Below, piece by piece: positions 1 through 64,000 of a DNA stretch of 64,000 nt. The notes below the pieces were generated by a model, which was not told the DNA's origin, made no database searches, and saw only the letters and a list, made by a program, of their open reading frames with translations. Each line of letters starts with the position of its first letter. Positions within the stretch are counted from its first letter, which is position 1. Source of the DNA: a virus. The position numbers and the translations under genes are program-made. Location: the IMG/VR virus record IMGVR_UViG_3300006033_000027, positions 1 to 64,000 of that record. One strand, written 5' to 3'.

Positions 1-471
1 AGTGGGGGGTGTCCACGGAGTGATGGGGCCGTAGGTTGCGGGATCGACGCGACCGGCAAAGCCGTTGGAGTAGTTCGGGCTCTGCGGCAGTGTCTCGAAG
101 TGCAGATGAGGTCCGGTGCTGCCCGCCCCACTACTGGAGGTGTTCCCCGAGTAGGCGATCAACTGATGAGCCTGTACCTGCTGTCCAGCATTCACCACGG
201 TGGACTGGAGATGGGCATATCCACTCTGGAATGCCCCGTGGTCCAGCCTGACGTAGATCCCAGCGATGGCTCCGGTGTCCCAGAGCCCGCCGCCCCAGCC
301 CTCGAACGTCACAGTGCCCGCCTGTGTCGCATAGACCGGCTTGCCAGTGACTTGATCGGTGGAAAGGTCGATTCCGTTGTGCCCAAGCTGCCCGAACTGC
401 GCATAGTAGTCCGGAGAGTTAGCCCAGGCGCCGGTCACAACCCACTTGTCCAGGGGGTAGAAAAGCGTCAT
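1..471 (-). CDS. M23-family peptidase, partial (lysis or tail peptidoglycan hydrolase)
   Basis: The gene is open from the ATG at 471 to the window edge; 157 codons are visible and the C-terminus lies outside. The LytM/M23 zinc site can be read: an HNGIDLS segment (H and D ligands) and, near the visible end, GPHLHFE with the paired HxH. A GQxVxAxQxIAYSGNT stretch typical of the M23 beta-barrel lies between them. M23 enzymes cut peptide cross-bridges in peptidoglycan, so it could be part of the endolysin or a virion-associated lysin. It lies 22 nt after the terminase stop. An extended -10 (TGG-TAGACT) ends 6 nt before the ATG and there is no Shine-Dalgarno, so a leaderless mRNA is likely. No signal peptide is visible. 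Confidence 0.88.
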   Translation of the reverse strand, partial: MTLFYPLDKWVVTGAWANSPDYYAQFGQLGHNGIDLSTDQVTGKPVYATQAGTVTFEGWGGGLWDTGAIAGIYVRLDHGAFQSGYAHLQSTVVNAGQQVQAHQLIAYSGNTSSSGAGSTGPHLHFETLPQSPNYSNGFAGRVDPATYGPITPWTPPT

Positions 472-477
472 GCTTAC

Positions 478-486
478 AGTCTACCA
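478..486 (-). promoter_or_regulatory. Extended -10 promoter, leaderless start of M23 gene
   Basis: On the minus strand TGG-TAGACT ends 6 nt before the ATG at 471. There is no TTGACA-like box 17 nt upstream. Transcription would start at or next to the A of the start codon. The same arrangement recurs at several other genes in this window. Confidence 0.5.
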
Positions 487-493
487 GTGGTTG

Positions 494-2164
494 TTACAGG
501 GGTACTCCCGGCCCACTCATCACCTGCATCTCCCATTCCTGGTCATCCTGCTCGGTGAACATCTCTTCCGCGGGGGTAGAGGACTTCTGACCTCCCGGGT
601 CGGTCAGGCGTGCCATTCGATCCAGGTCAATACAGGTGTACCACAGGGAGTCAGCCTTGTCGGGAGACTTGACCCCGCGCTTCCGCATATCCTCCTTGGA
701 CTCGATCTTCAGCTTCGCCCGGTTGTCGTACTCGAACATGATGCCCTGAAGCTCTTCGATCAGTAGCTCATCCAGGCCATCAATGTCAATTTCCCCGTTG
801 AAGAAGCGGCGCTTCAGTTCGAAGAACTGCTCGGCACGGAAGTTGGCATAGCTCCGCGTGTCGCCAGGCGGGTACTGACCGTAGACCGCCACCACCTCGT
901 AGTCTCCACGGGAGAGATCCTTGTTCATCGGGTCGTAGACACCCATACCCAGACCCGAGGCGTCGATGAAGACCGTCTTGGCTCCTATGGCCCGGGCGTG
1001 GGCGTCGATCTTCTGGGCCGACCCCAGATCCTCTGGATCGTAGCTGGACAGCGGGGCTCCCCGCCATTCATCCAGCTTCCGCACATACAGACCACGCCGA
1101 TATGTATTCACCCAGTCGCCATCTACGATTTCACCCGAGGCCAGAGTCTTCTCACCCTGCACCCAGATGTCTCCAGGCTGCGCCCAGTACAGGGTGGTGA
1201 AGTCACCCTTCTGGGAGCGGGCAACGTCCACACCAATCGAGATCGGAGCGTCCGGATCGGGACGGACCTCGGTGTTTATAGCCTTGTCGATGTCCTGCTG
1301 GGTGAAGACGAGGTTATCGGCGTCGAACGCCCATTGGCCGAGTACACGGGCGATGAACCGCGGGTCCTCTTCCCCGTACTCTTCGATCTTGCCTTCGATG
1401 TACTCCATGTCCACCAGGCCCGGCACGAGATCCACGGGGAAGTCCGGGTCGATGTCGGGATTCACCTTCGGGCTGTCGTAGCACGAGATGTGCATGAAGT
1501 TCCAGGTGGCAGGATTCTTCTTGAAGAGCTTCCCGAGGTGGCTGGAGGGGTCCGTGGGGTTGCAGATCAGCAATCGGCGGTTGAACTGGGATGAGGTGAT
1601 GTTTCCCAGACCGTCGATGAAGGCTTCAGTCAGCCCCGTAGCCTCATCACCGATGGCAAGCATGTAATCGGCGTGGAAACCCTGAATCGCATCGTCACCC
1701 TTGGCGTCCGGGGGCTTACGCCCCTGTCCGATCAGTGTGCCGTCGTCCAGCTTCCACTTGTCGTCACCCAGGATCTTGCCCGGGAGCGGGTGGTCGATCA
1801 GACCCTTATCGTACCGCTGCTGAGAGACAGTGTGCCACCGCTTGATTTCACGCCAGATAACACCGGAGACCTGATCCTTGGTCGGCGCCGTGGTGAAGAC
1901 GAACACGCGATCCAGGGGGTGCGTATCGACCCACCACAGGGTCGCAATGGCCGTTACGAAGGACTTTCCGACACCGTGCCCGGCTGCCACGGCGGTGTTG
2001 CGGTTGAAGATCACCGATTCGATGATTTCGACCTGTCGCTTCCAGAGATTCACCCCGAGCATGTACTGAGCCCAGGCACGGATATCCGTCTTGAAAGCGT
2101 CCGCTTGCTCCCGCTGTTCCAGCGTTGTCAGCGCATACGCCGCGATATTCCCGTAGTCAGCCAT
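494..2164 (-). CDS. terL: Terminase large subunit
   Basis: 556 aa, normal length for a large terminase, the ATP-driven motor that packages and cuts phage DNA. The ATPase half has a Walker A at residues 61-68 (AGHGVGKS) and a Walker B at about 167-175 (YMLAIGDEA, catalytic E174). The RNase H-like nuclease half shows the expected acidic residues in GVDVARS (D313), VFIDASG (D401) and DKADSLWY (D505). It is transcribed towards the M23 peptidase. Upstream are tRNA-Lys, tRNA-His and a probable small terminase. The ATG at 2164 has no Shine-Dalgarno; a TAGAAT -10 ends 9 nt before it. Confidence 0.96.
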   Translation of the reverse strand: MADYGNIAAYALTTLEQREQADAFKTDIRAWAQYMLGVNLWKRQVEIIESVIFNRNTAVAAGHGVGKSFVTAIATLWWVDTHPLDRVFVFTTAPTKDQVSGVIWREIKRWHTVSQQRYDKGLIDHPLPGKILGDDKWKLDDGTLIGQGRKPPDAKGDDAIQGFHADYMLAIGDEATGLTEAFIDGLGNITSSQFNRRLLICNPTDPSSHLGKLFKKNPATWNFMHISCYDSPKVNPDIDPDFPVDLVPGLVDMEYIEGKIEEYGEEDPRFIARVLGQWAFDADNLVFTQQDIDKAINTEVRPDPDAPISIGVDVARSQKGDFTTLYWAQPGDIWVQGEKTLASGEIVDGDWVNTYRRGLYVRKLDEWRGAPLSSYDPEDLGSAQKIDAHARAIGAKTVFIDASGLGMGVYDPMNKDLSRGDYEVVAVYGQYPPGDTRSYANFRAEQFFELKRRFFNGEIDIDGLDELLIEELQGIMFEYDNRAKLKIESKEDMRKRGVKSPDKADSLWYTCIDLDRMARLTDPGGQKSSTPAEEMFTEQDDQEWEMQVMSGPGVPL

Positions 2165-2173
2165 TACGGGCCT

Positions 2174-2182
2174 ATTCTATCA
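2174..2182 (-). promoter_or_regulatory. Extended -10 upstream of terL
   Basis: TGA-TAGAAT on the minus strand ends 9 nt before the terL ATG, again suggesting leaderless or near-leaderless transcription. It lies between tRNA-Lys and terL, so terL may be made both from this site and by read-through of the tRNAs. Confidence 0.45.
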
Positions 2183-2185
2183 AAG

Positions 2186-2258
2186 TGCCCCCGGTAGGGA
2201 TCGAACCTACGACATTCCGGGTAAGAGCCGGAAGCTCTACCAACTGAGCTACAGAGGC
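2186..2258 (-). tRNA. tRNA-Lys (CTT)
   Basis: Full cloverleaf on the minus strand: acceptor GCCTCTG/CGGGGGC with G-U pairs, D-arm GCTC/GAGC, anticodon arm TCCGG-CTCTTAC-CCGGA giving anticodon CTT, and T-arm GTAGG-TTCGATC-CCTAC. U33 is present. CCA is not encoded. Confidence 0.95.
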
Positions 2259-2261
2259 TTG

Positions 2262-2338
2262 GGGTGACCTATGGGGCTCGAACCCATCGCCTCCCGAGTC
2301 ACAGTCGGGTGTTCTTCCTACGATGAACTAAGACCACC
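2262..2338 (-). tRNA. tRNA-His (GTG)
   Basis: Cloverleaf on the minus strand: acceptor GGTGGTC/GGTCACC, D-stem GTTC/GAAC, anticodon arm CCCGA-CTGTGAC-TCGGG (anticodon GTG), T-arm ATGGG-TTCGAGC-CCCAT and discriminator C73 as expected for His. The base at -1 is C rather than the usual G, so G-1 would have to be added by other means. Confidence 0.93.
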
Positions 2339-2459
2339 GTGAACAGCGTAGCATAGTGGGGCCGGAAATACTCGAAATCTCATGCAGTCGGTTTACAGCC
2401 GAGGCCCCGCAGCCCGCGGAACGACCCCAAGTAACCCAGATAAACCACGGCTAGTTGGG

Positions 2460-3020
2460 TTACAGTTTCTCTCCAGCCGCTTCTTCCTGGAGATAAGCAT
2501 AGAAGGTGGACTTGGCCCAGTCAACCGGGAATTCGGAATCCGATTCCACCAAGGCTGTCAGGAACCGCAGGAACGTCCGTTCGATGATCTCGACCAGCTT
2601 CCGGGCGTACTTCGTCTCGAATGCCTGAGCATCCTCCCGGGTGGACTTGGCGAGCTTTTCCTGCATGTCAGCAATGGTCTTCAGGAGTTGCGTCTGGTTG
2701 TTGATGAACTGCGCGTGGGGTCCGGCCTTGCCGTCCTTGTCCACCCAGAACTTCTGCTTCAGAGCTTCCTTGGTCTCCGCGACCAGGACCCACATTTCTT
2801 CGACCATCATCTGCTGGCGCTCGTAGTCGCTCCAGATGTCGTTGCGATTCAGGTACTCCCGGGCGATCATCTCCGCCTGCATGGGGTCGAGGATCTTCAG
2901 TTCCTCAGCGACCTCGTTGGGAGTCTTCTTGGCATGAAAGAGCAGCGCGGCCTTCCGCGCAATGTCGTCATCGAACTTCTCAGCGAAGCGCGTGACAGGG
3001 CTCTTCTCTACTGCGCTCAC
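2460..3020 (-). CDS. Probable terminase small subunit
   Basis: 186 aa, almost entirely helical and charged. The N-terminal part (DDDIARKAALLFHAKKTPNEV) is compatible with a helix-turn-helix, followed by long helices that could be the oligomerisation region. I see no enzyme motif. The assignment rests on position, just upstream of terL in the same direction with two tRNAs between, and on size and fold class; small terminases recognise the packaging site and form a ring with TerL. It overlaps the next gene upstream by 4 nt. Confidence 0.5.
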   Translation of the reverse strand: MSAVEKSPVTRFAEKFDDDIARKAALLFHAKKTPNEVAEELKILDPMQAEMIAREYLNRNDIWSDYERQQMMVEEMWVLVAETKEALKQKFWVDKDGKAGPHAQFINNQTQLLKTIADMQEKLAKSTREDAQAFETKYARKLVEIIERTFLRFLTALVESDSEFPVDWAKSTFYAYLQEEAAGEKL

Positions 3021-3286
3021 ACCTCATCCTTGTCCAGCATCTCAGTCACCTGCTGAATGTTCAGGCGCCGAGCCTGACTCTTGGAGATCACATAGCCGTT
3101 GTCGTAGATGCCCAACTGGGTCTTGGGGTCCCAGTCGCTCACGTAGCCCCCGGAGGCTGCCTTCGGCTCCGCAAGTATCTTCCTCAGCGGGGGAGTCTGG
3201 AGGGCTGTGATCCTATCGAGAAGTTCCTTGCTCTCCGGGTCCAGTTCGATATGGACCGTGACATGCAGATCTTCAGTCTTCGCCAT
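3017..3286 (-). CDS. Hypothetical protein, 89 aa
   Basis: The ATG at 3286 is chosen because GGAAGGA lies about 9 nt upstream; a longer reading in the same frame runs into the upstream gene and is low-complexity. The protein begins MAKTEDLHVTVHIELD and ends with a charged helix. No domain recognised. The start overlaps the upstream gene by 14 nt and the stop overlaps the next gene by 4 nt, so it is part of one operon. Confidence 0.75.
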   Translation of the reverse strand: MAKTEDLHVTVHIELDPESKELLDRITALQTPPLRKILAEPKAASGGYVSDWDPKTQLGIYDNGYVISKSQARRLNIQQVTEMLDKDEV

Positions 3287-3569
3287 TGTAGAGCGTTCCT
3301 TCCGTGGCTGCGGCGGTGTTGGCCTGGGTTCCCGTTCCACACCAGACCTGGGGAAGCGGGCTGTACGGCGGGTAGTAGGGGGTCCAGGGCACCGGAGGTG
3401 TTCCGGGGACATCGACGGGGATATAGGGGTCTGCTGCGGGCTTTTGCCAGGCGATAGCTCCGCACTGCGTACAGAACACCACATCATCCCGGTGGATGAA
3501 CTCGTGCCTGTAGCCCGTGCTTCCGCTGCCGCTTCGGTTACAGTTCCAGCCGGGTGTGAAGTCAACCAC
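3273..3569 (-). CDS. Small Cys/Pro-rich protein, 98 aa
   Basis: GTG start at 3569 with an AGGTGGGA ribosome-binding site. A central FCTQCG motif could hold zinc together with the N-terminal Cys. The second half is very rich in Pro and Tyr (PYIPVDVPGTPPVPWTPYYP). A zinc-ribbon plus flexible tail is the best description; function unknown. Confidence 0.65.
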   Translation of the reverse strand: MVDFTPGWNCNRSGSGSTGYRHEFIHRDDVVFCTQCGAIAWQKPAADPYIPVDVPGTPPVPWTPYYPPYSPLPQVWCGTGTQANTAAATEGTLYNGED

Positions 3570-3735
3570 GTCCCACCTCGTTCATTCGTGCGTACACCCC
3601 AGCCAGAAGCATGTTCTGGTGGGCGTAGAACTCGGCAGTAGTGGGCCAACCGCTCGTGGACGGCCTCGAATCGAGCAGCGCCGTCGCTGTGTCCCTCAAA
3701 TCGTCAAAAGTAACTTCGGTTGTTACGTCCGGCAT
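3562..3735 (-). CDS. Hypothetical protein, 57 aa
   Basis: The ATG at 3735 is preferred over the upstream in-frame start at 3762 because AAGGA lies 7 nt before it and the earlier start would lie inside the upstream gene. Mostly helical, no recognised domain. Overlaps the next gene by 8 nt. Confidence 0.6.
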   Translation of the reverse strand: MPDVTTEVTFDDLRDTATALLDSRPSTSGWPTTAEFYAHQNMLLAGVYARMNEVGRG

Positions 3736-3737
3736 GG

Positions 3738-4103
3738 TCAATCCTTCTGGGTAGCCAGCCACAGGTCGGCAACCAGCGTGGAAGTGTCCGAGTATTCCTC
3801 CGATTCGAAGAGTTCTCGGAAACCATTCCCGTCAGTGGCCTCATAGACCACCAGGCCATCTGAGAGCGTATAAATGGGCGAAATTCGGATATATCGCTCG
3901 TTTCCGGCGATTGTGGAGGCCGCAGCGTTCAGGGCCTCATAGACCGGGGCATCGGCGGGAGATCCCGAGATGAAGCCCTCCTGGGTCGCCCGGATGGGTC
4001 CCACGGCCACCGAAACACGGTAGAAGTCGGGTTCCAACTCGGGCCGATACGTCTCATCAATTAGGGGCAACTGACCCTCATTTGCAGTAGTCCTACCTCG
4101 CAT
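3738..4103 (-). CDS. Hypothetical protein, 121 aa
   Basis: Begins MRGRTTANEGQLPLIDE and has an alpha/beta pattern with no recognisable catalytic motif. First gene of the block 3017-4103. About 200 nt of non-coding DNA with a strong hairpin lies upstream. Confidence 0.65.
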   Translation of the reverse strand: MRGRTTANEGQLPLIDETYRPELEPDFYRVSVAVGPIRATQEGFISGSPADAPVYEALNAAASTIAGNERYIRISPIYTLSDGLVVYEATDGNGFRELFESEEYSDTSTLVADLWLATQKD

Positions 4104-4209
4104 AATGACCTCAGCCTAACACATTACGGCCCCAATACCGCATTTTCGGGCTCTAGAGGGCCTGTTTTCGGCTAGTTTCCGCGGAAAACGCCCATTTTGG
4201 GCAAAAGAA

Positions 4210-4257
4210 GTCCCCCGGGAGGCCAAGAAAGGAGAAAAGAAGCCGAGCCCGGGGGAC
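4210..4257. terminator. Strong hairpin, likely terminator
   Basis: A perfect 10-bp stem GTCCCCCGGG/CCCGGGGGAC encloses a purine-rich loop of about 28 nt. It lies downstream of the HNH gene (minus strand) and upstream of the 4103 gene. No long U tract follows. Confidence 0.55.
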
Positions 4258-4317
4258 AATTCACAACAGAAAGGAGATAATCGCTAGTAGTCTAGCACAT
4301 CTGAGCCGTATACGGGA

Positions 4318-4761
4318 CTACCACGACGCTCTAAAGTGTCCGCCGCGGGTCTGGGTGATAATTGCGTGGCAATTCCGACACCGGACATCACATTTAGCTA
4401 CTTCCGCCAGAACCGAGTCCCATTTCCAGGCAGAGATCGCCCGAGAGATGTCTATAACCTTGATCTCGTCGGGTCTGTGGTCAAATTCCAACACTCGGAT
4501 GTCTGTGGTCCCACAGTCCACACAAGGATGCTCCGCCAGATAGTCCCGAAGGGCTTCAATGTTTCGAGTCTTCTCGTCTCGGCTCCGAGAGGTATTTTCC
4601 GCGATCAGGCGATCACGATTTTGCAGATAGTGTTCTCTCCGGTAAACCTTCATACAAGACCGACATTTACTTCCCACTCCGTCAGGCTTGTCCCTATTCT
4701 TGTTGAAATCTGAAAGGGGTTTAGTCTCTCCGCAAGTAGTACAAAGCTTCATGTCTTCCAC
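4318..4761 (-). CDS. HNH homing endonuclease
   Basis: About 147 aa. An N-terminal zinc-binding Cys quartet (CTTCG ... CRSC) is followed by a CVDCG ... LEFDHR ... CDVRCRNCHA core, the HNH nuclease with its zinc knuckles. It closely resembles the HNH gene at 58002-58451 in the second tRNA cluster; both sit beside tRNA genes. The outer start is a GTG at 4761; the ATG at 4752 has a GGAAG just before it and is about as likely. Free-standing HNH genes of this type spread by cutting alleles that lack them. Confidence 0.85.
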   Translation of the reverse strand: MEDMKLCTTCGETKPLSDFNKNRDKPDGVGSKCRSCMKVYRREHYLQNRDRLIAENTSRSRDEKTRNIEALRDYLAEHPCVDCGTTDIRVLEFDHRPDEIKVIDISRAISAWKWDSVLAEVAKCDVRCRNCHAIITQTRGGHFRASW

Positions 4762-4792
4762 ATTAGCACAGATTTTAGAAGACTAGAGTAAG

Positions 4793-4864
4793 AGCACCTG
4801 GGGGGAGTTGAACCCCCGTGACGGCGTTGGAAGCGCCGCATCATAGCCACTAGATCACAAGTGC
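4793..4864 (-). tRNA. tRNA-Gly (TCC)
   Basis: Acceptor GCACTTG/CAGGTGC, anticodon arm CGGCG-CTTCCAA-CGCCG (anticodon TCC), T-arm GGGGG-TTCAACT-CCCCC. U33 present. Confidence 0.93.
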
Positions 4865-4866
4865 GG

Positions 4867-4940
4867 GGGCGGAGACGGGATTTGAACCCGCGACCTACAG
4901 CTTATGAGGCTGGCGAGCTACCAAACTGCTCTACTCCGCT
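4867..4940 (-). tRNA. tRNA-Met (CAT), initiator-like acceptor
   Basis: D-stem GAGC/GCTC, anticodon loop CTCATAA (CAT), T-arm GCGGG-TTCAAAT-CCCGT. With normal two-base spacing before the D-stem the acceptor is AGCGGAG/CTCCGCC, leaving an A1-C72 mismatch as in bacterial initiators. The D-stem has the initiator-type A11-U24 pair. However, the three consecutive G-C pairs of an initiator anticodon stem are absent (stem CCAGC/GCTGT). It could be an initiator variant or an unusual elongator. Confidence 0.82.
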
Positions 4941-4964
4941 GAAAACAGTCTATCAGAGAAGAAA

Positions 4965-5011
4965 CCCGGTCGCAACCACGCTGTTGCTCCGGAAAAAGTG
5001 CCTCGACCGGG
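4965..5011. other. Structured stem between tRNA-Met and phosphoesterase gene
   Basis: An 8-bp stem CCCGGTCG/CGACCGGG encloses a second hairpin GCAAC/GTTGC stacked on its edge. It lies at the 3' end of the minus-strand phosphoesterase transcript and may terminate it or mark a tRNA precursor boundary. The rest of 4941-5108 holds nothing else I recognise. Confidence 0.35.
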
Positions 5012-5108
5012 CTGGTAGGCCCCGCGAGGACTTTAGGCATCAAGCGCCTGGGTCCAGACCACTCGATCTCTCCCCGCCGCTACCACGCACGAGGATTTGC
5101 CATGCCCA

Positions 5109-5924
5109 TCAGTCTACCAGAAAGGACGAGCCCACCAGCCGCGGGTACCGACCGAGACAATCCATAAAGTCCATCCCGCCCGTGTGAACGTTCAGCACCG
5201 CCACTGATGTGCCGGAGGTAATATCGCGGTCCAGGATTACGTTGCGGTAGTCAGGTCCCAGCCAGTCGTAGAAGGCGTGGTGATGTCCCCCGACGATCAA
5301 CTCCGGCTGCACGTTCTCTACCCCGCGCCAGAACATCTGCCGCACCGAATGGGTGTACTCCAGCGCCTCCGGGCTCCACAGGTGCGCCGTCTGAAGCAGC
5401 CGCACGTCCAGTTTCGGGTTCGGCGGCGCCTCGTGCCCGAATAGGATGTCCACGGGGTCTTCTCCGAGCGCCTGCAAGTCGTCCTCAGTAATCGCTTCTT
5501 CGATCCACCACGATTTGCCCACCTCTCGCAGCGGGTAGTCCACCGACCCGGCGCCGCCCAGCACCCCGAGCACCTTTCCACTCGCCAGCGTGGTCCGCCA
5601 ACCCCGCGGCATGTGCATGATCGCCCCGCCGCCCGTCAGGTACCGAAGGCCATCCAGTTGCAGGGGCCAGTCGTACAGCCTGTCGAACCACTCGTGGTTG
5701 CCGTCCAAGAAGTAGAGATACTGGTTGTTATGGGCCAGACGCTTCTCGATCTTCCGCAGCGCGTTCGCCCAGTTGCCCCCGGGCCACAGGAACCCGAAGT
5801 CCCCCAACTGCACCACGGTTCGCACGCCCCGCTGATGCAGCGTGTCCAGGCACGCTATCAAGAACCCCATGTTGCCGTGGGTGTCCCCTATCAAGCCGAT
5901 CCTGTCGGCGTTCTCAATCCTCAC
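5109..5924 (-). CDS. Calcineurin-like metallophosphoesterase
   Basis: 271 aa. The metal-binding series of the family is complete and in order: GDTHGN near the N-terminus, GDFG, GNHEW, an FGHE segment and GGHHHAF near the C-terminus. The enzyme uses two metal ions to hydrolyse phosphomonoesters or diesters; the substrate cannot be told from sequence. A second phosphoesterase with a helix-turn-helix is at 40448-41704. The start overlaps the upstream gene by 4 nt (ATGA). Confidence 0.9.
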   Translation of the reverse strand: MRIENADRIGLIGDTHGNMGFLIACLDTLHQRGVRTVVQLGDFGFLWPGGNWANALRKIEKRLAHNNQYLYFLDGNHEWFDRLYDWPLQLDGLRYLTGGGAIMHMPRGWRTTLASGKVLGVLGGAGSVDYPLREVGKSWWIEEAITEDDLQALGEDPVDILFGHEAPPNPKLDVRLLQTAHLWSPEALEYTHSVRQMFWRGVENVQPELIVGGHHHAFYDWLGPDYRNVILDRDITSGTSVAVLNVHTGGMDFMDCLGRYPRLVGSSFLVD

Positions 5925-6124
5925 GGCGTCTCGTCCGCCAGGGGCTTGTCGATCTCAGCCTCGATCTCGGAAGCCATAGCCCGGATCTGCGGATCGTGCG
6001 CGTTCAGCGTTCCCCACGCCCGGGCAAGGTAGCGAACGGACTCCAGGCGCTCTCGAAGCGCCGCGATGTGCTTCAGGGCGCCGTTTACCGCGGTCTCGTA
6101 CTGGGTTTGGTGATGAATGCTCAT
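5921..6124 (-). CDS. Hypothetical helical protein, 67 aa
   Basis: Short, mostly helical (ALKHIAALRERLESVRYLA), no recognised domain. First gene of the minus-strand leftward operon and translationally coupled to the phosphoesterase by a 4-nt overlap. Confidence 0.65.
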   Translation of the reverse strand: MSIHHQTQYETAVNGALKHIAALRERLESVRYLARAWGTLNAHDPQIRAMASEIEAEIDKPLADETP

Positions 6125-6276
6125 GCCCGCATCCTACCTCATGTTGTCACGCGCCTCAATAGCGAGTTTTGTAACAGAAAAAAATTATTTCGTGTGCGCG
6201 AGGGCAGCACGTCGATGCGTGCGCAAGGGTCCCCACCCCCCATACCTCGCCTTTCCGCGCCGAAAATCCGGGCGGT

Positions 6277-6293
6277 TTGATAACGGTTATCAA
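6277..6293. promoter_or_regulatory. Perfect palindrome, candidate operator
   Basis: TTGATAAC-G-GTTATCAA is a 17-nt perfect inverted repeat about 100 nt upstream of the rightward promoter, in the divergent region. Its size and symmetry fit a dimeric repressor site. No regulator gene is adjacent. Confidence 0.45.
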
Positions 6294-6387
6294 TATCAAT
6301 CGCGCGGTATTGACTTTTCGCCCGCGGTATGCTAGGGGCGGCGTGACCCGCGGGCATTCGCTCTATGTAACGATTGTGTAACGGTAC

Positions 6388-6417
6388 TTGACATGTTCGA
6401 TAATCGTGCTCTATTCG
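6388..6417 (+). promoter_or_regulatory. Promoter of the rightward block
   Basis: TTGACA, an 18-nt spacer and TATTCG as -10. It points to the gene at 6476 and is the first plus-strand promoter after the strand switch. Confidence 0.5.
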
Positions 6418-6475
6418 CGCTAGGCTCTAGTTATTGCAAGACACAAGGGCTTGCACTAATGGAGGGAAAACCAAA

Positions 6476-7012
6476 ATGGCCGGACATGAACACGTTTCAT
6501 TCTACGTAGGCACGGGCCGGGAGAATCGCCCGGAATGGTTCGACCGTGAGGCCGGGCTAGTGGGCTGGAGTGTGTACGCCCCTATGCCCGATGACCGGGC
6601 GCTGTCTGTCGCTATCCGTGAGGCCGTGGGCGGAGAGTATGCGGGCGAGATCGCTACGGGTACGGGCTACTGGGAGGGGGAGATAGAGCGTATGGTGCGC
6701 GTCGATCTCTACTTGCCCGGCGTGACCCGCGAACAAATCGAGATTACCGCGGGGCGACTGGCACGCTTCACCGGGAACCGGGCCGTGCTATGGGTACGGG
6801 AGATCAAACCCGGTAACACGGGCGCCACTACCTACCGCATTCGGCAGGGCGTCGGCACGCGCCACGATATCGCCGGGCTGGAGGGCTGGACACTCTACGA
6901 TGACGGGACGCTGGAGATCGTCGGGGATGCATTCGTCGGAGACGGCACCGAATCCGTTACCTACGTAGAGTCTGCCGAGACACCCGCCGCATTCGCCCCG
7001 CGTACCGCGTAG
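6476..7012 (+). CDS. Hypothetical protein, 178 aa
   Basis: The ATG at 6476 has GGAGGG 9 nt upstream; an in-frame ATG 14 codons earlier lacks one. The sequence (MAGHEHVSFYVGTGRENRP) has alternating strands and helices and no motif I recognise. First gene of the rightward block. Confidence 0.75.
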   Translation: MAGHEHVSFYVGTGRENRPEWFDREAGLVGWSVYAPMPDDRALSVAIREAVGGEYAGEIATGTGYWEGEIERMVRVDLYLPGVTREQIEITAGRLARFTGNRAVLWVREIKPGNTGATTYRIRQGVGTRHDIAGLEGWTLYDDGTLEIVGDAFVGDGTESVTYVESAETPAAFAPRTA

Positions 7013-7093
7013 GCCGCTGGAGGGGGGCGTCTCTACCCGTAGGGGCGTCTCACCCTAGTTACCTACTAGGACACAACGAAAGGAATAACAATC

Positions 7094-7264
7094 ATGGGTA
7101 AGTCACCTACCGCTAAGGCAATCGCCCGGGAGCGCCGTGAGGCCGAACGGGAGCGCACTACCGCCCGCAAGCGAGGCCGCGCCGATAAGCGGGCCGAATC
7201 TTCCGCGTTCGGCGGCGGCGACCGCTGGCACGGTTCGGAGATCCGCACCGGGGGCGCACGATGA
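7094..7264 (+). CDS. Small basic protein, 56 aa
   Basis: ATG at 7094 with GAAAGGA upstream. Arg/Lys/Glu-rich helix (RERREAEREST-like run RRRADKR pattern) followed by a Gly-rich tail. The stop overlaps the next start (ATGA). Possibly nucleic-acid binding because of its charge; that is inference only. Confidence 0.65.
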   Translation: MGKSPTAKAIARERREAERERTTARKRGRADKRAESSAFGGGDRWHGSEIRTGGAR

Positions 7265-7512
7265 CCGGATACGAAGACGTAGTGGGGAACGTCCATAGCG
7301 ACGATTACGACGCGCCGCGCATTCCGGATCCGTCCTACCCGCAAGCCGTGTATGTCGTACCCGCCGCACCTATCCCCGCGGCCCGCGCTATCGGTTTCGG
7401 AGAGACGGGTCTCACCTATGGAGGGCGCTGGCCCGGCTCAGTGAGTACCGGCGCACTCGCTCAGGGTTGCACGCCTACGACAGAGAACTACCGTAGGGGG
7501 CGGAATGCTTGA
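7261..7512 (+). CDS. Hypothetical protein, 83 aa
   Basis: Overlaps both neighbours by 4 and 8 nt, which supports its reality. Rich in Pro, Gly and Tyr, probably poorly ordered. No domain recognised. Confidence 0.55.
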   Translation: MTGYEDVVGNVHSDDYDAPRIPDPSYPQAVYVVPAAPIPAARAIGFGETGLTYGGRWPGSVSTGALAQGCTPTTENYRRGRNA

Positions 7513-7720
7513 CCGTATCGGTATCCATACGCCCGCGGATCTCGGCGCGTTCATTGACCATACGTGTAACGATGACACGGGAATGCACGCGGATCTCTAC
7601 CGCTCTACGGATGATTGGGATGAACGGCCTATCGTCGCCGCGTACCATGACGCCGTAGGACTTGTGACCTATTATCGCGCGGATACGCTGGAAACGGCCT
7701 ACTCTGCCATATTCGACTAG
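7505..7720 (+). CDS. Hypothetical protein, 71 aa
   Basis: Acidic protein beginning MLDRIGIHTPADLGAF, with a GAGG-like ribosome site (TAGGGGG) before the ATG. No domain recognised. A hairpin follows its stop. Confidence 0.6.
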   Translation: MLDRIGIHTPADLGAFIDHTCNDDTGMHADLYRSTDDWDERPIVAAYHDAVGLVTYYRADTLETAYSAIFD

Positions 7721-7733
7721 GGCTAGAGCGTTT

Positions 7734-7757
7734 CGCCGGGGGCGAGATCTCCCGGCG
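7734..7757 (+). terminator. Hairpin, likely terminator or attenuator
   Basis: CGCCGGG/CCCGGCG stem with a 10-nt loop, followed by TTTCG. It separates the 7505 gene from the 7805 gene. Confidence 0.5.
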
Positions 7758-7804
7758 TTTCGCCCTAACACTAGTTAGGACCAATCTCACAGAATGGAGA
7801 CACA

Positions 7805-8542
7805 ATGACTCTCAGAGTCACCGCGCGCACGCTGAGCGCCGAAAAGCACGGATACGACTTGCCCACGGAAGAAACTCTGTTGAGCATGGCGCATGATGCT
7901 CTAGAACGACCTAGTGATTCCGGCTGGCACGATTCCGAATTGTGGGAAACTCATACTCTCATGTTCAGCACGCCCGATTGGAGTCTCACGGATGATTACC
8001 CAATCGACCAAGCCAACTACCGCGACGCGCTGGAGATCCTTAGCACGGCATACCCACGTTCGGCAGAGTCGGCAACATTCGGCCACTGGACTTACTCACG
8101 TTTCGAGTGTGTCAGGGTGCGAGTCTGCTACACGTCGGGAGAGATCACCCCGGCGTTCGCTCTCGCATGCGCGCTTATCGAATCCATGCGAGACTACCCG
8201 CTACTCTCCGACGAAACTCATTCCGAATTGTTGCGAGAGATCTCGGATAGCAATTTCGAATGGTCATGGAATGAAGCCGTAAACGATCCGGCCTATTACC
8301 GCAAGGATCTCTCAGAGATCGAACTAGAGCGTATCGCGGATCTCTCCGACGAAGACACGGCACGCGCTCAATCCGAATTCTGGGAACGGGTCTCCAGCGG
8401 CACCATAGAGCCCGGCTACGGAGACAACGGCGCCGAAACATTCGACCCTGCCGAGATCATCCCAATCATTCTTCTAGTCTCCGACCCGGAACGCCCATAC
8501 TACACGCGCCGGGAACTGGAGGACACGCCCCATATCTTCTAG
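7805..8542 (+). CDS. Hypothetical acidic protein, 245 aa
   Basis: ATG at 7805 preceded by AATGGAG. The protein is strongly acidic (DDYPIDQANYRD, DLSDEDTARAQ) with no recognised motif. It ends just before a terminator hairpin. Codon use is like the neighbouring plus-strand genes. A DNA-mimic or inhibitor role is conceivable from the charge but nothing shows it. Confidence 0.75.
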   Translation: MTLRVTARTLSAEKHGYDLPTEETLLSMAHDALERPSDSGWHDSELWETHTLMFSTPDWSLTDDYPIDQANYRDALEILSTAYPRSAESATFGHWTYSRFECVRVRVCYTSGEITPAFALACALIESMRDYPLLSDETHSELLREISDSNFEWSWNEAVNDPAYYRKDLSEIELERIADLSDEDTARAQSEFWERVSSGTIEPGYGDNGAETFDPAEIIPIILLVSDPERPYYTRRELEDTPHIF

Positions 8543-8556
8543 CCCTGCCCGATCTC

Positions 8557-8583
8557 GCCCCGCTATGCGCCCCGTAGCGGGGC
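8557..8583. terminator. Terminator between convergent genes
   Basis: GCCCCGCTA/TAGCGGGGC 9-bp stem with a 9-nt loop, followed by GTTTCGG on the plus strand. It lies between the plus-strand 7805 gene and the convergent minus-strand 8649 gene. Confidence 0.7.
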
Positions 8584-8648
8584 GTTTCGGCGTGCGCCGG
8601 TACCCAAGTACCCACGCGGGACAAAAACCCCTCAGAACGGCACCTAGC

Positions 8649-9209
8649 CTATTCTCTCGGCGCGTGAGTCTGACAGTATCCCAAATACTCTGTCGGGCTA
8701 CTCCAGTACGTCACCGGGCTATCGCCGCACTCCATACACGCCGCGTTTCGTTTCAGCCACTCCAGCACCAGCGCCCGATGTTCCCGTGTCAGATAGTCCA
8801 CGGCCCGCTCATAACTCCGAAACGATATCGCCGTCTCAGATTGGCGGCGCTTGCGGGGGAGCACGAGATCCGCCCACCTACCGTCATATCGGAATTCGTC
8901 ATAGTGCGGCCTACAGAGCCCACGGACCAAATTTATATCGACCGGGCACCAGGGCACCCGACATTCCGGCTTGCCATCCTCAGAGACCGCGTTATCCCAA
9001 ACGGCCTTTTGAGATCTCTCGACTATCGAATCCAGTTTCGAGTAATCCGTTTCACTCACTCGCCCATTCCGCCGTCTAACCTTACTCGGCCAAATGATGT
9101 TTCGATACTCGCCCGTTCTCCGATTCCGCTGGAAGTGTGTTCCGCAGAGCCCACGGGAATGTTGCTCATTCCGACACTCAGGCACGATGCACTTAGCTAT
9201 CTCACTCAT
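8649..9209 (-). CDS. Triple zinc-finger protein related to HNH-associated fingers
   Basis: 186 aa with three Cys/Cys/Cys-His units: KCIVPEC ... GLCGTH near residues 7-25, ECRVPWC ... GLCRPH in the middle and CMECG ... YCQTH near the end. The same C-x4-C ... C-x2-H module is found at the N-termini of the HNH genes at 15978 and 32528, but no HNH core is visible here. It may be a DNA-binding relative or a nuclease that has lost its core. It is alone on the minus strand inside a plus-strand block and has its own -10 (TGC-TAGACT) ending 7 nt before the ATG. Confidence 0.75.
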   Translation of the reverse strand: MSEIAKCIVPECRNEQHSRGLCGTHFQRNRRTGEYRNIIWPSKVRRRNGRVSETDYSKLDSIVERSQKAVWDNAVSEDGKPECRVPWCPVDINLVRGLCRPHYDEFRYDGRWADLVLPRKRRQSETAISFRSYERAVDYLTREHRALVLEWLKRNAACMECGDSPVTYWSSPTEYLGYCQTHAPRE

Positions 9210-9216
9210 GCCCGGC

Positions 9217-9225
9217 AGTCTAGCA
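9217..9225 (-). promoter_or_regulatory. Extended -10, leaderless start of 8649 gene
   Basis: TGC-TAGACT on the minus strand ends 7 nt before the ATG at 9209; no Shine-Dalgarno is present. Confidence 0.5.
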
Positions 9226-9642
9226 CGCTAAACGGAATCCAAACGGATTCCAACAACTTTTTTACATTCTGGACGGCCCGAATCTGTCACAACTGGATGG
9301 TTTATACCGTAAGTGGGAGAAACGAACGGGGGGGTCTCCCCCTGTCTCTCAGAAGCCCAAATTATGGGTTTGTACCAGTATTCTCTAGGGAAACAAGGAT
9401 ACTACAACAATTATACATACACACTAATTATATAGACCTATAAAGAGACCCCCCTCTAAATTCCTCCCAAACCCCGGTATAATCCCCCGCTCGGACACGT
9501 TTTCGCAAAGTAATTCTGAGAATTCCCTGAATTTAGTAAGGGCACCCTAAGAAATCCCACCTCCCAAAATCCATGCGTTCGTCACGACTTCCGGGAGTGA
9601 CAACCACGGAAATCTCTCTCCGAAATTCTTTTGCAAAATCGC
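9226..9642. other. AT-rich non-coding region
   Basis: No open frame here looks real. It contains an inverted repeat GGAATCC/GGATTCC at about 9232-9251, a GGGGG-TCT-CCCCC hairpin near 9330, a matching inverted stretch AGAGACCCCCC near 9440, and a run of AT-rich sequence around 9400-9440. It could be a control region or a replication origin; the sequence alone does not decide. Confidence 0.4.
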
Positions 9643-9672
9643 TTGACATGATCGCAACAGTGTGTGTAATGT
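9643..9672 (+). promoter_or_regulatory. Sigma70-type promoter
   Basis: TTGACA, an 18-nt spacer and TAATGT. It heads the long series of small plus-strand genes starting at 9751. Confidence 0.65.
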
Positions 9673-9750
9673 AGTAATCACAAGCAAGACCACCTAGCGA
9701 AATCCCCCGCTGGGAACCGTGACTGAAAAGTCTGACGGAAGGAGAAATCC

Positions 9751-10071
9751 GTGAGTGTGAGATCCGAGGCTGAAATCGTATTCGAAGACCACTTCTCTGC
9801 CATCCTGGACGAAGACGGAAACGTCATCCCCGGCCACGAGGACATCCCGCAATACTGGCAGGACGACCTTCACGAACTGGCCGATTCTCTCGTGCCGGTC
9901 TACACGAGCGATCTCCTGGACGAGTGGGCCGCGGAAGGCTACCCCGAACTGGAAGACGAAGGGCTGATCGAAGGCACCAAAGACGTGGTGCGGATCGTCA
10001 TGGTGGTCATGTACGAACAGTACACGAACGCTCTGTACGAAATCGCCCGGGAGCGTGGTCTGGATGACTAG
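9751..10071 (+). CDS. Hypothetical acidic protein, 106 aa
   Basis: GTG start at 9751 with AAGGAG 7 nt upstream. Very acidic throughout (FEDHFSAILDEDGN, LDEWAAEGYPELEDEG). No domain recognised. First gene after the 9643 promoter; its stop overlaps the next start. Confidence 0.7.
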   Translation: MSVRSEAEIVFEDHFSAILDEDGNVIPGHEDIPQYWQDDLHELADSLVPVYTSDLLDEWAAEGYPELEDEGLIEGTKDVVRIVMVVMYEQYTNALYEIARERGLDD

Positions 10072-10350
10072 GACCATTGCGCTGGATGGCCTGAACCGCC
10101 TGGTGGTGGAGCAGGACGAGGACTCCGAGAATCCGCTGGAGTGGCACGACGGCATGGAACTGGTCCTGCTGGACGACTACCGGCGTTGGGCATTCGGAGA
10201 GCGCCCGGACACGGAGAGTTGGGCGGCTGCGGCGCTGGAGCACTGGTACGCCCAAGCACCCGTCAATACCCGAATCGAGGCGCGGCCCTGTATCGAGCGC
10301 GTGCAGAGCGCGGCGAGATCAACGGCTACTGGATCGACCCGAGGGGCTAG
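10064..10350 (+). CDS. Hypothetical protein, apparent frameshift near its end
   Basis: Reading from the ATG at 10064 gives a convincing acidic protein (TIALDGLNRLVVEQDEDSE) up to about 10270. Beyond that the frame turns Arg/Ser/Ala-rich and runs on through the next gene to 10495. One frame over (a -1 shift), codons with normal phage usage continue (AERGEINGYWIDPRG) and stop at 10350, 2 nt before the next ATG. This suggests one gene with a -1 shift between about 10270 and 10310, natural, mutational or a sequencing error. Confidence 0.5.
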
Positions 10351-10352
10351 GC

Positions 10353-10511
10353 ATGTTCCTTATCAAGTACGGCCCGGAAACCCTGAACTGGCACGAGGAC
10401 CGCGACGAGGCATTCGCCTTGCGGGACTACGAGATCCAGCAGGGAGCCCCGAGCACAATCTACGTCTACGACACCGAGAGCGGTTGTCGAATTGAGAGGG
10501 GGACACGATGA
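10353..10511 (+). CDS. Hypothetical protein, 52 aa
   Basis: Starts MFLIKYGPETLNWHED and ends overlapping the next start by 4 nt (ATGA). Length and codon use are consistent with the other tiny operon genes. Function unknown. Confidence 0.6.
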   Translation: MFLIKYGPETLNWHEDRDEAFALRDYEIQQGAPSTIYVYDTESGCRIERGTR

Positions 10512-10741
10512 ACACTGACGGACTCGTGAGAGTGCAGATCCGGGAAGACGGCGCGGATCTCGATTGGGTGATCCGAATGGGCTTGTCGGGAGGCTGGGAG
10601 AGTGCTACTGTCCACTATGACAGCACGGCCCGGGTTTCGGGAGTGACGTTCTACGACAGCACCGGAGTCGAGGGATACTTCCCGGTCGGCACGACGATCA
10701 AGGGCAATTTCACGCCCGAACTGGACCCACGCGGTAAATAA
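10508..10741 (+). CDS. Hypothetical protein, 77 aa
   Basis: GAGGGGG before the ATG. Beta-rich pattern (VRVQIREDGADLDWVIRMG). No domain recognised. Confidence 0.6.
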   Translation: MNTDGLVRVQIREDGADLDWVIRMGLSGGWESATVHYDSTARVSGVTFYDSTGVEGYFPVGTTIKGNFTPELDPRGK

Positions 10742-10784
10742 TCGACAGGCTGCAATAGCCTACGAACGAAGGAGGATCACAGAA

Positions 10785-11138
10785 ATGGCGACGGAGAACA
10801 AGACGAGCAAGAAGTCCAATGGACACGTCTCGGATGCTCAGCGGGAGGCGACCAAAAAGCGCAACGACGAGCGCCGGGCGGCAGTCCACGCCGAGAACCT
10901 GGACCGGCACGCTAACAACGTGAGTTACATGCAGGAGCATGGCCTGACGGCGCCGCCCGTGTCCCGATACGTGCGGAAGAAGGACGGATCTCTGCTGACC
11001 ACCGAGGACAAGAAGCGCGACCCCATCGTGCGGACCAGTCCCAAGCGGGCGAGCAAGGTGGTCCGCAAGCACAAGCGGGCCGAGGCACGCCGGTCGGTGC
11101 TGGCTCAGATCGAGCAGGTGTCGAATGCCGAAGCCTGA
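10785..11138 (+). CDS. Highly basic protein, 117 aa
   Basis: GAAGGAGG 8 nt before the ATG is one of the strongest ribosome sites here. Lys/Arg-rich, probably extended helices (KKRNDERRAAVHAENLDRH). It could bind nucleic acid; no motif proves it. Its stop lies inside the next gene. Confidence 0.7.
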   Translation: MATENKTSKKSNGHVSDAQREATKKRNDERRAAVHAENLDRHANNVSYMQEHGLTAPPVSRYVRKKDGSLLTTEDKKRDPIVRTSPKRASKVVRKHKRAEARRSVLAQIEQVSNAEA

Positions 11139-11307
11139 TATCTCCACGTACACGCGGGTCGTGCTGCCGAAGGCCGGACCCACCGATCCCGAGCAGGTCA
11201 GTGTGAAGGTCACTTCGCCGTCCTACCTGCGGAAACTCAGTCATCGGGCTCAGGCTAAGAATGAGGCTCTGTATCAGGGCGTCATGGACAATCGAGGCAA
11301 CTGGTGA
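11125..11307 (+). CDS. Hypothetical protein, 60 aa
   Basis: ATG at 11125 within the end of the previous gene; stop overlaps the following GTG (GTGA). Begins MPKPDISTYTRVVLPK. No domain recognised. Confidence 0.6.
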   Translation: MPKPDISTYTRVVLPKAGPTDPEQVSVKVTSPSYLRKLSHRAQAKNEALYQGVMDNRGNW

Positions 11308-11444
11308 GCGCGTCCTGGGATCGTGTCAGGGATTCTCTCAGTGAGGATGATGTTCAAGAGGCGTTGGCGCTGTATGACATGCTGGTCGAGGATGGCTACA
11401 GTCACAGCCAAGCCCTTGAGGAGGTGGAGCTGGCATGGCTGTAA
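11304..11444 (+). CDS. Hypothetical acidic helical protein, 46 aa
   Basis: GTG start overlapping the previous stop by 4 nt. Sequence such as LSEDDVQEALALYDMLVEDG indicates one or two amphipathic acidic helices. Overlaps the next gene by 10 nt. Confidence 0.55.
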   Translation: MSASWDRVRDSLSEDDVQEALALYDMLVEDGYSHSQALEEVELAWL

Positions 11445-11731
11445 CTTTGGGAGACGTGAAGCGCCGCCTAGCCCAAGCTTCCGCGCACGGCACCCGTCAG
11501 AAGATGTTCGTGAACGAACTACTGGCCGGTCCAGTGGAGGTCATCGAGACGCCCAACATCTACGCCCGCGGTGGTTTGGTCGTGGTGCGAGGTGAGTCCC
11601 GGCTCAGCACGAAAAATTGGCTGTCGCTGAAACGGAGGTTGGCTGAGAACGGTTTCGTGATCGGTTCTCAGCGCGTGGCCCCGCAGAAGCGACTCTGGAC
11701 CATGATCTTCCGGGAGGAAATCAATGGCTGA
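11435..11731 (+). CDS. Hypothetical protein, 98 aa
   Basis: GAGGTGGAG upstream of the ATG. Basic C-terminal half (LKRRLAENGFVIGSQRVAPQK) reminiscent of a small winged or alpha/beta fold, but no family recognised. Confidence 0.6.
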   Translation: MAVTLGDVKRRLAQASAHGTRQKMFVNELLAGPVEVIETPNIYARGGLVVVRGESRLSTKNWLSLKRRLAENGFVIGSQRVAPQKRLWTMIFREEING

Positions 11732-11963
11732 GATCGTCTGTCGGGGGACGTGTGCGACATGCCGACAGATGGCTGTGCAGGTACAGACAGAGGACGGAAC
11801 AGTGAAGACGACCTATCATGTCGCCTCTAAGTTCGTCAAGGGCTGTGCTGCCTCTCGGCAGATCCCGGACACTGAATTCAGGAGCTTCGAGATCTCTGCC
11901 ACCCAATTCGTTCCCGATGGCTGGCACCCCGGTCACCCAGCAGGTCAGAGAAGGGAGATTTGA
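11724..11963 (+). CDS. Small Cys-containing protein, 79 aa
   Basis: CRGTCATC near the N-terminus and one later Cys could form a metal site. Overlaps both neighbours. Function unknown. Confidence 0.55.
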   Translation: MAEIVCRGTCATCRQMAVQVQTEDGTVKTTYHVASKFVKGCAASRQIPDTEFRSFEISATQFVPDGWHPGHPAGQRREI

Positions 11964-12067
11964 TGGACACGACACCGCTTCCGATCCTGATTGGCCTGGC
12001 TGCCGTCCTATGGGCGACGTGGTTCCTGGTCAACTGGTACGACAAGGGCGGGCCGAGGTCATCGTGA
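11963..12067 (+). CDS. Single-pass membrane peptide, 34 aa
   Basis: Starts MDTTPLPILIGLAAVLWA and contains one hydrophobic segment of about 20 residues followed by a short positive tail. The start overlaps the previous stop (TGATG) and the stop overlaps the next GTG. Confidence 0.5.
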   Translation: MDTTPLPILIGLAAVLWATWFLVNWYDKGGPRSS

Positions 12068-12267
12068 CTCGTCGCAAGGTCGAGGCGGCTCTTGGTCCGT
12101 GGCCGCAAGCGGGTGAGATTCCACGAGGAAAGGGGAAATATACAATCTTGCGAGACGGGCAACAATACGCTACGATGAGCTACGAACTCTCAGCCGTGGT
12201 CTACCTCGGCATGGTGAAAGACAAATTCCCGGAGTACACCTGGGACCTACAGAAGGAGGAAGAATGA
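12064..12267 (+). CDS. Hypothetical protein, 67 aa
   Basis: GTG start coupled to the previous stop. Begins MTRRKVEAALGPWPQ; no domain recognised. The AGGAGG at its end serves the next gene. Confidence 0.55.
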   Translation: MTRRKVEAALGPWPQAGEIPRGKGKYTILRDGQQYATMSYELSAVVYLGMVKDKFPEYTWDLQKEEE

Positions 12268-12521
12268 CTGAGCCCAAGCTGTTGAGGTTCTACAATGACC
12301 CCACGGGTCTGCGCTACCGGGTGGTCGAGTACCATTCGGATGGCGAGATGGAATACCGATCCGCGGTCTTTGCGGACTTGCAGACTGCGGATGACCTGGC
12401 CTCTCGGTGGGCTTCCGGAACCAACGACCCGGTGAGGGTCTGGGATCTCGGTGAGGATGTCGAAAACTCCAAGCCGGTGCCCGATCTGTCGGAGCCGATG
12501 CCGTCCGGGAGGGTCGAATGA
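12264..12521 (+). CDS. Hypothetical protein, 85 aa
   Basis: AAGGAGGAAG before the ATG. Alpha/beta pattern (LLRFYNDPTGLRYRVVEYH). Overlaps neighbours by 4 nt on each side. Confidence 0.65.
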   Translation: MTEPKLLRFYNDPTGLRYRVVEYHSDGEMEYRSAVFADLQTADDLASRWASGTNDPVRVWDLGEDVENSKPVPDLSEPMPSGRVE

Positions 12522-12895
12522 AGCCCGATGCCGTGCGGACGATCCGCAACAACAAGACCGGCCTGGAACTGACCCTGAGCGAGTTCGTGATGCAGGTGCT
12601 AGAGCACAACGACGAGGTGATCTTCGAGGGAGTCCTGGATGGCGACAATCAGGTTCGCACCTTCCGCGGTTGGGCCTGGGAACTTCTCCCGCTCCCGTGG
12701 GAGGCACCGACTCTGCCCGGCACTGTGATCGTGTTCCACAACCACAGTCGTCACTTCGCCGGGATCGTTCAGACGGACGGAGAGATCCTGACGCTGAATC
12801 AATCCGGTACGGTCGTCCACCACACCATCGAAGACTTCACCCAGGCGGTTCACTCCCAGGAATGGATCATCGTGGAAACTTACGGGGCTGTCTGA
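12518..12895 (+). CDS. Hypothetical protein, 125 aa
   Basis: Coupled by 4-nt overlap. Strands predominate (TVIVFHNHSRHFAGIVQ). No motif recognised. Confidence 0.65.
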   Translation: MKPDAVRTIRNNKTGLELTLSEFVMQVLEHNDEVIFEGVLDGDNQVRTFRGWAWELLPLPWEAPTLPGTVIVFHNHSRHFAGIVQTDGEILTLNQSGTVVHHTIEDFTQAVHSQEWIIVETYGAV

Positions 12896-13167
12896 TGCCG
12901 ACACAAGAAAAAATTCGGGTGGATGGTTTCACGCTGTATACCGAGATCTACCCCGAGTGGTTGGAACTCGGTGTCCGTTTGGCTGAAGGTTCCAACACCG
13001 ATCAAGCAGAGTTTCTTATTGGATTCTCGGATCGTCTGAACGGATTCGAGGGTATCGCTTCCGATGCTCAACTCGGTATGATTGCTCAAATTATCCAGGG
13101 AGCACCCGCCCGGGATACGGTTGTCAAAGTGTTGCGGGAACTCGTGGATTGGATCGAGAATGGCTAG
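12895..13167 (+). CDS. Hypothetical protein, 90 aa
   Basis: The ATG at 12895 overlaps the previous stop by one base. Begins MPTQEKIRVDGFTLYTEI, mostly helical. A much longer reading in this frame from 12451 is the shadow of the upstream gene. Somewhat more AT-rich than its neighbours. Confidence 0.6.
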   Translation: MPTQEKIRVDGFTLYTEIYPEWLELGVRLAEGSNTDQAEFLIGFSDRLNGFEGIASDAQLGMIAQIIQGAPARDTVVKVLRELVDWIENG

Positions 13168-13444
13168 GCCAGCATTCACCCCCACTCCTGAGCAGACCAA
13201 ACTTCTGGAAGCGGTGTGGGTTGCTCACGAGATCCTGGAACTCAACCGCAAGAAACTATGGGCCGATGCCGAGGCAAAGCGGAGGTTCGAGGACTCAGAC
13301 GAGTCCCTGGTTCGGCGCAAGCACGCCCTGAATCGCCTGCTGCGGGAGGCTCAGGCTTCTGGCATCCCCGTCACGACGATCTCGAAGGACGGGCTCGGTC
13401 TGGCGGGCACCAACAAATACTACGAACTGACGAAGGAGGACTGA
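13160..13444 (+). CDS. Hypothetical helical protein, 94 aa
   Basis: Starts MARPAFTPTPEQTKLLEAV. Long charged helices (LELNRKKLWADAEAKRRFED) suggest a coiled coil. Overlaps both neighbours. Confidence 0.6.
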   Translation: MARPAFTPTPEQTKLLEAVWVAHEILELNRKKLWADAEAKRRFEDSDESLVRRKHALNRLLREAQASGIPVTTISKDGLGLAGTNKYYELTKED

Positions 13445-13656
13445 TGAAACGATTTATAGGTGATTTCGTGGATTGGATACTGGGCAGCGGGGTGGGATGG
13501 TTCCTGCTGGTCATTGTGTTCGTTTTGGTTCACTTCGGGTTCCTTATCGGGATCATTATGCTAAGCGGTATCGTCTCGCCCTGGTTCCTGTTCCTGCTAC
13601 CGGTCTTGTTGTTCGAGATTCTGTTGGTATGTTTCGTCGTGAGCGAGAGGCTCTGA
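13444..13656 (+). CDS. Membrane protein, 70 aa, two TM segments
   Basis: Two strongly hydrophobic segments (about residues 17-41 and 45-66) with a short N-terminal cytoplasmic part. AAGGAGG precedes the ATG. Function unknown; small phage membrane proteins often affect the envelope or superinfection, but nothing here shows it. Confidence 0.65.
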   Translation: MKRFIGDFVDWILGSGVGWFLLVIVFVLVHFGFLIGIIMLSGIVSPWFLFLLPVLLFEILLVCFVVSERL

Positions 13657-13657
13657 C

Positions 13658-13879
13658 ATGGAACTGACGACAACTGCTGTGAGTGAAGCGGTCGAGGCGG
13701 TGGCAAAGGTTCTGCTGAAGTTGGACTGGGACGATATTGGTCTGGCTCCTGTGGCGATCTCTGACCGAGGTACGGAGATCTATCGCAACCCCAATGACCT
13801 GAGCCACGAGTTCTATCTGACCGTGCGAGATCAGAACAACAACTTCATCGACATGGCAATCAAGGTGGAACCACTGTGA
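13658..13879 (+). CDS. Hypothetical protein, 73 aa
   Basis: Begins MELTTTAVSEAVEAVAKVLL, with helices then beta strands. No domain recognised; coupled to the next gene. Confidence 0.55.
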   Translation: MELTTTAVSEAVEAVAKVLLKLDWDDIGLAPVAISDRGTEIYRNPNDLSHEFYLTVRDQNNNFIDMAIKVEPL

Positions 13880-14247
13880 CTGACCGCATCCGTGAAGAAG
13901 CCGAACGCCAGTTCCCAGACTCTGTTGTGACCAGCCACGGATTCACCCGGACCGTATCCCAGAAAGACGAGCGTTTCGCCTTCAACGCCTGCGGCGACTT
14001 CCTCCTCTCTCTCCTGGACTCAGACGATGCCCGCGAGGTAGTGGCGAAGGCACTCCACACGCGCAACATCTTCGAGTACGACGAGTGCGATCACGGAACC
14101 TTCAGAGGCGGAGCGATGGATGGCGAGCCGTACAAGATGTGCGAACGCGCTGCGCCTAATGTCCTGGCTGCTGTCCGGGCCTACCTGAAAGGCAACGAGC
14201 CGGAGGCTCGGAAGTCCACGACCGAAGGGAGTGAGGGGGAGTCGTGA
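13876..14247 (+). CDS. Hypothetical protein, 123 aa
   Basis: GTG start overlapping the previous stop by 4 nt. Contains scattered Cys and His (YDECDHGTFRGGAMDG) but no clear zinc motif. Unknown. Confidence 0.6.
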   Translation: MTDRIREEAERQFPDSVVTSHGFTRTVSQKDERFAFNACGDFLLSLLDSDDAREVVAKALHTRNIFEYDECDHGTFRGGAMDGEPYKMCERAAPNVLAAVRAYLKGNEPEARKSTTEGSEGES

Positions 14248-14483
14248 GCGCACTCATGGAGATGGAAATGCCCGAGATCCCGCGGTGCCGATGCGGGTAC
14301 CCCATGCAGGAGATCAACAGCACGGGGGTGTGGTTCTGCCCGAGGCATGACCGGCTGACGGACGAGGAGCTACAGCCGGGTGGAAAGCGGAAGGTGGGTC
14401 ACTACGACACCGCTTTCGAGAGAGCCTGGAAGTCATTCCTGGACGAGCAGTTCCCGGAGCAGAAGGGCAAGAAGCTCAAGTAA
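14244..14483 (+). CDS. Zinc-ribbon protein, 79 aa
   Basis: A CRCGYPM ... WFCPRH segment supplies three Cys and a His for one zinc ion. The C-terminal part is basic (EQKGKKLK). It directly precedes and overlaps the helicase gene, so it may help the helicase; that is inferred from position only. Confidence 0.6.
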   Translation: MSALMEMEMPEIPRCRCGYPMQEINSTGVWFCPRHDRLTDEELQPGGKRKVGHYDTAFERAWKSFLDEQFPEQKGKKLK

Positions 14484-16000
14484 TGCCTGAACTGTTCGAC
14501 TGGCAAGCCGCCGATGTCGAGGCACTGGTACGCGGTGACGGCATCGGGGTGAACACCTCGCACACGGGCGCCGGGAAATCTGCGGTAGCCCTGTCGAGTG
14601 CGAAGGAACTCGGCGCCGACAGCGTGCTGGTGGTGAGCCCGAAGAACACCGCGGACTCCTGGCGGGAGAGCGTCGAAATGTGGTGGCCCGAGCAGGACTA
14701 CCGGGTGATCGACGCGAGTAAGGCAGGCAATCGAGCGTACCTGGATCTCGCCCTGGGAACCCCGGGTGTCTATCAGATCGGTATTGAGCGGTTCCGTAAT
14801 CAGTCGTGGTCGAGCATCTTCCCGGACATCAGCATTGCGGACGAGGTTCACCGGCTGGCCTCACTCACTTCCGATGTCGGGCGCAAGGCGCTGCACTCGC
14901 TGTCCAGTGGATCTAAGCAGGCTCTCTCCGCAACCATTGTGCGGAACAAGATCGAGAACATCTACGGCCCCGCCAAGTGGGAGTACCCCACGATGGGGCC
15001 GTGGCAGCCTACGGAAGAATACTTCGACACGCATCCGGGAGTGAACCCCGATGCGTGGAGCAAGATCACGCCCAAGAAGAAGATCAAGGATCTCGACGCT
15101 CGGTACAAGTGGCAGTTCTTGGAGCTTCACTACAACGTCAAGAAGGACTTCTTCGCTGGCTGGACTGTCGAATCCGAGATGATTCCTGGTTGGGTGATCT
15201 CTCGGTTCCCGGTTCACATTGAGCACCGCAAGCGGGAGAACTGCTGCGAGTACCATCCAGAGGGTTTCGCTACCTGGCCCGAGCCCCAGGAACACCGCAT
15301 CGAGATCCCGATGACGCCGACACAGCGGAAGATCTACCGCCAACTGGACGAGCAGGATCTTGCCTGGATGGGGGAGAATGCCCTGGCGCCGAAGATCCCG
15401 TTGGAGTCTCGGATCAGGAAACTTCAGATCGCTCTCGGTGAGGGTGAATTGGTCACTGATGGGGAAGGCAAGCAGAAGATCGTCTTCCTGCCGGAAGGCA
15501 AGAGCCCGAAGGCCGACTGGATTCAGGATGCTCTCACTGAGGGAGATCTGTTCGGGGAAAATGTGGTCGTGTTTACGCACTCGAAGGGCTGGAGCAATGC
15601 CCTGGCCCAGCGGTTGAACAAGGCGGGTATCCCTTCCCTGGCGTGGAACTCCGACACCGACCCGGACGACAAGACCGCGGCCCGGGTTCAGTGGGTTGAG
15701 GGTGGGCTTCAGGTGATCGTTGGTGTGATCTCGGCGATAGGTACAGGAACAGATTGGATGCAGAGAAACTGCTATAATATGGTCTGGGCTTCCAGAAGTG
15801 ACGATAGCACTGACAACCTTCAGGCTTCTGGTAGACTGGATCGAATTGGACAACAACGCGGTGTGATGGAATGGATACTCCAGAGCGAAGACACGATGGA
15901 AGCCGGTGTTGAATCCAAGCAGATGGTCAAGCAGATGCAGATCAACGAGTCCACGCGGAAACGAGCAGAAGCGAGCGGTGTTGACTTGCAAGATTTCTGA
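14483..16000 (+). CDS. SF2 DEAD/SNF2-type helicase
   Basis: 505 aa. Motif I SHTGAGKS at residues 26-33, motif II DEVH at 120-123 and a C-terminal motif VI GRLDRIGQ are all present, giving two RecA-like domains. ATP-dependent remodelling of DNA is expected, for replication or recombination. From about 15735 to 15900 the codon choice changes to AT-rich synonyms (including an internal TATAAT), and an HNH gene starts inside its last codons. This looks like a tract transferred together with the HNH gene. Confidence 0.85.
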   Translation: MPELFDWQAADVEALVRGDGIGVNTSHTGAGKSAVALSSAKELGADSVLVVSPKNTADSWRESVEMWWPEQDYRVIDASKAGNRAYLDLALGTPGVYQIGIERFRNQSWSSIFPDISIADEVHRLASLTSDVGRKALHSLSSGSKQALSATIVRNKIENIYGPAKWEYPTMGPWQPTEEYFDTHPGVNPDAWSKITPKKKIKDLDARYKWQFLELHYNVKKDFFAGWTVESEMIPGWVISRFPVHIEHRKRENCCEYHPEGFATWPEPQEHRIEIPMTPTQRKIYRQLDEQDLAWMGENALAPKIPLESRIRKLQIALGEGELVTDGEGKQKIVFLPEGKSPKADWIQDALTEGDLFGENVVVFTHSKGWSNALAQRLNKAGIPSLAWNSDTDPDDKTAARVQWVEGGLQVIVGVISAIGTGTDWMQRNCYNMVWASRSDDSTDNLQASGRLDRIGQQRGVMEWILQSEDTMEAGVESKQMVKQMQINESTRKRAEASGVDLQDF

Positions 16001-16571
16001 GTGCGAACTCCCCGTGCGTGCTCGTGAGTATTGCTCCAAACACTACAAACGGGCTGTCTACCACGGAGAGATAGAAACTCGAAAGATGACGGTGACCCGG
16101 GACACGCCCCTCATTGAACGGATCATGAATACGGGGTGGGATGAGGTTACTCGTGTCCCGGCCCTGGGTTCTTGCTGGGAGTGGCGTGGTAGGACCGACG
16201 ACAGTGGGTATGGCGTGCTGAAGTTTCACGGATCTGTCAAGCGCCCACATCGAGTTCTCTATGAGGTGGAGAGCGGAGAACCCCTAGGAAACTTGTATGC
16301 GTGCCATCATTGCGATAACCCTAAGTGCATCAACCCGTCACATATCTTTGCCGGGACGCAACGACATAACATGGCGGACATGGTTTCTAAGCGAATTCCG
16401 AAGCGAGGTAATCGACGCCATTCGGAGCGAGACGTGCGGGCCGCGGTCTCTGAGTATCAATCGGGGGGTGTGTCCCAAGCTTCGTTGGAGAGGAATTATG
16501 GGTTTTCATCGGGCACCCTGTCCCGAATCCTTTCCGGGAAAATCTGGGTAGATCTCGACTTGACACCCTAA
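15978..16571 (+). CDS. HNH homing endonuclease with zinc finger
   Basis: About 197 aa, read from GTG 15978 (a TTG follows at 15981). An N-terminal C-x4-C ... C-x2-H finger (CKISEC ... YCSKHYKR) leads to the HNH_3-type core NLYACHHCDNPKCINPSHIF. A C-terminal helix-turn-helix (VSQASLERNYGFSSGTLSRIL) may contact DNA. It overlaps the helicase 3' end by 23 nt, and the helicase end is recoded, as expected if the nuclease target lies there. Confidence 0.85.
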   Translation: MLTCKISECELPVRAREYCSKHYKRAVYHGEIETRKMTVTRDTPLIERIMNTGWDEVTRVPALGSCWEWRGRTDDSGYGVLKFHGSVKRPHRVLYEVESGEPLGNLYACHHCDNPKCINPSHIFAGTQRHNMADMVSKRIPKRGNRRHSERDVRAAVSEYQSGGVSQASLERNYGFSSGTLSRILSGKIWVDLDLTP

Positions 16572-16589
16572 CAATAGGTGTTATAGACT
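16560..16589 (+). promoter_or_regulatory. Sigma70-type promoter for the SprT-like gene block
   Basis: TTGACA with TATAGA at a 16-nt spacing (or TAGACT at 18). The -35 overlaps the last codons of the HNH gene, so the promoter may have arrived with it or been placed next to it. Confidence 0.65.
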
Positions 16590-16619
16590 GACGGCACAAC
16601 GAACAAGAAGGAGGTCCAC

Positions 16620-17288
16620 TTGACTACTGCAACCCTGCCGATCCTGAAGGCCGTAGACCGAGCAATCGCTGCGGTACGGGAGCGTCACCCTGAGATCCCG
16701 GAGATCGTCGCGGTCGTCGGTCAGTCCGGCTTCAAGAAGAACGGCCAGACCCACGGCCACTTCGCCAAAGAGACCTGGCGCCGGGACGAGGATGGCAACG
16801 AGGTCACAATGCACGAGATCATGCTCTCAGGCGAGTCCCTGAAGCGTGGCGCCGAAGCCACCCTGGGAACCATCATCCACGAGTGCGTCCATGCCTACTG
16901 TCACGTCAAGGAAATCCGGGACACCTCCAATCAGGGCCGCTACCACAACAAGCACTTCAAGGAAGCCGCCGAGGACTTCGGGCTCTCGATCTCGAAGGCT
17001 CCGGTCATCGGGTTCAGCGTCACCACCCTGGCGGATGGAACCGCGGAGGAATACGCCGAGGAACTGGCGGATCTCACCGAGGCTCTGACCGCCTGGCGCG
17101 TGCCGAAGCTGAAAGAGGTCGTCAAGGCGACCAAATACGAGATGCAGTGTCGTGACTGCCAGGACCCAGTGATGACCAGCAAGAAGTGGTGGGAGCGCAA
17201 CCGCAGCAACCTGTTCTGCGATTCCGACCGGCATGAGGGCTTCCGTGAGGAAATGGTCCTGCTGGCTGACGGAGAGGAAGTCTACTGA
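16620..17288 (+). CDS. SprT-like zinc metallopeptidase
   Basis: 222 aa. TTG start at 16620 with AAGGAGG 7 nt upstream. The SprT-family zinc site HECVH is at residues 87-91 (TIIHECVHAYCH), and a CRDC ... CDSDRH zinc ribbon closes the C-terminus. Eukaryotic SPRTN relatives degrade DNA-crosslinked proteins; phage members are uncharacterised. It heads a run of small genes to 20304. Confidence 0.85.
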   Translation: MTTATLPILKAVDRAIAAVRERHPEIPEIVAVVGQSGFKKNGQTHGHFAKETWRRDEDGNEVTMHEIMLSGESLKRGAEATLGTIIHECVHAYCHVKEIRDTSNQGRYHNKHFKEAAEDFGLSISKAPVIGFSVTTLADGTAEEYAEELADLTEALTAWRVPKLKEVVKATKYEMQCRDCQDPVMTSKKWWERNRSNLFCDSDRHEGFREEMVLLADGEEVY

Positions 17289-17575
17289 TGGTCAGTTCGT
17301 ATCAGCAACTCGGCGCCGAGTGGGAGATGCACCTGGAGCGGCAGTTCGAGGACTGGATCGAGTACATGGACTCCACGGTGCCGATGCGGGTCTCCGAGTA
17401 CGCGGCGGCGTCGGGTCGAAATCTTGACGTGGACGTGATTCCCAACTATGCTTCCGGAGACGAGATCGAACTGGTCTTATACGAAGACGGCAAAGTGATC
17501 GGAACCTACTACGACGATGACGGCGCCGAGAAGATGTACGAGGACATCGAGTTGCTGACAGGAGTGATCCTATGA
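17288..17575 (+). CDS. Hypothetical acidic protein, 95 aa
   Basis: ATG coupled to the previous stop by a one-base overlap. Acidic, with strand-rich C-terminal half (EIELVLYEDGKVIGTYYDDD). No domain recognised. Confidence 0.65.
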   Translation: MVSSYQQLGAEWEMHLERQFEDWIEYMDSTVPMRVSEYAAASGRNLDVDVIPNYASGDEIELVLYEDGKVIGTYYDDDGAEKMYEDIELLTGVIL

Positions 17576-17679
17576 CCGACAACAAACCCAACACTGACCC
17601 GGTACTGGAGAGCATGATGTATGCGTTCCGGTTGCTGGACGAGGCTCTGGAGCCTCACAACGAGGAAGGAGGCCGTTAG
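17572..17679 (+). CDS. Hypothetical protein, 35 aa
   Basis: 4-nt overlap with the previous gene; ends in AGGAGG, the ribosome site of the next gene. One helix (PVLESMMYAFRLLDEALE). Small but positioned as a real operon member. Confidence 0.5.
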   Translation: MTDNKPNTDPVLESMMYAFRLLDEALEPHNEEGGR

Positions 17680-17681
17680 GC

Positions 17682-18101
17682 ATGAAATTCAAGAAGGTTA
17701 TCACAGGGCTGGTTCTGACCGTCACGGCGGGACTGGGCTTCGCGCTCGCAGGCTGTACCAGTGACGCCGACCGAGCATCACAGAACCTCTCCGTGGCTGC
17801 TGAGCAGTTCGAGGTGAACCGCAGGATCGTGTTCTTCAACGGCATCACCGACCAGTACCTTCTCACCATCGAAGGCCGCTGCTCTGTCGAGACGGGTAAT
17901 TCCATGCTCGCCGGATCTCTGGAAGTGACGTGCAAGCTGGGCGAGAACCAGTACAAGAAGCACTTCCTGGGCCTGAGCGACAACGTTTCGTTCTTCGTAG
18001 AGCAACTGGAAGCGGTCGATGTGAGTGTCTACCACTACCGGGTCATCTTCAAGCCCGAGAACATCGTCCCTGACATCGACCTGGAAACTGGAGAGCAGTG
18101 A
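17682..18101 (+). CDS. Lipoprotein, 139 aa
   Basis: A signal peptide with a lipobox is clear: MKFKKVITGLVLTVTAG followed by ALAGC, so the Cys at about residue 25 would be lipidated and the rest exposed outside the membrane. The mature part is beta-rich. Phage lipoproteins of this kind often block superinfection or decoy receptors; that role is inferred, not shown. AAGGAGG precedes the ATG. Confidence 0.8.
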   Translation: MKFKKVITGLVLTVTAGLGFALAGCTSDADRASQNLSVAAEQFEVNRRIVFFNGITDQYLLTIEGRCSVETGNSMLAGSLEVTCKLGENQYKKHFLGLSDNVSFFVEQLEAVDVSVYHYRVIFKPENIVPDIDLETGEQ

Positions 18102-18241
18102 TGCTTCCGATTTCAGCGCATTGGGACCCGGCTACCCAGAGGTTCGTCTTCATCGTTCGCGGCAGGGAGGTGGCTCGGCTGTCATGGGACGAGGCGAGCA
18201 TCATCTACAGTGATCTCCACGACGAGTTGGGGGCGGGCTGA
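18101..18241 (+). CDS. Hypothetical protein, 46 aa
   Basis: One-base overlaps on both sides. Starts MLPISAHWDPATQRFVFIV, a short beta-hairpin then helix. No function recognised. Confidence 0.55.
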   Translation: MLPISAHWDPATQRFVFIVRGREVARLSWDEASIIYSDLHDELGAG

Positions 18242-18510
18242 TGGCTAAGTTCGATCTGGCTTCGGAGGTGGCCCCGGGACCGGGGCGCCTCTGGAGCGTA
18301 GTGCATCAGCCGAGCAGCCAGAAGACCCCGGTGCGCCTGGAGCTTCGTGAAGCGGCGATCTCGGAGGAAACTCGCCCGGCGCCGCTGTCCATGACCAAGC
18401 TCCTGGGGTACGCGAACACCGTTGCGGATGCCAAGGCTCTGAAGACCACCGCTGAGGAAATCCTCGCCCGCGTGGGCCGTGTCGATGAGTTCGTGGGTGT
18501 GTACCGATGA
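18241..18510 (+). CDS. Hypothetical protein, 89 aa
   Basis: ATG coupled to previous stop; alpha/beta pattern with a basic N-terminus (MAKFDLASEVAPGPGRLWS). No domain recognised. Confidence 0.6.
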   Translation: MAKFDLASEVAPGPGRLWSVVHQPSSQKTPVRLELREAAISEETRPAPLSMTKLLGYANTVADAKALKTTAEEILARVGRVDEFVGVYR

Positions 18511-18671
18511 AAACCATGTCCGCGTATCCCGACGTAACCCGAGTGGAAGTGATCGACGCCTCCGGACGTGCGTTTGTTCGCTACTACAAGGACAAGGGCG
18601 TGACGATCCAACTTCAGGATGAAGGACGGACATTGAAGGTGTTCGCCGGGATTCAGAAGGCCAAATCGTGA
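18507..18671 (+). CDS. Hypothetical protein, 54 aa
   Basis: 4-nt overlaps on both sides. Strand-rich (VEVIDASGRAFVRYYKDKG). Function unknown. Confidence 0.55.
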   Translation: MKTMSAYPDVTRVEVIDASGRAFVRYYKDKGVTIQLQDEGRTLKVFAGIQKAKS

Positions 18672-18937
18672 AGATTACGGCAACGACGCGCTCGGGTACG
18701 GTCTACACCATCGAGAACGGCTACTGGACCAGGACTACCCCCGAAGGCGCGTCCTGGACGGCCCGGTACTGGAGCCTTCGAATTGGGGATCGCGCCACGA
18801 TCACGTCCTGGAGTGATGTCCACCAGTGGCCCCAGACTGAGGTGCCCGAGGTCGGGAAATCCATGTACTTCGACTCGAACAACGACTGGCAGTTGAGCAC
18901 TGAGGTGGTTTCGGTGGAAATTGAGGAAGACGCATGA
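18668..18937 (+). CDS. Hypothetical beta-rich protein, 89 aa
   Basis: GTG start. Begins MKITATTRSGTVYTIENG and resembles a small beta-barrel or sandwich. No family recognised. Confidence 0.6.
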   Translation: MKITATTRSGTVYTIENGYWTRTTPEGASWTARYWSLRIGDRATITSWSDVHQWPQTEVPEVGKSMYFDSNNDWQLSTEVVSVEIEEDA

Positions 18938-19449
18938 TCTTCTGGATTCTTCTGGGTATCGCGGTAGCTGTCCCCGTTGTTGCATTCTTCTACGCGAAAT
19001 TCGAGTCCGGGTGGTGGTCAGAGGCGTTCGTTTTTTCTGGCTGGGCAGTGTTATTCTCCGCTTTCGGATTGGCGGGTGCAACCCTGATTCTCTGGATCGT
19101 TGTTTCTTTCATGCCCAACACCACGTCCGATACACGATATGGGCTGACTGCGCTGGGTACCAATGAACGCACCGGCTGGAGCTTCTTCCTCATTGCAGGT
19201 GGTTCCACTGATGAGACCAAGTTTCAGTATGCGCGAGACGATCACGGCGCCATCTCCATCCTAGAGATCGAGGTATATAGAGCTACGATCTTCGAAGACA
19301 ACGGGCAGTACATGATCGAGAAATCTCAACGATCCGGCTACTGGTGGGCCTTCCCCGGAGCGGTGTCCACTCCACGAACCTCCACTGTGGAGTTCCATGT
19401 CCCAGAAGGGTCGGTCGAACGCGGTTATGACATCAAGGTGGGTGACTGA
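18934..19449 (+). CDS. Membrane protein, 171 aa
   Basis: Two N-terminal transmembrane segments (about residues 1-22 and 32-60), then a soluble beta-rich domain of about 100 residues. Topology suggests the domain lies outside the cell. Function unknown. Confidence 0.65.
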   Translation: MIFWILLGIAVAVPVVAFFYAKFESGWWSEAFVFSGWAVLFSAFGLAGATLILWIVVSFMPNTTSDTRYGLTALGTNERTGWSFFLIAGGSTDETKFQYARDDHGAISILEIEVYRATIFEDNGQYMIEKSQRSGYWWAFPGAVSTPRTSTVEFHVPEGSVERGYDIKVGD

Positions 19450-19571
19450 TGTTTCTCGCTGACGGTGTGAACAATGGAGGGGGCGATTGGGTTGGACTCG
19501 TAGCTCCCCTCGTCATCATCGGGGTGACCATCACCACCATCTTCCTGAGAGCAGTTTCGAGAGATGACTAA
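19449..19571 (+). CDS. Single-pass membrane peptide, 40 aa
   Basis: A hydrophobic segment (WVGLVAPLVIIGVTITTIFL) with a charged C-terminal end. The start overlaps the previous stop and its stop lies inside the next gene. Confidence 0.5.
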   Translation: MFLADGVNNGGGDWVGLVAPLVIIGVTITTIFLRAVSRDD

Positions 19572-19923
19572 GAACCTCTGGCAGACGCGCATTGGCCCCA
19601 TCGAGGCGATGCAATGGCGAGTGGTCAACAAGACCGAGATGGCGGAGTTCACGGGCGAGGAAGTCTACGTCCTGAGTAAGCACAGCGGCAAGGCTGCCCA
19701 CCTCAGACTGCACACCCCCCGTGGGACACTGACTGTTCCCCCGCAGTGGTGGGTCGTCAAGGGACCGGCCTCGTCCGGCTGGTACGCCCTGGCGCCGGAG
19801 GACTTCGACGCGGCCTTCGAGCCGTATGTCGAGCCCACGGAGTCGGTTGAGCCCTACGACCCGTTCAGCCACCTCGCACCCAAGGAGGCACGAGACCTGC
19901 CCAGCGCTATCGTGGAGGCATGA
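19564..19923 (+). CDS. Hypothetical protein, 119 aa
   Basis: Starts MTKNLWQTRIGPIEAMQWRV, a pattern seen in small phage proteins of unknown function. Acidic C-terminus. Overlaps both neighbours. Confidence 0.6.
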   Translation: MTKNLWQTRIGPIEAMQWRVVNKTEMAEFTGEEVYVLSKHSGKAAHLRLHTPRGTLTVPPQWWVVKGPASSGWYALAPEDFDAAFEPYVEPTESVEPYDPFSHLAPKEARDLPSAIVEA

Positions 19924-20144
19924 TGGAACTGATCCCACTGCTGGTTCCCCTGTTCGGGGCCACCGTCCTCATCATCTGGGGGTGGCGGGGTGAGATCCGG
20001 AAGCGTCGGGAAGCGCGGGTGCTGCCCGAAACGCTGGCCGCGGTATCCGAATCATTCAAGAGAGCATCCGATGGTCTTGCAGATCTTACGAAGGCTATGG
20101 AAGCGTTCGGGGTTTCTCTGAAAGAGATCGGGAAGAATGTCTAA
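19920..20144 (+). CDS. Membrane-anchored helical protein, 74 aa
   Basis: Two in-frame ATGs at 19920 and 19923 are equally possible. One N-terminal transmembrane helix followed by a coiled-coil-like region (LAAVSESFKRASDGLADLTK). Function unknown. Confidence 0.6.
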   Translation: MMELIPLLVPLFGATVLIIWGWRGEIRKRREARVLPETLAAVSESFKRASDGLADLTKAMEAFGVSLKEIGKNV

Positions 20145-20304
20145 GGTTCCCCGCATACCCATGAGCATTACGTTCATCACCTCGGACCCCGAGCGTCGGA
20201 AGCTGCTGAAGAAGAACTATCCGAACGCGAAGGCCACCCGCTCCCGGATCACGGCGACGGGCTGGGTGCCCGAGGGTCCGCGCGGGAAGTGGGGCAAATC
20301 GTGA
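20137..20304 (+). CDS. Small basic protein, 55 aa
   Basis: GGAAG before the ATG. Lys/Arg-rich (DPERRKLLKKNYPNAKATRSR). Last gene before the Y RNA array; overlaps the previous gene by 8 nt. Confidence 0.6.
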   Translation: MSKVPRIPMSITFITSDPERRKLLKKNYPNAKATRSRITATGWVPEGPRGKWGKS

Positions 20305-20353
20305 AGCACCAGCAACTCGAAATTTCGATTTCAAATTTTTTCGCAAAAACGAC

Positions 20354-20382
20354 TTGACAAACGGTTTCGTTTCAAATAGAGT
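20354..20382 (+). promoter_or_regulatory. Strong promoter of the Y RNA array
   Basis: TTGACA, exactly 17 nt, then TAGAGT, in an AT-rich setting. Transcription would start near 20389, about 20 nt before the first Y RNA stem. Everything to the Ro60 gene can be read from it. Confidence 0.75.
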
Positions 20383-20409
20383 GTTCATCACCGAAGCAAC
20401 TACATAAAA

Positions 20410-20487
20410 ATTTTCAGCCGGAGTGATCGGGTTATCAATCACACTGTAACTGCGACAAAACACCCGGCCACGCAACTTGCTGAAAAT
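20410..20487 (+). ncRNA. Y RNA-like element A (short form)
   Basis: A 9-bp terminal stem ATTTTCAGC/GCTGAAAAT, then the 19-nt 5' strand (20418-20436) ending GGGTTATC and the opposing 3' strand with AACTTG. Placement of the bulged C after the terminal stem, the 19-nt spacing and GTTATC all match the Ro60-binding strand of animal Y RNAs (human Y1 ends GAGTTATC, with ACTTG on the other strand). The upper stem CGGG/CCCG closes an A-rich loop. No tRNA-like module. Confidence 0.82.
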
Positions 20488-20504
20488 CACAACTACATAA
20501 TGAC

Positions 20505-20634
20505 TTCGAAAGCCGGATTGATCCGGTTATCTCTTGAAAAGAAGTGGTTCTGGGTTCGAATCCCAGTCGGCTCATTGAGTCGGTAGCTCAACGGAAGAGC
20601 ACTAAACGGTCGGGTCTCCCAACTTGCTTTCGAA
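20505..20634 (+). ncRNA. Y RNA-like element B with permuted tRNA-like module
   Basis: Terminal stem TTCGAAAGC/GCTTTCGAA (9 bp), Ro-type 5' strand at 20513-20531 ending CGGTTATC, and AACTTG on the 3' side. Inside is a tRNA-like fold in circularly permuted order: T-arm CTGGG-TTCGAAT-CCCAG (20550-20566), acceptor strand TCGGCTC, a 3-nt loop ATT, acceptor strand GAGTCGG (7 pairs with two G-U), TA, then D-arm GCTC/GAGC (20586-20600). This is the plan of bacterial YrlA RNAs, which mimic tRNA. Confidence 0.88.
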
Positions 20635-20639
20635 AAATC

Positions 20640-20755
20640 GTGGTGGCCGACGAGGTTCGGTTATCGGTAATAGATGGTTCAACTCCACCCGTCCCCGCAT
20701 GGGGACTGATCCCACCCTCAGCGGTGGGCTTCCGGATTTCACACCTTGCCACTAC
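20640..20755 (+). ncRNA. Y RNA-like element C with permuted tRNA-like module
   Basis: Terminal stem GTGGTGGC/GCCACTAC (8 bp, one G-U), Ro-type 5' strand at 20647-20665 ending CGGTTATC, CCTTG on the 3' side. The inner module has a T-loop TTCAACT on a GATGG/CCACC stem (one mismatch), an acceptor-like stem GTCCCC/GGGGAC closed by a GCAT loop (20691-20706), and a D-arm-like stem CCCACC/GGTGGG (20711-20728). Confidence 0.82.
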
Positions 20756-20761
20756 AAATTC

Positions 20762-20822
20762 TTGCGGTCGGAGTCGTCGGGTTATCTTTGGTAAATGTCC
20801 CGGTGCCACCTACTTACCGCAA
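20762..20822 (+). ncRNA. Y RNA-like element D (minimal form)
   Basis: Terminal stem TTGCGGT/ACCGCAA, Ro-type 5' strand at 20768-20786 ending CGGGTTATC, upper stem CGGG/CCCG and TACTT on the 3' side. Only 61 nt, so little more than the Ro-binding stem. Its end is 30 nt before the Ro60 ATG, so it also forms part of that gene's leader. Confidence 0.78.
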
Positions 20823-20852
20823 ATCACACAGAAAGAAGGAGGTTCAGCAACA

Positions 20853-22427
20853 ATGACTGCCAGTGTTCTCCAGGGTATCCGCCCGAATGAAACCGTCCAG
20901 ACCGAGCAGGCCCGGGAAGATCAGGTCAAGAACAACGCCGGGGGTTTCGTCTTCGAGATCAGCCCTCTCCAGCGGTTCCGCCGCTTCCTCATTCTCGGCA
21001 CTGAGGCTTCGACTTACTACCAGTCGGCCCCGGCTCTCTCGCGTGAGAACGCTCAGAACCTCTTCGCCCTGCTCGGATCGGACCACCGCGGCGTGGTCAA
21101 TGAGATCCTGGAGGTCTCCACCAACGGACTCGCTCCCCGGCAGGAGCCCACGCTCTTTGCGTATGCGGCTGCCGTCAGTCCGGAATTCGGCTCGGTCGAG
21201 GACCGCACCTACGCGCTGTCCCTCTTCAACCAGATCGTGCGGACGGGTACCCACCTGTTCACCTTCCTGGGCTTCGTGGAGCAGTTCCGAGGCTGGGGTA
21301 CGGCTCTGCGCCGTGCCGTTGCGGACTGGTATCTCTCGAAGGAGCCGGACAAGCTCGCCTATCAGGTGGTCAAGTACAAGCAGCGCGAGGGTTGGTCCCA
21401 TCGGGATGCCCTGCGTCTGTCCCACCCGAAGGCGGACAACTGGGACACCAACGACATCTTCGGCTACATCACCCAGAACGGTGAGACCAGCAACAGTCTG
21501 ATCGAGGCTGCCCGGGGCGTCCATGACGGTTCGGTGTCGATCTCCGCGGGCATCGAGGCTGGCCTTCCGTGGGAGGCTCTGCCGTCTGAGGCACTGACCG
21601 AAGCGAAGACCTGGGAGGCCCTGCTGGAGCACAACTCCGTGCCCCTTGGCGCCCTGGTCCGACAACTTGGCCGACTGACCAACCTGGATCTGCTGAAGCC
21701 GTTCGCGGACACCAAGAGCACGATCCTGGGGCTGCTGCGTGACGAGCGCAACATCCTGAAGTCGCGCATCCACCCGTTCAACCTGCTCAACGCCTGGTAC
21801 ACCTACCGGAGTGGCCGTGGCTTCCGAGGCAATGCCTCCTGGAACCCGGACGGTGACGTGGTGGCGGCTCTGGAGGCTGCGTTCTACACCTCCTTCCCGA
21901 ACGTCAAGCCCGCGGGGAAGAACACCCTCGTGGCTCTGGACGTGTCCGGCTCGATGGGTTGGGATACGATCAACAACTCGGCCCTGACCCCGCGTGAAGC
22001 GTCGGCAGCAATGGCCCTGGTTACAGTGAAGACGGAGCCGAACACGCATGTGGTTGCGTTCTCGACCTCACTTACTCCGTTGCCCATCGCGTCTGCATCC
22101 ACCCTGGATGAGACACTGCGGATCGTGGACAGCGTTCGAATGGGTGGCACCGATGTCTCCCTGCCGATCCTGTACGCACAGGAGCGTGGTCTCCAGGTGG
22201 ATACCTTCATCAGCTACACGGACAACGAGACGTGGAGCGGTCGGATTCACCCCTACCAGGCCCTCACGCAGTACCGGAAGTCTTCGGGTCGCTTTGCGAA
22301 GAACGTGGTGGTCGGAATGACTGCCACTGGATTCTCCGTGGCGGACCCCCGAGACCCGGGCTCGCTCGATGTGGTCGGCTTCGATTCGTCGGCGCCCTCG
22401 GTGATCTCTGAGTTCTCTCGGGGTTGA
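20853..22427 (+). CDS. rsr: Ro60/Rsr-like TROVE-domain RNA-binding protein
   Basis: 524 aa from the ATG at 20853, which has AAGAAGGAGG upstream; a longer reading from 20544 runs through the Y RNAs and is rejected. The N-terminal two thirds is the helical-repeat TROVE ring that binds Y RNA outside and misfolded RNA ends in its hole. The C-terminal von Willebrand A domain keeps a full MIDAS: DVSGS at residues 363-367, T433 in GGTDVS, D457 in YTDNE. In bacteria Rsr works with exoribonucleases in RNA decay and ribosomal RNA maturation. The four Y RNA elements immediately upstream are its likely partners. Confidence 0.93.
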   Translation: MTASVLQGIRPNETVQTEQAREDQVKNNAGGFVFEISPLQRFRRFLILGTEASTYYQSAPALSRENAQNLFALLGSDHRGVVNEILEVSTNGLAPRQEPTLFAYAAAVSPEFGSVEDRTYALSLFNQIVRTGTHLFTFLGFVEQFRGWGTALRRAVADWYLSKEPDKLAYQVVKYKQREGWSHRDALRLSHPKADNWDTNDIFGYITQNGETSNSLIEAARGVHDGSVSISAGIEAGLPWEALPSEALTEAKTWEALLEHNSVPLGALVRQLGRLTNLDLLKPFADTKSTILGLLRDERNILKSRIHPFNLLNAWYTYRSGRGFRGNASWNPDGDVVAALEAAFYTSFPNVKPAGKNTLVALDVSGSMGWDTINNSALTPREASAAMALVTVKTEPNTHVVAFSTSLTPLPIASASTLDETLRIVDSVRMGGTDVSLPILYAQERGLQVDTFISYTDNETWSGRIHPYQALTQYRKSSGRFAKNVVVGMTATGFSVADPRDPGSLDVVGFDSSAPSVISEFSRG

Positions 22428-22452
22428 CATAGCTCGGTCACCCCGATAGACT
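22424..22452 (+). promoter_or_regulatory. Promoter of whiB-like gene, leaderless
   Basis: TTGACA overlaps the Ro60 stop codon; after exactly 17 nt comes TAGACT, which ends 9 nt before the ATG at 22462. No Shine-Dalgarno fits in between, so the mRNA probably begins at or within 3 nt of the start codon. Confidence 0.78.
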
Positions 22453-22461
22453 CGGGGGACA

Positions 22462-22734
22462 ATGACCGCGACAGACAACTTCATAGAGGCAGCCCGGACA
22501 CAGCGACCAAAGTGCCGGAGTCCCATTGCGAACTTCATCCCGAAGCATAGTCCCTGGGTGGACTACGAACAGGATGAAGCTCCGAGCACCCGAGACGCCG
22601 AACTGCTGTGCGAGGGCTGCCCCCTGAAGGATCTCTGCTACGAGATGGCTGTCGAAAACGGAGAGGAACACGGAATCTGGGGCGGGGTTCGATTCGACCC
22701 CAAGCCACGCAAGAGAAGGAGGAAGAATGGCTAG
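22462..22734 (+). CDS. WhiB-family Fe-S transcription regulator
   Basis: 90 aa with the four Wbl cysteines (C18, C50, C53, C59; the CEGCPLKDLC spacing), the GIWGG turn at 71-75 and a basic C-terminal tail (KPRKRRRKNG). Wbl proteins bind a 4Fe-4S cluster and sit on the primary sigma factor at promoters; phage members such as TM4 WhiBTM4 interfere with host WhiB and cause exclusion. The family is almost confined to actinobacteria and their phages, the best host clue here. Confidence 0.93.
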   Translation: MTATDNFIEAARTQRPKCRSPIANFIPKHSPWVDYEQDEAPSTRDAELLCEGCPLKDLCYEMAVENGEEHGIWGGVRFDPKPRKRRRKNG

Positions 22735-22939
22735 TCAACTACCGTTCAGAAACCCGGATGTGATGCGGGTTCGAGACCACATCTACGACGAGGTTTCCGG
22801 GATCATCGCTGATTACGGAATAGACGAGCCCCCGCTGAATCTGATCGCTTACGCAGTGACCGACCAGCTTCTCTACCGTGACTTCATCCACACCGAGAGT
22901 GTTGTGCAGTATCTCGATGCCCTGGAGAAGAATTCGTGA
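22727..22939 (+). CDS. Hypothetical protein, 70 aa
   Basis: GAAGGAGGAAG ribosome site, ATG inside the whiB end. Helical and acidic (VMRVRDHIYDEVSGIIADYG). No domain recognised. Confidence 0.65.
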   Translation: MASQLPFRNPDVMRVRDHIYDEVSGIIADYGIDEPPLNLIAYAVTDQLLYRDFIHTESVVQYLDALEKNS

Positions 22940-23112
22940 GCGACGAACTGATCCAAGAGCTTCGTCGTCAGATCGACCAGCTTGATGACGACAACTCCGA
23001 ACTTCAGAACGAGAACCATCGTCTCCGGGATCGTATCGAAGAGTTGGAACAGCAGGTTGTTCAACTGACTGATGCGATGGATGACATCAATCGGTTCACG
23101 AGGCAGTTCTGA
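22936..23112 (+). CDS. Short coiled-coil protein, 58 aa
   Basis: GTG start. Nearly the whole protein is a heptad-repeat helix (LRRQIDQLDDDNSELQNEN), leucine-zipper-like, so it probably dimerises. Coupled by 4-nt and 1-nt overlaps to its neighbours, including the Pnkp gene. Confidence 0.65.
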   Translation: MSDELIQELRRQIDQLDDDNSELQNENHRLRDRIEELEQQVVQLTDAMDDINRFTRQF

Positions 23113-24029
23113 TGGCTGAACGTAAGCTCATCCTCACCCGAGGCATCCCTGGCAGTGGCAAGACCACCTGGGCCAAGCAGCAGCCCCACCCCCGGGCGAA
23201 CCGGGATGACCTGCGCTGGCAGTTGTTCGGTCACCGCCCCACTGACGGACTGCTGAACGGGGAACAAGAGTCGGCTGTCACCCGGGCTCAGCGGGATCTC
23301 GTCAAGGCGTTCCTGCGTCACCATGACACGGTGATCGTAGACGACACCAACCTGAACAACCGCTTCATGGGTCAGTGGTATCGCTTCGCTGAACTGAACG
23401 GTCTCACCGTCGAGTTCAAGGACTTCGAGGTTCCCCTGGAGACGGCTCTGGACTGGGACCGCAACCGGGAATACCCCGTGGGTGAAGCGGTGATCCGGAA
23501 GTTCTACGGTCGTACTAAGGACGGCAAGCTCCCCGCTCCACCGACCCGCAAGCACGTCCGTGCAGACCTCGGTGCCGTGACCTTCGAGCAGTACGTCCCG
23601 GGAGAATCCCTCCCGTGGGCCTGGGGGTTCGATCTCGACGGCACCCTGGCGCACATCCAGGGTGAGAACCCGCGCAGTCCCTACGACGGTGCTCGTGCGG
23701 GAGAGGATGCTGTTGATCCCATCGTTCGAGACATTGCTCTCTCGTTCCAGCGGAACTACTACAAGATCCTGATTGTCTCTGGTCGTAATGAAGACTATCG
23801 CCACGTCACTGAAGAGTGGCTGGAGCGCATGGGGATTCACTACCACGATCTGTTCATGCGAGCTTCCGGTGATGACCGTTCCGACAACATCGTGAAGTAC
23901 GAGATCCTGCGGGATCAGATCGCACCGAAGTATGCCCTGAGGGGCATGGTGGACGACCGAGATCAAGTAGTTGCCATGTGGCGCCAGGTTGGTGTAAAGT
24001 GCCTCCAGGCCGAGTACGGCGATTTCTAA
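23112..24029 (+). CDS. Polynucleotide 5'-kinase / 3'-phosphatase
   Basis: 305 aa with the T4 Pnkp layout. N-terminal kinase: P-loop GIPGSGKT at residues 11-18, a DDT motif near 77-79 and an Arg lid (DRNRE, 116-120). C-terminal HAD phosphatase: DLDGT with D174 and D176, SGR and a late DDR. The enzyme heals broken RNA or DNA by adding 5' phosphate and removing 2',3'-cyclic or 3' phosphate. The RNA ligase gene follows 15 nt later, forming a repair cassette. Confidence 0.94.
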   Translation: MAERKLILTRGIPGSGKTTWAKQQPHPRANRDDLRWQLFGHRPTDGLLNGEQESAVTRAQRDLVKAFLRHHDTVIVDDTNLNNRFMGQWYRFAELNGLTVEFKDFEVPLETALDWDRNREYPVGEAVIRKFYGRTKDGKLPAPPTRKHVRADLGAVTFEQYVPGESLPWAWGFDLDGTLAHIQGENPRSPYDGARAGEDAVDPIVRDIALSFQRNYYKILIVSGRNEDYRHVTEEWLERMGIHYHDLFMRASGDDRSDNIVKYEILRDQIAPKYALRGMVDDRDQVVAMWRQVGVKCLQAEYGDF

Positions 24030-24044
24030 CAGAAAGGGGTAACA

Positions 24045-25343
24045 ATGAGTATCAAGCTTGAAGAACCGGAGAACAAGAACTACGCCGCTCAGGTGGTGAC
24101 CATCCATGAGGTACATCCGCTGGATGGAATGGACCGCGTGCAGGGAGCATCCGTACTGGGCCTCCAGGCCATCGTCGGACTTGAAGTGAAGCCGGGTGAC
24201 CGGGGTATCGTCTTCGGCCCCGAGACGCAGCTTTCCCAGGACTACACCTACTTCAACAACCTCCACCGACACGGGGACCGGAACGTTGACCAGTCCGTGC
24301 AGGGCTATCTCGAAGATAACCGCCGAGTCCGTGCGATCAAGCTCCGCGGCCACCGCTCCGACGCGCTGTTCATGCCGCTGGAATCCCTGGACTGGGCCAC
24401 CCTGGACTACGATCTGCTGCCGGACGGAGCCTACTTCGACAAGATCGGAGACCACCCGATCTGCAACAAGTACGTCGTCCGGCAGCCGAAGGCTCACGAC
24501 CGGGCTCAGGCCAAGCACGACCGTGCCTTCCGCCGCGTGGACAAGATCTACCTGCCGGAGCATGTCGAGACCGACAACTACTTCTACTACGGCCACGTCA
24601 TCCCGGACTTCGCGGATGTCGTCGTGACTCAGAAGCTCCACGGGACCAGCGTTCGACTCGCCAACACAGTGGTCAAGCGCAAGCTGACCTGGTTGGAGAA
24701 GCTGGCGAAGAAGGTCGGCATCAAGGTCGCGGAGACCGAGTTCGACTTCGTGGCGGGCAGCCGGAAGGTCATCAAGGACCCCAACAACCCGTACCAGAAT
24801 GACTTCTACGGTACCGACATCTGGACTGAGGCGCTGGGCACGTACAGCTACGCCATCCCGGAGAACTTCATCGTCTACGGGGAACTGGTCGGCTGGGTTG
24901 ATCCCGGCAAGCCGATCCAGAAGAATTACACCTACGAGCAGGTGGACGACTACGAACTGTACGTCTACCGTGTCACTGTGGTCACGCACAGCGGTCGTCA
25001 GGTGGATCTCTCTTGGGATGCCGTGCGGCGATTCACCGACGAGAACGGTCTGAAGCATGTGCCGGAACTGTGGCGCGGTCGCAAGGAGTTCTTCGATCCC
25101 GAGAAGTGGCTGGACATTCGGTTCCTGGACACCAACGTGACCCACCGGGACTATCCGGTGCGACTGTCCAACAAGGACACCGTTGACGAGGGCGTGGCGA
25201 TCCGCTACGATGGTGCGGGTATGCCGCAGTTCTTCAAGGCGAAGTCCCCGATCTTCCTGGCCCATGAGACCAAGCTTCTCGACCGGGGTGAAGTGGACAC
25301 CGAGACCCAAGGCAATGAACAACCCGAAGAAATTCTGGTCTGA
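24045..25343 (+). CDS. RNA ligase (DraRnl/Rnl5-like)
   Basis: 432 aa. The nucleotidyltransferase motif I is KLHGTSVR with the adenylated lysine K197; later VYGELVG (motif III region), EGVAIR (motif IV) and FKAKS (motif V) follow in order. About 190 residues before motif I fit the N-terminal OB-fold domain of Deinococcus Rnl-type ligases, unlike T4 Rnl1 or Rnl2. It seals the 5'-phosphate/3'-OH ends produced by the upstream Pnkp. AGAAAGGGG precedes the ATG. Confidence 0.9.
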   Translation: MSIKLEEPENKNYAAQVVTIHEVHPLDGMDRVQGASVLGLQAIVGLEVKPGDRGIVFGPETQLSQDYTYFNNLHRHGDRNVDQSVQGYLEDNRRVRAIKLRGHRSDALFMPLESLDWATLDYDLLPDGAYFDKIGDHPICNKYVVRQPKAHDRAQAKHDRAFRRVDKIYLPEHVETDNYFYYGHVIPDFADVVVTQKLHGTSVRLANTVVKRKLTWLEKLAKKVGIKVAETEFDFVAGSRKVIKDPNNPYQNDFYGTDIWTEALGTYSYAIPENFIVYGELVGWVDPGKPIQKNYTYEQVDDYELYVYRVTVVTHSGRQVDLSWDAVRRFTDENGLKHVPELWRGRKEFFDPEKWLDIRFLDTNVTHRDYPVRLSNKDTVDEGVAIRYDGAGMPQFFKAKSPIFLAHETKLLDRGEVDTETQGNEQPEEILV

Positions 25344-25357
25344 TAAGGAGGAAATCC

Positions 25358-26158
25358 ATGACTGCAACGACTGAACCGACCGAGACACCCGAGGTCAAGA
25401 AGACCACCACCCGCACTCCGCGGACCCCGAAGGCCCCTGACGCCCCCCAGATCATCAACCTCATCAACAAGATCTCAAACGAGGCTGGTGCCCTGGAGAA
25501 GGAGTCCACGGGGGGAGTTCCGTTTCCCTTCCGTGGGATTGACGGGACGATCAACCACCTCACTCCGCACCTGAACAAGCATGGTGTGGTCGTGATCCCG
25601 GAGGTGCTGGATAGTGAACTGACGACTCGGCTCATCCCGGGCTCCAACGCGAACGCTCCGCAGCGGGAGATCAAGACCTCCAAGGTCAAGACCGCCTTCC
25701 ACTTCTATGCACCTGACGGATCGGAAGTGGTCGCCACCACCACGGGCATCGCGGACGACTTCGCGGATCGCTCGGAGGCCCAGGCCCAGTCGGTCGCGTT
25801 CCGCGTGGCCCTGCTCCAGACCTTCCACCTACCCACGCAGACCATCGAGCCAGAAGAGCACGGTGAGCGTGTCCAGGCTGAGTTGGCGAACCCGACCGAG
25901 ACGAAGACCCCGGGCGCCGTCACCGCGGCGAAGAAGACTTCCTCAAAGACACCCTCTCCGGCTCCGACAGAAGAGCCCGCGGGTGGGGAAGACCGTCTGA
26001 AGACCGCCCGACGTAACTTGCGAGCCAAGGTGAACGGCGATACCAAGAAGGCTGAAGACATCGGCAACGCCTACTTCAAGACCGAGGACCACCGGGAATG
26101 GACATCCAGCGCCCCGAAGATCGAGAAGCTTCTCGCCAACTGGCCTGACGAAGACTGA
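25358..26158 (+). CDS. ERF-family single-strand annealing protein
   Basis: 266 aa. The ERF signature is visible: FPFRGIDGTINHLTPHLNKH, then a beta-rich segment ending TTTGIADDFADRSEAQAQS. The C-terminal part after about residue 190 is Pro/Lys/Thr-rich followed by a small helical tail. ERF proteins anneal complementary single strands for recombination and for circularising DNA. It precedes the RecB-like exonuclease, a usual pairing. Confidence 0.85.
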   Translation: MTATTEPTETPEVKKTTTRTPRTPKAPDAPQIINLINKISNEAGALEKESTGGVPFPFRGIDGTINHLTPHLNKHGVVVIPEVLDSELTTRLIPGSNANAPQREIKTSKVKTAFHFYAPDGSEVVATTTGIADDFADRSEAQAQSVAFRVALLQTFHLPTQTIEPEEHGERVQAELANPTETKTPGAVTAAKKTSSKTPSPAPTEEPAGGEDRLKTARRNLRAKVNGDTKKAEDIGNAYFKTEDHREWTSSAPKIEKLLANWPDED

Positions 26159-26271
26159 TGGACCCGTCATGGCTGTGGTTGATCGTCCCTAGCTCCATTG
26201 CGGTTGGGGTGATCGGTGTTCTCGGTGCCTGGACGATCTGGCTGGGCAAGATCCTAGACAACTGGTGGTGA
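26158..26271 (+). CDS. Single-pass membrane peptide, 37 aa
   Basis: Starts MDPSWLWLIVPSSIAVG; one hydrophobic segment with aromatic ends. ATG overlaps the ERF stop by one base. Function unknown. Confidence 0.5.
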   Translation: MDPSWLWLIVPSSIAVGVIGVLGAWTIWLGKILDNWW

Positions 26272-26275
26272 TCTC

Positions 26276-26347
26276 TTGACTCAACCGGCTCTGGCCGATC
26301 CTGAAGTTCAGGCTGAGATCCAGAAGAAGCGGGCTTCGCGGAAGGTC
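26276..26347 (+). repeat. Original 5' end of exonuclease gene (protein-level repeat)
   Basis: These 24 codons and those at 26800-26871 encode almost the same peptide (MTQPALADP ... KKRASRKV). Of 22 conserved residues, 19 use different codons, so the DNA copies are strongly diverged. Confidence 0.9.
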
Positions 26348-26803
26348 ATCTGGAGACCGATCCAGACTTTTCCGAAATATGAGGTCAGTAATACGGGTCT
26401 TGTTCGGTCAGGTGTGTCAGGTCATATTCTGAGTCCACACCTAGTCAATGGCTATAAGCGTGTAACCCTCTATCTCGGGGGTAAGAAGAAGCATTTCTTG
26501 GTTCATCGTTTGGTCGCTCAGGAATTTATAGGCCGGGAAGATTCAACCCATACAGTAGTCCGGCACTTAGATGGGAACGTAGCCAATAACCACGCCAGTA
26601 ATCTATCCTGGGGAACCCAGAGCGATAACGTTTTGGACGCGGTGAAGCACGGAACTCACCGCTCGTCATCCAAGACCACTTGCTCTCGGGGTCATTCTCT
26701 TTCGGGGAAGAACTTGCAAGTGGTGTCCGGAGCAAGACGTTGCCGTGAATGCGCGAACCGCCGTAACCGTGAGTATCGTGAACACAGAAAGGGTACAGAA
26801 TGA
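26276..26803 (+). CDS. HNH/NUMOD4 endonuclease fused to captured exonuclease N-terminus
   Basis: 175 aa from a TTG at 26276. Residues 1-24 are nearly identical (22 of 24) to the start of the next gene's protein; from about residue 25 a NUMOD4 motif (WRPIQTFPKYEVSNTGLVR) and an HNH core (HRLVAQEFIG ... VRHLDGNVANNHASNLSW) follow. So the nuclease has taken over the original 5' end of the exonuclease gene, which restarts at 26800 with a recoded copy. The region is more AT-rich than its surroundings, consistent with transfer. Confidence 0.85.
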   Translation: MTQPALADPEVQAEIQKKRASRKVIWRPIQTFPKYEVSNTGLVRSGVSGHILSPHLVNGYKRVTLYLGGKKKHFLVHRLVAQEFIGREDSTHTVVRHLDGNVANNHASNLSWGTQSDNVLDAVKHGTHRSSSKTTCSRGHSLSGKNLQVVSGARRCRECANRRNREYREHRKGTE

Positions 26804-27747
26804 CACAGCCAGCATTAGCAGACCCGAGTGTTCAAGATGAAATTCAGAAGAAACGCGCGTCCAGAAAAGTTGTGCAGTATTTTGATGCCAAGGCCAATGA
26901 CGGGCGCCGCTACATGCACCCACATCGTCCCGATCCACGGGACGGCTCGGACTTCTACTACGTCTACTCGGTCACCAATGCGCTGAGTGTTCTGGACAAG
27001 CCCGGGCTCCGACAGTGGGCCGTGGATCAGACCGCGGCTTACTATGCGGCTAACCCGGAGGCGTCATTCACCCGCACCGAGGCGAGTGCGTTCAACTTCG
27101 GACGCTGGGCTCACAAGTATCAGCTTGACGCTGCTGCTTACGTTGGGGATCGGATTCACAACTACGCTGAGTCCACGATGGACTGGGCGGTGGAAGCCCC
27201 GGATCTGGAGACGGAGGAAGAACTCCAGATGGCGGAGCGGTGGCACGAGCTACTGGACGAGCACTGGGTCAACCCCATTTTCACCGAGGCTACGGTCTGG
27301 AACGATGTCCACCACTACGCCGGGACTTTCGACCTTCTCGCTGAGTTGGACGGAACCCTGACGCTGATCGACAACAAGACCAGCCGGAACCTCTGGACCG
27401 AGCACCTTGCTCAGTTGATCGCTCTGGGCAATGCCACCTCACTGCTCATCCCCCGAGGTCCAAACGAGTGGGAGGAAGTCGAGATGCCCCGCGTGGACAA
27501 CTTTGCGATCTTCCACATTCGTCCCGACGACTTCAACAACAAGGGCGACTTCGTACCGTCCTACCAGGAAGTCATCAAGTTCACTCGGGAAGAACTGGAG
27601 CCGTACTTCGAACTCTTCCTGAGTGCGCTGGGCGTCAAGACCGCTTCGGATTCCGTGAAGAAGCACTTCGAGACGATCAAGAAGGGCCTGCATGTGGCCC
27701 ACGTCGATGACGAGAACAAACTCCCGAAGGAGGAACAGCCGTGGTAG
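26800..27747 (+). CDS. RecB/Cas4-like PD-(D/E)XK exonuclease
   Basis: 315 aa. The nuclease core shows the H at FNFGRWAHKYQ, D in TFDLLAELDGTL and the LIDNKTS motif (D and K of PD-(D/E)XK), followed by HLAQLIALG. It probably resects double-stranded ends for the ERF annealing protein. The first 24 codons are an AT-rich recoded duplicate of the preceding gene's start, with GAAAGGG upstream of the new ATG. Confidence 0.8.
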   Translation: MTQPALADPSVQDEIQKKRASRKVVQYFDAKANDGRRYMHPHRPDPRDGSDFYYVYSVTNALSVLDKPGLRQWAVDQTAAYYAANPEASFTRTEASAFNFGRWAHKYQLDAAAYVGDRIHNYAESTMDWAVEAPDLETEEELQMAERWHELLDEHWVNPIFTEATVWNDVHHYAGTFDLLAELDGTLTLIDNKTSRNLWTEHLAQLIALGNATSLLIPRGPNEWEEVEMPRVDNFAIFHIRPDDFNNKGDFVPSYQEVIKFTREELEPYFELFLSALGVKTASDSVKKHFETIKKGLHVAHVDDENKLPKEEQPW

Positions 27748-28541
27748 AACACAATGTTCTGTATATTGTTCCGAACGTGGAGAACTTTATGGCTCCAACC
27801 CTGAAGGAACTGAAAACTGCCCAGATCATCGGAGTGAAGACCGAGTTCCTAACTCAGTACGAACAGGACAACACTCTTTCGTACTATGACGACGCTCGAA
27901 CCCTGTCACGGACATACCTCTCGGGCATCGAGATTCACCCCCAGTTGACGGGGAACACTTTCGAGACGATCTCGGAAGAGAACCTGCCTTGGGAACTGGA
28001 CGATGAGGACGAAGAGCCCACCTGGAAGGTTGGAGATTCTGCCACGGTGTATCCCGCGACGAAGACTTCGGGTATCGCAAACTACGACGGGACCTTGACA
28101 TTCACCTTCGACACCGACTACAATCAAGACGCGTTGCAAGATCTCTTCGGGGACCATCCGGAAACGGGTTACCTCGTCGTGAAACACACCACCGAAAGTA
28201 AGGAGGAATCACCCGTGAGCAATCACCCCATCGTCTCTCTTGACTGGGACGACATCCGCCTGGCCTACCCGCAGATCGCTGAGGTCTACGAAGAGGGTCA
28301 GGACGGCGCCGACCAGTTCACCAACGACGTTCGCCGGTACGCCGACAACGAGCGTACTCATCAGGCGTGGCACCGGATCAACGATTCGCAGCCCCCGTCT
28401 GTGACCATCGACAAGGACGCACTGGTCGAGGCAGCCACCGATCTCGCCACCGCTCTGGGCATCGACATTGATGAACTGGCGGACTGGGAGAAGGCACTGC
28501 TGTTCCCCAACCAGGACGACAACAAGGAGGAACCCTTCTAA
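27741..28541 (+). CDS. Hypothetical acidic protein, 266 aa
   Basis: AAGGAGG upstream of the start, which lies in the end of the exonuclease gene. Two parts can be seen: about 155 residues of mixed fold and an acidic helical C-terminal part (SLDWDDIRLAYPQIAEVYEE). No motif recognised. Position between exonuclease and SSB suggests a recombination or replication accessory. Confidence 0.65.
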   Translation: MVEHNVLYIVPNVENFMAPTLKELKTAQIIGVKTEFLTQYEQDNTLSYYDDARTLSRTYLSGIEIHPQLTGNTFETISEENLPWELDDEDEEPTWKVGDSATVYPATKTSGIANYDGTLTFTFDTDYNQDALQDLFGDHPETGYLVVKHTTESKEESPVSNHPIVSLDWDDIRLAYPQIAEVYEEGQDGADQFTNDVRRYADNERTHQAWHRINDSQPPSVTIDKDALVEAATDLATALGIDIDELADWEKALLFPNQDDNKEEPF

Positions 28542-28927
28542 TGAGCAACAGACTCACCATCACGGGTGTGGTCGTCGCAGAGCCCGAACTGGTTCAGGTG
28601 ACCGACCGCTTCGAGGTGCTGCGGTTCCCGCTGTACGACAACGACCAGCGGAAGAATCGGGACACCGGAGAGTGGGAAGACACCGGAAACGTCACCAAGC
28701 TGCGGGTTGAACTGAAGTTCGACCTGAAGGACGAGTGGCAGGATGTGATCCACAAGGGTGATGTTCTGGAGGTCTCCGCGTCGATCACCGAGCGGGAGTA
28801 CACCCGACAAGATCAGACCACTGGCCGATCCCTGGAGACCACCTACGTCTCCGAGATCAAGCAGATCAAGGCTGCATCCTCAGCCCCGAAGCCCTCTCGG
28901 GCACAGGAAGAAGATCCCTGGGGGTAG
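28541..28927 (+). CDS. SSB-like OB-fold protein
   Basis: 128 aa. Starts MSNRLTITGVVVAEPEL, like the first strand of an SSB OB fold, and ends in a flexible stretch with an acidic tip (RAQEEDPWG) as SSBs do. Probably binds single-stranded DNA during replication and recombination. AAGGAGG precedes the ATG. Confidence 0.8.
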   Translation: MSNRLTITGVVVAEPELVQVTDRFEVLRFPLYDNDQRKNRDTGEWEDTGNVTKLRVELKFDLKDEWQDVIHKGDVLEVSASITEREYTRQDQTTGRSLETTYVSEIKQIKAASSAPKPSRAQEEDPWG

Positions 28928-28942
28928 AATAGATACCTCCAC

Positions 28943-29015
28943 TGGCCTGTGGTGTAAACGGCGAACATGCTCGGCTGTTACCCGAGTGTTCTAGGTTCGA
29001 ATCCTGGCGGGTCAG
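28943..29015 (+). tRNA. tRNA-Asn (GTT)
   Basis: Acceptor TGGCCTG/CGGGTCA with G-U pairs, anticodon arm CTCGG-CTGTTAC-CCGAG (GTT), T-arm CTAGG-TTCGAAT-CCTGG, discriminator G. The only ordinary tRNA on the plus strand here; a TAGAAT hexamer overlaps the SSB stop just upstream. Confidence 0.92.
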
Positions 29016-29017
29016 CA

Positions 29018-29150
29018 ATGAGAGGCGAGGTGCCACAAGGGGCTCCCGAGTAGCTACCCTCTCAGAAGTCCTAGCCGATGCGAAAGTAGTAACATCGCCC
29101 GTGGACCCGGTACGCGCTCCGGATCTCCTAGGGTCGCTAGGCAAGATTTA
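29018..29150 (+). ncRNA. Structured non-coding segment between tRNAs
   Basis: No reading frame looks real. Stems can be drawn: TGAGAGG/CCTCTCA over about 29019-29065, CGATG/CATCG near 29077-29098, and CCTAGC/GCTAGG bracketing about 29070-29142. It lies between tRNA-Asn and a second tRNA-like element and is probably on the same transcript. Identity unknown. Confidence 0.35.
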
Positions 29151-29161
29151 CAACTGAATAA

Positions 29162-29278
29162 CTGCCCTGCTTGTCGGGAAACTCAACCAAACAGGGGTGA
29201 CCTGCAATCACCCCGACGAGGTGGCTCTGAAACCCCGCGGAGGCTTCTAGGGGGTGGGTTCGATTCCCACCAGGGCAG
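29162..29278 (+). ncRNA. Atypical 117-nt tRNA-like RNA
   Basis: An 8-bp acceptor-like stem CTGCCCTG/CAGGGCAG and a normal T-arm GTGGG-TTCGATT-CCCAC at the right distance mark tRNA-like ends. Between them is no normal D-arm; instead CTTGTCGGG/CCCGACGAG, a GGTGA-CCTGCAA-TCACC arm (would give anticodon TGC but with C33) and a CTCTG/CGGAG hairpin. It is too long for a standard tRNA and too short for a tmRNA. Confidence 0.55.
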
Positions 29279-29383
29279 CTACCCCCGGTCTGTGAGGATG
29301 TCCACTCCCTCGCCCGGGGCCTATACGAAACGCAGGGCCGGTTCCTCCGGACGATGAAGAACGTGAGACTACTAGGAGGAACA

Positions 29384-31618
29384 TTGAGCATAGACTACGA
29401 AGCCTTTCTCTCCGCTGTGTGGGGAGATCTCGAAGGGAACGTAGTCATCGCTCGGCCCTCGGCGCCGGGTTTGGCTCCGAACATCCACGACTGGTTCTAC
29501 TATCCGAACGATCTCCCAGAGATGGTGAACCACATCGAGTGGCACAACGACATCGACCTGTACCTGGGGGTCTCCACCTACGGGGAAGAACTCAACGAGC
29601 GGGGCACCCGGGCCAAGACCAAGGAGAACACTCTCCAGGCTGCGGCGGTGTGGTCGGACGCTGACTCCTTCGATCCCGAGGGCTTCCGCGTCGAACCGTC
29701 GATCATCGTTCACACCTCCGAAGGGCACACCCATTGCTGGTGGCTTCTCGATGAGGTCGTTGACGCCGATGACGCCGCCCACGTCTCGGACCTGATTGCC
29801 CACGCCCACCGCGGAGAAGGTGCGGACTGGACCGGCTCTTCCGCCAAGATCCTTCGCATCCCGGGCACCACGAACAACAAGTACGGTCAGGCCCAAGATG
29901 TCACCGTGGACTACGGGGGCACACTGTACTCCCTGGACGAGATCGAAGACGCGTACTCGGACATCGACATCCGAGCCACCACCTCTGAGCCGGGAGATTT
30001 CGTTGACCCGCTGGAGGAAGTGGAGTCGGCGCTGGATCTGATCGAGCAAATCCCAGAACATCGCACCGACATCCGGGAACTCCTTTACCACGAACCCCCC
30101 GAGGGCAAGCGGTCGGAGATGCGGCACAAGCTCCTGCGAGAACTGATCGAGTTGAACCAGTTCACGGGAATGCAGGTGGCGGCTATCGCCTGGGTCGCCA
30201 AGTGCTCGTCCAAGTGGGTCCACGATGACCCCCGCGGCTTCGAGGGCATGATCTACGAGGTCAACCGAGCCCACGCCAGGCCGGGCACCCCCGGCACGAC
30301 ACCCCCTTCCGTGCCGCCTAGCCCCGACCCGGTAGTAGATGACTCGATCCGGCCCGAGCGGGTCAACCTGCTGTCGGACAAGGAGCGGAACTCCCTGGGA
30401 ACCGACGACTGGGTGGAGAAGTACCTCGCCGCGGGCTACAAGCTCCACGGAGAGAGGACCAACGAGCCCTACTACCGCACGGGAGCCATCCTCGTCTTGT
30501 CGTCCACCCTGGGGGATCTCGGGTACTTCGACTTCGAGGGGCGCCGGGTGAACACGAACAACTACAACCTGACTATCGGACATTCGACCACGGGGAAGTC
30601 TGAGGAAGCGGAACTGGCAGACGAGGTGATCGTGGGGTATTGGAACGGATACTACAACCCGTTCATCGGTGGAAACGCCTCTCCCGCAGGACTAGCCCGA
30701 GAGATCATCGAGAATCACAACGGCTCCGCGGCGCTCTACACCTACGACGAGGCGAGCGCGGTCTTCCGAGGCATGAAGAACGCGGACTGGCGAAGTGAAC
30801 TCTCGGAGTTTTTGCTCAGTGCCTACGACGGCAAGGTGGAGAAGGTCCACAAGGTCTCCAGCCAGGACATCTCCAACGTCGATGTCACGGCCAATCTCTC
30901 GTTGCGGTTCCTCACCACCCCGGAGAAGGCGTTCGAGTCCATGACCATTGGCATGTTCAACGACGGTCTGCTCGCCCGATTCATCATCACAGTGGGTAAG
31001 CCGAAGGAACGCATTCGCCGGAAGAATCGTGTGCGACACGAGGCGGGGGATGCTCAGTCCATCAAGAGGAATCTGTGGCTGGATCTGGAGAAGTCTCGGA
31101 AGGATCTGGTCGGAGGATCAGGGTTCCCGGCATCCAAGCTGGAGTTCACCTTCTCGGATGAGGCTCTGAACCGGCTGGACGAGGCTCTGGACTCTCTGGA
31201 TGACCGCTTCGAACACGAGGATCGCTATGAAGCCACCCTCTCTCCGATCATCAACCGTCTGACGAACACCGCAAAGAAGACCGCGCTGCTGTTGGCCCTG
31301 TACGAGGGTCATCGGGAGGTGCAGCTTCGTCACATGCTGCTGGCCCTACGAGAGGTCGAGATCTGGTTCGGAAACTCGATCTGGCTGCTGCGTATGCTGT
31401 CGTCGTCCGAGTTCGCCGCGGACTGTGATCGGCTGGAAGCCTGGATCGCCCGACAGCCGAAGAGCCACGTCCGGAGGGACAAGGTTTATCGCTACCAGAA
31501 GGATGCTCTCCCCATGCAGGTGGAAATGCGCTTGACTTCTTTGCGATCCCAGGGGAGAATCAAGGACACCAATGTCGATGGCGTTCCGTACATCGCCATC
31601 ACACAGAGAGGGGCATGA
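29384..31618 (+). CDS. Primase-helicase (DUF3987-type)
   Basis: 744 aa from a TTG at 29384, chosen because AGGAGG lies just upstream; the ATG 10 codons earlier has none. The N-terminal part resembles RepB/PrimPol-like primase proteins (AKILRIPGTTNNKYG, HTHCWWLLDE). The C-terminal part has a P-loop GHSTTGKS at about 399-406 and a DEASAVFRGM segment, as in DUF3987 helicase-like domains. Likely the replicative primase and helicase of the phage. Confidence 0.8.
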   Translation: MSIDYEAFLSAVWGDLEGNVVIARPSAPGLAPNIHDWFYYPNDLPEMVNHIEWHNDIDLYLGVSTYGEELNERGTRAKTKENTLQAAAVWSDADSFDPEGFRVEPSIIVHTSEGHTHCWWLLDEVVDADDAAHVSDLIAHAHRGEGADWTGSSAKILRIPGTTNNKYGQAQDVTVDYGGTLYSLDEIEDAYSDIDIRATTSEPGDFVDPLEEVESALDLIEQIPEHRTDIRELLYHEPPEGKRSEMRHKLLRELIELNQFTGMQVAAIAWVAKCSSKWVHDDPRGFEGMIYEVNRAHARPGTPGTTPPSVPPSPDPVVDDSIRPERVNLLSDKERNSLGTDDWVEKYLAAGYKLHGERTNEPYYRTGAILVLSSTLGDLGYFDFEGRRVNTNNYNLTIGHSTTGKSEEAELADEVIVGYWNGYYNPFIGGNASPAGLAREIIENHNGSAALYTYDEASAVFRGMKNADWRSELSEFLLSAYDGKVEKVHKVSSQDISNVDVTANLSLRFLTTPEKAFESMTIGMFNDGLLARFIITVGKPKERIRRKNRVRHEAGDAQSIKRNLWLDLEKSRKDLVGGSGFPASKLEFTFSDEALNRLDEALDSLDDRFEHEDRYEATLSPIINRLTNTAKKTALLLALYEGHREVQLRHMLLALREVEIWFGNSIWLLRMLSSSEFAADCDRLEAWIARQPKSHVRRDKVYRYQKDALPMQVEMRLTSLRSQGRIKDTNVDGVPYIAITQRGA

Positions 31619-31962
31619 TGACCGAACACTACCCGCACCTGGAAGTCCAGGAGCTTTCTGACGAAAGTGATCTCTTCCTCGTTACCCGAACCGATGGGCG
31701 ATATGCCTCCATAGATGATTCAGAAGCGGTCCTAGCTGTTCTAGATTTTCTGTTCGAGACCGACCGAGATTACCTGGATGACTACTTCGAACTTCTGATG
31801 ACATTGCCTGTCGTCTCATATAACCATCTCTATTGGAACGATGACCCGGAGGTGGACGGGGCGGTTTTGTATCGTGACTGGGTGCGTCGAGATGAGACTT
31901 TCTACGGAACCCTGATCGGGGAAGCTCAGCCGATTTCGTTGGGGAAAGGCATTCTGCGGTGA
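31615..31962 (+). CDS. Hypothetical acidic protein, 115 aa
   Basis: ATG at 31615 or 31618, overlapping the primase stop. Acidic (LSDESDLFLVTRTDGRYAS). No domain recognised. Confidence 0.6.
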   Translation: MMTEHYPHLEVQELSDESDLFLVTRTDGRYASIDDSEAVLAVLDFLFETDRDYLDDYFELLMTLPVVSYNHLYWNDDPEVDGAVLYRDWVRRDETFYGTLIGEAQPISLGKGILR

Positions 31963-32396
31963 CTCGCATTCTCGTAACGGGTTCCCGGGACTGGGATGAC
32001 CCCGAGTTCGTGGACGACTTGATCTGCGATTACTGGAGATGGCACGAGTCCGCTCTCGTAGTGGTGCGGGGTGACTGCCCAACGGGTGCTGACGCCCACG
32101 CAGGTCAGGCAGTAATACGCCTCCAGGGTGAGGGCTTCGACGCGACCGAAGAGGTCTACAAGGCTTATTGGGAGCAGTACGGCAAACGCGCCGGGTTTCT
32201 CCGCAACAAGGAGATGGTGGACGACGGAGGGGCGGAGGTGTGCCTGGCGTTCATTCGGAATGGTTCTCGTGGTGCTACCATGACCGCGGATTTGGCCGAG
32301 AAGTCCGGGATTCCCACTGTGAGATTTGAACGGTGGTCACCACACATTCGCCCGGGCTTGAAGTACGTCCCGGGTGGGACGGTGACTTTCGAATGA
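31959..32396 (+). CDS. SLOG-domain protein (YspA/YpsA-like)
   Basis: 145 aa, GTG start. Rossmann-like start RILVTGSRDW, then VVRGDCPTGADAHAG with the Gly/Asp residues typical of YspA-type SLOG proteins, and AGFLRNKEMVDDGG. SLOG domains bind nucleotides or nucleotide-derived signals (NAD, ADP-ribose, cADPR-like). Its partner here is unknown; the NAD-related genes lie 4 kb downstream. Confidence 0.75.
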   Translation: MTRILVTGSRDWDDPEFVDDLICDYWRWHESALVVVRGDCPTGADAHAGQAVIRLQGEGFDATEEVYKAYWEQYGKRAGFLRNKEMVDDGGAEVCLAFIRNGSRGATMTADLAEKSGIPTVRFERWSPHIRPGLKYVPGGTVTFE

Positions 32397-32414
32397 CGAC
32401 TGGAGCACGATCCC

Positions 32415-32510
32415 GTGGCTAAGAAAGTCCTTGTGTTCGACATCGAGAGCTACGGTGCCGAGTTCCTATGGGACATGCCTCCCCGCCAGTTCATGCGGTT
32501 GTTCCAGTAG
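32415..32510 (+). pseudogene. Truncated 5' end of DNA polymerase gene
   Basis: From GTG 32415, 31 codons encode MAKKVLVFDIESYGAEFLW and on to LFQ, then TAG. The same peptide, slightly diverged and with other codons, starts the intact polymerase at 33063. This is the stranded original start, cut off where the HNH gene was inserted. Codon use is that of the phage core. Confidence 0.9.
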
Positions 32511-32512
32511 TG

Positions 32513-32521
32513 TGGTAGGGT
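32513..32521 (+). promoter_or_regulatory. Extended -10, leaderless start of HNH gene
   Basis: TGG-TAGGGT ends 6 nt before the ATG at 32528. The nuclease gene therefore seems to carry its own leaderless promoter at the insertion junction. Confidence 0.5.
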
Positions 32522-32527
32522 GCTTGG

Positions 32528-33070
32528 ATGAACTACAAACGTCAGCCCCGGGCAGGAATGTGCGTACATGCAGACTGTTCTAATGGGCAGTACGCTCGGG
32601 GTCGTTGCAAATACCACTACAACTTAGATAGAGAACACGGTCTTTTTGGACACCCGACGTGCCCTGAAGATGGATGCGACCGTGCTGCGACAGTATCGGG
32701 GCGATGCCGACTTCATCACGAGAGATTCATAGGCGGTCGAGAAATGGGGGCACCCTTGCGGAAAACGGATTCCGACGGCTGGGGGTCTTGGTACGTTGAA
32801 AAGTCCTCGGGGTATGTTCAGCGAGCACGCAGGGGGGTGGGTCGGAAATCCCACGAGAGGCAATATCAGCACCGTGTCGTTATGGCGGAACATATTGGTC
32901 GCCCCCTGACAAGAGAAGAAACTGTTCACCATGTCAATGGGGATCGCTCGGATAACAGATTGGAGAACTTGGAGTTGTGGAGTAGTTCACAACCAGCGGG
33001 ACAGCGGGTTGCGGACAAAGTAGCTTGGGCTCGGGAGATTCTATCTCGTTACGGAGAGTCAGATGTCTAA
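32528..33070 (+). CDS. HNH homing endonuclease with two zinc fingers
   Basis: 180 aa. Two C-x4-C ... C-x2-H fingers (MCVHADC ... RCKYH and TCPEDGC ... RCRLH) precede an HNH_3 core HRVVMAEHIGRPLTREETVHHVNGDRSDNRLENLE. Same finger module as the 8649 and 15978 genes. Clearly more AT-rich than the polymerase body. It separates the stranded polymerase start from the functional polymerase gene, whose start it overlaps by 8 nt. Confidence 0.9.
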   Translation: MNYKRQPRAGMCVHADCSNGQYARGRCKYHYNLDREHGLFGHPTCPEDGCDRAATVSGRCRLHHERFIGGREMGAPLRKTDSDGWGSWYVEKSSGYVQRARRGVGRKSHERQYQHRVVMAEHIGRPLTREETVHHVNGDRSDNRLENLELWSSSQPAGQRVADKVAWAREILSRYGESDV

Positions 33071-34943
33071 AAAGAAGGTTCTAGTTTTTGACCTGGAAAC
33101 CTACGGAGCAGAGTTTATTTGGGATATGCCCTCCAGGTCCTTTGTTCGCCTCATGCAGTACGCCTGGGGCTCCGATGGCGAGGTCCATCTGACCACGGAC
33201 TACGACGAGGCTATGGATCTGCTGCTCCAGGCCGACCGCTGGATTGGACATAACATTATTAGTTACGACCTTCCGGCTATGTTCGGCAAGGAGTCCACGG
33301 TGCCGCTGGAGGCTGCCCAGGCGGGCAAGGTCTTCGACACGATGGTTCATGCCAGTCTGGTGTACCCGCCGCCGTCCGTCTTCACGACTCGGGAGGGGCA
33401 CACCCACTATGACGGGTCGAGCCCGGGCAAGGCAAAGAAGTGGCTGGCTCTGGATAACCTGTGCTTCCAGTTGGGACTCTCCGGTAAGGTGGCTGATCTG
33501 AAGAAGCTCGCTGCTCAGTACAGGGTAGACCGGGATGACCCGGAGCAGATGGAAGAACTTCTCAACATCTACGATGCCTGGTCGGAAGACGAACTCCCCC
33601 CGTGGGCCTTCGACCCGTATGGGCGCATCCCCCTGGGAGACCCGGACTTCCTGGAGTACGCCGAACAGGATGTGGTTGCTGAGCAGGAACTCACTGTCGA
33701 ACTGACGAAGCAAACCCCCCTGACTGACTACCACTGGCGGGAACAACTGGTCGTCTCAATCAACGCACAGATCACTCGCAACGGATTCACCGTGGACACC
33801 GCAGCGGCTCAGGAGCGAGTAGAAGAACTTGCTATCCGGCGCCAAGAGATCATGGACGAGATCGGGCAGAAGTATGAACTGCCCACGGAGGGGAAGAGCC
33901 CCTGGGCGACCAACGCGGGCAAGGAAGTCATCTTTGCGGTCCTCGCAGAGCACGGCATCACACCGGAGAACACCCCCTCGTGGCCCAAGACCGACACCAA
34001 CAATCCCTCCCTGGGTGGGGAAGCTCTTATCCAGATCACCGAGGGTACCGGCGCCGCGGAGTTCGCTCAGGCTCTCGCGGAGTTGAAGGGCCAGCGATCC
34101 CTCGCTCAACTCGCCCTGGACTCCACGCACAGTGACGGTAAGGCTCACCCGGACATCACCACCTTCCAGCGATCCGGTCGCACCAGTGTCACCAAGCCGG
34201 GCCTCACCGTCTGGACAGACAAGGGTGATAACCGGGTGGAGAAGCGGTACTTCGTGGCCTCCCCGGGGCGGAAGATCGTGGAGTTCGACTACAGCCAGGC
34301 GGACGCCCGGGTGGTCGCGGCATACTCAGGTGATTGGGAGTTCGCCAAGCGGTTCGAACCCGGTGCCGACGCCCATGACATCTCCGGTCGAGTCTTCTTC
34401 GGAGATAAGTACGACCGAGAAGAGCACCGGCAGATCGCCAAGGCAGCCAACCATGCTCTCGGATACCGGGTCGGAAAGAAGAAGCTCGCCACGGTGATCG
34501 GAACCACGGAAGAAGTCGCTGGCAAGTTCATTCGTGCTTACCAGAACGAGTATCCGCACGTTTACTCCTGGCAGGAGGATGCCACCCGGCGCGGGGAGAG
34601 CGGATGGATCACGAACGACTGGGGCCGCAAGATGCGAGTGGACAAGGACCGCTCGTTTACGCAGTCCTCGGCGCTGCTGGGTCAGTCCGGCACCCGGGAG
34701 ATCATGTACGACGGGATGATCCGGATGCTGAACCAAGCTCCACGCCTTTTGACCTGGATCGTCGCCCCGGTGCATGACGCCCTCGTGTTCGACATTCCCG
34801 AGGACGAATTGGAGTGGACTCTCCTGACTATTCAAGAGTGCATGGAGCAGATGTTCAAGCCCAAGGACGCCCGGGGTCAGGAGATCTTCTTCTCCGTGGA
34901 CCACGGCCACCCGGCAGATAACTGGGAGGAAGCCGGACACTAA
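33063..34943 (+). CDS. polA: Family A DNA polymerase with 3'-5' exonuclease
   Basis: 626 aa. Exonuclease motif DLETYG at the N-terminus (D and E ligands), WIGHNIISYDLP as Exo II. Polymerase motif A VEFDYSQADARV near residues 405-417, motif B RQIAKAANHALGYRVG near 457-472 and motif C APVHDALVF near 567-575. Replicates the phage genome. The first 30 or so codons are AT-rich and recoded compared with the stranded copy at 32415, and appear to have come in with the HNH gene. Confidence 0.95.
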   Translation: MSKKKVLVFDLETYGAEFIWDMPSRSFVRLMQYAWGSDGEVHLTTDYDEAMDLLLQADRWIGHNIISYDLPAMFGKESTVPLEAAQAGKVFDTMVHASLVYPPPSVFTTREGHTHYDGSSPGKAKKWLALDNLCFQLGLSGKVADLKKLAAQYRVDRDDPEQMEELLNIYDAWSEDELPPWAFDPYGRIPLGDPDFLEYAEQDVVAEQELTVELTKQTPLTDYHWREQLVVSINAQITRNGFTVDTAAAQERVEELAIRRQEIMDEIGQKYELPTEGKSPWATNAGKEVIFAVLAEHGITPENTPSWPKTDTNNPSLGGEALIQITEGTGAAEFAQALAELKGQRSLAQLALDSTHSDGKAHPDITTFQRSGRTSVTKPGLTVWTDKGDNRVEKRYFVASPGRKIVEFDYSQADARVVAAYSGDWEFAKRFEPGADAHDISGRVFFGDKYDREEHRQIAKAANHALGYRVGKKKLATVIGTTEEVAGKFIRAYQNEYPHVYSWQEDATRRGESGWITNDWGRKMRVDKDRSFTQSSALLGQSGTREIMYDGMIRMLNQAPRLLTWIVAPVHDALVFDIPEDELEWTLLTIQECMEQMFKPKDARGQEIFFSVDHGHPADNWEEAGH

Positions 34944-34946
34944 GCC

Positions 34947-34975
34947 TTGACGTGAGGCTGTGGGATGGTTAGACT
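34947..34975 (+). promoter_or_regulatory. Promoter for the proteasome-like / NAD gene block
   Basis: TTGACG, 17 nt, TAGACT, immediately after the polymerase stop. Expected start near 34982, giving a short leader with GAAAGGGG before the next ATG. Confidence 0.72.
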
Positions 34976-35010
34976 GTCCCGGTACAACGAGAGAAAGGGG
35001 TTACACAGGA

Positions 35011-35193
35011 ATGCTTTGGGTTGCAATAATTCTCACCCTGCTGGTTCTGTTCATCGGAGCGGTTTGGGTGGCAATTTCTTGGGAGTTGGACTGGCTTCTG
35101 GGGATACTGGGCTGGTTCTTGGGGTTGACTGCCTCAGCAGCGGCCATCACGGGTGTCGTTGTGGTCTGGATGGCAGCAGTGGGGGCTCTCTGA
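35011..35193 (+). CDS. Small membrane protein, 60 aa
   Basis: ATG at 35011. Two hydrophobic stretches (LWVAIILTLLVLFIGAVWV and a second one) nearly fill the sequence. First gene after the 34947 promoter; stop overlaps the next ATG by one base. Confidence 0.65.
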   Translation: MLWVAIILTLLVLFIGAVWVAISWELDWLLGILGWFLGLTASAAAITGVVVVWMAAVGAL

Positions 35194-35720
35194 TGACCAC
35201 GATTGCGATGGTAGAGCACCCCGACAAGGTAGAGATCGCCTGGGACAGCTTCATCACTTACCATACGGTAGAGGAACTGAACCAGGAATCCCACAGCAAG
35301 GTCTTCGAGAACTCCACCGTGGTGTTCGGAGTCTGTGGTCTTCTTCGGGTGCTCCAGGTGTTCGAATTTATGAGCATCCCCAAGCGCAAGAAGAACACAG
35401 ACGGGCGGACCTACCTGGCGAAGAAGCTTGTCCCCGCGATGAAGTCCGCCTTGAAAGAAGCCTACGATCACGAGAAGTCCATCGACAGCACTTGGGAAGC
35501 CCTGGTCATCGTTGATGGAAGTGTCTACAACGTCGCCAGTGACTTTTCCTGGCTCCGGATGGAGAGCGATTTCTACGCCATCGGGTCTGGTCAGCGCATT
35601 GCCCGGGGGTACTACGAGGGCACCAAGGACCTGAAGGGTTCCCTGGAAGCCGCTGCGAAGTGGGACCCCCACACAGGCGGAACCATCCACTACCTCGAAG
35701 CCGAGAAGGCCGTCGCATGA
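35193..35720 (+). CDS. HslV/proteasome-like Ntn hydrolase
   Basis: 175 aa. After removal of Met the protein begins TTIAMV, as mature HslV and proteasome beta subunits do (catalytic Thr1). WDS supplies the Asp of position 17 and SHSKVF the Lys of position 33; later YAIGSGQRIARG matches the conserved GSG turn. Length is right for HslV. No HslU/ATPase partner is visible nearby, and there is no propeptide. It may be a peptidase acting alone or with host unfoldases. Confidence 0.78.
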   Translation: MTTIAMVEHPDKVEIAWDSFITYHTVEELNQESHSKVFENSTVVFGVCGLLRVLQVFEFMSIPKRKKNTDGRTYLAKKLVPAMKSALKEAYDHEKSIDSTWEALVIVDGSVYNVASDFSWLRMESDFYAIGSGQRIARGYYEGTKDLKGSLEAAAKWDPHTGGTIHYLEAEKAVA

Positions 35721-36580
35721 GCGTCAAATTCGAGACCCGCATCGGCCCAGGCTTCTGGACCCACCCCACCTTCGAGGGAATGCACTTCCCTGCGGGGGAG
35801 GCGCACGTCAAGGTCATCAACGAGAATGACCACAAGGGCGAACTGACCGAGGTAGCCACACTAAAAGGGGCGGATGGCAACGACCTGATGCTTCTTGCTG
35901 CTTGGGCCGATGCAGTTTGGGCTCGCGGTGGTCGCTCCGTGCTCATCGCTCCGTACCTGCCCGGTGCCCGGCAGGATAAAGACCTGGACTCGACTGCTTA
36001 CCGAGACTTTTTTGACGGGTTGACGCTGGAGCAGATCATCGTCTTCGACCCGCACTCACAGGCCGCAGTGAACTACTACTGGAATCCCAAATTGACGGTG
36101 CTACACAGCGCACCTATCGTCCGTAAGATCGTGGGCCGGGTGGACAGCGACGAGAAGGCTCCGAACTACCACGGTCTGATCTGTCCCGACGAGGGTGCCA
36201 TCGAGCGTACCAAGAGGATCGCCTCCGCTGTTCACCTGCCGATCTACTACGCCCGCAAGAAGCGGAACCCCGACACGGGCAAGCTCTCAGGCTTCGAGTG
36301 CGACCCGCTGCCCGACACCGGAAAGTTTCTCGTGGTCGATGACATCTGTGATGGCGGTGGCACCTTCCGCGGACTTGCTGAGGTCACCGGCCTGCCGAAG
36401 GAGCGCCTGGGTCTGTATGTCAGCCACGGGGTCTTCAGCGGATTGGCCCCCAACCTGTTCGATGATTTCGGACACATCTACACGACCAATTCCTATCCCG
36501 CTCAGTGGAACTTGAATCCTCCAGCCAACCTTTTCACCGAATTCGACATCGACCCACTACTGAAGGAGGCCATTCAATGA
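35717..36580 (+). CDS. PRPP-synthetase-like enzyme (possible ADPR-PP synthetase)
   Basis: 287 aa. Prs features: PYLPGARQDK at 79-88 (ATP site), FDPHS at 110-114 and the ribose-5-phosphate/PRPP loop VVDDICDGGGTF at about 206-217. Prs transfers pyrophosphate from ATP to ribose-5-phosphate. Because the next gene is NAMPT-like and there is no NMN adenylyltransferase beside them, it could instead be the NARP1 enzyme Adps, which pyrophosphorylates ADP-ribose. Sequence reading alone cannot separate the two. Confidence 0.88.
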   Translation: MSVKFETRIGPGFWTHPTFEGMHFPAGEAHVKVINENDHKGELTEVATLKGADGNDLMLLAAWADAVWARGGRSVLIAPYLPGARQDKDLDSTAYRDFFDGLTLEQIIVFDPHSQAAVNYYWNPKLTVLHSAPIVRKIVGRVDSDEKAPNYHGLICPDEGAIERTKRIASAVHLPIYYARKKRNPDTGKLSGFECDPLPDTGKFLVVDDICDGGGTFRGLAEVTGLPKERLGLYVSHGVFSGLAPNLFDDFGHIYTTNSYPAQWNLNPPANLFTEFDIDPLLKEAIQ

Positions 36581-38112
36581 TTGCACCCACCGTCACCGCT
36601 CCACTGTTCGAGACCGACGCTTATAAACTCGGCCACAAGGACCAGTACCCCGAGGGGACTGAGTACGTCTACTCCAACTTCACCAACCGCGGTTCCCGGC
36701 TGCCGGAGGTGACCAGCGTGGTCCACTTCGGGCTCCAGGCGTTCATCGAACGATACTGTATGGAAGCCTTCGAGCCGTTCTTCGAAGCTGACGAGGACTT
36801 CGTGGCTCAGGAGTACGAGGACGTAGTGACCTCCATCCTCGGACCCAACAACATCGGCTCCGACCACATCCGGGCTCTGCATCGCAAGGGCTACCTGCCG
36901 TTGAAGTTCTGTGCCGTGCCCGAGGGCACGCTGGTGCCGCTGCGAGTTCCGTCATTCACCGTGGAGAATACCGATCCCGAGTTCTTCTGGCTGACCAACT
37001 ACATCGAGACCGTGCTGTCGGCCTCCGTGTGGCACCCCAGCACCACGGCGACCATCGCTCACGAGTATCGGCTTCTGCTAGATGCCTGGGCGGAGAAGAC
37101 GGGCGGAGATCCGCTGTTCGTACCCTGGCAGGGCCACGACTTCTCATATCGGGGGCTCCCGGGGACCGACGCGGCAGCCGCCTCCGGCGCCGGGCACCTG
37201 CTGTCGTTCAACGGCAGTGACTCCCTGGCTTCTTTGGCGTGGATCGACGGCTATTACGGATCATGGCGTGGTGACCCGATCCTCGGTAGCGTTCCAGCCA
37301 CGGAGCACTCCGTCATGTGCGCGGGTGGTATGGACGACGAGCTTGGCACCTACGAGCGTCTGCTGAACACCTACCCCAGCGGCATCGTCTCCATCGTGAG
37401 CGACACCTGGGACCTCTGGCGCGTGCTCACAGAGCACCTGCCCACGCTGAAGGACAAGATCCTCGCCCGCGACGGCAAGGTGGTCATCCGCCCCGACTCC
37501 GGCAACCCCGTGGACATCTTGACTGGGACTGTCTCCTTCGAGGGTAGCGGGCACGGTGAAGAATGGTACGCGGGTTGGTCCAAGAACGAGGGCGCAACCT
37601 CTGCCGAAATCGGCGTCGTGGAACTGCTCTGGAACACCTTCGGCGGCACGGTGAACGAGAAGGGCTACAAGGTTCTGGACTCGCACATCGGCACCATCTA
37701 CGGCGACTCGATCACCCTGGAGCGCGCCGACGAGATCTGCCGCCGCCTGGAGGCCAAGGGCTTCGCGTCCACCAACGTGGTCTTCGGCATCGGCTCGTAC
37801 ACCTACCAGTACGTCACCCGAGACACCTTCGGCTCCGCGATCAAGGCCACCTGGGTCCAGATCAACGGCGAGGGCAAGGCCATCCAGAAGTCTCCGGTCA
37901 CTGACTCGGGCCTGAAGAAGTCCGCCACGGGGCGGCTGGCTGTGATCGAGAAGGACGGTGTGCTCACACTGGTGGAGAATGCGACTCCGTATGACGAACT
38001 GGAGAGTGAACTCCGCACCACCTGGGTGGATGGACACTTCACGATTCATCAGAGCTTCGACAGCGTGCGCGATGTCCTGGCGGATTCCGGCGTGAAGCTG
38101 GTGCTGCCGTGA
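36577..38112 (+). CDS. NAMPT-like phosphoribosyltransferase (possible Namat)
   Basis: 511 aa from the ATG at 36577 (GAAGGAGG upstream; overlaps the Prs-like stop). NAMPT motifs are clear: GTDAAAASGAGH ... FNGSDS, VPATEHSVM with the conserved active-site His (H244) and VIRPDSGNP at 304-311. NAMPT makes NMN from nicotinamide and PRPP; the phage NARP1 relative Namat joins nicotinamide directly to ADPR-PP to give NAD+. Paired with the Prs-like gene, it would rebuild NAD+ from the products of NADases. Confidence 0.93.
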   Translation: MIAPTVTAPLFETDAYKLGHKDQYPEGTEYVYSNFTNRGSRLPEVTSVVHFGLQAFIERYCMEAFEPFFEADEDFVAQEYEDVVTSILGPNNIGSDHIRALHRKGYLPLKFCAVPEGTLVPLRVPSFTVENTDPEFFWLTNYIETVLSASVWHPSTTATIAHEYRLLLDAWAEKTGGDPLFVPWQGHDFSYRGLPGTDAAAASGAGHLLSFNGSDSLASLAWIDGYYGSWRGDPILGSVPATEHSVMCAGGMDDELGTYERLLNTYPSGIVSIVSDTWDLWRVLTEHLPTLKDKILARDGKVVIRPDSGNPVDILTGTVSFEGSGHGEEWYAGWSKNEGATSAEIGVVELLWNTFGGTVNEKGYKVLDSHIGTIYGDSITLERADEICRRLEAKGFASTNVVFGIGSYTYQYVTRDTFGSAIKATWVQINGEGKAIQKSPVTDSGLKKSATGRLAVIEKDGVLTLVENATPYDELESELRTTWVDGHFTIHQSFDSVRDVLADSGVKLVLP

Positions 38113-38372
38113 GCGCCATCGCTCTCATCCGGACGGAGACCGGAAGCGTCTACTGGTTCGATCCCACGGAGATGACCCTGACCCGAGTGGTTGTCGGCGC
38201 CAAAGCGAATGATCTTCGCCGAGATGGGGAAGCTCTGAAGGTTCGTGGTGTCAGTGAACTCCGGGTCGGGAAGTCCGCGGTGTTCACCCTGGAGCCTTTG
38301 GGCGAGGGGGATGTCACAGTGAGAACCACAAGCCCCGTTGTCTCTATCGTGAAGGTGGTGATCGGATCGTGA
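38109..38372 (+). CDS. Hypothetical beta-rich protein, 87 aa
   Basis: GTG start overlapping the NAMPT stop by 4 nt. Begins MSAIALIRTETGSVYWFD. Same general type as the 18668 gene (short beta-rich). Unknown. Confidence 0.6.
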   Translation: MSAIALIRTETGSVYWFDPTEMTLTRVVVGAKANDLRRDGEALKVRGVSELRVGKSAVFTLEPLGEGDVTVRTTSPVVSIVKVVIGS

Positions 38373-38962
38373 GCGAGCTATTCGGTCTGGGTGGACTCGC
38401 CCGGGCAGGCAAGGACACGGTGGCGGATTACCTCGTGTCCGGGTACGGCTTTGTCAAGATCGGCATGAGTGACCCGCTGTGGGACGTGCTCCTGACTCTT
38501 GACCCCGTGGTGGAGTTCGTCTATACCGGGCTCGAACACGTCACCCCCGAACGCAGAGTCTCGGACATCTTGGATATGCTGAACGACGACCGCACGGAAG
38601 CTAAGTCTCAGTTCCCCGAGATCCGCAGGCTGCTCCAGGTTCTCGGAACGGAGGTGGGCCGAGCTATTGACGAAGATCTCTGGGTGAACTTGATGCTCGA
38701 CAAGGTGACGGAGACCATGAACCGAGGCTCTAGTGTCGTGGTCACCGGGATTCGGTTTCCCAACGAACTGGAGGCTATCGGGGCGGCGGGAGGATGGACT
38801 GTCTGGGTAGAGCGGGCTGCGGAAGGAGTCGGCGCCGGTAACCATGCCAGTGAAACCTCCGTCGAGGACGCAGATTTCGAAATCCTCATCGAGAACAACG
38901 GAACACTCGGGGCTCTCTACCATCAGGTAGACCGTTTCCTGGGGGAGGCGAGTATCCGATGA
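38369..38962 (+). CDS. Deoxynucleoside monophosphate kinase
   Basis: 197 aa. P-loop at the N-terminus (GLARAGKDTVADYL), VVVTGIRFPNE and a C-terminal ENNGTLGALYHQVD helix, the pattern of phage dNMP kinases (T4 gp1-like). It phosphorylates dNMPs for DNA synthesis. GTG start. Confidence 0.85.
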   Translation: MSELFGLGGLARAGKDTVADYLVSGYGFVKIGMSDPLWDVLLTLDPVVEFVYTGLEHVTPERRVSDILDMLNDDRTEAKSQFPEIRRLLQVLGTEVGRAIDEDLWVNLMLDKVTETMNRGSSVVVTGIRFPNELEAIGAAGGWTVWVERAAEGVGAGNHASETSVEDADFEILIENNGTLGALYHQVDRFLGEASIR

Positions 38963-39057
38963 CCGCTCCAAAGGGTCTGTTCATGCAGACGTTCACCGGG
39001 CCGGGGACTCGGAGCCTGATGAGCTTGAAGACTGTGATGTCTGCGGCTCGGTTGTGA
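38959..39057 (+). CDS. Possible small gene, 32 aa
   Basis: The ATG overlaps the kinase stop. Another frame of the same DNA (SEPDELEDCDVCGS) has better-looking composition and a CxxC but no start codon, so this stretch could also be the remnant of a zinc-binding gene. Confidence 0.3.
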   Translation: MTAPKGLFMQTFTGPGTRSLMSLKTVMSAARL

Positions 39058-39064
39058 GGATGCT

Positions 39065-39595
39065 GTGAACGACATCGTCCTGAAGACGATCCACGGCAGC
39101 CACCTGTATGGCACTGCGAACGAAAACAGCGACCGGGACAACTACATTGTCTACCGATCTCGGATGAAGCCCGTGCAGACCATCTCCAGCGACGGGCAAG
39201 ACCGCTTGGAGATCGGCTGGCCCAACTTCGTAGAACAGTGCAACCGCGGTGTACCGCAGGCATTGGAGGCCATGTTCTCCCCGAAGGCGACCATTGACGC
39301 CTACCCGGAGTTCCGGGCTCACTACTTCGCGGGCGGCGCCGACGTGTTCGACCTCTTTCAGCGAAAGATCAAGTCGTTCTTCCTAGATGAGCGTGATCCG
39401 GTCAGGTACAAGAAGCATTCGATCCGCCTCGCCCTGGAGTTGCGAGATCTGCGCTCTTGGGGTAGATTCAATCCTGTGCTGACCCCGGAACGACTGACCA
39501 CGATCAACTACATCATGCACACCCCGGGCCTGACCCTGGAAGGTGTCTACGACCTGGCAACCCCCAGCATGTTCGAGAAGGAGCAAACGGACTGA
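39065..39595 (+). CDS. RlaP-like nucleotidyltransferase
   Basis: 176 aa, GTG start. The N-terminus has GSHLYGTANENSDRD, the DNA polymerase beta-type motif GS...G...SDxD (D23, D25) as in RlaP (COG3541), a family found beside RNA ligases. Likely adds or removes nucleotides at RNA ends, although the substrate is not known. It is shorter than typical RlaP proteins (about 250 aa or more). Confidence 0.72.
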   Translation: MNDIVLKTIHGSHLYGTANENSDRDNYIVYRSRMKPVQTISSDGQDRLEIGWPNFVEQCNRGVPQALEAMFSPKATIDAYPEFRAHYFAGGADVFDLFQRKIKSFFLDERDPVRYKKHSIRLALELRDLRSWGRFNPVLTPERLTTINYIMHTPGLTLEGVYDLATPSMFEKEQTD

Positions 39596-40062
39596 TGAGT
39601 TTCCTCGTATCCATCGACCCCGGTGACCGCGGTGGAGACACCGGCATTGTCATCCTGGAGTACCAGTTCAACCAGGCCGCGGAACTCTACGTCGATTTCA
39701 CCGTCCCCGGGGGAACCGAGAACTTCTCCTACTGGTTGGAAGAGAACGCTGCCTCCACCGTGGAGTGGGCTCACATCGCCACCGTGATCGTTGAGGACTT
39801 CGAGCCTCGCCTTGGAACCCCCGTGAAGTCCTACGAGCCCGCTCAGATCGTCGGAATCTGCCGGTACCTGTGGAACGCCACCCCGGTCACCCCCTCGGGA
39901 CGGAAGACCGCCGTACCCGACAAGGTTCTGGACCGACTTGGGCTGTACGACTTCCCCGGCGATCACCACGGAGACCGGCGCGAAGCTGCCCGGCACGCGG
40001 TTCGCTGGCTGAAGGATAACAACCACGCCCCCACAATGCAGAAGGGTTGGCCCGATGAGTAG
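39595..40062 (+). CDS. RuvC-like Holliday junction resolvase
   Basis: 155 aa. RNase H-fold acid residues D8 (SIDPGD), E67 (VIVEDFE) and the C-terminal GDRREAARHA (D127/E130) match RuvC-type resolvases of phages. It would resolve branched DNA before packaging or during recombination. Confidence 0.78.
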   Translation: MSFLVSIDPGDRGGDTGIVILEYQFNQAAELYVDFTVPGGTENFSYWLEENAASTVEWAHIATVIVEDFEPRLGTPVKSYEPAQIVGICRYLWNATPVTPSGRKTAVPDKVLDRLGLYDFPGDHHGDRREAARHAVRWLKDNNHAPTMQKGWPDE

Positions 40063-40070
40063 GAGGAATC

Positions 40071-40223
40071 ATGGTGTGCGAGAAGACCGGCAAGAAGTCA
40101 TACTCGTCCATAGCTGCGGCTCGGAAGGATCAAATGCACCACGGACGCCGGATGCGTTTCTACCGTTGTCCGCATAACCCCAACCATTTCCACGCCACCA
40201 AAGAGTTCGACAAACTCAGATAG
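40071..40223 (+). CDS. Small zinc-binding basic protein, 50 aa
   Basis: AGGAGG before the ATG. C3 with later Cys and His residues (RCPHNPNHFH) could hold zinc; the rest is Lys/Arg/His-rich (MVCEKTGKKSYSSIAAARK). Similar small proteins are common in actinophages; function unknown. Confidence 0.6.
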   Translation: MVCEKTGKKSYSSIAAARKDQMHHGRRMRFYRCPHNPNHFHATKEFDKLR

Positions 40224-40226
40224 AAT
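40221..40226 (+). promoter_or_regulatory. TAGAAT -10, possible leaderless start
   Basis: TAGAAT overlaps the stop of the previous gene and ends 9 nt before the ATG at 40236. No -35 and no TGn extension. Confidence 0.35.
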
Positions 40227-40235
40227 AGAGCAACC

Positions 40236-40451
40236 ATGCAACTAGATGATGAACAGATCACCGATCTCGCTATTGATCTCGTGAACGACCTGCTGGACGA
40301 TCTGGTAGATCTCTCCATGATGACAGTGGACGAATTTCTGATCGACAACACCGATCACGACTACGATCAGGACGATCTCGATGAGGTCCACGATACCGCG
40401 GTGGAATACCTCCGCAATATCCAGAAGTACTGGCCGGAGGCCATGGCGTGA
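40236..40451 (+). CDS. Strongly acidic protein, 71 aa
   Basis: Nearly one third Asp/Glu (DLAIDLVNDLLDDLVDLS, DNTDHDYDQDDLDEV), helical. Such charge could mimic DNA; that is conjecture. Stop overlaps the next start by 4 nt. Confidence 0.6.
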   Translation: MQLDDEQITDLAIDLVNDLLDDLVDLSMMTVDEFLIDNTDHDYDQDDLDEVHDTAVEYLRNIQKYWPEAMA

Positions 40452-41704
40452 GCGCCCCCGCATCGGAGTTGCTGGACAACCCGGATTATGTGTCTGATCT
40501 GAAGAACGACGACCTCTCCAGTCGCCAAATCGCTGACCGATGGGGCACCGGCAAGTCCACGGTGAACGATCACCGCAAGAATCTGGGTACGTCCCGGCCC
40601 CAGAACGAGAACTCCCCGACCAGCGATTCAGAGACGCATCGCCCGGACGGGTCTGCTGACTACGTTCTCTCCAGTGACCGAGCCTGGGGTTTCAAGGACT
40701 TCCGCGAGTTCATCCGCTCCAAGGGTCAGGACCCCGATCAAGTCACCTTCACCTGGGGTGTCACCACCAACCCCACGGGCGGGTTCTGGAACAAGCTCAA
40801 CAACGTCAAGCCGATCCCCAGCAGCGACAAGGTGCTCCAGGATCTCTCTGACATTCGGGACATCATCGAGGACTATACCCCCAGAAAGGCCGTGTACGCC
40901 GATCTGAGCGACTTTTCTAAGGTCAATGGACTCTCGGACCTCCAACTGGGTAAAACGGACGACCTGGGCGGCACAGAGACCACCGTGACCCATGTACTGC
41001 GTGCGCTGGACTGCGAGTTGGAAGATATCGACCGCCGCAAGCCCAAGCAGGCGGTCATCGTGGACGCCGGAGACCTGATCGAGAACTTCTACAACACCTC
41101 CAGCCAGCGACAGACCAACGACATGCCTCTGACCGAGCAGATTCGCACCGCCCGGGTGCTTCTGGCCCGGTACATCAAGGAGGTCGCCCAGATCTGCCCG
41201 AACGTGGCATTCATCACGGTTCCGTCGAATCACTCAATGGTCCGCGTGGACAAGAAGAGCCCGGCCTCCCACCCGAACGACGACCACGGCATCGACATCA
41301 ACCATGCACTTGAAGAGGCGTTCGCTGCGTCAGGCCGATTCCCGTTCGTGCAGTTCATCCGCCCCGCTACTCAGTGGGACGAGAGTGTGGGCTTCGAGAC
41401 CGCGGACGGAACCAAGCTCGGTGTGGTCCACGGGCATCAGTTCTCCAGCCCCGAGAAAGCCGCTCAGTGGTGGCAGGGGCAGGACCACGGGCGCCAGGCT
41501 ACCTCAGATGCCGATATTCTGTTGCACGGTCACTACCACACCACGGGACTTCGGCAGTCCGGCAACGCTCGCTGGATCATCAACCTGCCGTCCAGTGATG
41601 TGGGTTCGGCCTGGTTCCGCAACCTCACGGGAGAGACTTCCAAGCGCGGTGTTCTGACGTTCGATGTCAGCCACGGTATGTGGGCGAACCTGGATATCCG
41701 CTAG
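40448..41704 (+). CDS. Metallophosphoesterase with N-terminal HTH
   Basis: 418 aa, GTG start. Residues about 15-45 form a helix-turn-helix (SSRQIADRWGTGKSTVNDHR). The calcineurin-like site follows: DAGDLIENF, VPSNHSM and LLHGHYHTTG. Similar HTH-phosphoesterase proteins occur next to phage replication genes; substrate unknown, a nucleic-acid end or nucleotide is plausible. Confidence 0.82.
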   Translation: MSAPASELLDNPDYVSDLKNDDLSSRQIADRWGTGKSTVNDHRKNLGTSRPQNENSPTSDSETHRPDGSADYVLSSDRAWGFKDFREFIRSKGQDPDQVTFTWGVTTNPTGGFWNKLNNVKPIPSSDKVLQDLSDIRDIIEDYTPRKAVYADLSDFSKVNGLSDLQLGKTDDLGGTETTVTHVLRALDCELEDIDRRKPKQAVIVDAGDLIENFYNTSSQRQTNDMPLTEQIRTARVLLARYIKEVAQICPNVAFITVPSNHSMVRVDKKSPASHPNDDHGIDINHALEEAFAASGRFPFVQFIRPATQWDESVGFETADGTKLGVVHGHQFSSPEKAAQWWQGQDHGRQATSDADILLHGHYHTTGLRQSGNARWIINLPSSDVGSAWFRNLTGETSKRGVLTFDVSHGMWANLDIR

Positions 41705-41792
41705 AATCCAATAGCTCAGTGCCGCCCAAAGTCGCGTGGTGTCTGTCACATTAGTTCCCACTTGGAACCTTTTCTGGCATCCCCGGCAGGAT

Positions 41793-42179
41793 TCAGTCCT
41801 TCAGACCCCGAGCCCGACGCTCTCGCTTCAGAAGCTTTAGATACTGGTTCTTCTTCAGCCGACAAGGTTCGCATTTGCAACCACGCTTGCCACAAACCCC
41901 CCCACCGTGGGGAACACCAAGCTCTTGGCCGGTCTTCATTTGGTGACAATCTGCACAGAGAACCTGACACTTCGCTAACTCTGCGTCACGCACCTCTTTG
42001 CGGCGAGTCCAGAGACGACCTACTTGAATTTCCTTCTGTGTTCGGTCAACATGGTCTACCTCCAAGTCCTTTACGGACCCGCAGATGACACACTTTCCAC
42101 CTTGGGATTCGATCCAATCAGATCTACGCTTAGCATAGTATGTCCGCATGTAAGCAGCGTGACGCTCTTTATCTTGCAT
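41793..42179 (-). CDS. HNH endonuclease
   Basis: 128 aa. CVICG ... EVDHVDR ... CQVLCADCHQMK is the zinc-stabilised HNH core; a second Cys cluster and a basic tail follow (CGKRGCKCEPCRLKK). Convergent with the phosphoesterase gene. No Shine-Dalgarno before the ATG. The small gaps on both sides (41705-41792, 42180-42265) show nothing else. Confidence 0.8.
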   Translation of the reverse strand: MQDKERHAAYMRTYYAKRRSDWIESQGGKCVICGSVKDLEVDHVDRTQKEIQVGRLWTRRKEVRDAELAKCQVLCADCHQMKTGQELGVPHGGGVCGKRGCKCEPCRLKKNQYLKLLKRERRARGLKD

Positions 42180-42265
42180 GTGAACATGGTAGCACAGTCT
42201 CTCTGAATGTGCCGTTACCCCACGGAGATATTTGCTCAGCCCAGCAGCATGACGGATATAGTCGC

Positions 42266-42487
42266 CTACGCGACCAATTGCGACAACCGATCTGGCCGGA
42301 AGCCACTCCAGTGGTCCTCCCCCACTTCCACGACAGGTACAGCCAGATAGCCCAGTTCCTTGATGTGTATTAGAGCCTCGTCGCTCTCGGTCACATCAAC
42401 CTCTTGGTACTCGATCCCGCGTTGGTCAAGGTATCGCTTCGACATCTTGCACTGGACGCAATCGGGCTTGGAGTAGACAGTAGGCAC
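42266..42487 (-). CDS. nrdH: NrdH-like glutaredoxin
   Basis: 73 aa, GTG start with AAGGA upstream. CVQC active site at residues 10-13, the LGYLAVPVVEVG cis-Pro loop and WSGFRPDRL near the end are NrdH-type. It reduces ribonucleotide reductase; no phage nrdE/F gene is in this window, so it may serve the host enzyme or a phage enzyme elsewhere. Confidence 0.9.
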   Translation of the reverse strand: MPTVYSKPDCVQCKMSKRYLDQRGIEYQEVDVTESDEALIHIKELGYLAVPVVEVGEDHWSGFRPDRLSQLVA

Positions 42488-42526
42488 AGAGGTATCCTTC
42501 GATTAGAGTGGTGTTGACAGAAAAAG

Positions 42527-43225
42527 TTATACGCCGAGCAGCGTAGCCGACCAGAAGATAGTCGAAGAGATGGCGCCGCCGCTGGTCTGTCGTAGATCCA
42601 CGGAAACGGTATCACCGGCAGTAAGATACCAATTCGCGGTTACAGTTTGCGGTTGTCCCACCGTTGACGAGAAAGCACCGGAAGCCCCAAAGAAGATCCC
42701 TTGGGAAACAGCGCCATAGGCTGAATTAGAGGTTTGAAGACCGATCCGGCGACCAGTACCGGAGGCAGAGCCTCCCCAGGCAATCGAAGCATTGAAGAGC
42801 CAGTTACCCGTTTCCAGCACAGTGGCAACACCACCTGAAAAACTGATTTCGGGTGTACTAACGATAGAGGACCAAGACCCGACCACCTGGGGCACAGTAG
42901 CACTGTCGGGGACGTTGACCCCCGAATTACCCCGAGCCCAGTACGGTTGCTTATTGCGATACATGGACCACGCGGAGCCATTGTAATATCGCAGCAGATT
43001 GTCCGCCTTGATGAACGCAAGATCCCCCTGGTTCAGCTTAGTCGGATTAGCGGTAGTCCAGTTGTCCATGTCTGTCGTGGTATCGAAGACATGATCTCGG
43101 GACACGCCCATGCGATCCAAGAACGCCGCCTGAACGCTGGCAGCCATATCGCCCAATTCAGAGTCAAGGGCGCCCGTGGCGTCATCGTCCGGGCTGTAAA
43201 TGCTATCAGGTGAGGTAGTTGCCAT
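42527..43225 (-). CDS. Minor tail / fibre tip protein
   Basis: 232 aa. Helical N-terminal part then a beta-rich C-terminal domain (ATVLETGNWLFNASIAWGGS) resembling the C1q/TNF-like or collar heads on phage fibres. Last gene of the tail module, where host-binding proteins usually lie. Confidence 0.6.
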   Translation of the reverse strand: MATTSPDSIYSPDDDATGALDSELGDMAASVQAAFLDRMGVSRDHVFDTTTDMDNWTTANPTKLNQGDLAFIKADNLLRYYNGSAWSMYRNKQPYWARGNSGVNVPDSATVPQVVGSWSSIVSTPEISFSGGVATVLETGNWLFNASIAWGGSASGTGRRIGLQTSNSAYGAVSQGIFFGASGAFSSTVGQPQTVTANWYLTAGDTVSVDLRQTSGGAISSTIFWSATLLGV

Positions 43226-43230
43226 GTGTC

Positions 43231-43962
43231 TTACGGTCCTCCGAGAGCGATAGTGATGAGAGAATGGCCCGAAGTGCCGTATCCAGTAGTATAGTCGATG
43301 TTCTCGGGAGTTCCCGAAGTCTGATAATGCAAGATCCGGCGAGTCCGGAAAGTGTAGCTGTGGTATGCCTGTAGCGCCAGAGGTTGATTATGGTCGATCA
43401 CCACGAACTGATCTACCCCTGCAACAGCAGACCCCGCGGTGGCGAACCCACCGATATAGTCGTCTCGGTAGAACGTACTCGTGGACGTGTAGTTGTCGAT
43501 GACTTCCAAAGCGAGGCCCACCCCGATTTGACTGTTCGCGTTCAACGTTCCATCCGTGGGCTTGACACGCCCCACCATACCCCAGGCTGCAAACACTCCC
43601 CCCGTGCTGGCCGTGTTCAAGGTGATCGTCGCGTCGTAGGTGCTGCTGTAAGTTGCTAGAGTGTAGTTTCGCTGAACACTAGAGGTGAGGGTGAACGTGG
43701 GGGTAGATGCGGCTGCTTCCTTGTTCAGCAGAAAGTTGACGATGGATGTCAACTGGTCCTGCTGAGTCTCCAGGATTGTTTGCTTCTCCCGTAGAACGTT
43801 GATGAGACCACTCTGTCCCAAATCGGTAGCCGCCTGGTTCACCTGAAGTCGAGATAGGTCTTCACGCTGCTTGATCTGCTGGCGCTGCATGATGTCAGCC
43901 CAGGGCCGCACCTCTCGATCAACGTTCGACGGCGGATAGACGATGGGGTAATCAGAACTCAT
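43231..43962 (-). CDS. Minor tail protein
   Basis: 243 aa: helical coiled N-terminus (DIMQRQQIKQREDLSRLQ) then a beta-rich domain. Follows the same plan as the 42527 protein, perhaps forming a fibre together. TAGAAT ends 9 nt before the ATG and no Shine-Dalgarno is seen. Confidence 0.6.
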   Translation of the reverse strand: MSSDYPIVYPPSNVDREVRPWADIMQRQQIKQREDLSRLQVNQAATDLGQSGLINVLREKQTILETQQDQLTSIVNFLLNKEAAASTPTFTLTSSVQRNYTLATYSSTYDATITLNTASTGGVFAAWGMVGRVKPTDGTLNANSQIGVGLALEVIDNYTSTSTFYRDDYIGGFATAGSAVAGVDQFVVIDHNQPLALQAYHSYTFRTRRILHYQTSGTPENIDYTTGYGTSGHSLITIALGGP

Positions 43963-43969
43963 AGACGCT

Positions 43970-45475
43970 CTATTCTATCTCATCCCCGATAGTGAGGGGA
44001 CGGAGAGACTGGTCCAGGAAACGGCGCCCGCCCATAGCCAGGTAGTAGTCCGCGAAGGTGGGGTACTTGTTCACGATGTCGGTGATGGAAGCGTAGCCCC
44101 GAGCTTCCACGGAAACTCCGGTAGCAGTGTAGGTCACTTCCGTGGCCCGATAGATCTCCCCCTTGTAAAGGAACCGCTGTCCCACGACGAGACCGTACTC
44201 CAGGGGCATTGTGTTCTTCGGGATGAAGAACGAGAACGAGACACTGGCGCCGCCGTAGAGTTCCGCGGTGAACGCCCCGGCCTCCCACACCATAGCAGCG
44301 TTGGCGAGGAACTGGTTATCCACCGTGATACCCACCCGGGACTCCGTGTTGGTCGATCCCGTGTTGATCGTGTACGTCTCCGGCCAGGTGATGATTCCCG
44401 ATCCGACCACGTACATACCGGCATAGCTGTTGGACGAGCCCGAGGACTCCTGCCCCACGGTCCAGGTAGTTCCCGTCTTGGTTCCGATCTTCGGCCCAGT
44501 GTAGATGAGCACGAGGTCGAACGGTGTCAGATCCCGACCGTAGGTGCTGTCTGTCACGAGATCATCGTCCTGATAGTCCGTCCAGAGCCGGATCTCCAGT
44601 CCACCCCCCGCGGTGGAGAATGCTCCCGCCTGGGGTGCTCCAGAGGTTTCGTTGTAGACCACCGCAGAGGACTGAGATCCCGTAAACGGATAGGGCAGAG
44701 AGTTCACGAAGGTCGGTTGAGTGACGCTTTCCCAAGCCACATTGGTCTTGACCACGTTGATGATCCTCTGACCGTTCTCGATGGTCTGAGAGGCGTTCAA
44801 GTTATGCTTGACATCCGTGGACCCCGGCGCAGGGGTGATCTTCTGGTTGATGATCTCCACCGCGACCGATTGTGAGTCGATGTTGGGCGTCAGGATCGGA
44901 GCCTGAATCAGACCGAGCCCCACGTCGATGGGGTCCAGGCCAAACGGCTGGAGGTAGATCTTCCCACCACGGATCGAAGCCTGCACACTGTAGGCAGCAC
45001 ACAGTTCCTTGATCTTGTTCCATACACTATCCCGCCAGCCGTAAGCCCCCTCCACCTGAATGGGGTCCATCACCTGGTCGTCCACTTCGATGTCGGGGAT
45101 GCAGATGCGGGCATATTCCTGGATCAGATCAGGCAGAGCCGTGTCGAAGTAGTTGGGGGCACGCCGCACCGCGGAGAGCTTCTGGATGATGGAGTCCGCG
45201 GTGAATCGGGTAGCCAGGTTCGTCGGGTTGACGGAGTTGATCGTGCCCTGCCAGCCGCCCGCGGCGTCGTCACCGTAGTCGGTGTCCCGAATCTCAATAT
45301 CGGTTCCCAGCAGGAAAGCATCATCGAACTTCGAGTCCGGGATGCTGTAGGAAGCAGAGCCCAGACCACCAGAGCTATCCCCAGGAGACATCGGAGTAGC
45401 GGACTCGGTGATCGAAGCGTCAGATTCCAGACCCAGTTCCGAGCCACGGAGGTCCGGCAGGATTCGGGTCGTCAC
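43970..45475 (-). CDS. Minor tail protein (tail hub-like)
   Basis: 501 aa, GTG start. Position after the 866-aa minor tail protein and length fit the siphovirus hub/tail-associated protein. The N-terminal half has RFTADSIIQKLSAVRR, like phage-hub proteins; the C-terminal part has LEYGLVVGQRFLYKG. No peptidase motif seen. Confidence 0.6.
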   Translation of the reverse strand: MTTRILPDLRGSELGLESDASITESATPMSPGDSSGGLGSASYSIPDSKFDDAFLLGTDIEIRDTDYGDDAAGGWQGTINSVNPTNLATRFTADSIIQKLSAVRRAPNYFDTALPDLIQEYARICIPDIEVDDQVMDPIQVEGAYGWRDSVWNKIKELCAAYSVQASIRGGKIYLQPFGLDPIDVGLGLIQAPILTPNIDSQSVAVEIINQKITPAPGSTDVKHNLNASQTIENGQRIINVVKTNVAWESVTQPTFVNSLPYPFTGSQSSAVVYNETSGAPQAGAFSTAGGGLEIRLWTDYQDDDLVTDSTYGRDLTPFDLVLIYTGPKIGTKTGTTWTVGQESSGSSNSYAGMYVVGSGIITWPETYTINTGSTNTESRVGITVDNQFLANAAMVWEAGAFTAELYGGASVSFSFFIPKNTMPLEYGLVVGQRFLYKGEIYRATEVTYTATGVSVEARGYASITDIVNKYPTFADYYLAMGGRRFLDQSLRPLTIGDEIE

Positions 45476-48072
45476 TGATATTCTCGCACTTCTCGCAGGG
45501 TGGCAGTCATACCCAGCAGTCTATCAGCCGCGGTCGTCGCTCCACCGTACACAGTGGACATGGGCGGGGCGCCCACGAAACGCAGCCCCATGTGGCCCTG
45601 TCCATCCACGGGAGCCCCGGTATAGTGACCCTCCAAATTCGCGACCATGTCGAAAAGGGTGACCGTTCCGATACCGTTCAGAAAGATCTCCACGTAGGCA
45701 ATGGGTGCCCCCGAGAAGGTTGCGTTGGTCCTGGTTGCGCCGTGGGGGTCCAGGAGGGTTAGATCGGTGTCCTCGGTGGTTCCGTCTCGATTGTAGGCGC
45801 GCACCGTGACCTTGCCGGTTCCTGTTGCTGAGCCGGTCGCTCCGACGTACAGGGTCTCATCCGGGGGAATGAGCAAGACATGTTTGTAGTATGCCTCATC
45901 GGGCTCGCCAGCTACGGTGTAAGTAGCTCCTAGGATGTTTGAAGTAATCCCGATACCCGCGAGAATTTCCGGTGCCCAGGAAATGCTAGTGCTAGCGTTA
46001 TCAGCGCCGGTCCACTCAGACAGTAGGCTATGCCCATCGAAGTACCCGCCCGTGTAGGGATGATCTGCGTCGGGTACTTCGACCGTGTACAGATCATTCC
46101 ACCAGGAGTGTCCTCCACCGATACGATTGCCGACCTGGAGTATCCTTTGTGACCATAAGGCGCTGATCGTGTCTGACGTGATTTCCAACAAAGTCGTGCC
46201 TGGCGCGTTCGCAGCCTGATTGCTGAATCTTGACTCATTGCCAGCCTTGGGGAATTGAACACGACGAGCGTTAGAACTGAGCGTCCCCGTCTGTGCAGCC
46301 TCCAGGGTGATACTGATACCCACGGTGTAAACCTTATTGGAGTTGAGTCCGTTATGGCCGCCGAAGCTTTGACCTCGCACATAAATCGCTGCACTGGAGG
46401 CATTGGTCGGAATCACGCGAGCCGAATATGTTCCGGAAAGCACATTTCGGACAGACCGGATAGCCACGCAGTTTGTCAGGACGCTGGTCGGCCAGAAGTC
46501 CACGGCATAACCGCGTACACGGCTTGTGCTCGCGCCTACCGTGCCAGACCAGTCCAGGGTGAAGTCGGGGTCGTCCCATTCGGACCAATATTCTGTCAGT
46601 ACCGACCCAATGTTTGCCTGGAATCCTGCAACATCTAAAGTCGATCCTATGCTTGGATGAGCACCGGCTCCACTAGAGGTCCTATAGTAACGGATTGTCG
46701 CCCATACAGCAGTAGCGGGGACAGCAGTAGTAAGGATTCTTCGCTCAAGGGAGTTCGCGGCTTGTGCAGCATTTGCCCCGTAAACTGTAGACCCCACTAT
46801 CACGTCGCTGTTGTCATAGAAGGTCACCCCGAGGGCAGTGATCGTTGACCAGGAAGGCTGCCCATATCCCGAGAATGTATACGTTTCCAGCGGGATCACT
46901 GGAATGCGGTTGCCTGTTCCGTCCGCCGCAGATGCCCCGTAATTCGAATCACTGGGGGCCGTGGTCCAGGTGACGCGATAGAAGTTCGGGAACTTACCAA
47001 GACCCGTAGTTTGGCGTGCACCGTTAGCAGCACCACTGGTTCCGGGGGTGGCGGAGTACCCCGTTGCGTCAGCGGAGAGTTTATGATTCGGGACCTTGTT
47101 GAATGCGGGGGTAACCGTGCGCTCACCAGAGAAATAGTTCAACAGCGCATAAGGTGTGACCATGAAGCCGGAGGCATCCAGCGTGGCCCCAGCAGGCTTT
47201 ACCCCTGCTGATCCGTCCCGGAAATGTACCTTGACCGCTACCGCTGTGGCCGGAGCCGCAATAACGAGAACCCTACGTTCGACTTCTCCTTGAGCATGAG
47301 GTGTAGGAGTCTCGAACGCAAAGCTCCCAACCGTAGATCCGCCTGCATTGTAGAAGGTGGCACCTATAGAGGTTTCCGCCCCAGCATAGGAGGGTCGGCC
47401 ATAAGCGGATAGGTAATAAGTGGTTGCGGCCGTTACGGCTGCTCTGGCCGAGTTGTTGGACTCGCCACGAATAATATTGATAGCACCAGTTGCATCCGAT
47501 GTGACGGTTGCCCGACCGAAGTTAGGGAAGTCGCCCATTCCGGAGGTTTCACGGGTAAGCGTAACTGAGCCAGAAGCTACGCTAGTCCCCCAGTTTGAGA
47601 CGCTACTCGTGGCTTCCGGGTTTAGGTCGAGATTAGTGTGGACGGTTGTTAATGATCCGGCTGTCTCGCCGGAAGGGTTTGTGGCGAGGTTGGTCACCGA
47701 CTGGGTTTCCTCGTCCGCCTGGTACTCCCCGGTACCGAGGGGATAGATCGGAAGCCAGTCACCGAGAGTAGTCAGGTAGGGGTCCGCCCAGTTGGGAGCG
47801 AAGAGGTTGCTGGCATACGGGTCATTGAAGTAGACGCAGCCCTTCCCCCACTTGCCCTGCTGGAAGTTCCGGATGCGCTGGAGTTCCGCGGAGGTACCCA
47901 TCCACTCCAGGTCGTAGGTGCGGTGAGAGGCCAGAGATCCCGAGGTGTAGCCGTATCCGCTCTCCGTCACACCCGAATCAGCACGGCCCTCGTAGTCGGC
48001 GCCGTTCCCGATCTTGGGCGCCTTGACATACTCAGCGTGCTCCTTGGTGCCGAAATAGAACTGGCGGGCCAC
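45472..48072 (-). CDS. Minor tail protein with repeated beta-sandwich domains
   Basis: 866 aa. The first 120 residues resemble distal tail (Dit-like) proteins (MARQFYFGTKEHAEYV, YDLEWMG). Two consecutive domains of about 160 residues are similar to each other (GMGDFPNFGRATVTSD and GLGKFPNFYRVTWTTA, each later with ERR and an ATLDASGF/STLDVAGF end), like carbohydrate-binding modules; a third, more diverged copy may follow. DNA for these domains (about 45.9-47.7 kb) is more AT-rich than the ends, suggesting a swapped segment. Likely binds the cell surface. Confidence 0.7.
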   Translation of the reverse strand: MARQFYFGTKEHAEYVKAPKIGNGADYEGRADSGVTESGYGYTSGSLASHRTYDLEWMGTSAELQRIRNFQQGKWGKGCVYFNDPYASNLFAPNWADPYLTTLGDWLPIYPLGTGEYQADEETQSVTNLATNPSGETAGSLTTVHTNLDLNPEATSSVSNWGTSVASGSVTLTRETSGMGDFPNFGRATVTSDATGAINIIRGESNNSARAAVTAATTYYLSAYGRPSYAGAETSIGATFYNAGGSTVGSFAFETPTPHAQGEVERRVLVIAAPATAVAVKVHFRDGSAGVKPAGATLDASGFMVTPYALLNYFSGERTVTPAFNKVPNHKLSADATGYSATPGTSGAANGARQTTGLGKFPNFYRVTWTTAPSDSNYGASAADGTGNRIPVIPLETYTFSGYGQPSWSTITALGVTFYDNSDVIVGSTVYGANAAQAANSLERRILTTAVPATAVWATIRYYRTSSGAGAHPSIGSTLDVAGFQANIGSVLTEYWSEWDDPDFTLDWSGTVGASTSRVRGYAVDFWPTSVLTNCVAIRSVRNVLSGTYSARVIPTNASSAAIYVRGQSFGGHNGLNSNKVYTVGISITLEAAQTGTLSSNARRVQFPKAGNESRFSNQAANAPGTTLLEITSDTISALWSQRILQVGNRIGGGHSWWNDLYTVEVPDADHPYTGGYFDGHSLLSEWTGADNASTSISWAPEILAGIGITSNILGATYTVAGEPDEAYYKHVLLIPPDETLYVGATGSATGTGKVTVRAYNRDGTTEDTDLTLLDPHGATRTNATFSGAPIAYVEIFLNGIGTVTLFDMVANLEGHYTGAPVDGQGHMGLRFVGAPPMSTVYGGATTAADRLLGMTATLREVREYQ

Positions 48073-51000
48073 TTAGTATCCTCTCCGGTTTCCCGAGGCG
48101 ACGAATCGAGTAGTCTGACCGACCAGGGTTCCCGTATCCATGACGATGGAGTTCTGTCCAGCCTGGCGCAGCAGGGCGCGGTCATACGGCGACAATTCTA
48201 CCATCATGGGTCCTGTGTTCCCGACGAAGCCCCCCGTGGCGTAGGAGGACCCACCGGAGCCCGCGGACAGCGAGGCCAGGGCTCCTGCATAGGGCAGTCC
48301 AGTGCTCTGGTTGACCATGTGCTTGGGAACAACGTATTCCCCACCGTGGACGATACCCTTGGGCTCGTACTTGCCACCGTTGCCGGTGTACCCACCCATA
48401 GCGAACGGCTTGGTCCAGTCCCAGGTTTCCTGGACAGCCTTGGGCAGTGTCAGGAATCGGGTGGAGATCAGTTCCCTATTGGGCTGCTGGTTGTACCACT
48501 TCAGGAAGGCTGCTTCTCGCTGCGCCGCCAGGTCAGGCGGAGCCGCACTACCGCTGGAGGAATAGTTGATGTTCGCGTTCTTGTTAGCGGGGACCGCGTT
48601 GAACGCATCCAACTCCCGCTTGTACTTCTGGAAGGCCGCGTCATTACGGCGCCGCAGGTTCAACCAGCCAGTAAGCTGGTTCTTCCGGTTGAAGGCCGTG
48701 CGCTGGTCGTTCCACCACTTCTGGAAGTCGTTACCACCGTAGGACTTAGCCCATCCGGGCAGCTTCCATCCGGCCTGGAGCAAGAACTCCTTGTTGTCCA
48801 GAGCCCAGTTCTTCAGGGATGCGTTCATAGCGCCCTGGAGCCCCTTCGCGGTGAGCATTCCACTCTTGCCGTACTTGAATCCGGTGTTGATCTCCCAGTT
48901 CGGGACGGTACCCGCGGCGGCGCCGTACTGCTGGAGGATCGAGACACCCTCTTCGATCTGCTTGTTCGAGAACCCAGCCTCACGAGCCTGCTTCTTGAAG
49001 TCCTCGATCTGCTTCTTCAGGGCCGGGGAGTTCTTTCCGGTGATCTTTCCAGCCTGGGTCAGAACACCCAGGTAATCCACGTAGGACCCCACCACGTCCA
49101 TCAGGGCGGCGTTGTTGGTGGCGTTCTTCTTTTCCTGCTTCTCGGCGGCAAGCTCACGCTGAGCCTTCGCCACTTCCTTCTGAGCGTCAGCCAGCGCCTT
49201 TTCAGCCTGAGCAGCCTTGGCCGTGTTCTCACCCAACTGGGCTCGCAGTTCCGCAGCCCGGACAGTATCACCGTACTTCTCCGCGACCTGAAGCTGGTAC
49301 TGGAGCACCACGCGGTCGGCCTTCAGACCCGAGACTGTCTCGTTGTACTTCTGGCGGGCATCCGTGAGATCGTCCTGGGCGTCCTTCAGGCGCTCCATAG
49401 CGTCCTCCACGGGCTGCTGGGCCTGGGCGATGTTGTCCCAAGCGTCCTTGATTCCCTGGAGGGCATATACTCCCGCGGAGGCGAAGTCGAAGAACTGACC
49501 GAACAGGTCGCTCACATCGTCAGCGTAGTCCTGGGTGGTGCGCTTGGTCTGTTCCAGGATCTTGTTCTGCTTCTCGATCTGGGTGTTGAGCCAGTCCATC
49601 CGGTCGGAGTTAGCGTCGATCTGCTTCTGAAGCTCTTCCTTGGCCTTCTTGTTGGCCTCTTCCGCGGCGGTGTTCTGTTCCGTAGCCTTGGTGGACTTCT
49701 CCTGGGCAGCCCGGTAGGAGTCCACACCCTGAGTGATGGCGTCGAAGTTGATCGGCTGGAAGGTGGGCATCGGCAGCGCCGACTTGCCCCCCGCGGAGGC
49801 TGTCAGAATGTCGATCTGCTGCTTCATAGCCATCGCAGCTTCCGCCGAGATGAGACCCTTCTTGGTCAAGTAGTCGTACAGGGCGCCCAGGTTTGCAGCC
49901 GTCAGCGCAGCATCGTTGCCCGAGGCTTCCGCGACCGCGCTGGTCACGGAGTTCAGGGCCTTCATGTTGGCGATTCCAGCCTGGGTATAGAGACCGAACG
50001 CCTGACCATTCTCGCCCAGAGACTCACCCAGAGCGAAGAGGGATTCCTGGAGTCCGATCATCGCGTCAGTACCAACGCCATCCAGCACGTCACTCGCCGT
50101 GGCGATTTCTTCCGCAGCGGCCTTGACTTCCTGCGCCCGGGCTTCCATAGCCTCAGCCACGGTGCCGGATGCAACCGCGTTGTGCCATGCCTCGGAGGAC
50201 TTAGTAAGCTGCTGGTTCAGCCAGCCGACATCTCCACCAAGATCCTTGAATCGGCCCCGGACCCCGTTGATCGCGGTCAGGTAGGCGTCCACGTCGCCCG
50301 TGTTCAGGAGGTCGGCAAGGGCCTGGTCCAGTTCCTCGATGCCCTTGTCAGCATCACCCTCGAACCAGTCCACAATTCCACCGACGAGGGGGATGTCGGA
50401 GAACGCCTTGTTCATTCCGTAGTTGAACTGGGCTCCCCAGTCATAACCGATCTTGGCGGCTTCCTCCAGCAGATCCGACGTGTCCTGACCGGCGCCGAAC
50501 AGGGAGTTCACCGTGTTGCGGAAACCTCCGGACTTGCCGATGGTGGCTTCCAGGGCACCCATGAAGTCTTCACCCTTCAGAAGGTTAGTGACTTCATCCA
50601 GACTGACCTTGAAGCCGGAGAGTTCCCGAGCACCATCAGCCAGCCAGTCGGCCAACTGGATGCCCACCAGGGCCAGGGAGACCACGCTCATGGCCTTCAG
50701 GCCCGTTGTCAGCAGCGAGGCTGCCGTTTGAGCCCGTCCCGCGGACAGACCGACCATCTGGAGGGAGGCAGCCAGCACAGAGCCGCCAGAGGCCGCTCCA
50801 AGCTCCGAACGCTGGAACTCCTTCAGGGCCGTGGCCGCAGCCGCAGTGGAACCCAGGAATCGCAGCATCAGAGACGTTACCAGGGCCACCACCCCACCCA
50901 GAGCGGTCATCCCACCGACGATGGCGAAGATGGTAGACCCAACGGGGTTGTTCACCAAGTTGTTGAAGGCCCCGAGCAGTCCAATAGCGCCGTCGATCAG

Positions 51001-52365
51001 CCAGCCCAGGGCTCCCGTGGAGTCTGCGATGCTGGACACGAGCAACTGGAAGTTGTTGACAAGAACTGTTATCTTCTCTGCCACCGTGGACGAGATGATG
51101 CTGTACTGATCCTGGAGAGCCGAGCCCTCGTCCCAACCGACCTTGGCATCTTCCAGCGCCTTCGCCAGCAGGTCCGTGTTCTGGGCCAGCTTCAACATCA
51201 CAGGGATGTCTCGGACACCGTTGATACCCAGATCCTTCAGCACGGTAACCCCACCCGTACCCAGTTCGTTCAGTCCAGCAGCGAACTGAGTCAGGGCGCC
51301 AGTAGCGTTGTCCCGCCACGCGGCAGCGAACTGCTGTCCCGACACCCCGGCAACCTGCCCGAAGGTCTCCAGAGCGTCCCCACCGTCAGCGATAGCCGAT
51401 TCGATGAGGGTGAAGACACGGGTGACCGTACCACGGGCAAGTTCCGGCTGGGTACCCACGGAGGCCAGGGCCGCGGACAGACCGAACACCTCGTCGGCGG
51501 AGAGTCCGGACAGGGAACCGATGGACGCGATCTGAGACGAGATCGAAATAATCTGAGACTCGGTGGCGACAGAGTTCACACCGACGTTCAGGATGGACGA
51601 GCCCAGTCGCTCGTAGTCCTTGGAGGCTACGTCGAGCAGGGCGGACAGCCGACCGAACGCGGTGGCGCTCGCCTCGGCGGTAACGTCTGTGGTGGCGGAG
51701 AACTTGACCACAAGGTTGGTGAAGCGGGCGATGTTCTGTTCAGCCACGCCCAACTGACCCGCCAGTGTAGCGATCTGAGTGATCGCACCCCAGGAGGCGG
51801 GCATGGTAGCGAACAGGGATTCGAGGTTTCCACGCAGGACATCCACCGCGTCACCCGTGGCACCGCTGGTACGCTGCACATCAGCGAATGCACGGTCCAT
51901 CGAGATCGCCACGGCAGCCGCAGCGACCGAGGCTCCGACCATCGCAGCACCCATGATCGCCAGGGAACTGGACACGTCGTACAGAGCGTACCGCAATCGC
52001 GGAAGATTACCCGCAAGCTGACTGGTGCTGCCAGACTGAGACATCGTGGCCTTGTGAGCCCGCTCGGTAGCCCGGGCAGAACGATCCTCAGCCATCGACC
52101 GCTGGTTTGCAGCACGCGCAGCGTTGAGATCAGCCTGGGAAGCCTGGTTGGTGGCTCGGGACTTCTCGACCTCGACCTTCGCCATCTTGATCGACGCAGA
52201 AGCAAGACGATCAATCGCCAGGGCGTAGTTGGCTGCGGCGCGGGATGCACGAACGGTTCCCGCGTCGGCCTTACCCGCTTCGGCAGTGAAGCGGTTGAGC
52301 GCCTGAATCGCAGCGCCCGCCTGGAGGCGGATCTCTACGTCAAGGTCGATGTTGTTATCAGCCAC
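48073..52365 (-). CDS. Tail tape measure protein
   Basis: 1430 aa, GTG start. The N-terminal 400 residues contain the TP901-type tape measure core (LFATMPASWGAITQIATLA ... GLSADEVFGLSAALASVG). Then hydrophobic segments (about 420-600) and a long coiled-coil region rich in Ala, Gln and Glu. Using the usual 0.15 nm per residue, it would set a tail of roughly 200 nm. The very long frame on the opposite strand is its shadow. Confidence 0.94.
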   Translation of the reverse strand: MADNNIDLDVEIRLQAGAAIQALNRFTAEAGKADAGTVRASRAAANYALAIDRLASASIKMAKVEVEKSRATNQASQADLNAARAANQRSMAEDRSARATERAHKATMSQSGSTSQLAGNLPRLRYALYDVSSSLAIMGAAMVGASVAAAAVAISMDRAFADVQRTSGATGDAVDVLRGNLESLFATMPASWGAITQIATLAGQLGVAEQNIARFTNLVVKFSATTDVTAEASATAFGRLSALLDVASKDYERLGSSILNVGVNSVATESQIISISSQIASIGSLSGLSADEVFGLSAALASVGTQPELARGTVTRVFTLIESAIADGGDALETFGQVAGVSGQQFAAAWRDNATGALTQFAAGLNELGTGGVTVLKDLGINGVRDIPVMLKLAQNTDLLAKALEDAKVGWDEGSALQDQYSIISSTVAEKITVLVNNFQLLVSSIADSTGALGWLIDGAIGLLGAFNNLVNNPVGSTIFAIVGGMTALGGVVALVTSLMLRFLGSTAAAATALKEFQRSELGAASGGSVLAASLQMVGLSAGRAQTAASLLTTGLKAMSVVSLALVGIQLADWLADGARELSGFKVSLDEVTNLLKGEDFMGALEATIGKSGGFRNTVNSLFGAGQDTSDLLEEAAKIGYDWGAQFNYGMNKAFSDIPLVGGIVDWFEGDADKGIEELDQALADLLNTGDVDAYLTAINGVRGRFKDLGGDVGWLNQQLTKSSEAWHNAVASGTVAEAMEARAQEVKAAAEEIATASDVLDGVGTDAMIGLQESLFALGESLGENGQAFGLYTQAGIANMKALNSVTSAVAEASGNDAALTAANLGALYDYLTKKGLISAEAAMAMKQQIDILTASAGGKSALPMPTFQPINFDAITQGVDSYRAAQEKSTKATEQNTAAEEANKKAKEELQKQIDANSDRMDWLNTQIEKQNKILEQTKRTTQDYADDVSDLFGQFFDFASAGVYALQGIKDAWDNIAQAQQPVEDAMERLKDAQDDLTDARQKYNETVSGLKADRVVLQYQLQVAEKYGDTVRAAELRAQLGENTAKAAQAEKALADAQKEVAKAQRELAAEKQEKKNATNNAALMDVVGSYVDYLGVLTQAGKITGKNSPALKKQIEDFKKQAREAGFSNKQIEEGVSILQQYGAAAGTVPNWEINTGFKYGKSGMLTAKGLQGAMNASLKNWALDNKEFLLQAGWKLPGWAKSYGGNDFQKWWNDQRTAFNRKNQLTGWLNLRRRNDAAFQKYKRELDAFNAVPANKNANINYSSSGSAAPPDLAAQREAAFLKWYNQQPNRELISTRFLTLPKAVQETWDWTKPFAMGGYTGNGGKYEPKGIVHGGEYVVPKHMVNQSTGLPYAGALASLSAGSGGSSYATGGFVGNTGPMMVELSPYDRALLRQAGQNSIVMDTGTLVGQTTRFVASGNRRGY

Positions 52366-52413
52366 GCAAAATATTCCGGTAGGGGTATAGGATCAACCTA
52401 CATTCTACCAGGG

Positions 52414-52976
52414 CTATTTGCTGCTACCCTCGTGGTTCCTTCCGAAGGACTGCCCGGGGTCGGGAGCAGCCCACTTGGTCATCGCTGTGCCCTGCTCGGG
52501 GTACTGTTCCTCCACCGTGGAATCCGCGTTGGGGGGCGACCACGGCTTGTCCTTCTCGGCCCGTTGCTTGAACCACTGGTCGATGGTCGGCCACTGCGTA
52601 GCACCCGTCAGATAGGGCTCCGCGGTGACGAACTGCCCCGGCTTGCGCTTGTAGGACTTGTTGGAGGTGTACTTGTCGATGGCCTCCTGCTTCTTGTTCG
52701 TCTTCACCACGGCCCGCCAGCCAACGTGAGGATCGTCCAGGTAGTGCATCGGGGTACCGTCCCCGTCTGTGACTGACTCGTAGAGAGCGTAGGCAGAGAA
52801 CAGCGCCATGTCCCAGGACGTGTCGTTGTTGGGGTTTTCTGCGATCTCCCCAGTCCACGGGTCCCGATGTCCGAATGCGTAGTCCCGAGAGATCACCGCG
52901 GTAGGGCGACGACCACTCTGGATGGCGATACGGATGTCAGGAAGGTATCGACTGTTCGCCGTCGAAGTGAATACCT
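52414..52976 (-). CDS. Tail assembly chaperone, frameshift extension
   Basis: This frame is open from inside the 52977 gene (reading through its stop) to 52414 and has good codon use before any start codon (TSTANSRYLPDIRIAIQSG, then a GTG at 52896). This is the layout of gpG/gpGT-type chaperones between tail tube and tape measure: a -1 ribosomal shift joins this part to the 219-aa protein. No classical XXXYYYZ slippery site is evident near the stop. If it is not fused, translation would start at GTG 52896 (160 aa). Confidence 0.65.
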
Positions 52977-53636
52977 TTAGGAGAAATCCGGCGACTGCCG
53001 GTGCAGTTCGAATCCCAGGCTGGTGTCCTGGTACAGCTTCTCGATAGCTGCCTGAACCTTGTTCACCTCGGTGGTGGGAGCTTCCTCGCGGATCGTCTTG
53101 ATGATCTCATCGCTGACCGGGTAGCTGCGACCGATGGGATATTCGATCTTGGTGATGTGCAGAGACCAGGAGAGCCCGGTGAAGTAGTCGATCTGCTTGC
53201 GGGCCGTCTCATCGTCGTTGCGGTCCTTGATCTTGAACTCCCGACGAGCCTTGGCCTCAGCCAATTCTACCTTCTTGATCGGCACCCCGCGCAGATGGAT
53301 TCGAGCCTTGAACTTCGGGTTCTCGATCTGCTCATCCAGATCCCGGATCTTGGCGTTCAGTTCTTCGATCTTGGCGAAGACAACCTCATCATCCTCACGA
53401 AGCTGCTTGATGTAGTCACCCTTGAACTTCTCACGGATAAGCTCGGGGAGAGTCTGGAAGGTCTGAGAGAACGGAACAGCCTCAGCCAGTTCAGTTTCCA
53501 GGATGGCACGTTCGGTAGCGGCCACTGCGTTGAAGTACAGGTCTACCGTGGTCTCCGGATAGTCCAATCCGGTCAGGGTCTTTAGGAGGTCGAACTCTTC
53601 CTCGGGCTCAACGGCCTCAATTTCCTCGTCGCTCAT
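52977..53636 (-). CDS. Tail assembly chaperone
   Basis: 219 aa, highly charged and helical (EEIEAVEPEEEFDLLKTLTG), between the tail tube genes and the tape measure gene where gpG-like chaperones lie. It would coat the tape measure during tail assembly. The downstream frame at 52414 is reached by a -1 shift. Confidence 0.72.
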   Translation of the reverse strand: MSDEEIEAVEPEEEFDLLKTLTGLDYPETTVDLYFNAVAATERAILETELAEAVPFSQTFQTLPELIREKFKGDYIKQLREDDEVVFAKIEELNAKIRDLDEQIENPKFKARIHLRGVPIKKVELAEAKARREFKIKDRNDDETARKQIDYFTGLSWSLHITKIEYPIGRSYPVSDEIIKTIREEAPTTEVNKVQAAIEKLYQDTSLGFELHRQSPDFS

Positions 53637-53680
53637 GGCGCCTAGCCTATCACATTCGAGATAACATTATCGCGTATATG

Positions 53681-53719
53681 AGAGAACCCCCAGGCCGTGA
53701 GATGCCCAGGGGGTTCTCT
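53681..53719. terminator. Terminator after tail tube gene
   Basis: Perfect 11-bp inverted repeat AGAGAACCCCC/GGGGGTTCTCT. It follows the 53741 gene on the minus strand. Hairpins with the same AGAACCCCC arms occur at 59349 and 63669. Confidence 0.75.
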
Positions 53720-53740
53720 CTGTAGCGAGAGAGGGATAGG

Positions 53741-54514
53741 TTATGAGATCGTGATGCTCTTAGCTGTCGAAGCTGTTCCCGTGCGAGGGTCGGTCGCCGT
53801 GAAGGACGCCGATCCCGCATCCAGAGCCTCGACAACTCCAGCGTTGGTGATGGTCGCCAGGGCCGGAGTGCTGGTCGCCCACACAACTCCGGTGGTGACG
53901 TTACGACCACCGATGGAGGCGTACAACCGCAGGATGTCTCCCTCATCCGCAGTGGTCGGGCCTGTGATGGTAACTGTCGGCGCCGATGTTCCCAGGACTG
54001 TGTAGGAAATCAGTTCACCCTTCGGGACGAAGGAGATCGTCTGTCGGAAGGCATCCTCACCCACGGCAACAGCCTGGTAAGCGTCGGTCTGAACCTTGTA
54101 GACGGTCACGAAGTCGCCCGCAGCAGCGGCAGTCTCACCCTTGGTCGAGTCGGGCAGTTCGCCGTCCATTCGGATGACGAGGTAGCCCTGAGTGCCCGGG
54201 AGATCCAGAGCATCGTAGACCAGAGACAGCTTGCTGGAGTTGTCATCGAAGGTCTTGGGGTAGTAGAAGCTGAGGTTTCCGCCGTACTGAGCCGCACCGC
54301 GGTCAGCAAAGTTCCCCATGTCGTTCCACGAGGGATCGTTCAGGGTGTTGGACGCCTCGGCACCGAAGTCGCTGTCATTGAACGAGACCGCGGGGGTCAG
54401 GTTCAGAAGCGCGTTGACCTCAGAAACCGTGGGGCGCTGAGGGTTGGTGAAAGCGTTGGTCAGTCCCCACCAGACGGAGACGTTACCACCGATTGCGTAT
54501 CGAAGATCAGTCAT
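53741..54514 (-). CDS. Major tail protein with C-terminal Ig-like domain
   Basis: 257 aa. Residues 1-175 form the tail tube domain; the end (VTITGPTTADEGDILRL ... GVVWATSTPALATITN) is a Big_2-type Ig-like domain often displayed on the tube surface. It is followed by a strong terminator, as highly expressed genes are. Partly similar to the preceding 180-aa protein, suggesting a duplicated tube gene. Confidence 0.78.
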   Translation of the reverse strand: MTDLRYAIGGNVSVWWGLTNAFTNPQRPTVSEVNALLNLTPAVSFNDSDFGAEASNTLNDPSWNDMGNFADRGAAQYGGNLSFYYPKTFDDNSSKLSLVYDALDLPGTQGYLVIRMDGELPDSTKGETAAAAGDFVTVYKVQTDAYQAVAVGEDAFRQTISFVPKGELISYTVLGTSAPTVTITGPTTADEGDILRLYASIGGRNVTTGVVWATSTPALATITNAGVVEALDAGSASFTATDPRTGTASTAKSITIS

Positions 54515-54528
54515 GTGTCAGTCGCTCC

Positions 54529-55071
54529 TTACGCAGCCAGTTCGTAGTTCCACAGGAGGTCACCGCGGAACAAGAAGTTCTGGGTGATCCGTGCGTTGTC
54601 GGTGGCACCGTCGATGGGCCACACCGGAATGTCGGTAGCCACCTTGACCAGAGAGATCCGGTCACCAGCAGCGAACGTCTGGTTGGAGTCCTTACCGATA
54701 CGCTGAATCGCGTAGTATTCGATGTCCGGGTACATCATCAGATCCCGCGCCTCGTTGAACTCTCCGGTCGCGTCGTTGTCCGCGTCCAACAGAGCCTCGA
54801 ACACCACGGTGGCGTTCACAAAGGTCGGGTTCACTTCGGAAGCGTCCTGGCAGAAAGTCAGACCGTCGTCGGTGTCGGAGTCGTCCTTGCTGAACTCGGT
54901 GCCGTCTTCCCACAGAGCGCAGGTGATGTTGTGAACACCGTTCTGGGTGCCTGTGGAGGCGTTCCAGATCGCGTTCAGTTCCGTGCTTGTCGGGGCAGTC
55001 CAGTCGGCAATGTACTCCGGGAGGGCCAGCAGAAACGTAACGTTTCGCCGGAAAAGTCGTGTGTTAGCCAT
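54529..55071 (-). CDS. Tail tube-like protein
   Basis: 180 aa. Has the tail tube pattern, and its C-terminal part (AAGDRISLVKVATDIPVW ... FRGDLLWNY) parallels that of the 53741 protein (AAAGDFVTVYKVQTDAYQ ... VPKGELISY). The two may form a mixed tube, or one may be a tail completion protein. Confidence 0.65.
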   Translation of the reverse strand: MANTRLFRRNVTFLLALPEYIADWTAPTSTELNAIWNASTGTQNGVHNITCALWEDGTEFSKDDSDTDDGLTFCQDASEVNPTFVNATVVFEALLDADNDATGEFNEARDLMMYPDIEYYAIQRIGKDSNQTFAAGDRISLVKVATDIPVWPIDGATDNARITQNFLFRGDLLWNYELAA

Positions 55072-55295
55072 TAGTCCTCGATCTCGTTCTCGAAGCTGTC
55101 ATCGTCCTCCGTGGAGTCCGTTTCCGATTCCTCGTCAACGAGATCCCCATGAACGTCCCGGGGATAGCCATAGGCCAGGGGCTTCCCTGACTTGGAGAGT
55201 TCCAGATTGGCACCGAGAACCGGGTGGTTGAAGATCCGGAGGGGGACCTCAGCTACCTGTCCACTGATGACATTGAGTGCGGTGACAGTTTCCAT
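55071..55295 (-). CDS. Acidic protein, 74 aa
   Basis: GAGGGGT before the ATG. The last 25 residues are almost all Asp/Glu/Ser. It lies directly after the 55323 promoter, at the head of the tail tube operon. Unknown. Confidence 0.6.
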   Translation of the reverse strand: METVTALNVISGQVAEVPLRIFNHPVLGANLELSKSGKPLAYGYPRDVHGDLVDEESETDSTEDDDSFENEIED

Positions 55296-55322
55296 ACCCC
55301 TCTAGGATACCATGAAGGGCGA

Positions 55323-55351
55323 ATCCTAGCGTTACGGAACCTCTATGTCAA
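55323..55351 (-). promoter_or_regulatory. Late promoter of tail genes
   Basis: On the minus strand TTGACA, 17 nt, TAGGAT, followed by TCGCCCTTCATGGTATCCT. The promoter overlaps the end of the 55332 gene. The 61930 promoter has the same -35, spacing and initial transcribed sequence. Confidence 0.78.
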
Positions 55352-55817
55352 GCCCTGAGAGGGTAGTTCGCAAAGAAGTCGTTGCAGAGAAGGCTTCTAC
55401 GACGTTCTGAGCGTTCAGAATCGGGTAGCCCAGGGCGAATCCCGGGATGGTGTTCAACTCCCCGGAGCCGATGGGTGAGTGCCCCACAAGGTAGTCCTGA
55501 ATCCAGTCTCGAAGATCCTTCGCGGAGATCCAGTCGGCAGCCACGCAGAAGAAGTCCACCGTCATCCGGTAGGAATCCTTGCGGGCTCCCCCGAACGACC
55601 TACCTCCGGCCTGAACCGCGTTGCCCCACCGCACGTCGATGTATGGCTCGATGGTGCCGTTGACCCGGCGCAGGCTTTCCCAGTAGGGCAGACCAGCCAC
55701 GGGGCGGTACCGCGGGAAGGCAGTGGACATCGACGCTTCGTAGGCAGGAGCCAGCGCATCCAGGAGGAAATCCTGAACGTCTTGCTCAACGAGCTTGGGA
55801 AGATACTCAGTAGCCAT
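55332..55817 (-). CDS. Putative tail terminator / minor tail protein
   Basis: 161 aa, alpha/beta (LVEQDVQDFLLDALAPAYEA). Position between the gp10-like protein and the tail tube genes and its size fit tail terminator proteins. Confidence 0.6.
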   Translation of the reverse strand: MATEYLPKLVEQDVQDFLLDALAPAYEASMSTAFPRYRPVAGLPYWESLRRVNGTIEPYIDVRWGNAVQAGGRSFGGARKDSYRMTVDFFCVAADWISAKDLRDWIQDYLVGHSPIGSGELNTIPGFALGYPILNAQNVVEAFSATTSLRTTLSGLDIEVP

Positions 55818-56269
55818 TACAGTCGGATGTTCCCTCCGAGTTCGTCCTTGATGTGCAGAGCCGACAATTCGGCAGCCGCTCGAAGAGCATACATGCCTTC
55901 GACATCCCGCTGCGCCCAGATGTGGTAGAAACCACCTTCCTGGTAGTGGTAGTAGGTCGGTGCCGGGAAAGGACCCAGCCAGCCGTAGGCCGACATATAT
56001 TCCTTCTCCGTGTCGATCACACCCAGGGCGTAGTCCACATCGTCCAGCATGTCACCGGACGCCACCCGCCCCTGCTTGCCGGACTCGGGAGTGCCGCTGG
56101 AGTTCACGAAGAGACGGACCTGAGACTTGCCGTTCTGGGCAGCCTCATCCACCACCCACTTAGCGTAGTCGGTGATCTTGGTAAGTTCTCGGGTGACATT
56201 CTGAGCAATGACTTCTCCCAGGCCAACATTTCGCCCATTGACAAAGATTCCTGCGCTATTCGCCATCAT
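55817..56269 (-). CDS. HK97 gp10-like head-tail protein
   Basis: 150 aa with an N-terminal helix (NVTRELTKITDYAKWVVDEAA) and a strand-rich end, in the order expected for gp10-like neck proteins. One-base overlap with the next gene. Confidence 0.55.
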   Translation of the reverse strand: MMANSAGIFVNGRNVGLGEVIAQNVTRELTKITDYAKWVVDEAAQNGKSQVRLFVNSSGTPESGKQGRVASGDMLDDVDYALGVIDTEKEYMSAYGWLGPFPAPTYYHYQEGGFYHIWAQRDVEGMYALRAAAELSALHIKDELGGNIRL

Positions 56270-57323
56270 CGTCCTCCGTGGGAATTACCGGCCCAGTAGA
56301 TCGGGAATCGTTCGGAGATCCCGACCAGGACCAACCTTCGGAGTAACCATCTGCGAACTGCCCATCGTAGTCTCCTACAACCCACATCAGGTTCCGAAAC
56401 TCGACATAGGCTTCTACGGGCCAATCCTCCACATCAAGACTCGCTAGAGCGAAAGACGGCCCGAGAACGTTGGTCCAGGGGTCATCCGAGGAAGGAATCG
56501 TCACCTTCACAGTGATCTCCGCTTCCTGCCCTTGAACTAGGACAATTTCTCCACCCGGGTACGGGACAAAGCCAGATTCGTTCTCATCAAAGACCGGGCC
56601 ATCGCTTCGAGCCACGGTGAACAGAAGAGTGACATCCTCGGAGGAAACAGCAGTCGCCTTGATCGTGTGAACTTGGCCCGGAACGTAAGTGATCGCGTTC
56701 ACGTCTGAGTGATAGAACACTCCGCCGAGGAACGCACCTTCGTCACTAACACGAGTTACCCGCAGAGCGTAACCATCGTCGGTCATCTCAATAGAAGCTC
56801 CGAGATTGTCTAAGGCTGTCCAGTAGTTGATATTGTCTGGGGTCGGCGTAACCATCTCGTTCGTGACAAGCGCTGGCGAGTCGATTACCGCTTCCAAAGG
56901 TACCACGCAGTAGATGTCCCGAACCTGCATCTTGTCGCTGTTCCCGAAGGCCCGAACCTCATACAGATATGTCGTCAACTCAGGATTCTTACCACCGTTT
57001 GTTACACGAATCTGAAACTTGCGCTCAATCTTTCCAGCATAGCCACCTCGGGAAGGCTTTTTCAACTGAATTCGGAACAGAACTTCCGTTGTAGGATCAT
57101 AGCTGATCTCCGTGTACGTTCCAAGGGAGATCTGCTGAACCCGAGCGTCCTGATCGGTCGCCACCACCACGGGGGCTCCCCACTTACCTGTGTCGGTAGA
57201 CGGGTCATAACTCGTAGGACGTTCGATATTGTGAGTGTCGAGAATCGAAACTTTAGCGTCGAACTGTTCCTCAGCAATCGGGGCGATATCGTCCCAGGGA
57301 TCAGTTACTGGACTGGGAAGCAA
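56256..57323 (-). CDS. Structural protein of head-tail region, 355 aa
   Basis: The TTG at 57323 with GGAGG just upstream is preferred; the frame further upstream is a shadow of the connector gene. Two beta-rich parts: about 100 residues resembling a stopper-like domain (FDAKVSILDTHNIERPT) and a C-terminal carbohydrate-binding-like domain (VHTIKATAVSSEDVTLLF). A neck protein carrying an extra surface domain is likely. Confidence 0.6.
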   Translation of the reverse strand: MLPSPVTDPWDDIAPIAEEQFDAKVSILDTHNIERPTSYDPSTDTGKWGAPVVVATDQDARVQQISLGTYTEISYDPTTEVLFRIQLKKPSRGGYAGKIERKFQIRVTNGGKNPELTTYLYEVRAFGNSDKMQVRDIYCVVPLEAVIDSPALVTNEMVTPTPDNINYWTALDNLGASIEMTDDGYALRVTRVSDEGAFLGGVFYHSDVNAITYVPGQVHTIKATAVSSEDVTLLFTVARSDGPVFDENESGFVPYPGGEIVLVQGQEAEITVKVTIPSSDDPWTNVLGPSFALASLDVEDWPVEAYVEFRNLMWVVGDYDGQFADGYSEGWSWSGSPNDSRSTGPVIPTEDDDGE

Positions 57324-57751
57324 TGTCCACCTCCACAGGAGCACGGCCAAGGAGACCCCTCCGGGTGAACACAACCCTCCTTGCCGTTCGGAGTCAGTTC
57401 GAAGCCTCCCTCGATGGAGTCCTGTGTATCCGCAGCCTTGTCCCACTGAGCCGCCAGGGCAATAAACTGGTCCGCTCGCATCCGGTTATCTACCGAGAGA
57501 TCATAGGTCTTAGCCGCAACCGAGCGAGCCGCAAAATGAGCCGCCAGGGATCGATAGGCATTCGCCACCGCCCGGGGTCCAAACTCGCCACCGGACAGTG
57601 CCAGAAGGGATTCCAACTCGGTATCCGAGAAGTAGTCGTAGTTTGCGGTGTTCCCTACGATGTTCGTCGCGTTGGTATCACCGATGGCGCCGCGGAGGGA
57701 TGCGACATCCTGATTCGGATTGGAGGTGTAGGGGTAATATCCGGTGGGCAT
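57305..57751 (-). CDS. Head-tail connector protein
   Basis: 148 aa, helical (DTELESLLALSGGEFGPRAVANAYRS), similar to gp6-like connectors, with a Cys-rich C-terminal end (CSCGGGHC). TAGAAT overlaps a GGAGG ribosome site, giving a very short leader. Confidence 0.65.
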   Translation of the reverse strand: MPTGYYPYTSNPNQDVASLRGAIGDTNATNIVGNTANYDYFSDTELESLLALSGGEFGPRAVANAYRSLAAHFAARSVAAKTYDLSVDNRMRADQFIALAAQWDKAADTQDSIEGGFELTPNGKEGCVHPEGSPWPCSCGGGHCFPVQ

Positions 57752-57760
57752 GATGCCTCC

Positions 57761-57769
57761 ATTCTACCA
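57761..57769 (-). promoter_or_regulatory. Extended -10 upstream of connector gene
   Basis: TGG-TAGAAT on the minus strand, 9 nt before the ATG at 57751, just downstream of the tRNA cluster. Confidence 0.5.
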
Positions 57770-57773
57770 GTCG

Positions 57774-57859
57774 CGGTGTGCGGAGGGCTCGAACCCCAAT
57801 CCCCGAGAGGATCGTTCACCTTAGCAGGATGACCCACCCCCGCGGGTGGTTCACACACC
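57774..57859 (-). tRNA. tRNA-Ser (GCT)
   Basis: Acceptor GGTGTGT/GCACACC, anticodon arm TCATC-CTGCTAA-GGTGA (GCT), long variable arm GATCC/GGGAT, T-loop TTCGAGC, discriminator G. One T-stem mismatch. Confidence 0.88.
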
Positions 57860-57863
57860 TTGG

Positions 57864-57946
57864 CGGAACGCGGAGGAATCGAACCCCTGCCCCGAAGGAC
57901 CCCCGGTTTTCGAGACCGGCGCCGGACCATCCCAGCTTCACGCTCC
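57864..57946 (-). tRNA. tRNA-Ser (CGA)
   Basis: Acceptor GGAGCGT/GCGTTCC, anticodon arm CCGGT-CTCGAAA-ACCGG (CGA), variable arm around CCTTCGGGG, T-loop TTCGATT, discriminator G. Confidence 0.9.
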
Positions 57947-57950
57947 GTGG

Positions 57951-58024
57951 AGCCCCAGGCAGGAGTCGAACCCGCAACGTCCTGCTTACAGGGCAGGCAT
58001 TCTAGCCAGTTGAATTACTAGGGC
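57951..58024 (-). tRNA. tRNA-Thr (TGT) with C33
   Basis: Acceptor GCCCTAG/CTGGGGC, D-arm ATTC/GAAT, anticodon arm CCTGC-CCTGTAA-GCAGG (TGT), T-arm GCGGG-TTCGACT-CCTGC. Position 33 is C instead of the nearly universal U. The 3' end of the HNH gene overlaps its 5' part by 23 nt. Confidence 0.88.
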
Positions 58025-58451
58025 TTGTGTCCGCGTAAGACCAACCACCACGCTCATAGGTCTGGATCGCGTGGCAATTCCGACACCGCACGTCGCATTT
58101 ATCTATCTCTGATCGAAGACGATGATAGCCCGCCGATTGCCGAGCGAGGGCCATTACCCCATCTACCTTATCAGAACCCTCTCGGTGGTCGAACTCTAGA
58201 ACACGGACATCTGTATTGCCGCAATCGACGCACCCCGTCTTCAAGAACCCCCGGCAGAACTCGATCTTTTGTTGCCGCTGACGCCGATTGTTTTTCCGCA
58301 ATGACTCTTTACGTCGGGTGTTTACGGTGTAGTTCTTTTTGTTCCAGCGAGAGACACAAGACTTGCATCTCCGATGGCGAACTCCGGCTTTCTTATCCCT
58401 GAAACTGAAGTTCTCACTCACCTGCTCCAAACCACATTCACTACAAATCAT
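58002..58451 (-). CDS. HNH homing endonuclease in tRNA cluster
   Basis: 149 aa. N-terminal CSECG ... CKSC quartet and CVDCGNTDVRVLEFDHR ... KCDVRCRNCHAIQT core, same subfamily as the gene at 4318. It lies between a truncated tRNA-Phe-like piece and tRNA-Thr, and its stop codon lies within tRNA-Thr. Insertion at or near a tRNA is likely. Confidence 0.86.
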   Translation of the reverse strand: MICSECGLEQVSENFSFRDKKAGVRHRRCKSCVSRWNKKNYTVNTRRKESLRKNNRRQRQQKIEFCRGFLKTGCVDCGNTDVRVLEFDHREGSDKVDGVMALARQSAGYHRLRSEIDKCDVRCRNCHAIQTYERGGWSYADTSPSNSTG

Positions 58452-58479
58452 TGAGACATACTATCAGACTGAAACATTC

Positions 58480-58523
58480 AAAAATATTTCAACCGAACGC
58501 TCTACCAACTGAGCTAAGGCCGG
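58480..58523 (-). pseudogene. 5' half of a tRNA (Phe-like), truncated
   Basis: A perfect tRNA 5' half: acceptor strand CCGGCCT, TA, D-arm GCTC-AGTTGGTA-GAGC, then TTCGG and TTGAAAT, which would give anticodon GAA. The expected 3' strands are missing; AT-rich sequence leading to the HNH gene follows directly. Confidence 0.7.
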
Positions 58524-58528
58524 ATCAG

Positions 58529-58603
58529 CGCCCCCAGCGGGATTTGAACCCGCGGTCTTCACCGTGACGGGGTGACGGGGACTCCAGACTCCCCTATGAG
58601 GAC
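58529..58603 (-). tRNA. tRNA-Asp (GTC) with C33
   Basis: Acceptor GTCCTCA/TGGGGGC (several G-U), 5-bp D-stem GGGGA/TCCCC, anticodon arm TCACC-CCGTCAC-GGTGA (GTC), T-arm GCGGG-TTCAAAT-CCCGC, discriminator G. Position 33 is C. Confidence 0.83.
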
Positions 58604-58608
58604 AATCG

Positions 58609-58683
58609 TCTAGGTGGCAGGATTCGAACCTGCGATCTCCTACGTCCGAGGTAGGCAGGATGTCCAAGCTTCCCTACACCTAG
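58609..58683 (-). tRNA. tRNA-Pro (CGG)
   Basis: Acceptor CTAGGTG/CACCTAG, anticodon arm CCTAC-CTCGGAC-GTAGG (CGG), T-arm GCAGG-TTCGAAT-CCTGC. Confidence 0.92.
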
Positions 58684-58696
58684 ATGGCCCGTTTCT

Positions 58697-58742
58697 GATC
58701 CCACGGAGGGCTAGACCGTGTCACCAGTTGAGCTTGTGGCTC
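58697..58742 (-). pseudogene. tRNA-like remnant lacking T-arm
   Basis: GAGCCAC, AA, a D-arm-like GCTC-AACTGGT and an anticodon-arm-like ACGGT-CTAGCCC-TCCGT resemble a tRNA 5' part, but no T-arm or 3' acceptor follows. Probably decayed. Confidence 0.35.
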
Positions 58743-58752
58743 TTCTGAATCG

Positions 58753-58831
58753 TGGGCCCGTGGGGAGTCGAACCCCGTCCATCTCCGTTCCGCAAGCGGT
58801 CTTCCGAAAATGTCGAAACCAATCCAGGCCC
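58753..58831 (-). ncRNA. Mini tmRNA-like RNA (tRNA-like domain without ORF)
   Basis: Acceptor GGGCCTG/CGGGCCC, then a D-loop analogue GATTGGTTTCGAC without a D-stem, matching tmRNA 5' ends (M. tuberculosis tmRNA has GGTTTCGAC at the same place). Next a hairpin like tmRNA helix 2: CATTTTC/GGAGATG, an inner loop, CCG/CGG and a CTTG tetraloop. Then a GGAC-like run and the T-arm GGGG-TTCGACT-CCCC. At 79 nt it lacks the tag frame and pseudoknots. The G3-U70 alanine identity pair is absent (G3-C70). Confidence 0.6.
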
Positions 58832-58859
58832 AAGTCCCGAGAGCGTTGGGGGTCACTTC

Positions 58860-58912
58860 CGAAGTTCGCGGAATCGAACCGCTATCACCCTTTCAACCGG
58901 CTACTCCCGGAG
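58860..58912 (-). pseudogene. Degenerate tRNA-like element
   Basis: A T-loop TTCGATT with GCGG/CCGC stem and an upstream CCGGGAG-TAGCC segment look like a tRNA that has lost its anticodon arm; the acceptor strands pair poorly. It could be a decayed tRNA or an armless variant. Confidence 0.4.
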
Positions 58913-58952
58913 ACAGAGGTTAGCGTATCAGATCCAATACGTCGAGCACAAG

Positions 58953-59023
58953 CACCCCGTAGACGAATCGAACGCCTGCCAAGGGGTTTGGAAGCCCTTG
59001 TGCTACCACTACACCAACGAGAT
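58953..59023 (-). tRNA. tRNA-Trp (CCA)
   Basis: Acceptor ATCTCGT/ACGGGGT, D-arm GTGT/GCAC, anticodon arm AGGGC-TTCCAAA-CCCCT (CCA; the 31-39 pair is a C-C mismatch), T-arm AGGCG-TTCGATT-CGTCT, discriminator G as for Trp. Confidence 0.85.
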
Positions 59024-59076
59024 AGGGTGCCCCGTGTAGCTGACTGGTCTAGATTCGTGGGGTGGACGGGCTAGAC

Positions 59077-59301
59077 TTACGCCTCGTCAGTCACCCAGGT
59101 GAGGACACCACTGACGCTCTTCAACGTCTGGGTCTCGCCGTCGTCGTAGCCGGAGATCGCCTCGAAGTAGGCTGAGATATCCGCATCCACGTCTGTCGTA
59201 CTAGGCACAGGCCCAACCACGAGAAAAGGCTGGGGGACATACGCAGACTCGTAGTCCTCGGCATCAACCTGGGTCAGAGTGATCGGCTTGGGATCGGTCA
59301 T
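59077..59301 (-). CDS. Hypothetical acidic protein, 74 aa
   Basis: TAGGAG before the ATG. Acidic, possibly a small virion-associated or neck protein by position after the capsid gene. No domain recognised. The tRNA cluster follows it. Confidence 0.6.
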   Translation of the reverse strand: MTDPKPITLTQVDAEDYESAYVPQPFLVVGPVPSTTDVDADISAYFEAISGYDDGETQTLKSVSGVLTWVTDEA

Positions 59302-59348
59302 ATGTGAACTCCTAAGAAAGTCTTACCAGACTAGTCTACCAGAAACGA

Positions 59349-59378
59349 GAGAACCCCCAGCCGAAGCCAGGGGTTCTC
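59349..59378. terminator. Terminator after major capsid gene
   Basis: GAGAACCCC/GGGGTTCTC perfect 9-bp stem with a 12-nt loop, 20 nt after the capsid stop on the minus strand. Same arms as the 53681 and 63669 hairpins. Confidence 0.75.
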
Positions 59379-59396
59379 ATCTAGGTTAGTCAGGGA

Positions 59397-60584
59397 TTAC
59401 GGGGTGATAACTCCGTCGCCGTCGCTAAATACCGCGTACTCCGGGTTCCATCCGAGACCACCCGAGATCACACGACCGCGCAGGGCCGCGCTGTCGGTGT
59501 CGAAGCTACCCTCGAACGGGGGCACAGTGCCTCCGCCGACGTAGTTCCCAGTCACGTTCTGGACCCGGACCTCCGGACCCTCGTGACCGCGCAGGCGACC
59601 CAGGTTGTAGAACCGCTTCTGAGTCGGAACGGCTCCCTTGGCCGGGACCAGAGCCCACTGGGTTCCAGTCAGGTAGTCGGTCTCGATCACACCGCTGATT
59701 CCGGTGAAGGGGCTGAAGCCACGGACACCCAGATCCCGGTTGCCGTCCTGGATTCCACGGAGGAACAAGGACTGCATCTGGAAGTTCACCGCATCCGAGG
59801 TGCCGGTCGGAACCAGAAGGTTGTACGAGCGGACCCGCACCTTCCGACCAGCGATCTCGCGCTGCTTCGCCTGAGTCAGGGCCAGGGCGATAGCCGCAGC
59901 GGTAGCCGGGGCGTCAGCCGGGACAGCCACACCGTCCAGCGTAGTACCCGCATCCAGGTGGTTCGCCGGGGTGTCGATGAATGAGATCAGGCCGTTCCAG
60001 GCGTCCCACTCTTCCCGATCCAGCAGGAATTCGGTGATGATCCCCGGAAGCTGGGGCACGATCTCACCCGCGTCAGCGACAATGCGCTCGAACGTCAGGT
60101 TGAAGCGGCCACCGGCCTTGTGGATCTTGCCACCCGCAGCCAACTCACCCGCGAACTTGAATTCGGGGTAGGGCGAGCCCTCGGGGACGATGGGCGGCAC
60201 CCAAGCGGGCTTACCCGGCTCGGTCACCGGACGCTCGAAGCCTGTCACGTTCTCGTAGTCGATGGCGTAGACCTTCGGAGCCTCGAACGAACTCACGGTC
60301 TGGACGTCAATGACATCCGACCAGTTCCGCTCAGCGGCCTCGAACAGGTTGTCCACCTCAACGGCGACAAGGTGAGTGAACCCGAAGATGAAGTCGTCAC
60401 CTGTGGTCAGAGTCTCACCGAAGCGAACTCCCAGGTGGCGCTTGAACTCGGCCTCAGCCAGCGGGTCACCCTTGCGAATTCCTTCGAGGATCTGGTCCGC
60501 AGCAACCAGCTTGCGAGCATCGACACCGACCGGCAGCGGCACACGTCCGCCGTTAGTCAGCTTCTCTTCCAGTTGCTTATCCAA
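59397..60584 (-). CDS. Major capsid protein
   Basis: 395 aa from the TTG at 60584, which has GGAG 6 nt upstream; another TTG lies 4 codons earlier. The sequence follows the HK97-fold actinophage capsids (TFERIVADAGEIVPQLPGI ... VRSYNLLVPTGTSDAVNFQ). Placed between decoration protein and terminator, it is surely highly expressed. No separate scaffold gene is needed if the protease gene carries one. Confidence 0.85.
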   Translation of the reverse strand: MDKQLEEKLTNGGRVPLPVGVDARKLVAADQILEGIRKGDPLAEAEFKRHLGVRFGETLTTGDDFIFGFTHLVAVEVDNLFEAAERNWSDVIDVQTVSSFEAPKVYAIDYENVTGFERPVTEPGKPAWVPPIVPEGSPYPEFKFAGELAAGGKIHKAGGRFNLTFERIVADAGEIVPQLPGIITEFLLDREEWDAWNGLISFIDTPANHLDAGTTLDGVAVPADAPATAAAIALALTQAKQREIAGRKVRVRSYNLLVPTGTSDAVNFQMQSLFLRGIQDGNRDLGVRGFSPFTGISGVIETDYLTGTQWALVPAKGAVPTQKRFYNLGRLRGHEGPEVRVQNVTGNYVGGGTVPPFEGSFDTDSAALRGRVISGGLGWNPEYAVFSDGDGVITP

Positions 60585-61011
60585 GGTTGACTCCAATCGT
60601 CACAGCGGTGTCGGTCGCGCTGTACTCACCGCGGAAGAAGTCCACGATGCCGAACAGCGTATTTCCACTGGAGGTCAGGGTCAGGACACCACCCGAAGTG
60701 ATGTAGACCGCGGTTCCCGGAGCAGTCGCAGCGGAAGCTCCAGTCACGTCAAATCCCCACGTTCCGTTCGGGGTGGCCGTAGCCTGGAGGGGTCCAAGAC
60801 CCACACCGCCCGAGTTGGACTGGGTAATCACGATTTCCGTGTCACCCGCCGTGATGGTCGTTTCCTTCTCGTGGTCACCCGATCCGGTGATGGTCACCAT
60901 CGGGCGCCCGCCGAAAAGCAAGGCGGTACGGGGAGCAGTGTTCGTGGGGACTGTGATAACCCGACGCTCGGACTCAACATCCGAGAAGATTTCACCATAT
61001 GCGACAGCCAT
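60577..61011 (-). CDS. Head decoration protein
   Basis: 144 aa, beta-rich, beginning MAVAYGEIFSDVESERRVI. Position between protease and capsid, and size, match lambda gpD-like decoration proteins. Overlaps the capsid start by 8 nt. Confidence 0.7.
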   Translation of the reverse strand: MAVAYGEIFSDVESERRVITVPTNTAPRTALLFGGRPMVTITGSGDHEKETTITAGDTEIVITQSNSGGVGLGPLQATATPNGTWGFDVTGASAATAPGTAVYITSGGVLTLTSSGNTLFGIVDFFRGEYSATDTAVTIGVNLG

Positions 61012-61907
61012 TATCGGCTACCTCCGAATCCCTTGAACTCGTACTCAGTCAGAGAACCCTCGACCACGCGGCCCTCGTTCGCCTTGTCGGCCTTGACCGA
61101 CTCCACGATCTCGTTATACACGGTCTTCTGCTCCTTGATCGCGTCCTCGATCTTCGTTCCGGACTGGAACTTCTCGATCACGGCAGTCCGAAGGGACTGG
61201 GGAAGGTTGGCTTCGGCAACGGCGTCAACCACCGCGGCCAGATCCACCTCGTCTTCCCGCGACTGGGGAGCAAGGGCCTCAGCGATAAGCGGCTTGATAA
61301 CACCGGAGAAGTCAAACTCCTTCAGCGCCTCAGCAACCGCCTTGCGGATTTCCGCAATCTCTTCTGGGGTCACAGTTGTTCCTTCATTTTCGTGTTCCCG
61401 GGCAGTTGCCGCGGAAGTCTTAGCTGCCTCCAGGAACCGTCCTCGGGCTCCAGGGGCGATTACCACATCGACGGACCTGTACGGGTCCTCCCGGTTGAAG
61501 GACTCTACGATGAACTCACCGTTCTTGTCCTTCTTGCCGTCACCTTCAATGAAGATGGACAGCCCGAGCTTCTTGCGGTACTTGGTCAGGGCTTCCGCGT
61601 AAGCCTCGTGAGGCTCCCAGTTGGCGTAAACCCCGAGACCTGTTTCGTCGTCTTCTTCGAGCCAGGTCTCGCCCTTGACCTGTCCAGCGATCTCCGTGAA
61701 TGTCCGATCCCAAGGGCCTCGACCCTCAGCCGGGTGGTTCACAAAGCTCAGAACTTCGTCAAAAGCGTCACGGTATTCCGTCAGCAACTCACGGCTGTAA
61801 GTTCCGCTGGAACCCTTACCCTCTGAGATCAGACGAACCTTCCAGGTGCCATCGGCATTGTCCTGAACAATCGTGCTGGACTCGGTGAGCTTGGTAACCA
61901 TGTCCAT
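61011..61907 (-). CDS. Prohead protease with scaffold-like C-terminus
   Basis: 298 aa. The N-terminal 170 residues contain SFVNHPAEGRGP (His) and LGLSIFIEG (Ser) like serine prohead proteases. The C-terminal part is helical (PEEIAEIRKAVAEALKEF ...) as in fused scaffolds. It would process the capsid during maturation. Start ATG 61907, after the 61930 promoter. Confidence 0.72.
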   Translation of the reverse strand: MDMVTKLTESSTIVQDNADGTWKVRLISEGKGSSGTYSRELLTEYRDAFDEVLSFVNHPAEGRGPWDRTFTEIAGQVKGETWLEEDDETGLGVYANWEPHEAYAEALTKYRKKLGLSIFIEGDGKKDKNGEFIVESFNREDPYRSVDVVIAPGARGRFLEAAKTSAATAREHENEGTTVTPEEIAEIRKAVAEALKEFDFSGVIKPLIAEALAPQSREDEVDLAAVVDAVAEANLPQSLRTAVIEKFQSGTKIEDAIKEQKTVYNEIVESVKADKANEGRVVEGSLTEYEFKGFGGSR

Positions 61908-61929
61908 TACAGGATACCACGAAGGGCGA

Positions 61930-61958
61930 ATCTTAGTGTTTCACTATCTCCGTGTCAA
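61930..61958 (-). promoter_or_regulatory. Late promoter of head genes
   Basis: On the minus strand TTGACA, 17 nt, TAAGAT, followed by TCGCCCTTCGTGGTATCCT. It drives protease, decoration and capsid genes. Nearly a copy of the 55323 promoter. Confidence 0.8.
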
Positions 61959-61968
61959 GTCCTAAGAC

Positions 61969-63537
61969 CTAAATAGTGTCGTTACGCTGATCGTTGTTGG
62001 GGGCGGATGTATCCCCTGCGCCGCCGTTCGACTGGCCCTGTCCGGGACCCTGCTGAGTAACCGGCGCCGTGGGATCTTCCTTGGGTTCGATGTCGCTCCG
62101 CTGCCAGCTATCCTTGTTGTTCGGCAGCAAAATTCCTTCCGGTGCCGCATCGTGCTTCAGCAGAATGTCGGCAGCCTCCGCCATGATCGGGCGAATCTCG
62201 TCCGTGTGGAAAGCGCCGGTACCCCAAGCCATCACGAGCTTCTGGATCATCCGCAGAGCCTCAGCCTCGTCCAGCAGGGTCGGGAAGGAGACATGGGCAT
62301 CCTCGGCACCCAGATACTTCAAGATCCGCGTGTCGAACTCAACGTGCCACCGCTGACGCTCCTGCATGGCAAGGCGTCCGGGCACGTCCAGAGTGGAGGC
62401 AGCACCGTAGGAGCTACCCGCGTCTCCCGGGCTGGAGGTCAATGCCACCACGGAGACCTGGAGGCCCGTGGCGATAGCCGCAGCCAGCGCAAGTCCCGAC
62501 GAGAACTCGTAAGCCTTACCCGCCGAGGCGAGGGTCTGAATGTCGCCTCCCGCGATCACCGCGGACTGTCCCGCACCACCCGCGTTGTTTCCAACCTTCA
62601 GGGCGGTGTTCTCGACAGCCTTCTTGGTGGGCTGGGTGATCTTGTAGATGTACCGGGCCATCGCCTTGGTGACCTGGAGACCATTCTTCAGGAACTCCGA
62701 GTAGATCGTGGCCCACTCGATGACGGCCCCTGCATCGGGCCATCCGTAGGCCCACCCGATCTGGCTGTTCACCTTGCCGTCGATGATCGTCTGTGTCTGG
62801 TCTACCGTCTCGTACTGGTTACCCACCCGAATGGACGGGCGCCGCTCATCCGTGAAGATGTCGGTGAAGTACCAGCGGTTCACGGTCTCAACCACATCCC
62901 CGGACTGTGTGCGCCGGGTCCAGGTACGACGATAGGCCCAGATTTCTTCATCGAAGTCCGGGTTGCGGAAGTCCGCAGTGATGTCGGAGAGACTGAGGCG
63001 CCGAGCAATCTTCGTGCTGTCGTTGAAGATCAGCCAGTGATGTCCGTCAGAGTACAGAGCCCGCTCACGCTCCTTGTGTGCATTGGAGCCGAAGACGTAC
63101 AACTGGTTGACGGGGTGCTCGATGTAGTCCAAGACCTTCGAGGCCGCGGAGCGCCGACCCACCCCCGTGGACCGCTCGGGCAGTCCTTCGTACACGATGT
63201 CGTTGGCCCACACGTAGTTCGAGCGAAGCTCAGCACCCTGCTTGATCCACGGCTGGGCAATCATGTACTCGCGGATCTTCTCGGATCGCTTCTTGATGAG
63301 GTCCATGTCGGGACCCTCTCCGTCATCGAACCGGGCTCCCCACAGCGGCAGCCATCCGCGGTCGTCCATCATCAGACGCAGTTGGTCTAGGTTCTCTTCG
63401 AGGATCTGTCGCTCTTCCCCCATTGCGGAGATCCGAGAGTGCGCCTCTTCAAGAGACCGCTGAATTACCGCGTAATCCTCCGGAGAAACGTCCGGTTCAT
63501 TCTCGATTTCGCGGTCATTAGTGAAGAAATTCGACAT
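61969..63537 (-). CDS. Portal protein
   Basis: 522 aa, typical size. Acidic helical N-terminus; WIKQGAELRSNYVWANDIVYEG and WAYRRTWTRRTQSG belong to the portal wing/stem; Pro/Gln-rich C-terminal tail (TAPVTQQGPGQGQSN). Order portal-protease-decoration-capsid is standard. The ATG has no Shine-Dalgarno; TGG-TAAACT ends 6 nt upstream. Confidence 0.88.
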   Translation of the reverse strand: MSNFFTNDREIENEPDVSPEDYAVIQRSLEEAHSRISAMGEERQILEENLDQLRLMMDDRGWLPLWGARFDDGEGPDMDLIKKRSEKIREYMIAQPWIKQGAELRSNYVWANDIVYEGLPERSTGVGRRSAASKVLDYIEHPVNQLYVFGSNAHKERERALYSDGHHWLIFNDSTKIARRLSLSDITADFRNPDFDEEIWAYRRTWTRRTQSGDVVETVNRWYFTDIFTDERRPSIRVGNQYETVDQTQTIIDGKVNSQIGWAYGWPDAGAVIEWATIYSEFLKNGLQVTKAMARYIYKITQPTKKAVENTALKVGNNAGGAGQSAVIAGGDIQTLASAGKAYEFSSGLALAAAIATGLQVSVVALTSSPGDAGSSYGAASTLDVPGRLAMQERQRWHVEFDTRILKYLGAEDAHVSFPTLLDEAEALRMIQKLVMAWGTGAFHTDEIRPIMAEAADILLKHDAAPEGILLPNNKDSWQRSDIEPKEDPTAPVTQQGPGQGQSNGGAGDTSAPNNDQRNDTI

Positions 63538-63543
63538 GATAGC

Positions 63544-63552
63544 AGTTTACCA
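63544..63552 (-). promoter_or_regulatory. Extended -10, leaderless start of portal gene
   Basis: TGG-TAAACT on the minus strand, ending 6 nt before the portal ATG at 63537. Confidence 0.48.
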
Positions 63553-63563
63553 GGCAAATTGGA

Positions 63564-63603
63564 AGAGCCCCCGCCACCGATTTTGTCAGGTAACGAGGGC
63601 TCT
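63564..63603. terminator. Hairpin upstream of portal gene
   Basis: AGAGCCC/GGGCTCT stem over about 40 nt. It would end a transcript coming from the 63856 gene before the portal promoter. Confidence 0.55.
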
Positions 63604-63668
63604 CTTATCGGGGGTCATCTATCCCGAGGGAGGCTTATCATCCTGGATCAAGTTTACCAGTAGACAGC

Positions 63669-63713
63669 AAGAACCCCCGGCGTGGAGGCACATGAGTCCT
63701 GCCGGGGGTTCTT
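63669..63713. terminator. Strong terminator hairpin
   Basis: Perfect 13-bp stem AAGAACCCCCGGC/GCCGGGGGTTCTT. Together with 63564 it makes a double terminator. The rest of 63604-63849 contains no gene that I can support. Confidence 0.7.
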
Positions 63714-63849
63714 ATCCCAAGTGAATAGGGAAGGTGCTGGCCTCGAAGGGGTCAAATCCATCCAGCATGTGCAGCTATTTCTCCCCGGCCCCTATAGAGC
63801 CTGGAAGCGGGTTGGTTACCGCCCGGGTTAGCCCCTACCGCTGAGAAGC

Positions 63850-63878
63850 AGTCTATCAGCCCTGCTCGGATGTGTCAA
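63850..63878 (-). promoter_or_regulatory. Minus-strand promoter overlapping a gene end
   Basis: TTGACA, exactly 17 nt, TAGACT on the minus strand; the -10 overlaps the stop codon of the 63856 gene. The transcript would run through about 140 nt without a gene into the double terminator, so it may make a short RNA. Confidence 0.65.
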
Positions 63879-63999
63879 CCGGCCCGATGCCCTCGTGGAG
63901 AGAAATGTCCTCACCCTCCGTCAGGATGTCATCCTCCAGGTCGGGGTCAAAGGTGTCTTCTTCCGCCGCCTTGCCGGTGCTGATGTTGGCAATCGCCAG
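63856..63999 (-). CDS. 3' end of an acidic protein gene, partial
   Basis: 47 codons in frame with the window edge, ending at the TGA 63858-63856. Acidic tail (DTFDPDLEDDILTEGED) like the C-termini of phage structural or DNA-packaging proteins. Upstream part lies outside the window. Confidence 0.7.
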   Translation of the reverse strand: MAIANISTGKAAEEDTFDPDLEDDILTEGEDISLHEGIGPVDTSEQG

Positions 64000-64000
64000 G

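What the first reader, a model, noticed from the sequence alone, without database searches (positions are those of the whole stretch)
20354..22427. Phage Ro60 gene preceded by an array of four Y RNA-like elements
Four separate stem elements lie in 410 nt between a strong TTGACA-17-TAGAGT promoter and a TROVE/Ro60 gene. Each has a perfect or near-perfect terminal stem of its own sequence, then a 19-nt strand ending in GTTATC (20418-20436, 20513-20531, 20647-20665, 20768-20786), and ACTTG or CCTTG/TACTT on the other strand. The 19-nt length, bulged C and GTTATC match the Ro-binding strand of animal Y RNAs. Stems differ but pair, which is covariation within the window. Ro genes are known in some mycobacteriophages; I know of no described four-member phage Y RNA array.
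Basis: partly seen in the sequence, partly recalled or inferred. Interest (0 to 1): 0.92.

Follow-up and report, generated by a model that had tools for sequence, protein, structure and literature searches.

The report
Phage Ro60 gene with four Y RNAs
A virus of actinobacteria carries its own version of the human Ro60 protein and, just before it, four small RNAs of the Y RNA type that should bind that protein, two of them shaped partly like transfer RNA; this is a real but already known kind of system, and such RNA clusters prove to be common and unannotated in phages.

Summary
Four Y-RNA-type elements (E1 20410-20487, E2 20505-20634, E3 20640-20755, E4 20762-20822) lie between a TTGACA-17-TAGAGT promoter and a genuine Ro60/Rsr gene (20853-22427). 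Covariance models built only from relatives find all four: E1 and E4 are the only hits of the plain-Y model in 64 kb; E2 scores 87 bits (E 5e-18) and E3 40 bits (4e-7) with the tRNA-like-Y model. Of 183 other Ro loci from phages, viral contigs and bacteria, 165 have at least one such element, two to four are usual, and one phage has eight (Trina). Phage Y RNAs have been reported before. Likely mechanism: one transcript, cut in the 5-17 nt linkers into four RNAs that bind the phage Ro ring; plain ones block or regulate it, tRNA-like ones tether an effector. Less expected: E4 ends 30 nt before the ro start codon, an arrangement seen in many relatives, which makes feedback of Ro on its own mRNA testable. 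New member of a known kind.

The parts
20354..20382 (+). sigma-70-type promoter TTGACA-17-TAGAGT, expected start near 20389
   Evidence: consensus scan, 10 of 12; function inferred
20410..20487 (+). Y element E1, plain (no tRNA module); stem ATTTTCAGC/GCTGAAAAT
   Evidence: R1 32.2 bits E 1e-4 in 64 kb; Rfam RF01656 29.7 bits, under its gathering score
20505..20634 (+). Y element E2, YrlA type with permuted tRNA module; stem TTCGAAAGC/GCTTTCGAA
   Evidence: R2 87.4 bits E 5e-18; Rfam YrlA 36.3 bits, under its gathering score of 69
20550..20566 (+). T arm of E2, CTGGG TTCGAAT CCCAG
   Evidence: sequence; R2 alignment; tRNA model half-match 20515-20574
20567..20583 (+). acceptor helix of E2, TCGGCTC ATT GAGTCGG, 7 pairs
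   Evidence: sequence; helix covaries in relatives
20586..20600 (+). D arm of E2, GCTC AACGGAA GAGC
   Evidence: sequence; R2 alignment; tRNA model half-match 20577-20626
20640..20755 (+). Y element E3, degenerate tRNA module: T-loop TTCAACT 20678-20684, acceptor GTCCCC/GGGGAC 20691-20706, hairpin 20711-20728 in the place of the D arm; second helix of 9 pairs
   Evidence: R2 40.2 bits E 3.7e-7; structure -45.1 against minimum -45.9 kcal/mol
20762..20822 (+). Y element E4, plain, in the leader of the ro gene; stem TTGCGGT/ACCGCAA
   Evidence: R1 36.2 bits E 1.5e-5 in 64 kb
20836..20842 (+). ribosome-binding site AAGGAGG of ro, 13 nt after the E4 stem
   Evidence: sequence
20853..22427 (+). Ro60/Rsr gene, 524 aa, TROVE ring and vWA domain
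   Evidence: Pfam; D. radiodurans Rsr 2nvo E 2.6e-107, human Ro60 9nen 2.2e-106, Xenopus Ro 1yvp 1.1e-103
23112..24029 (+). polynucleotide kinase/phosphatase, possible partner
   Evidence: Pfam HAD_PNKP 1.3e-41; link to Ro inferred from neighbourhood only
24045..25343 (+). RNA ligase, possible partner
   Evidence: Pfam RNA_ligase 1.5e-15; link to Ro inferred from neighbourhood only

Best explanation
A phage-encoded Ro ribonucleoprotein locus. One promoter drives a transcript with four Y RNAs followed by ro; the RNAs are freed by cleavage in the short linkers (inferred: no room for separate promoters or terminators). Each Y stem binds the outside of the phage Ro ring (inferred from the conserved stem and protein). 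The plain RNAs E1 and E4 would cover or gate the ring; the tRNA-like ones E2 and, less surely, E3 would tether an effector or a tRNA-acting enzyme, as YrlA does with PNPase. The complex would handle damaged or misfolded structured RNA during infection, perhaps feeding tRNA fragments to the phage's kinase and ligase encoded 0.7 kb downstream (inferred, weak). The confidence is for 'phage Y RNA array with its Ro'; the downstream role is much less certain (about 0.4).
For: Window-free models find all four elements. Relatives: 38 tRNA-like Y RNAs pair in 94.6% of cells with covariation 0.57 against 0.18 in shuffles, and the acceptor helix, not used in choosing them, has changes on both sides in all five pairs; 52 plain ones score 0.67 against 0.21. 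With strands chosen by motif alone, the outer stem pairs 6 of 6 in 48% against 4% when strands are swapped. Adjacent elements lie 17, 5 and 6 nt apart here, and 20 nt or less apart in 56 of 104 viral pairs. The Ro protein aligns full length with Rsr, keeping the stretch KYKQREGWSHRDALRLSH and the vWA motif DVSGSM. Review of YrlA: basal stem binds Rsr, tRNA-like domain tethers PNPase (PMC8394870).
Against: No transcript, processing or binding data exist for this virus. The kinase and ligase are not a conserved neighbour of Ro: of 183 relatives only one has a kinase within about 3 kb and none the ligase. The D arm of E3 is replaced, so its tRNA mimicry is doubtful, and the single-sequence minimum-energy fold of E2 prefers another inner pairing (-44.2 against -38.3 kcal/mol with the module enforced). 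E4 alone does not fold better than shuffles (z -0.99).
Confidence: 0.88

Rival explanations
1. The elements, above all E4, act in cis: they stay in the leader of the ro mRNA, and Ro that binds there blocks its own ribosome-binding site, so free Y RNAs and the leader compete for Ro and set its level. (This can hold beside the main explanation.)
For: E4 ends 30 nt before the start codon and 13 nt before AAGGAGG. In relatives the last element lies within 40 nt of the start in 30 of 67 viral contigs, 20 of 76 bacterial loci and 3 of 14 phage isolates that have an upstream element, and in viral contigs it is mostly the plain type (40 of 67).
Against: Closeness also follows from simple co-transcription. 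In other loci the last element is tRNA-like or further away. The start codons of most relatives were chosen by rule. No pairing of E4 with the ribosome-binding site was seen.
Confidence: 0.2
2. The tRNA-like RNAs are decoys: they occupy host anticodon nucleases or other tRNA enzymes released against the phage.
For: E2 has T arm, acceptor and D arm but the Ro stem where the anticodon arm would be. For Salmonella YrlA it was proposed, not shown, that it inhibits the nuclease without being cut (PMC7790460). The phage carries tRNA-repair-type enzymes.
Against: Decoys need no Ro stem, and all four elements keep it; two have no tRNA module; the RNAs would be far less numerous than tRNAs unless strongly expressed.
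Confidence: 0.15
3. The stretch is a decayed tRNA array and the Y likeness is chance.
For: The phage has eleven tRNA genes, and a junction of two tandem tRNAs imitates the module: the tRNA-like-Y model hits such junctions at 58496-58553 and 2226-2305.
Against: Those hits are partial and lack the Ro stem; here the stems are four different paired sequences with the same inner strands, each confirmed by a full-length model match.
Confidence: 0.01

Closest known systems
YrlA, bacterial Y RNA (Rfam RF02553; Salmonella, Deinococcus, Mycobacterium)
   Same: Basal stem with the Ro-binding strands, permuted T arm-acceptor-D arm module, next to a Ro60/Rsr gene (E2 fully, E3 in part)
   Different: Below Rfam's gathering score (36.3 of 69 bits); carried by a phage; upstream of ro, beside plain Y RNAs
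YrlB-type plain bacterial Y RNAs (rsr-yrlBA-rtcBA operon of Salmonella, PMC7790460)
   Same: More than one Y RNA in one operon with Ro
   Different: Here four, upstream of ro, and near a kinase and ligase rather than RtcB/RtcA; sequences of YrlB were not compared
[quoted passage not shown]
   Same: Ro-binding strands and GUUAUC; E1 and E4 match RF01656 at 29.7 and 29.9 bits, below its cut-off of 38
   Different: No RF00019 match; the loop and upper domains differ; shorter
Y RNAs proposed in phages (mycobacteriophages in Chen et al. 2014 as cited by PMC12282133; Listeria phage CKA15)
   Same: Phage Ro homologue with abundant or predicted small RNAs nearby
   Different: Here the elements are defined by structure and models; expression is unknown

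Membership tests
Ro60/Rsr protein | TROVE ring and vWA domain over the full length | tested here: met
   Pfam above cut-offs; full-length match to Rsr 2nvo, E 2.6e-107
Y RNA | Closed 5'/3' stem plus second helix with the conserved Ro-binding strands | tested here: met
   All four by models trained without the window; stem test
Y RNA | Gene next to a Ro60 gene | tested here: met
   Array ends 30 nt before ro
Y RNA | Expressed and bound by Ro | not testable with these tools
   Needs RNA sequencing and pull-down
YrlA | tRNA-like module: T arm, acceptor, D arm in permuted order | tested here: met
   E2: all three arms, 87.4 bits. E3: T arm with a mismatch, acceptor, but another hairpin for the D arm. 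E1 and E4 have none and are not YrlA
YrlA | Match above Rfam gathering score (a curation threshold, not a biological feature) | tested here: not met
   E2 36.3 bits against 69; none of the YrlA matches found in phage relatives reaches it either, the best being 52.1 bits, so it is a limit of that model
RYPER (Rsr-Y RNA-PNPase) | Y RNA tethers Ro to PNPase | not testable with these tools
   No binding data; a PNPase gene in the phage was not searched for
RNA repair operon (rsr-yrlBA-rtcBA) | Ro and Y RNAs in an operon with RtcB/RtcA | tested here: inconclusive
   The nearby repair genes are a kinase and a PF09414-type ligase, not seen as conserved neighbours; RtcB itself was not searched for

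The most novel reading that the evidence does not exclude
Phage Ro controls its own synthesis by binding a plain Y RNA left in its mRNA leader, with the other Y RNAs acting as titrating competitors, and this leader arrangement is ancient, shared by bacterial and phage Ro genes.
Probability: 0.2. Interest if true: 0.6.

Novelty: new member of a known kind. Interest (0 to 1): 0.42.

Why it matters
It shows that Y RNA arrays are a usual, unannotated part of phage Ro loci and gives models that find them. A compact locus with two plain and two tRNA-like Y RNAs is a good place to ask what the two kinds do, what phages use Ro for, and whether Ro regulates its own mRNA.

Tried and rejected
Rfam at gathering thresholds gives only tRNAs here. 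The plain-Y model does not find E2 and E3 in full because of their long inserts, so a second model was made. A motif-only test kept just 42 elements because its pattern was strict, but still showed stem pairing. The Ro tree places the window beside one viral contig (support 0.96) with weaker or unclear grouping deeper, so no origin is claimed. Linkage to kinase and ligase was tested and is not conserved. Chen 2014 and the reviews of Sim and Wolin are not held in the library, so what they say about array size could not be read. A chance origin was rejected by shuffles, opposite strand and models.

Full report
What is there. The sequence between 20354 and 20852 holds a TTGACA-17-TAGAGT promoter, four Y-type elements and the ribosome-binding site of a 524-residue gene. 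The record is a 65 kb virus contig. Portal, head protease, tail and terminase genes mark it as a tailed phage, and a WhiB gene and the nearest relatives, mostly Gordonia, Mycobacterium, Streptomyces and Microbacterium phages, point to an actinobacterial host; the host itself is inferred.

The protein. It has Pfam TROVE and vWA_Ro60 domains well over their cut-offs and aligns over its length with D. radiodurans Rsr, and in two stretches with human Ro60 and Xenopus Ro. In 'phages' 354 records encode a relative, many of them named Ro-like RNA binding protein. Phage Ro is therefore not new.

The elements. Each has its own outer stem of 7-9 pairs, then CGGA (CGAC in E3), a second helix, GTTATC, a variable middle, the other strand of the second helix, and ACTT or CCTT before the closing stem. 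The four outer stems pair with themselves and poorly with each other. Rfam, searched at relaxed threshold on 601 bases, gives YrlA for E2 and a nematode Y-like family for E1 and E4, all below gathering score. E2 contains CTGGG-TTCGAAT-CCCAG, then TCGGCTC-ATT-GAGTCGG, then TA and GCTC-AACGGAA-GAGC: the T arm, acceptor helix and D arm of a tRNA in permuted order, with the Ro stem in the place of the anticodon arm. E3 keeps a T arm with one mismatch and an acceptor of six pairs, but has a six-pair hairpin where the D arm should be.

Independent test. From 184 Ro loci (the window, 18 cultured phages or prophages, 85 viral contigs, 80 bacterial loci) a detector found 429 elements on the sense strand and 6 on the other; 166 loci have at least one. 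Some loci are near-duplicates, so these counts are not independent events. Two covariance models were then built from relatives without the window: 52 plain elements (R1) and 38 tRNA-like ones (R2). R1 finds E4 (36.2 bits) and E1 (32.2) and nothing else in 64 kb. R2 finds E2 (87.4 bits, E 5e-18) and E3 (40.2, E 3.7e-7), and with filters off E1 (32.1) and E4 (26.0) as well. E-values are rough by the tool's own statement. Covariation is far above shuffles and slid controls in both sets; the outer stem was part of the selection, but the acceptor helix was not.

How usual it is. Two or more elements are the rule: 48 of 85 viral contigs, 12 of 18 phage isolates and 64 of 80 bacterial loci. Four or more occur in 15, 4 and 18 of these. 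Trina has eight and prophiGD43A-5 six, supported by the models. About half of all elements carry a T arm. So the array and its mix of plain and tRNA-like members are ordinary for the class. That Y RNAs occur in mycobacteriophages is stated in PMC12282133, citing Chen et al. 2014. From memory, not checked here, that paper reports likely Y RNAs in more than 250 bacterial and phage species, at least one per species with a tRNA-like domain.

Mechanism. The linkers of 17, 5 and 6 nt (sequence) leave no room for promoters or terminators, and no sense-strand terminator-like site was found, so one transcript that is cut afterwards is the simplest reading. Binding to Ro is inferred from the conserved strands. 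From the literature the stem of YrlA binds Rsr and its tRNA-like part tethers PNPase (PMC8394870), and in Salmonella ro and two Y RNAs lie in an RNA repair operon (PMC7790460). Here a kinase/phosphatase and an RNA ligase lie 0.7 kb downstream of ro, which invites the same idea, but relatives do not share that neighbourhood, so it carries little weight.

The least expected point is the place of the last element. E4 ends 30 nt before the start codon. In 30 of 67 viral contigs with an upstream element the gap is 40 nt or less, and many of those last elements are plain. This is what feedback of Ro on its leader would look like, and also what plain co-transcription would give; an experiment has to decide.

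Verdict. Observation confirmed, interpretation supported and refined, novelty modest: a new member of a known kind.

Noticed in passing
L174 (2291), L182 (2456), L161 (2285), L172 (2282) Methylobacterium/Methylorubrum; L138 (2633) Trueperaceae; L146 (2419) Alphaproteobacteria; L158 (5115) Anaerolineae: Seven Y elements are permuted differently: the 3' half of the D arm comes first, then (in most) an anticodon-like hairpin, T arm, acceptor, and the 5' half of the D arm last, so the Ro stem sits in the D loop rather than in the place of the anticodon arm. L174 and L138 fold into the whole permuted cloverleaf. I do not know this variant from the literature.
   Followed up: partly
L021 1375-1453 (prophiGD43A-5); L025 2146-2354 (Trina): Annotated tRNA-Thr and a pseudo 'tRNA-OTHER' overlap Y RNA elements and are probably misread Y RNAs.
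   Followed up: partly
58496-58553 (-), 2226-2305 (-): Junctions of tandem tRNA genes look like the permuted tRNA module to the model R2, a trap for searches and a possible origin of the module.
   Followed up: no
22424-22452: A second TTGACA-17-TAGACT promoter-like site at the end of ro, in front of a WhiB gene (22462-22734).
   Followed up: no
upstream of E1 (about 20399-20408) and of E2 (about 20491-20500); linker in L006: The stretch AACTACATAA stands before both E1 and E2, and ACAACTACAT recurs in a linker of viral contig L006: possible duplication trace or processing signal.
   Followed up: no
36505-38112: Nicotinamide phosphoribosyl transferase gene (PHROG 448, E 2e-194), the strongest DNA likeness to known phages in the stretch 30000-50000.
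   Followed up: no
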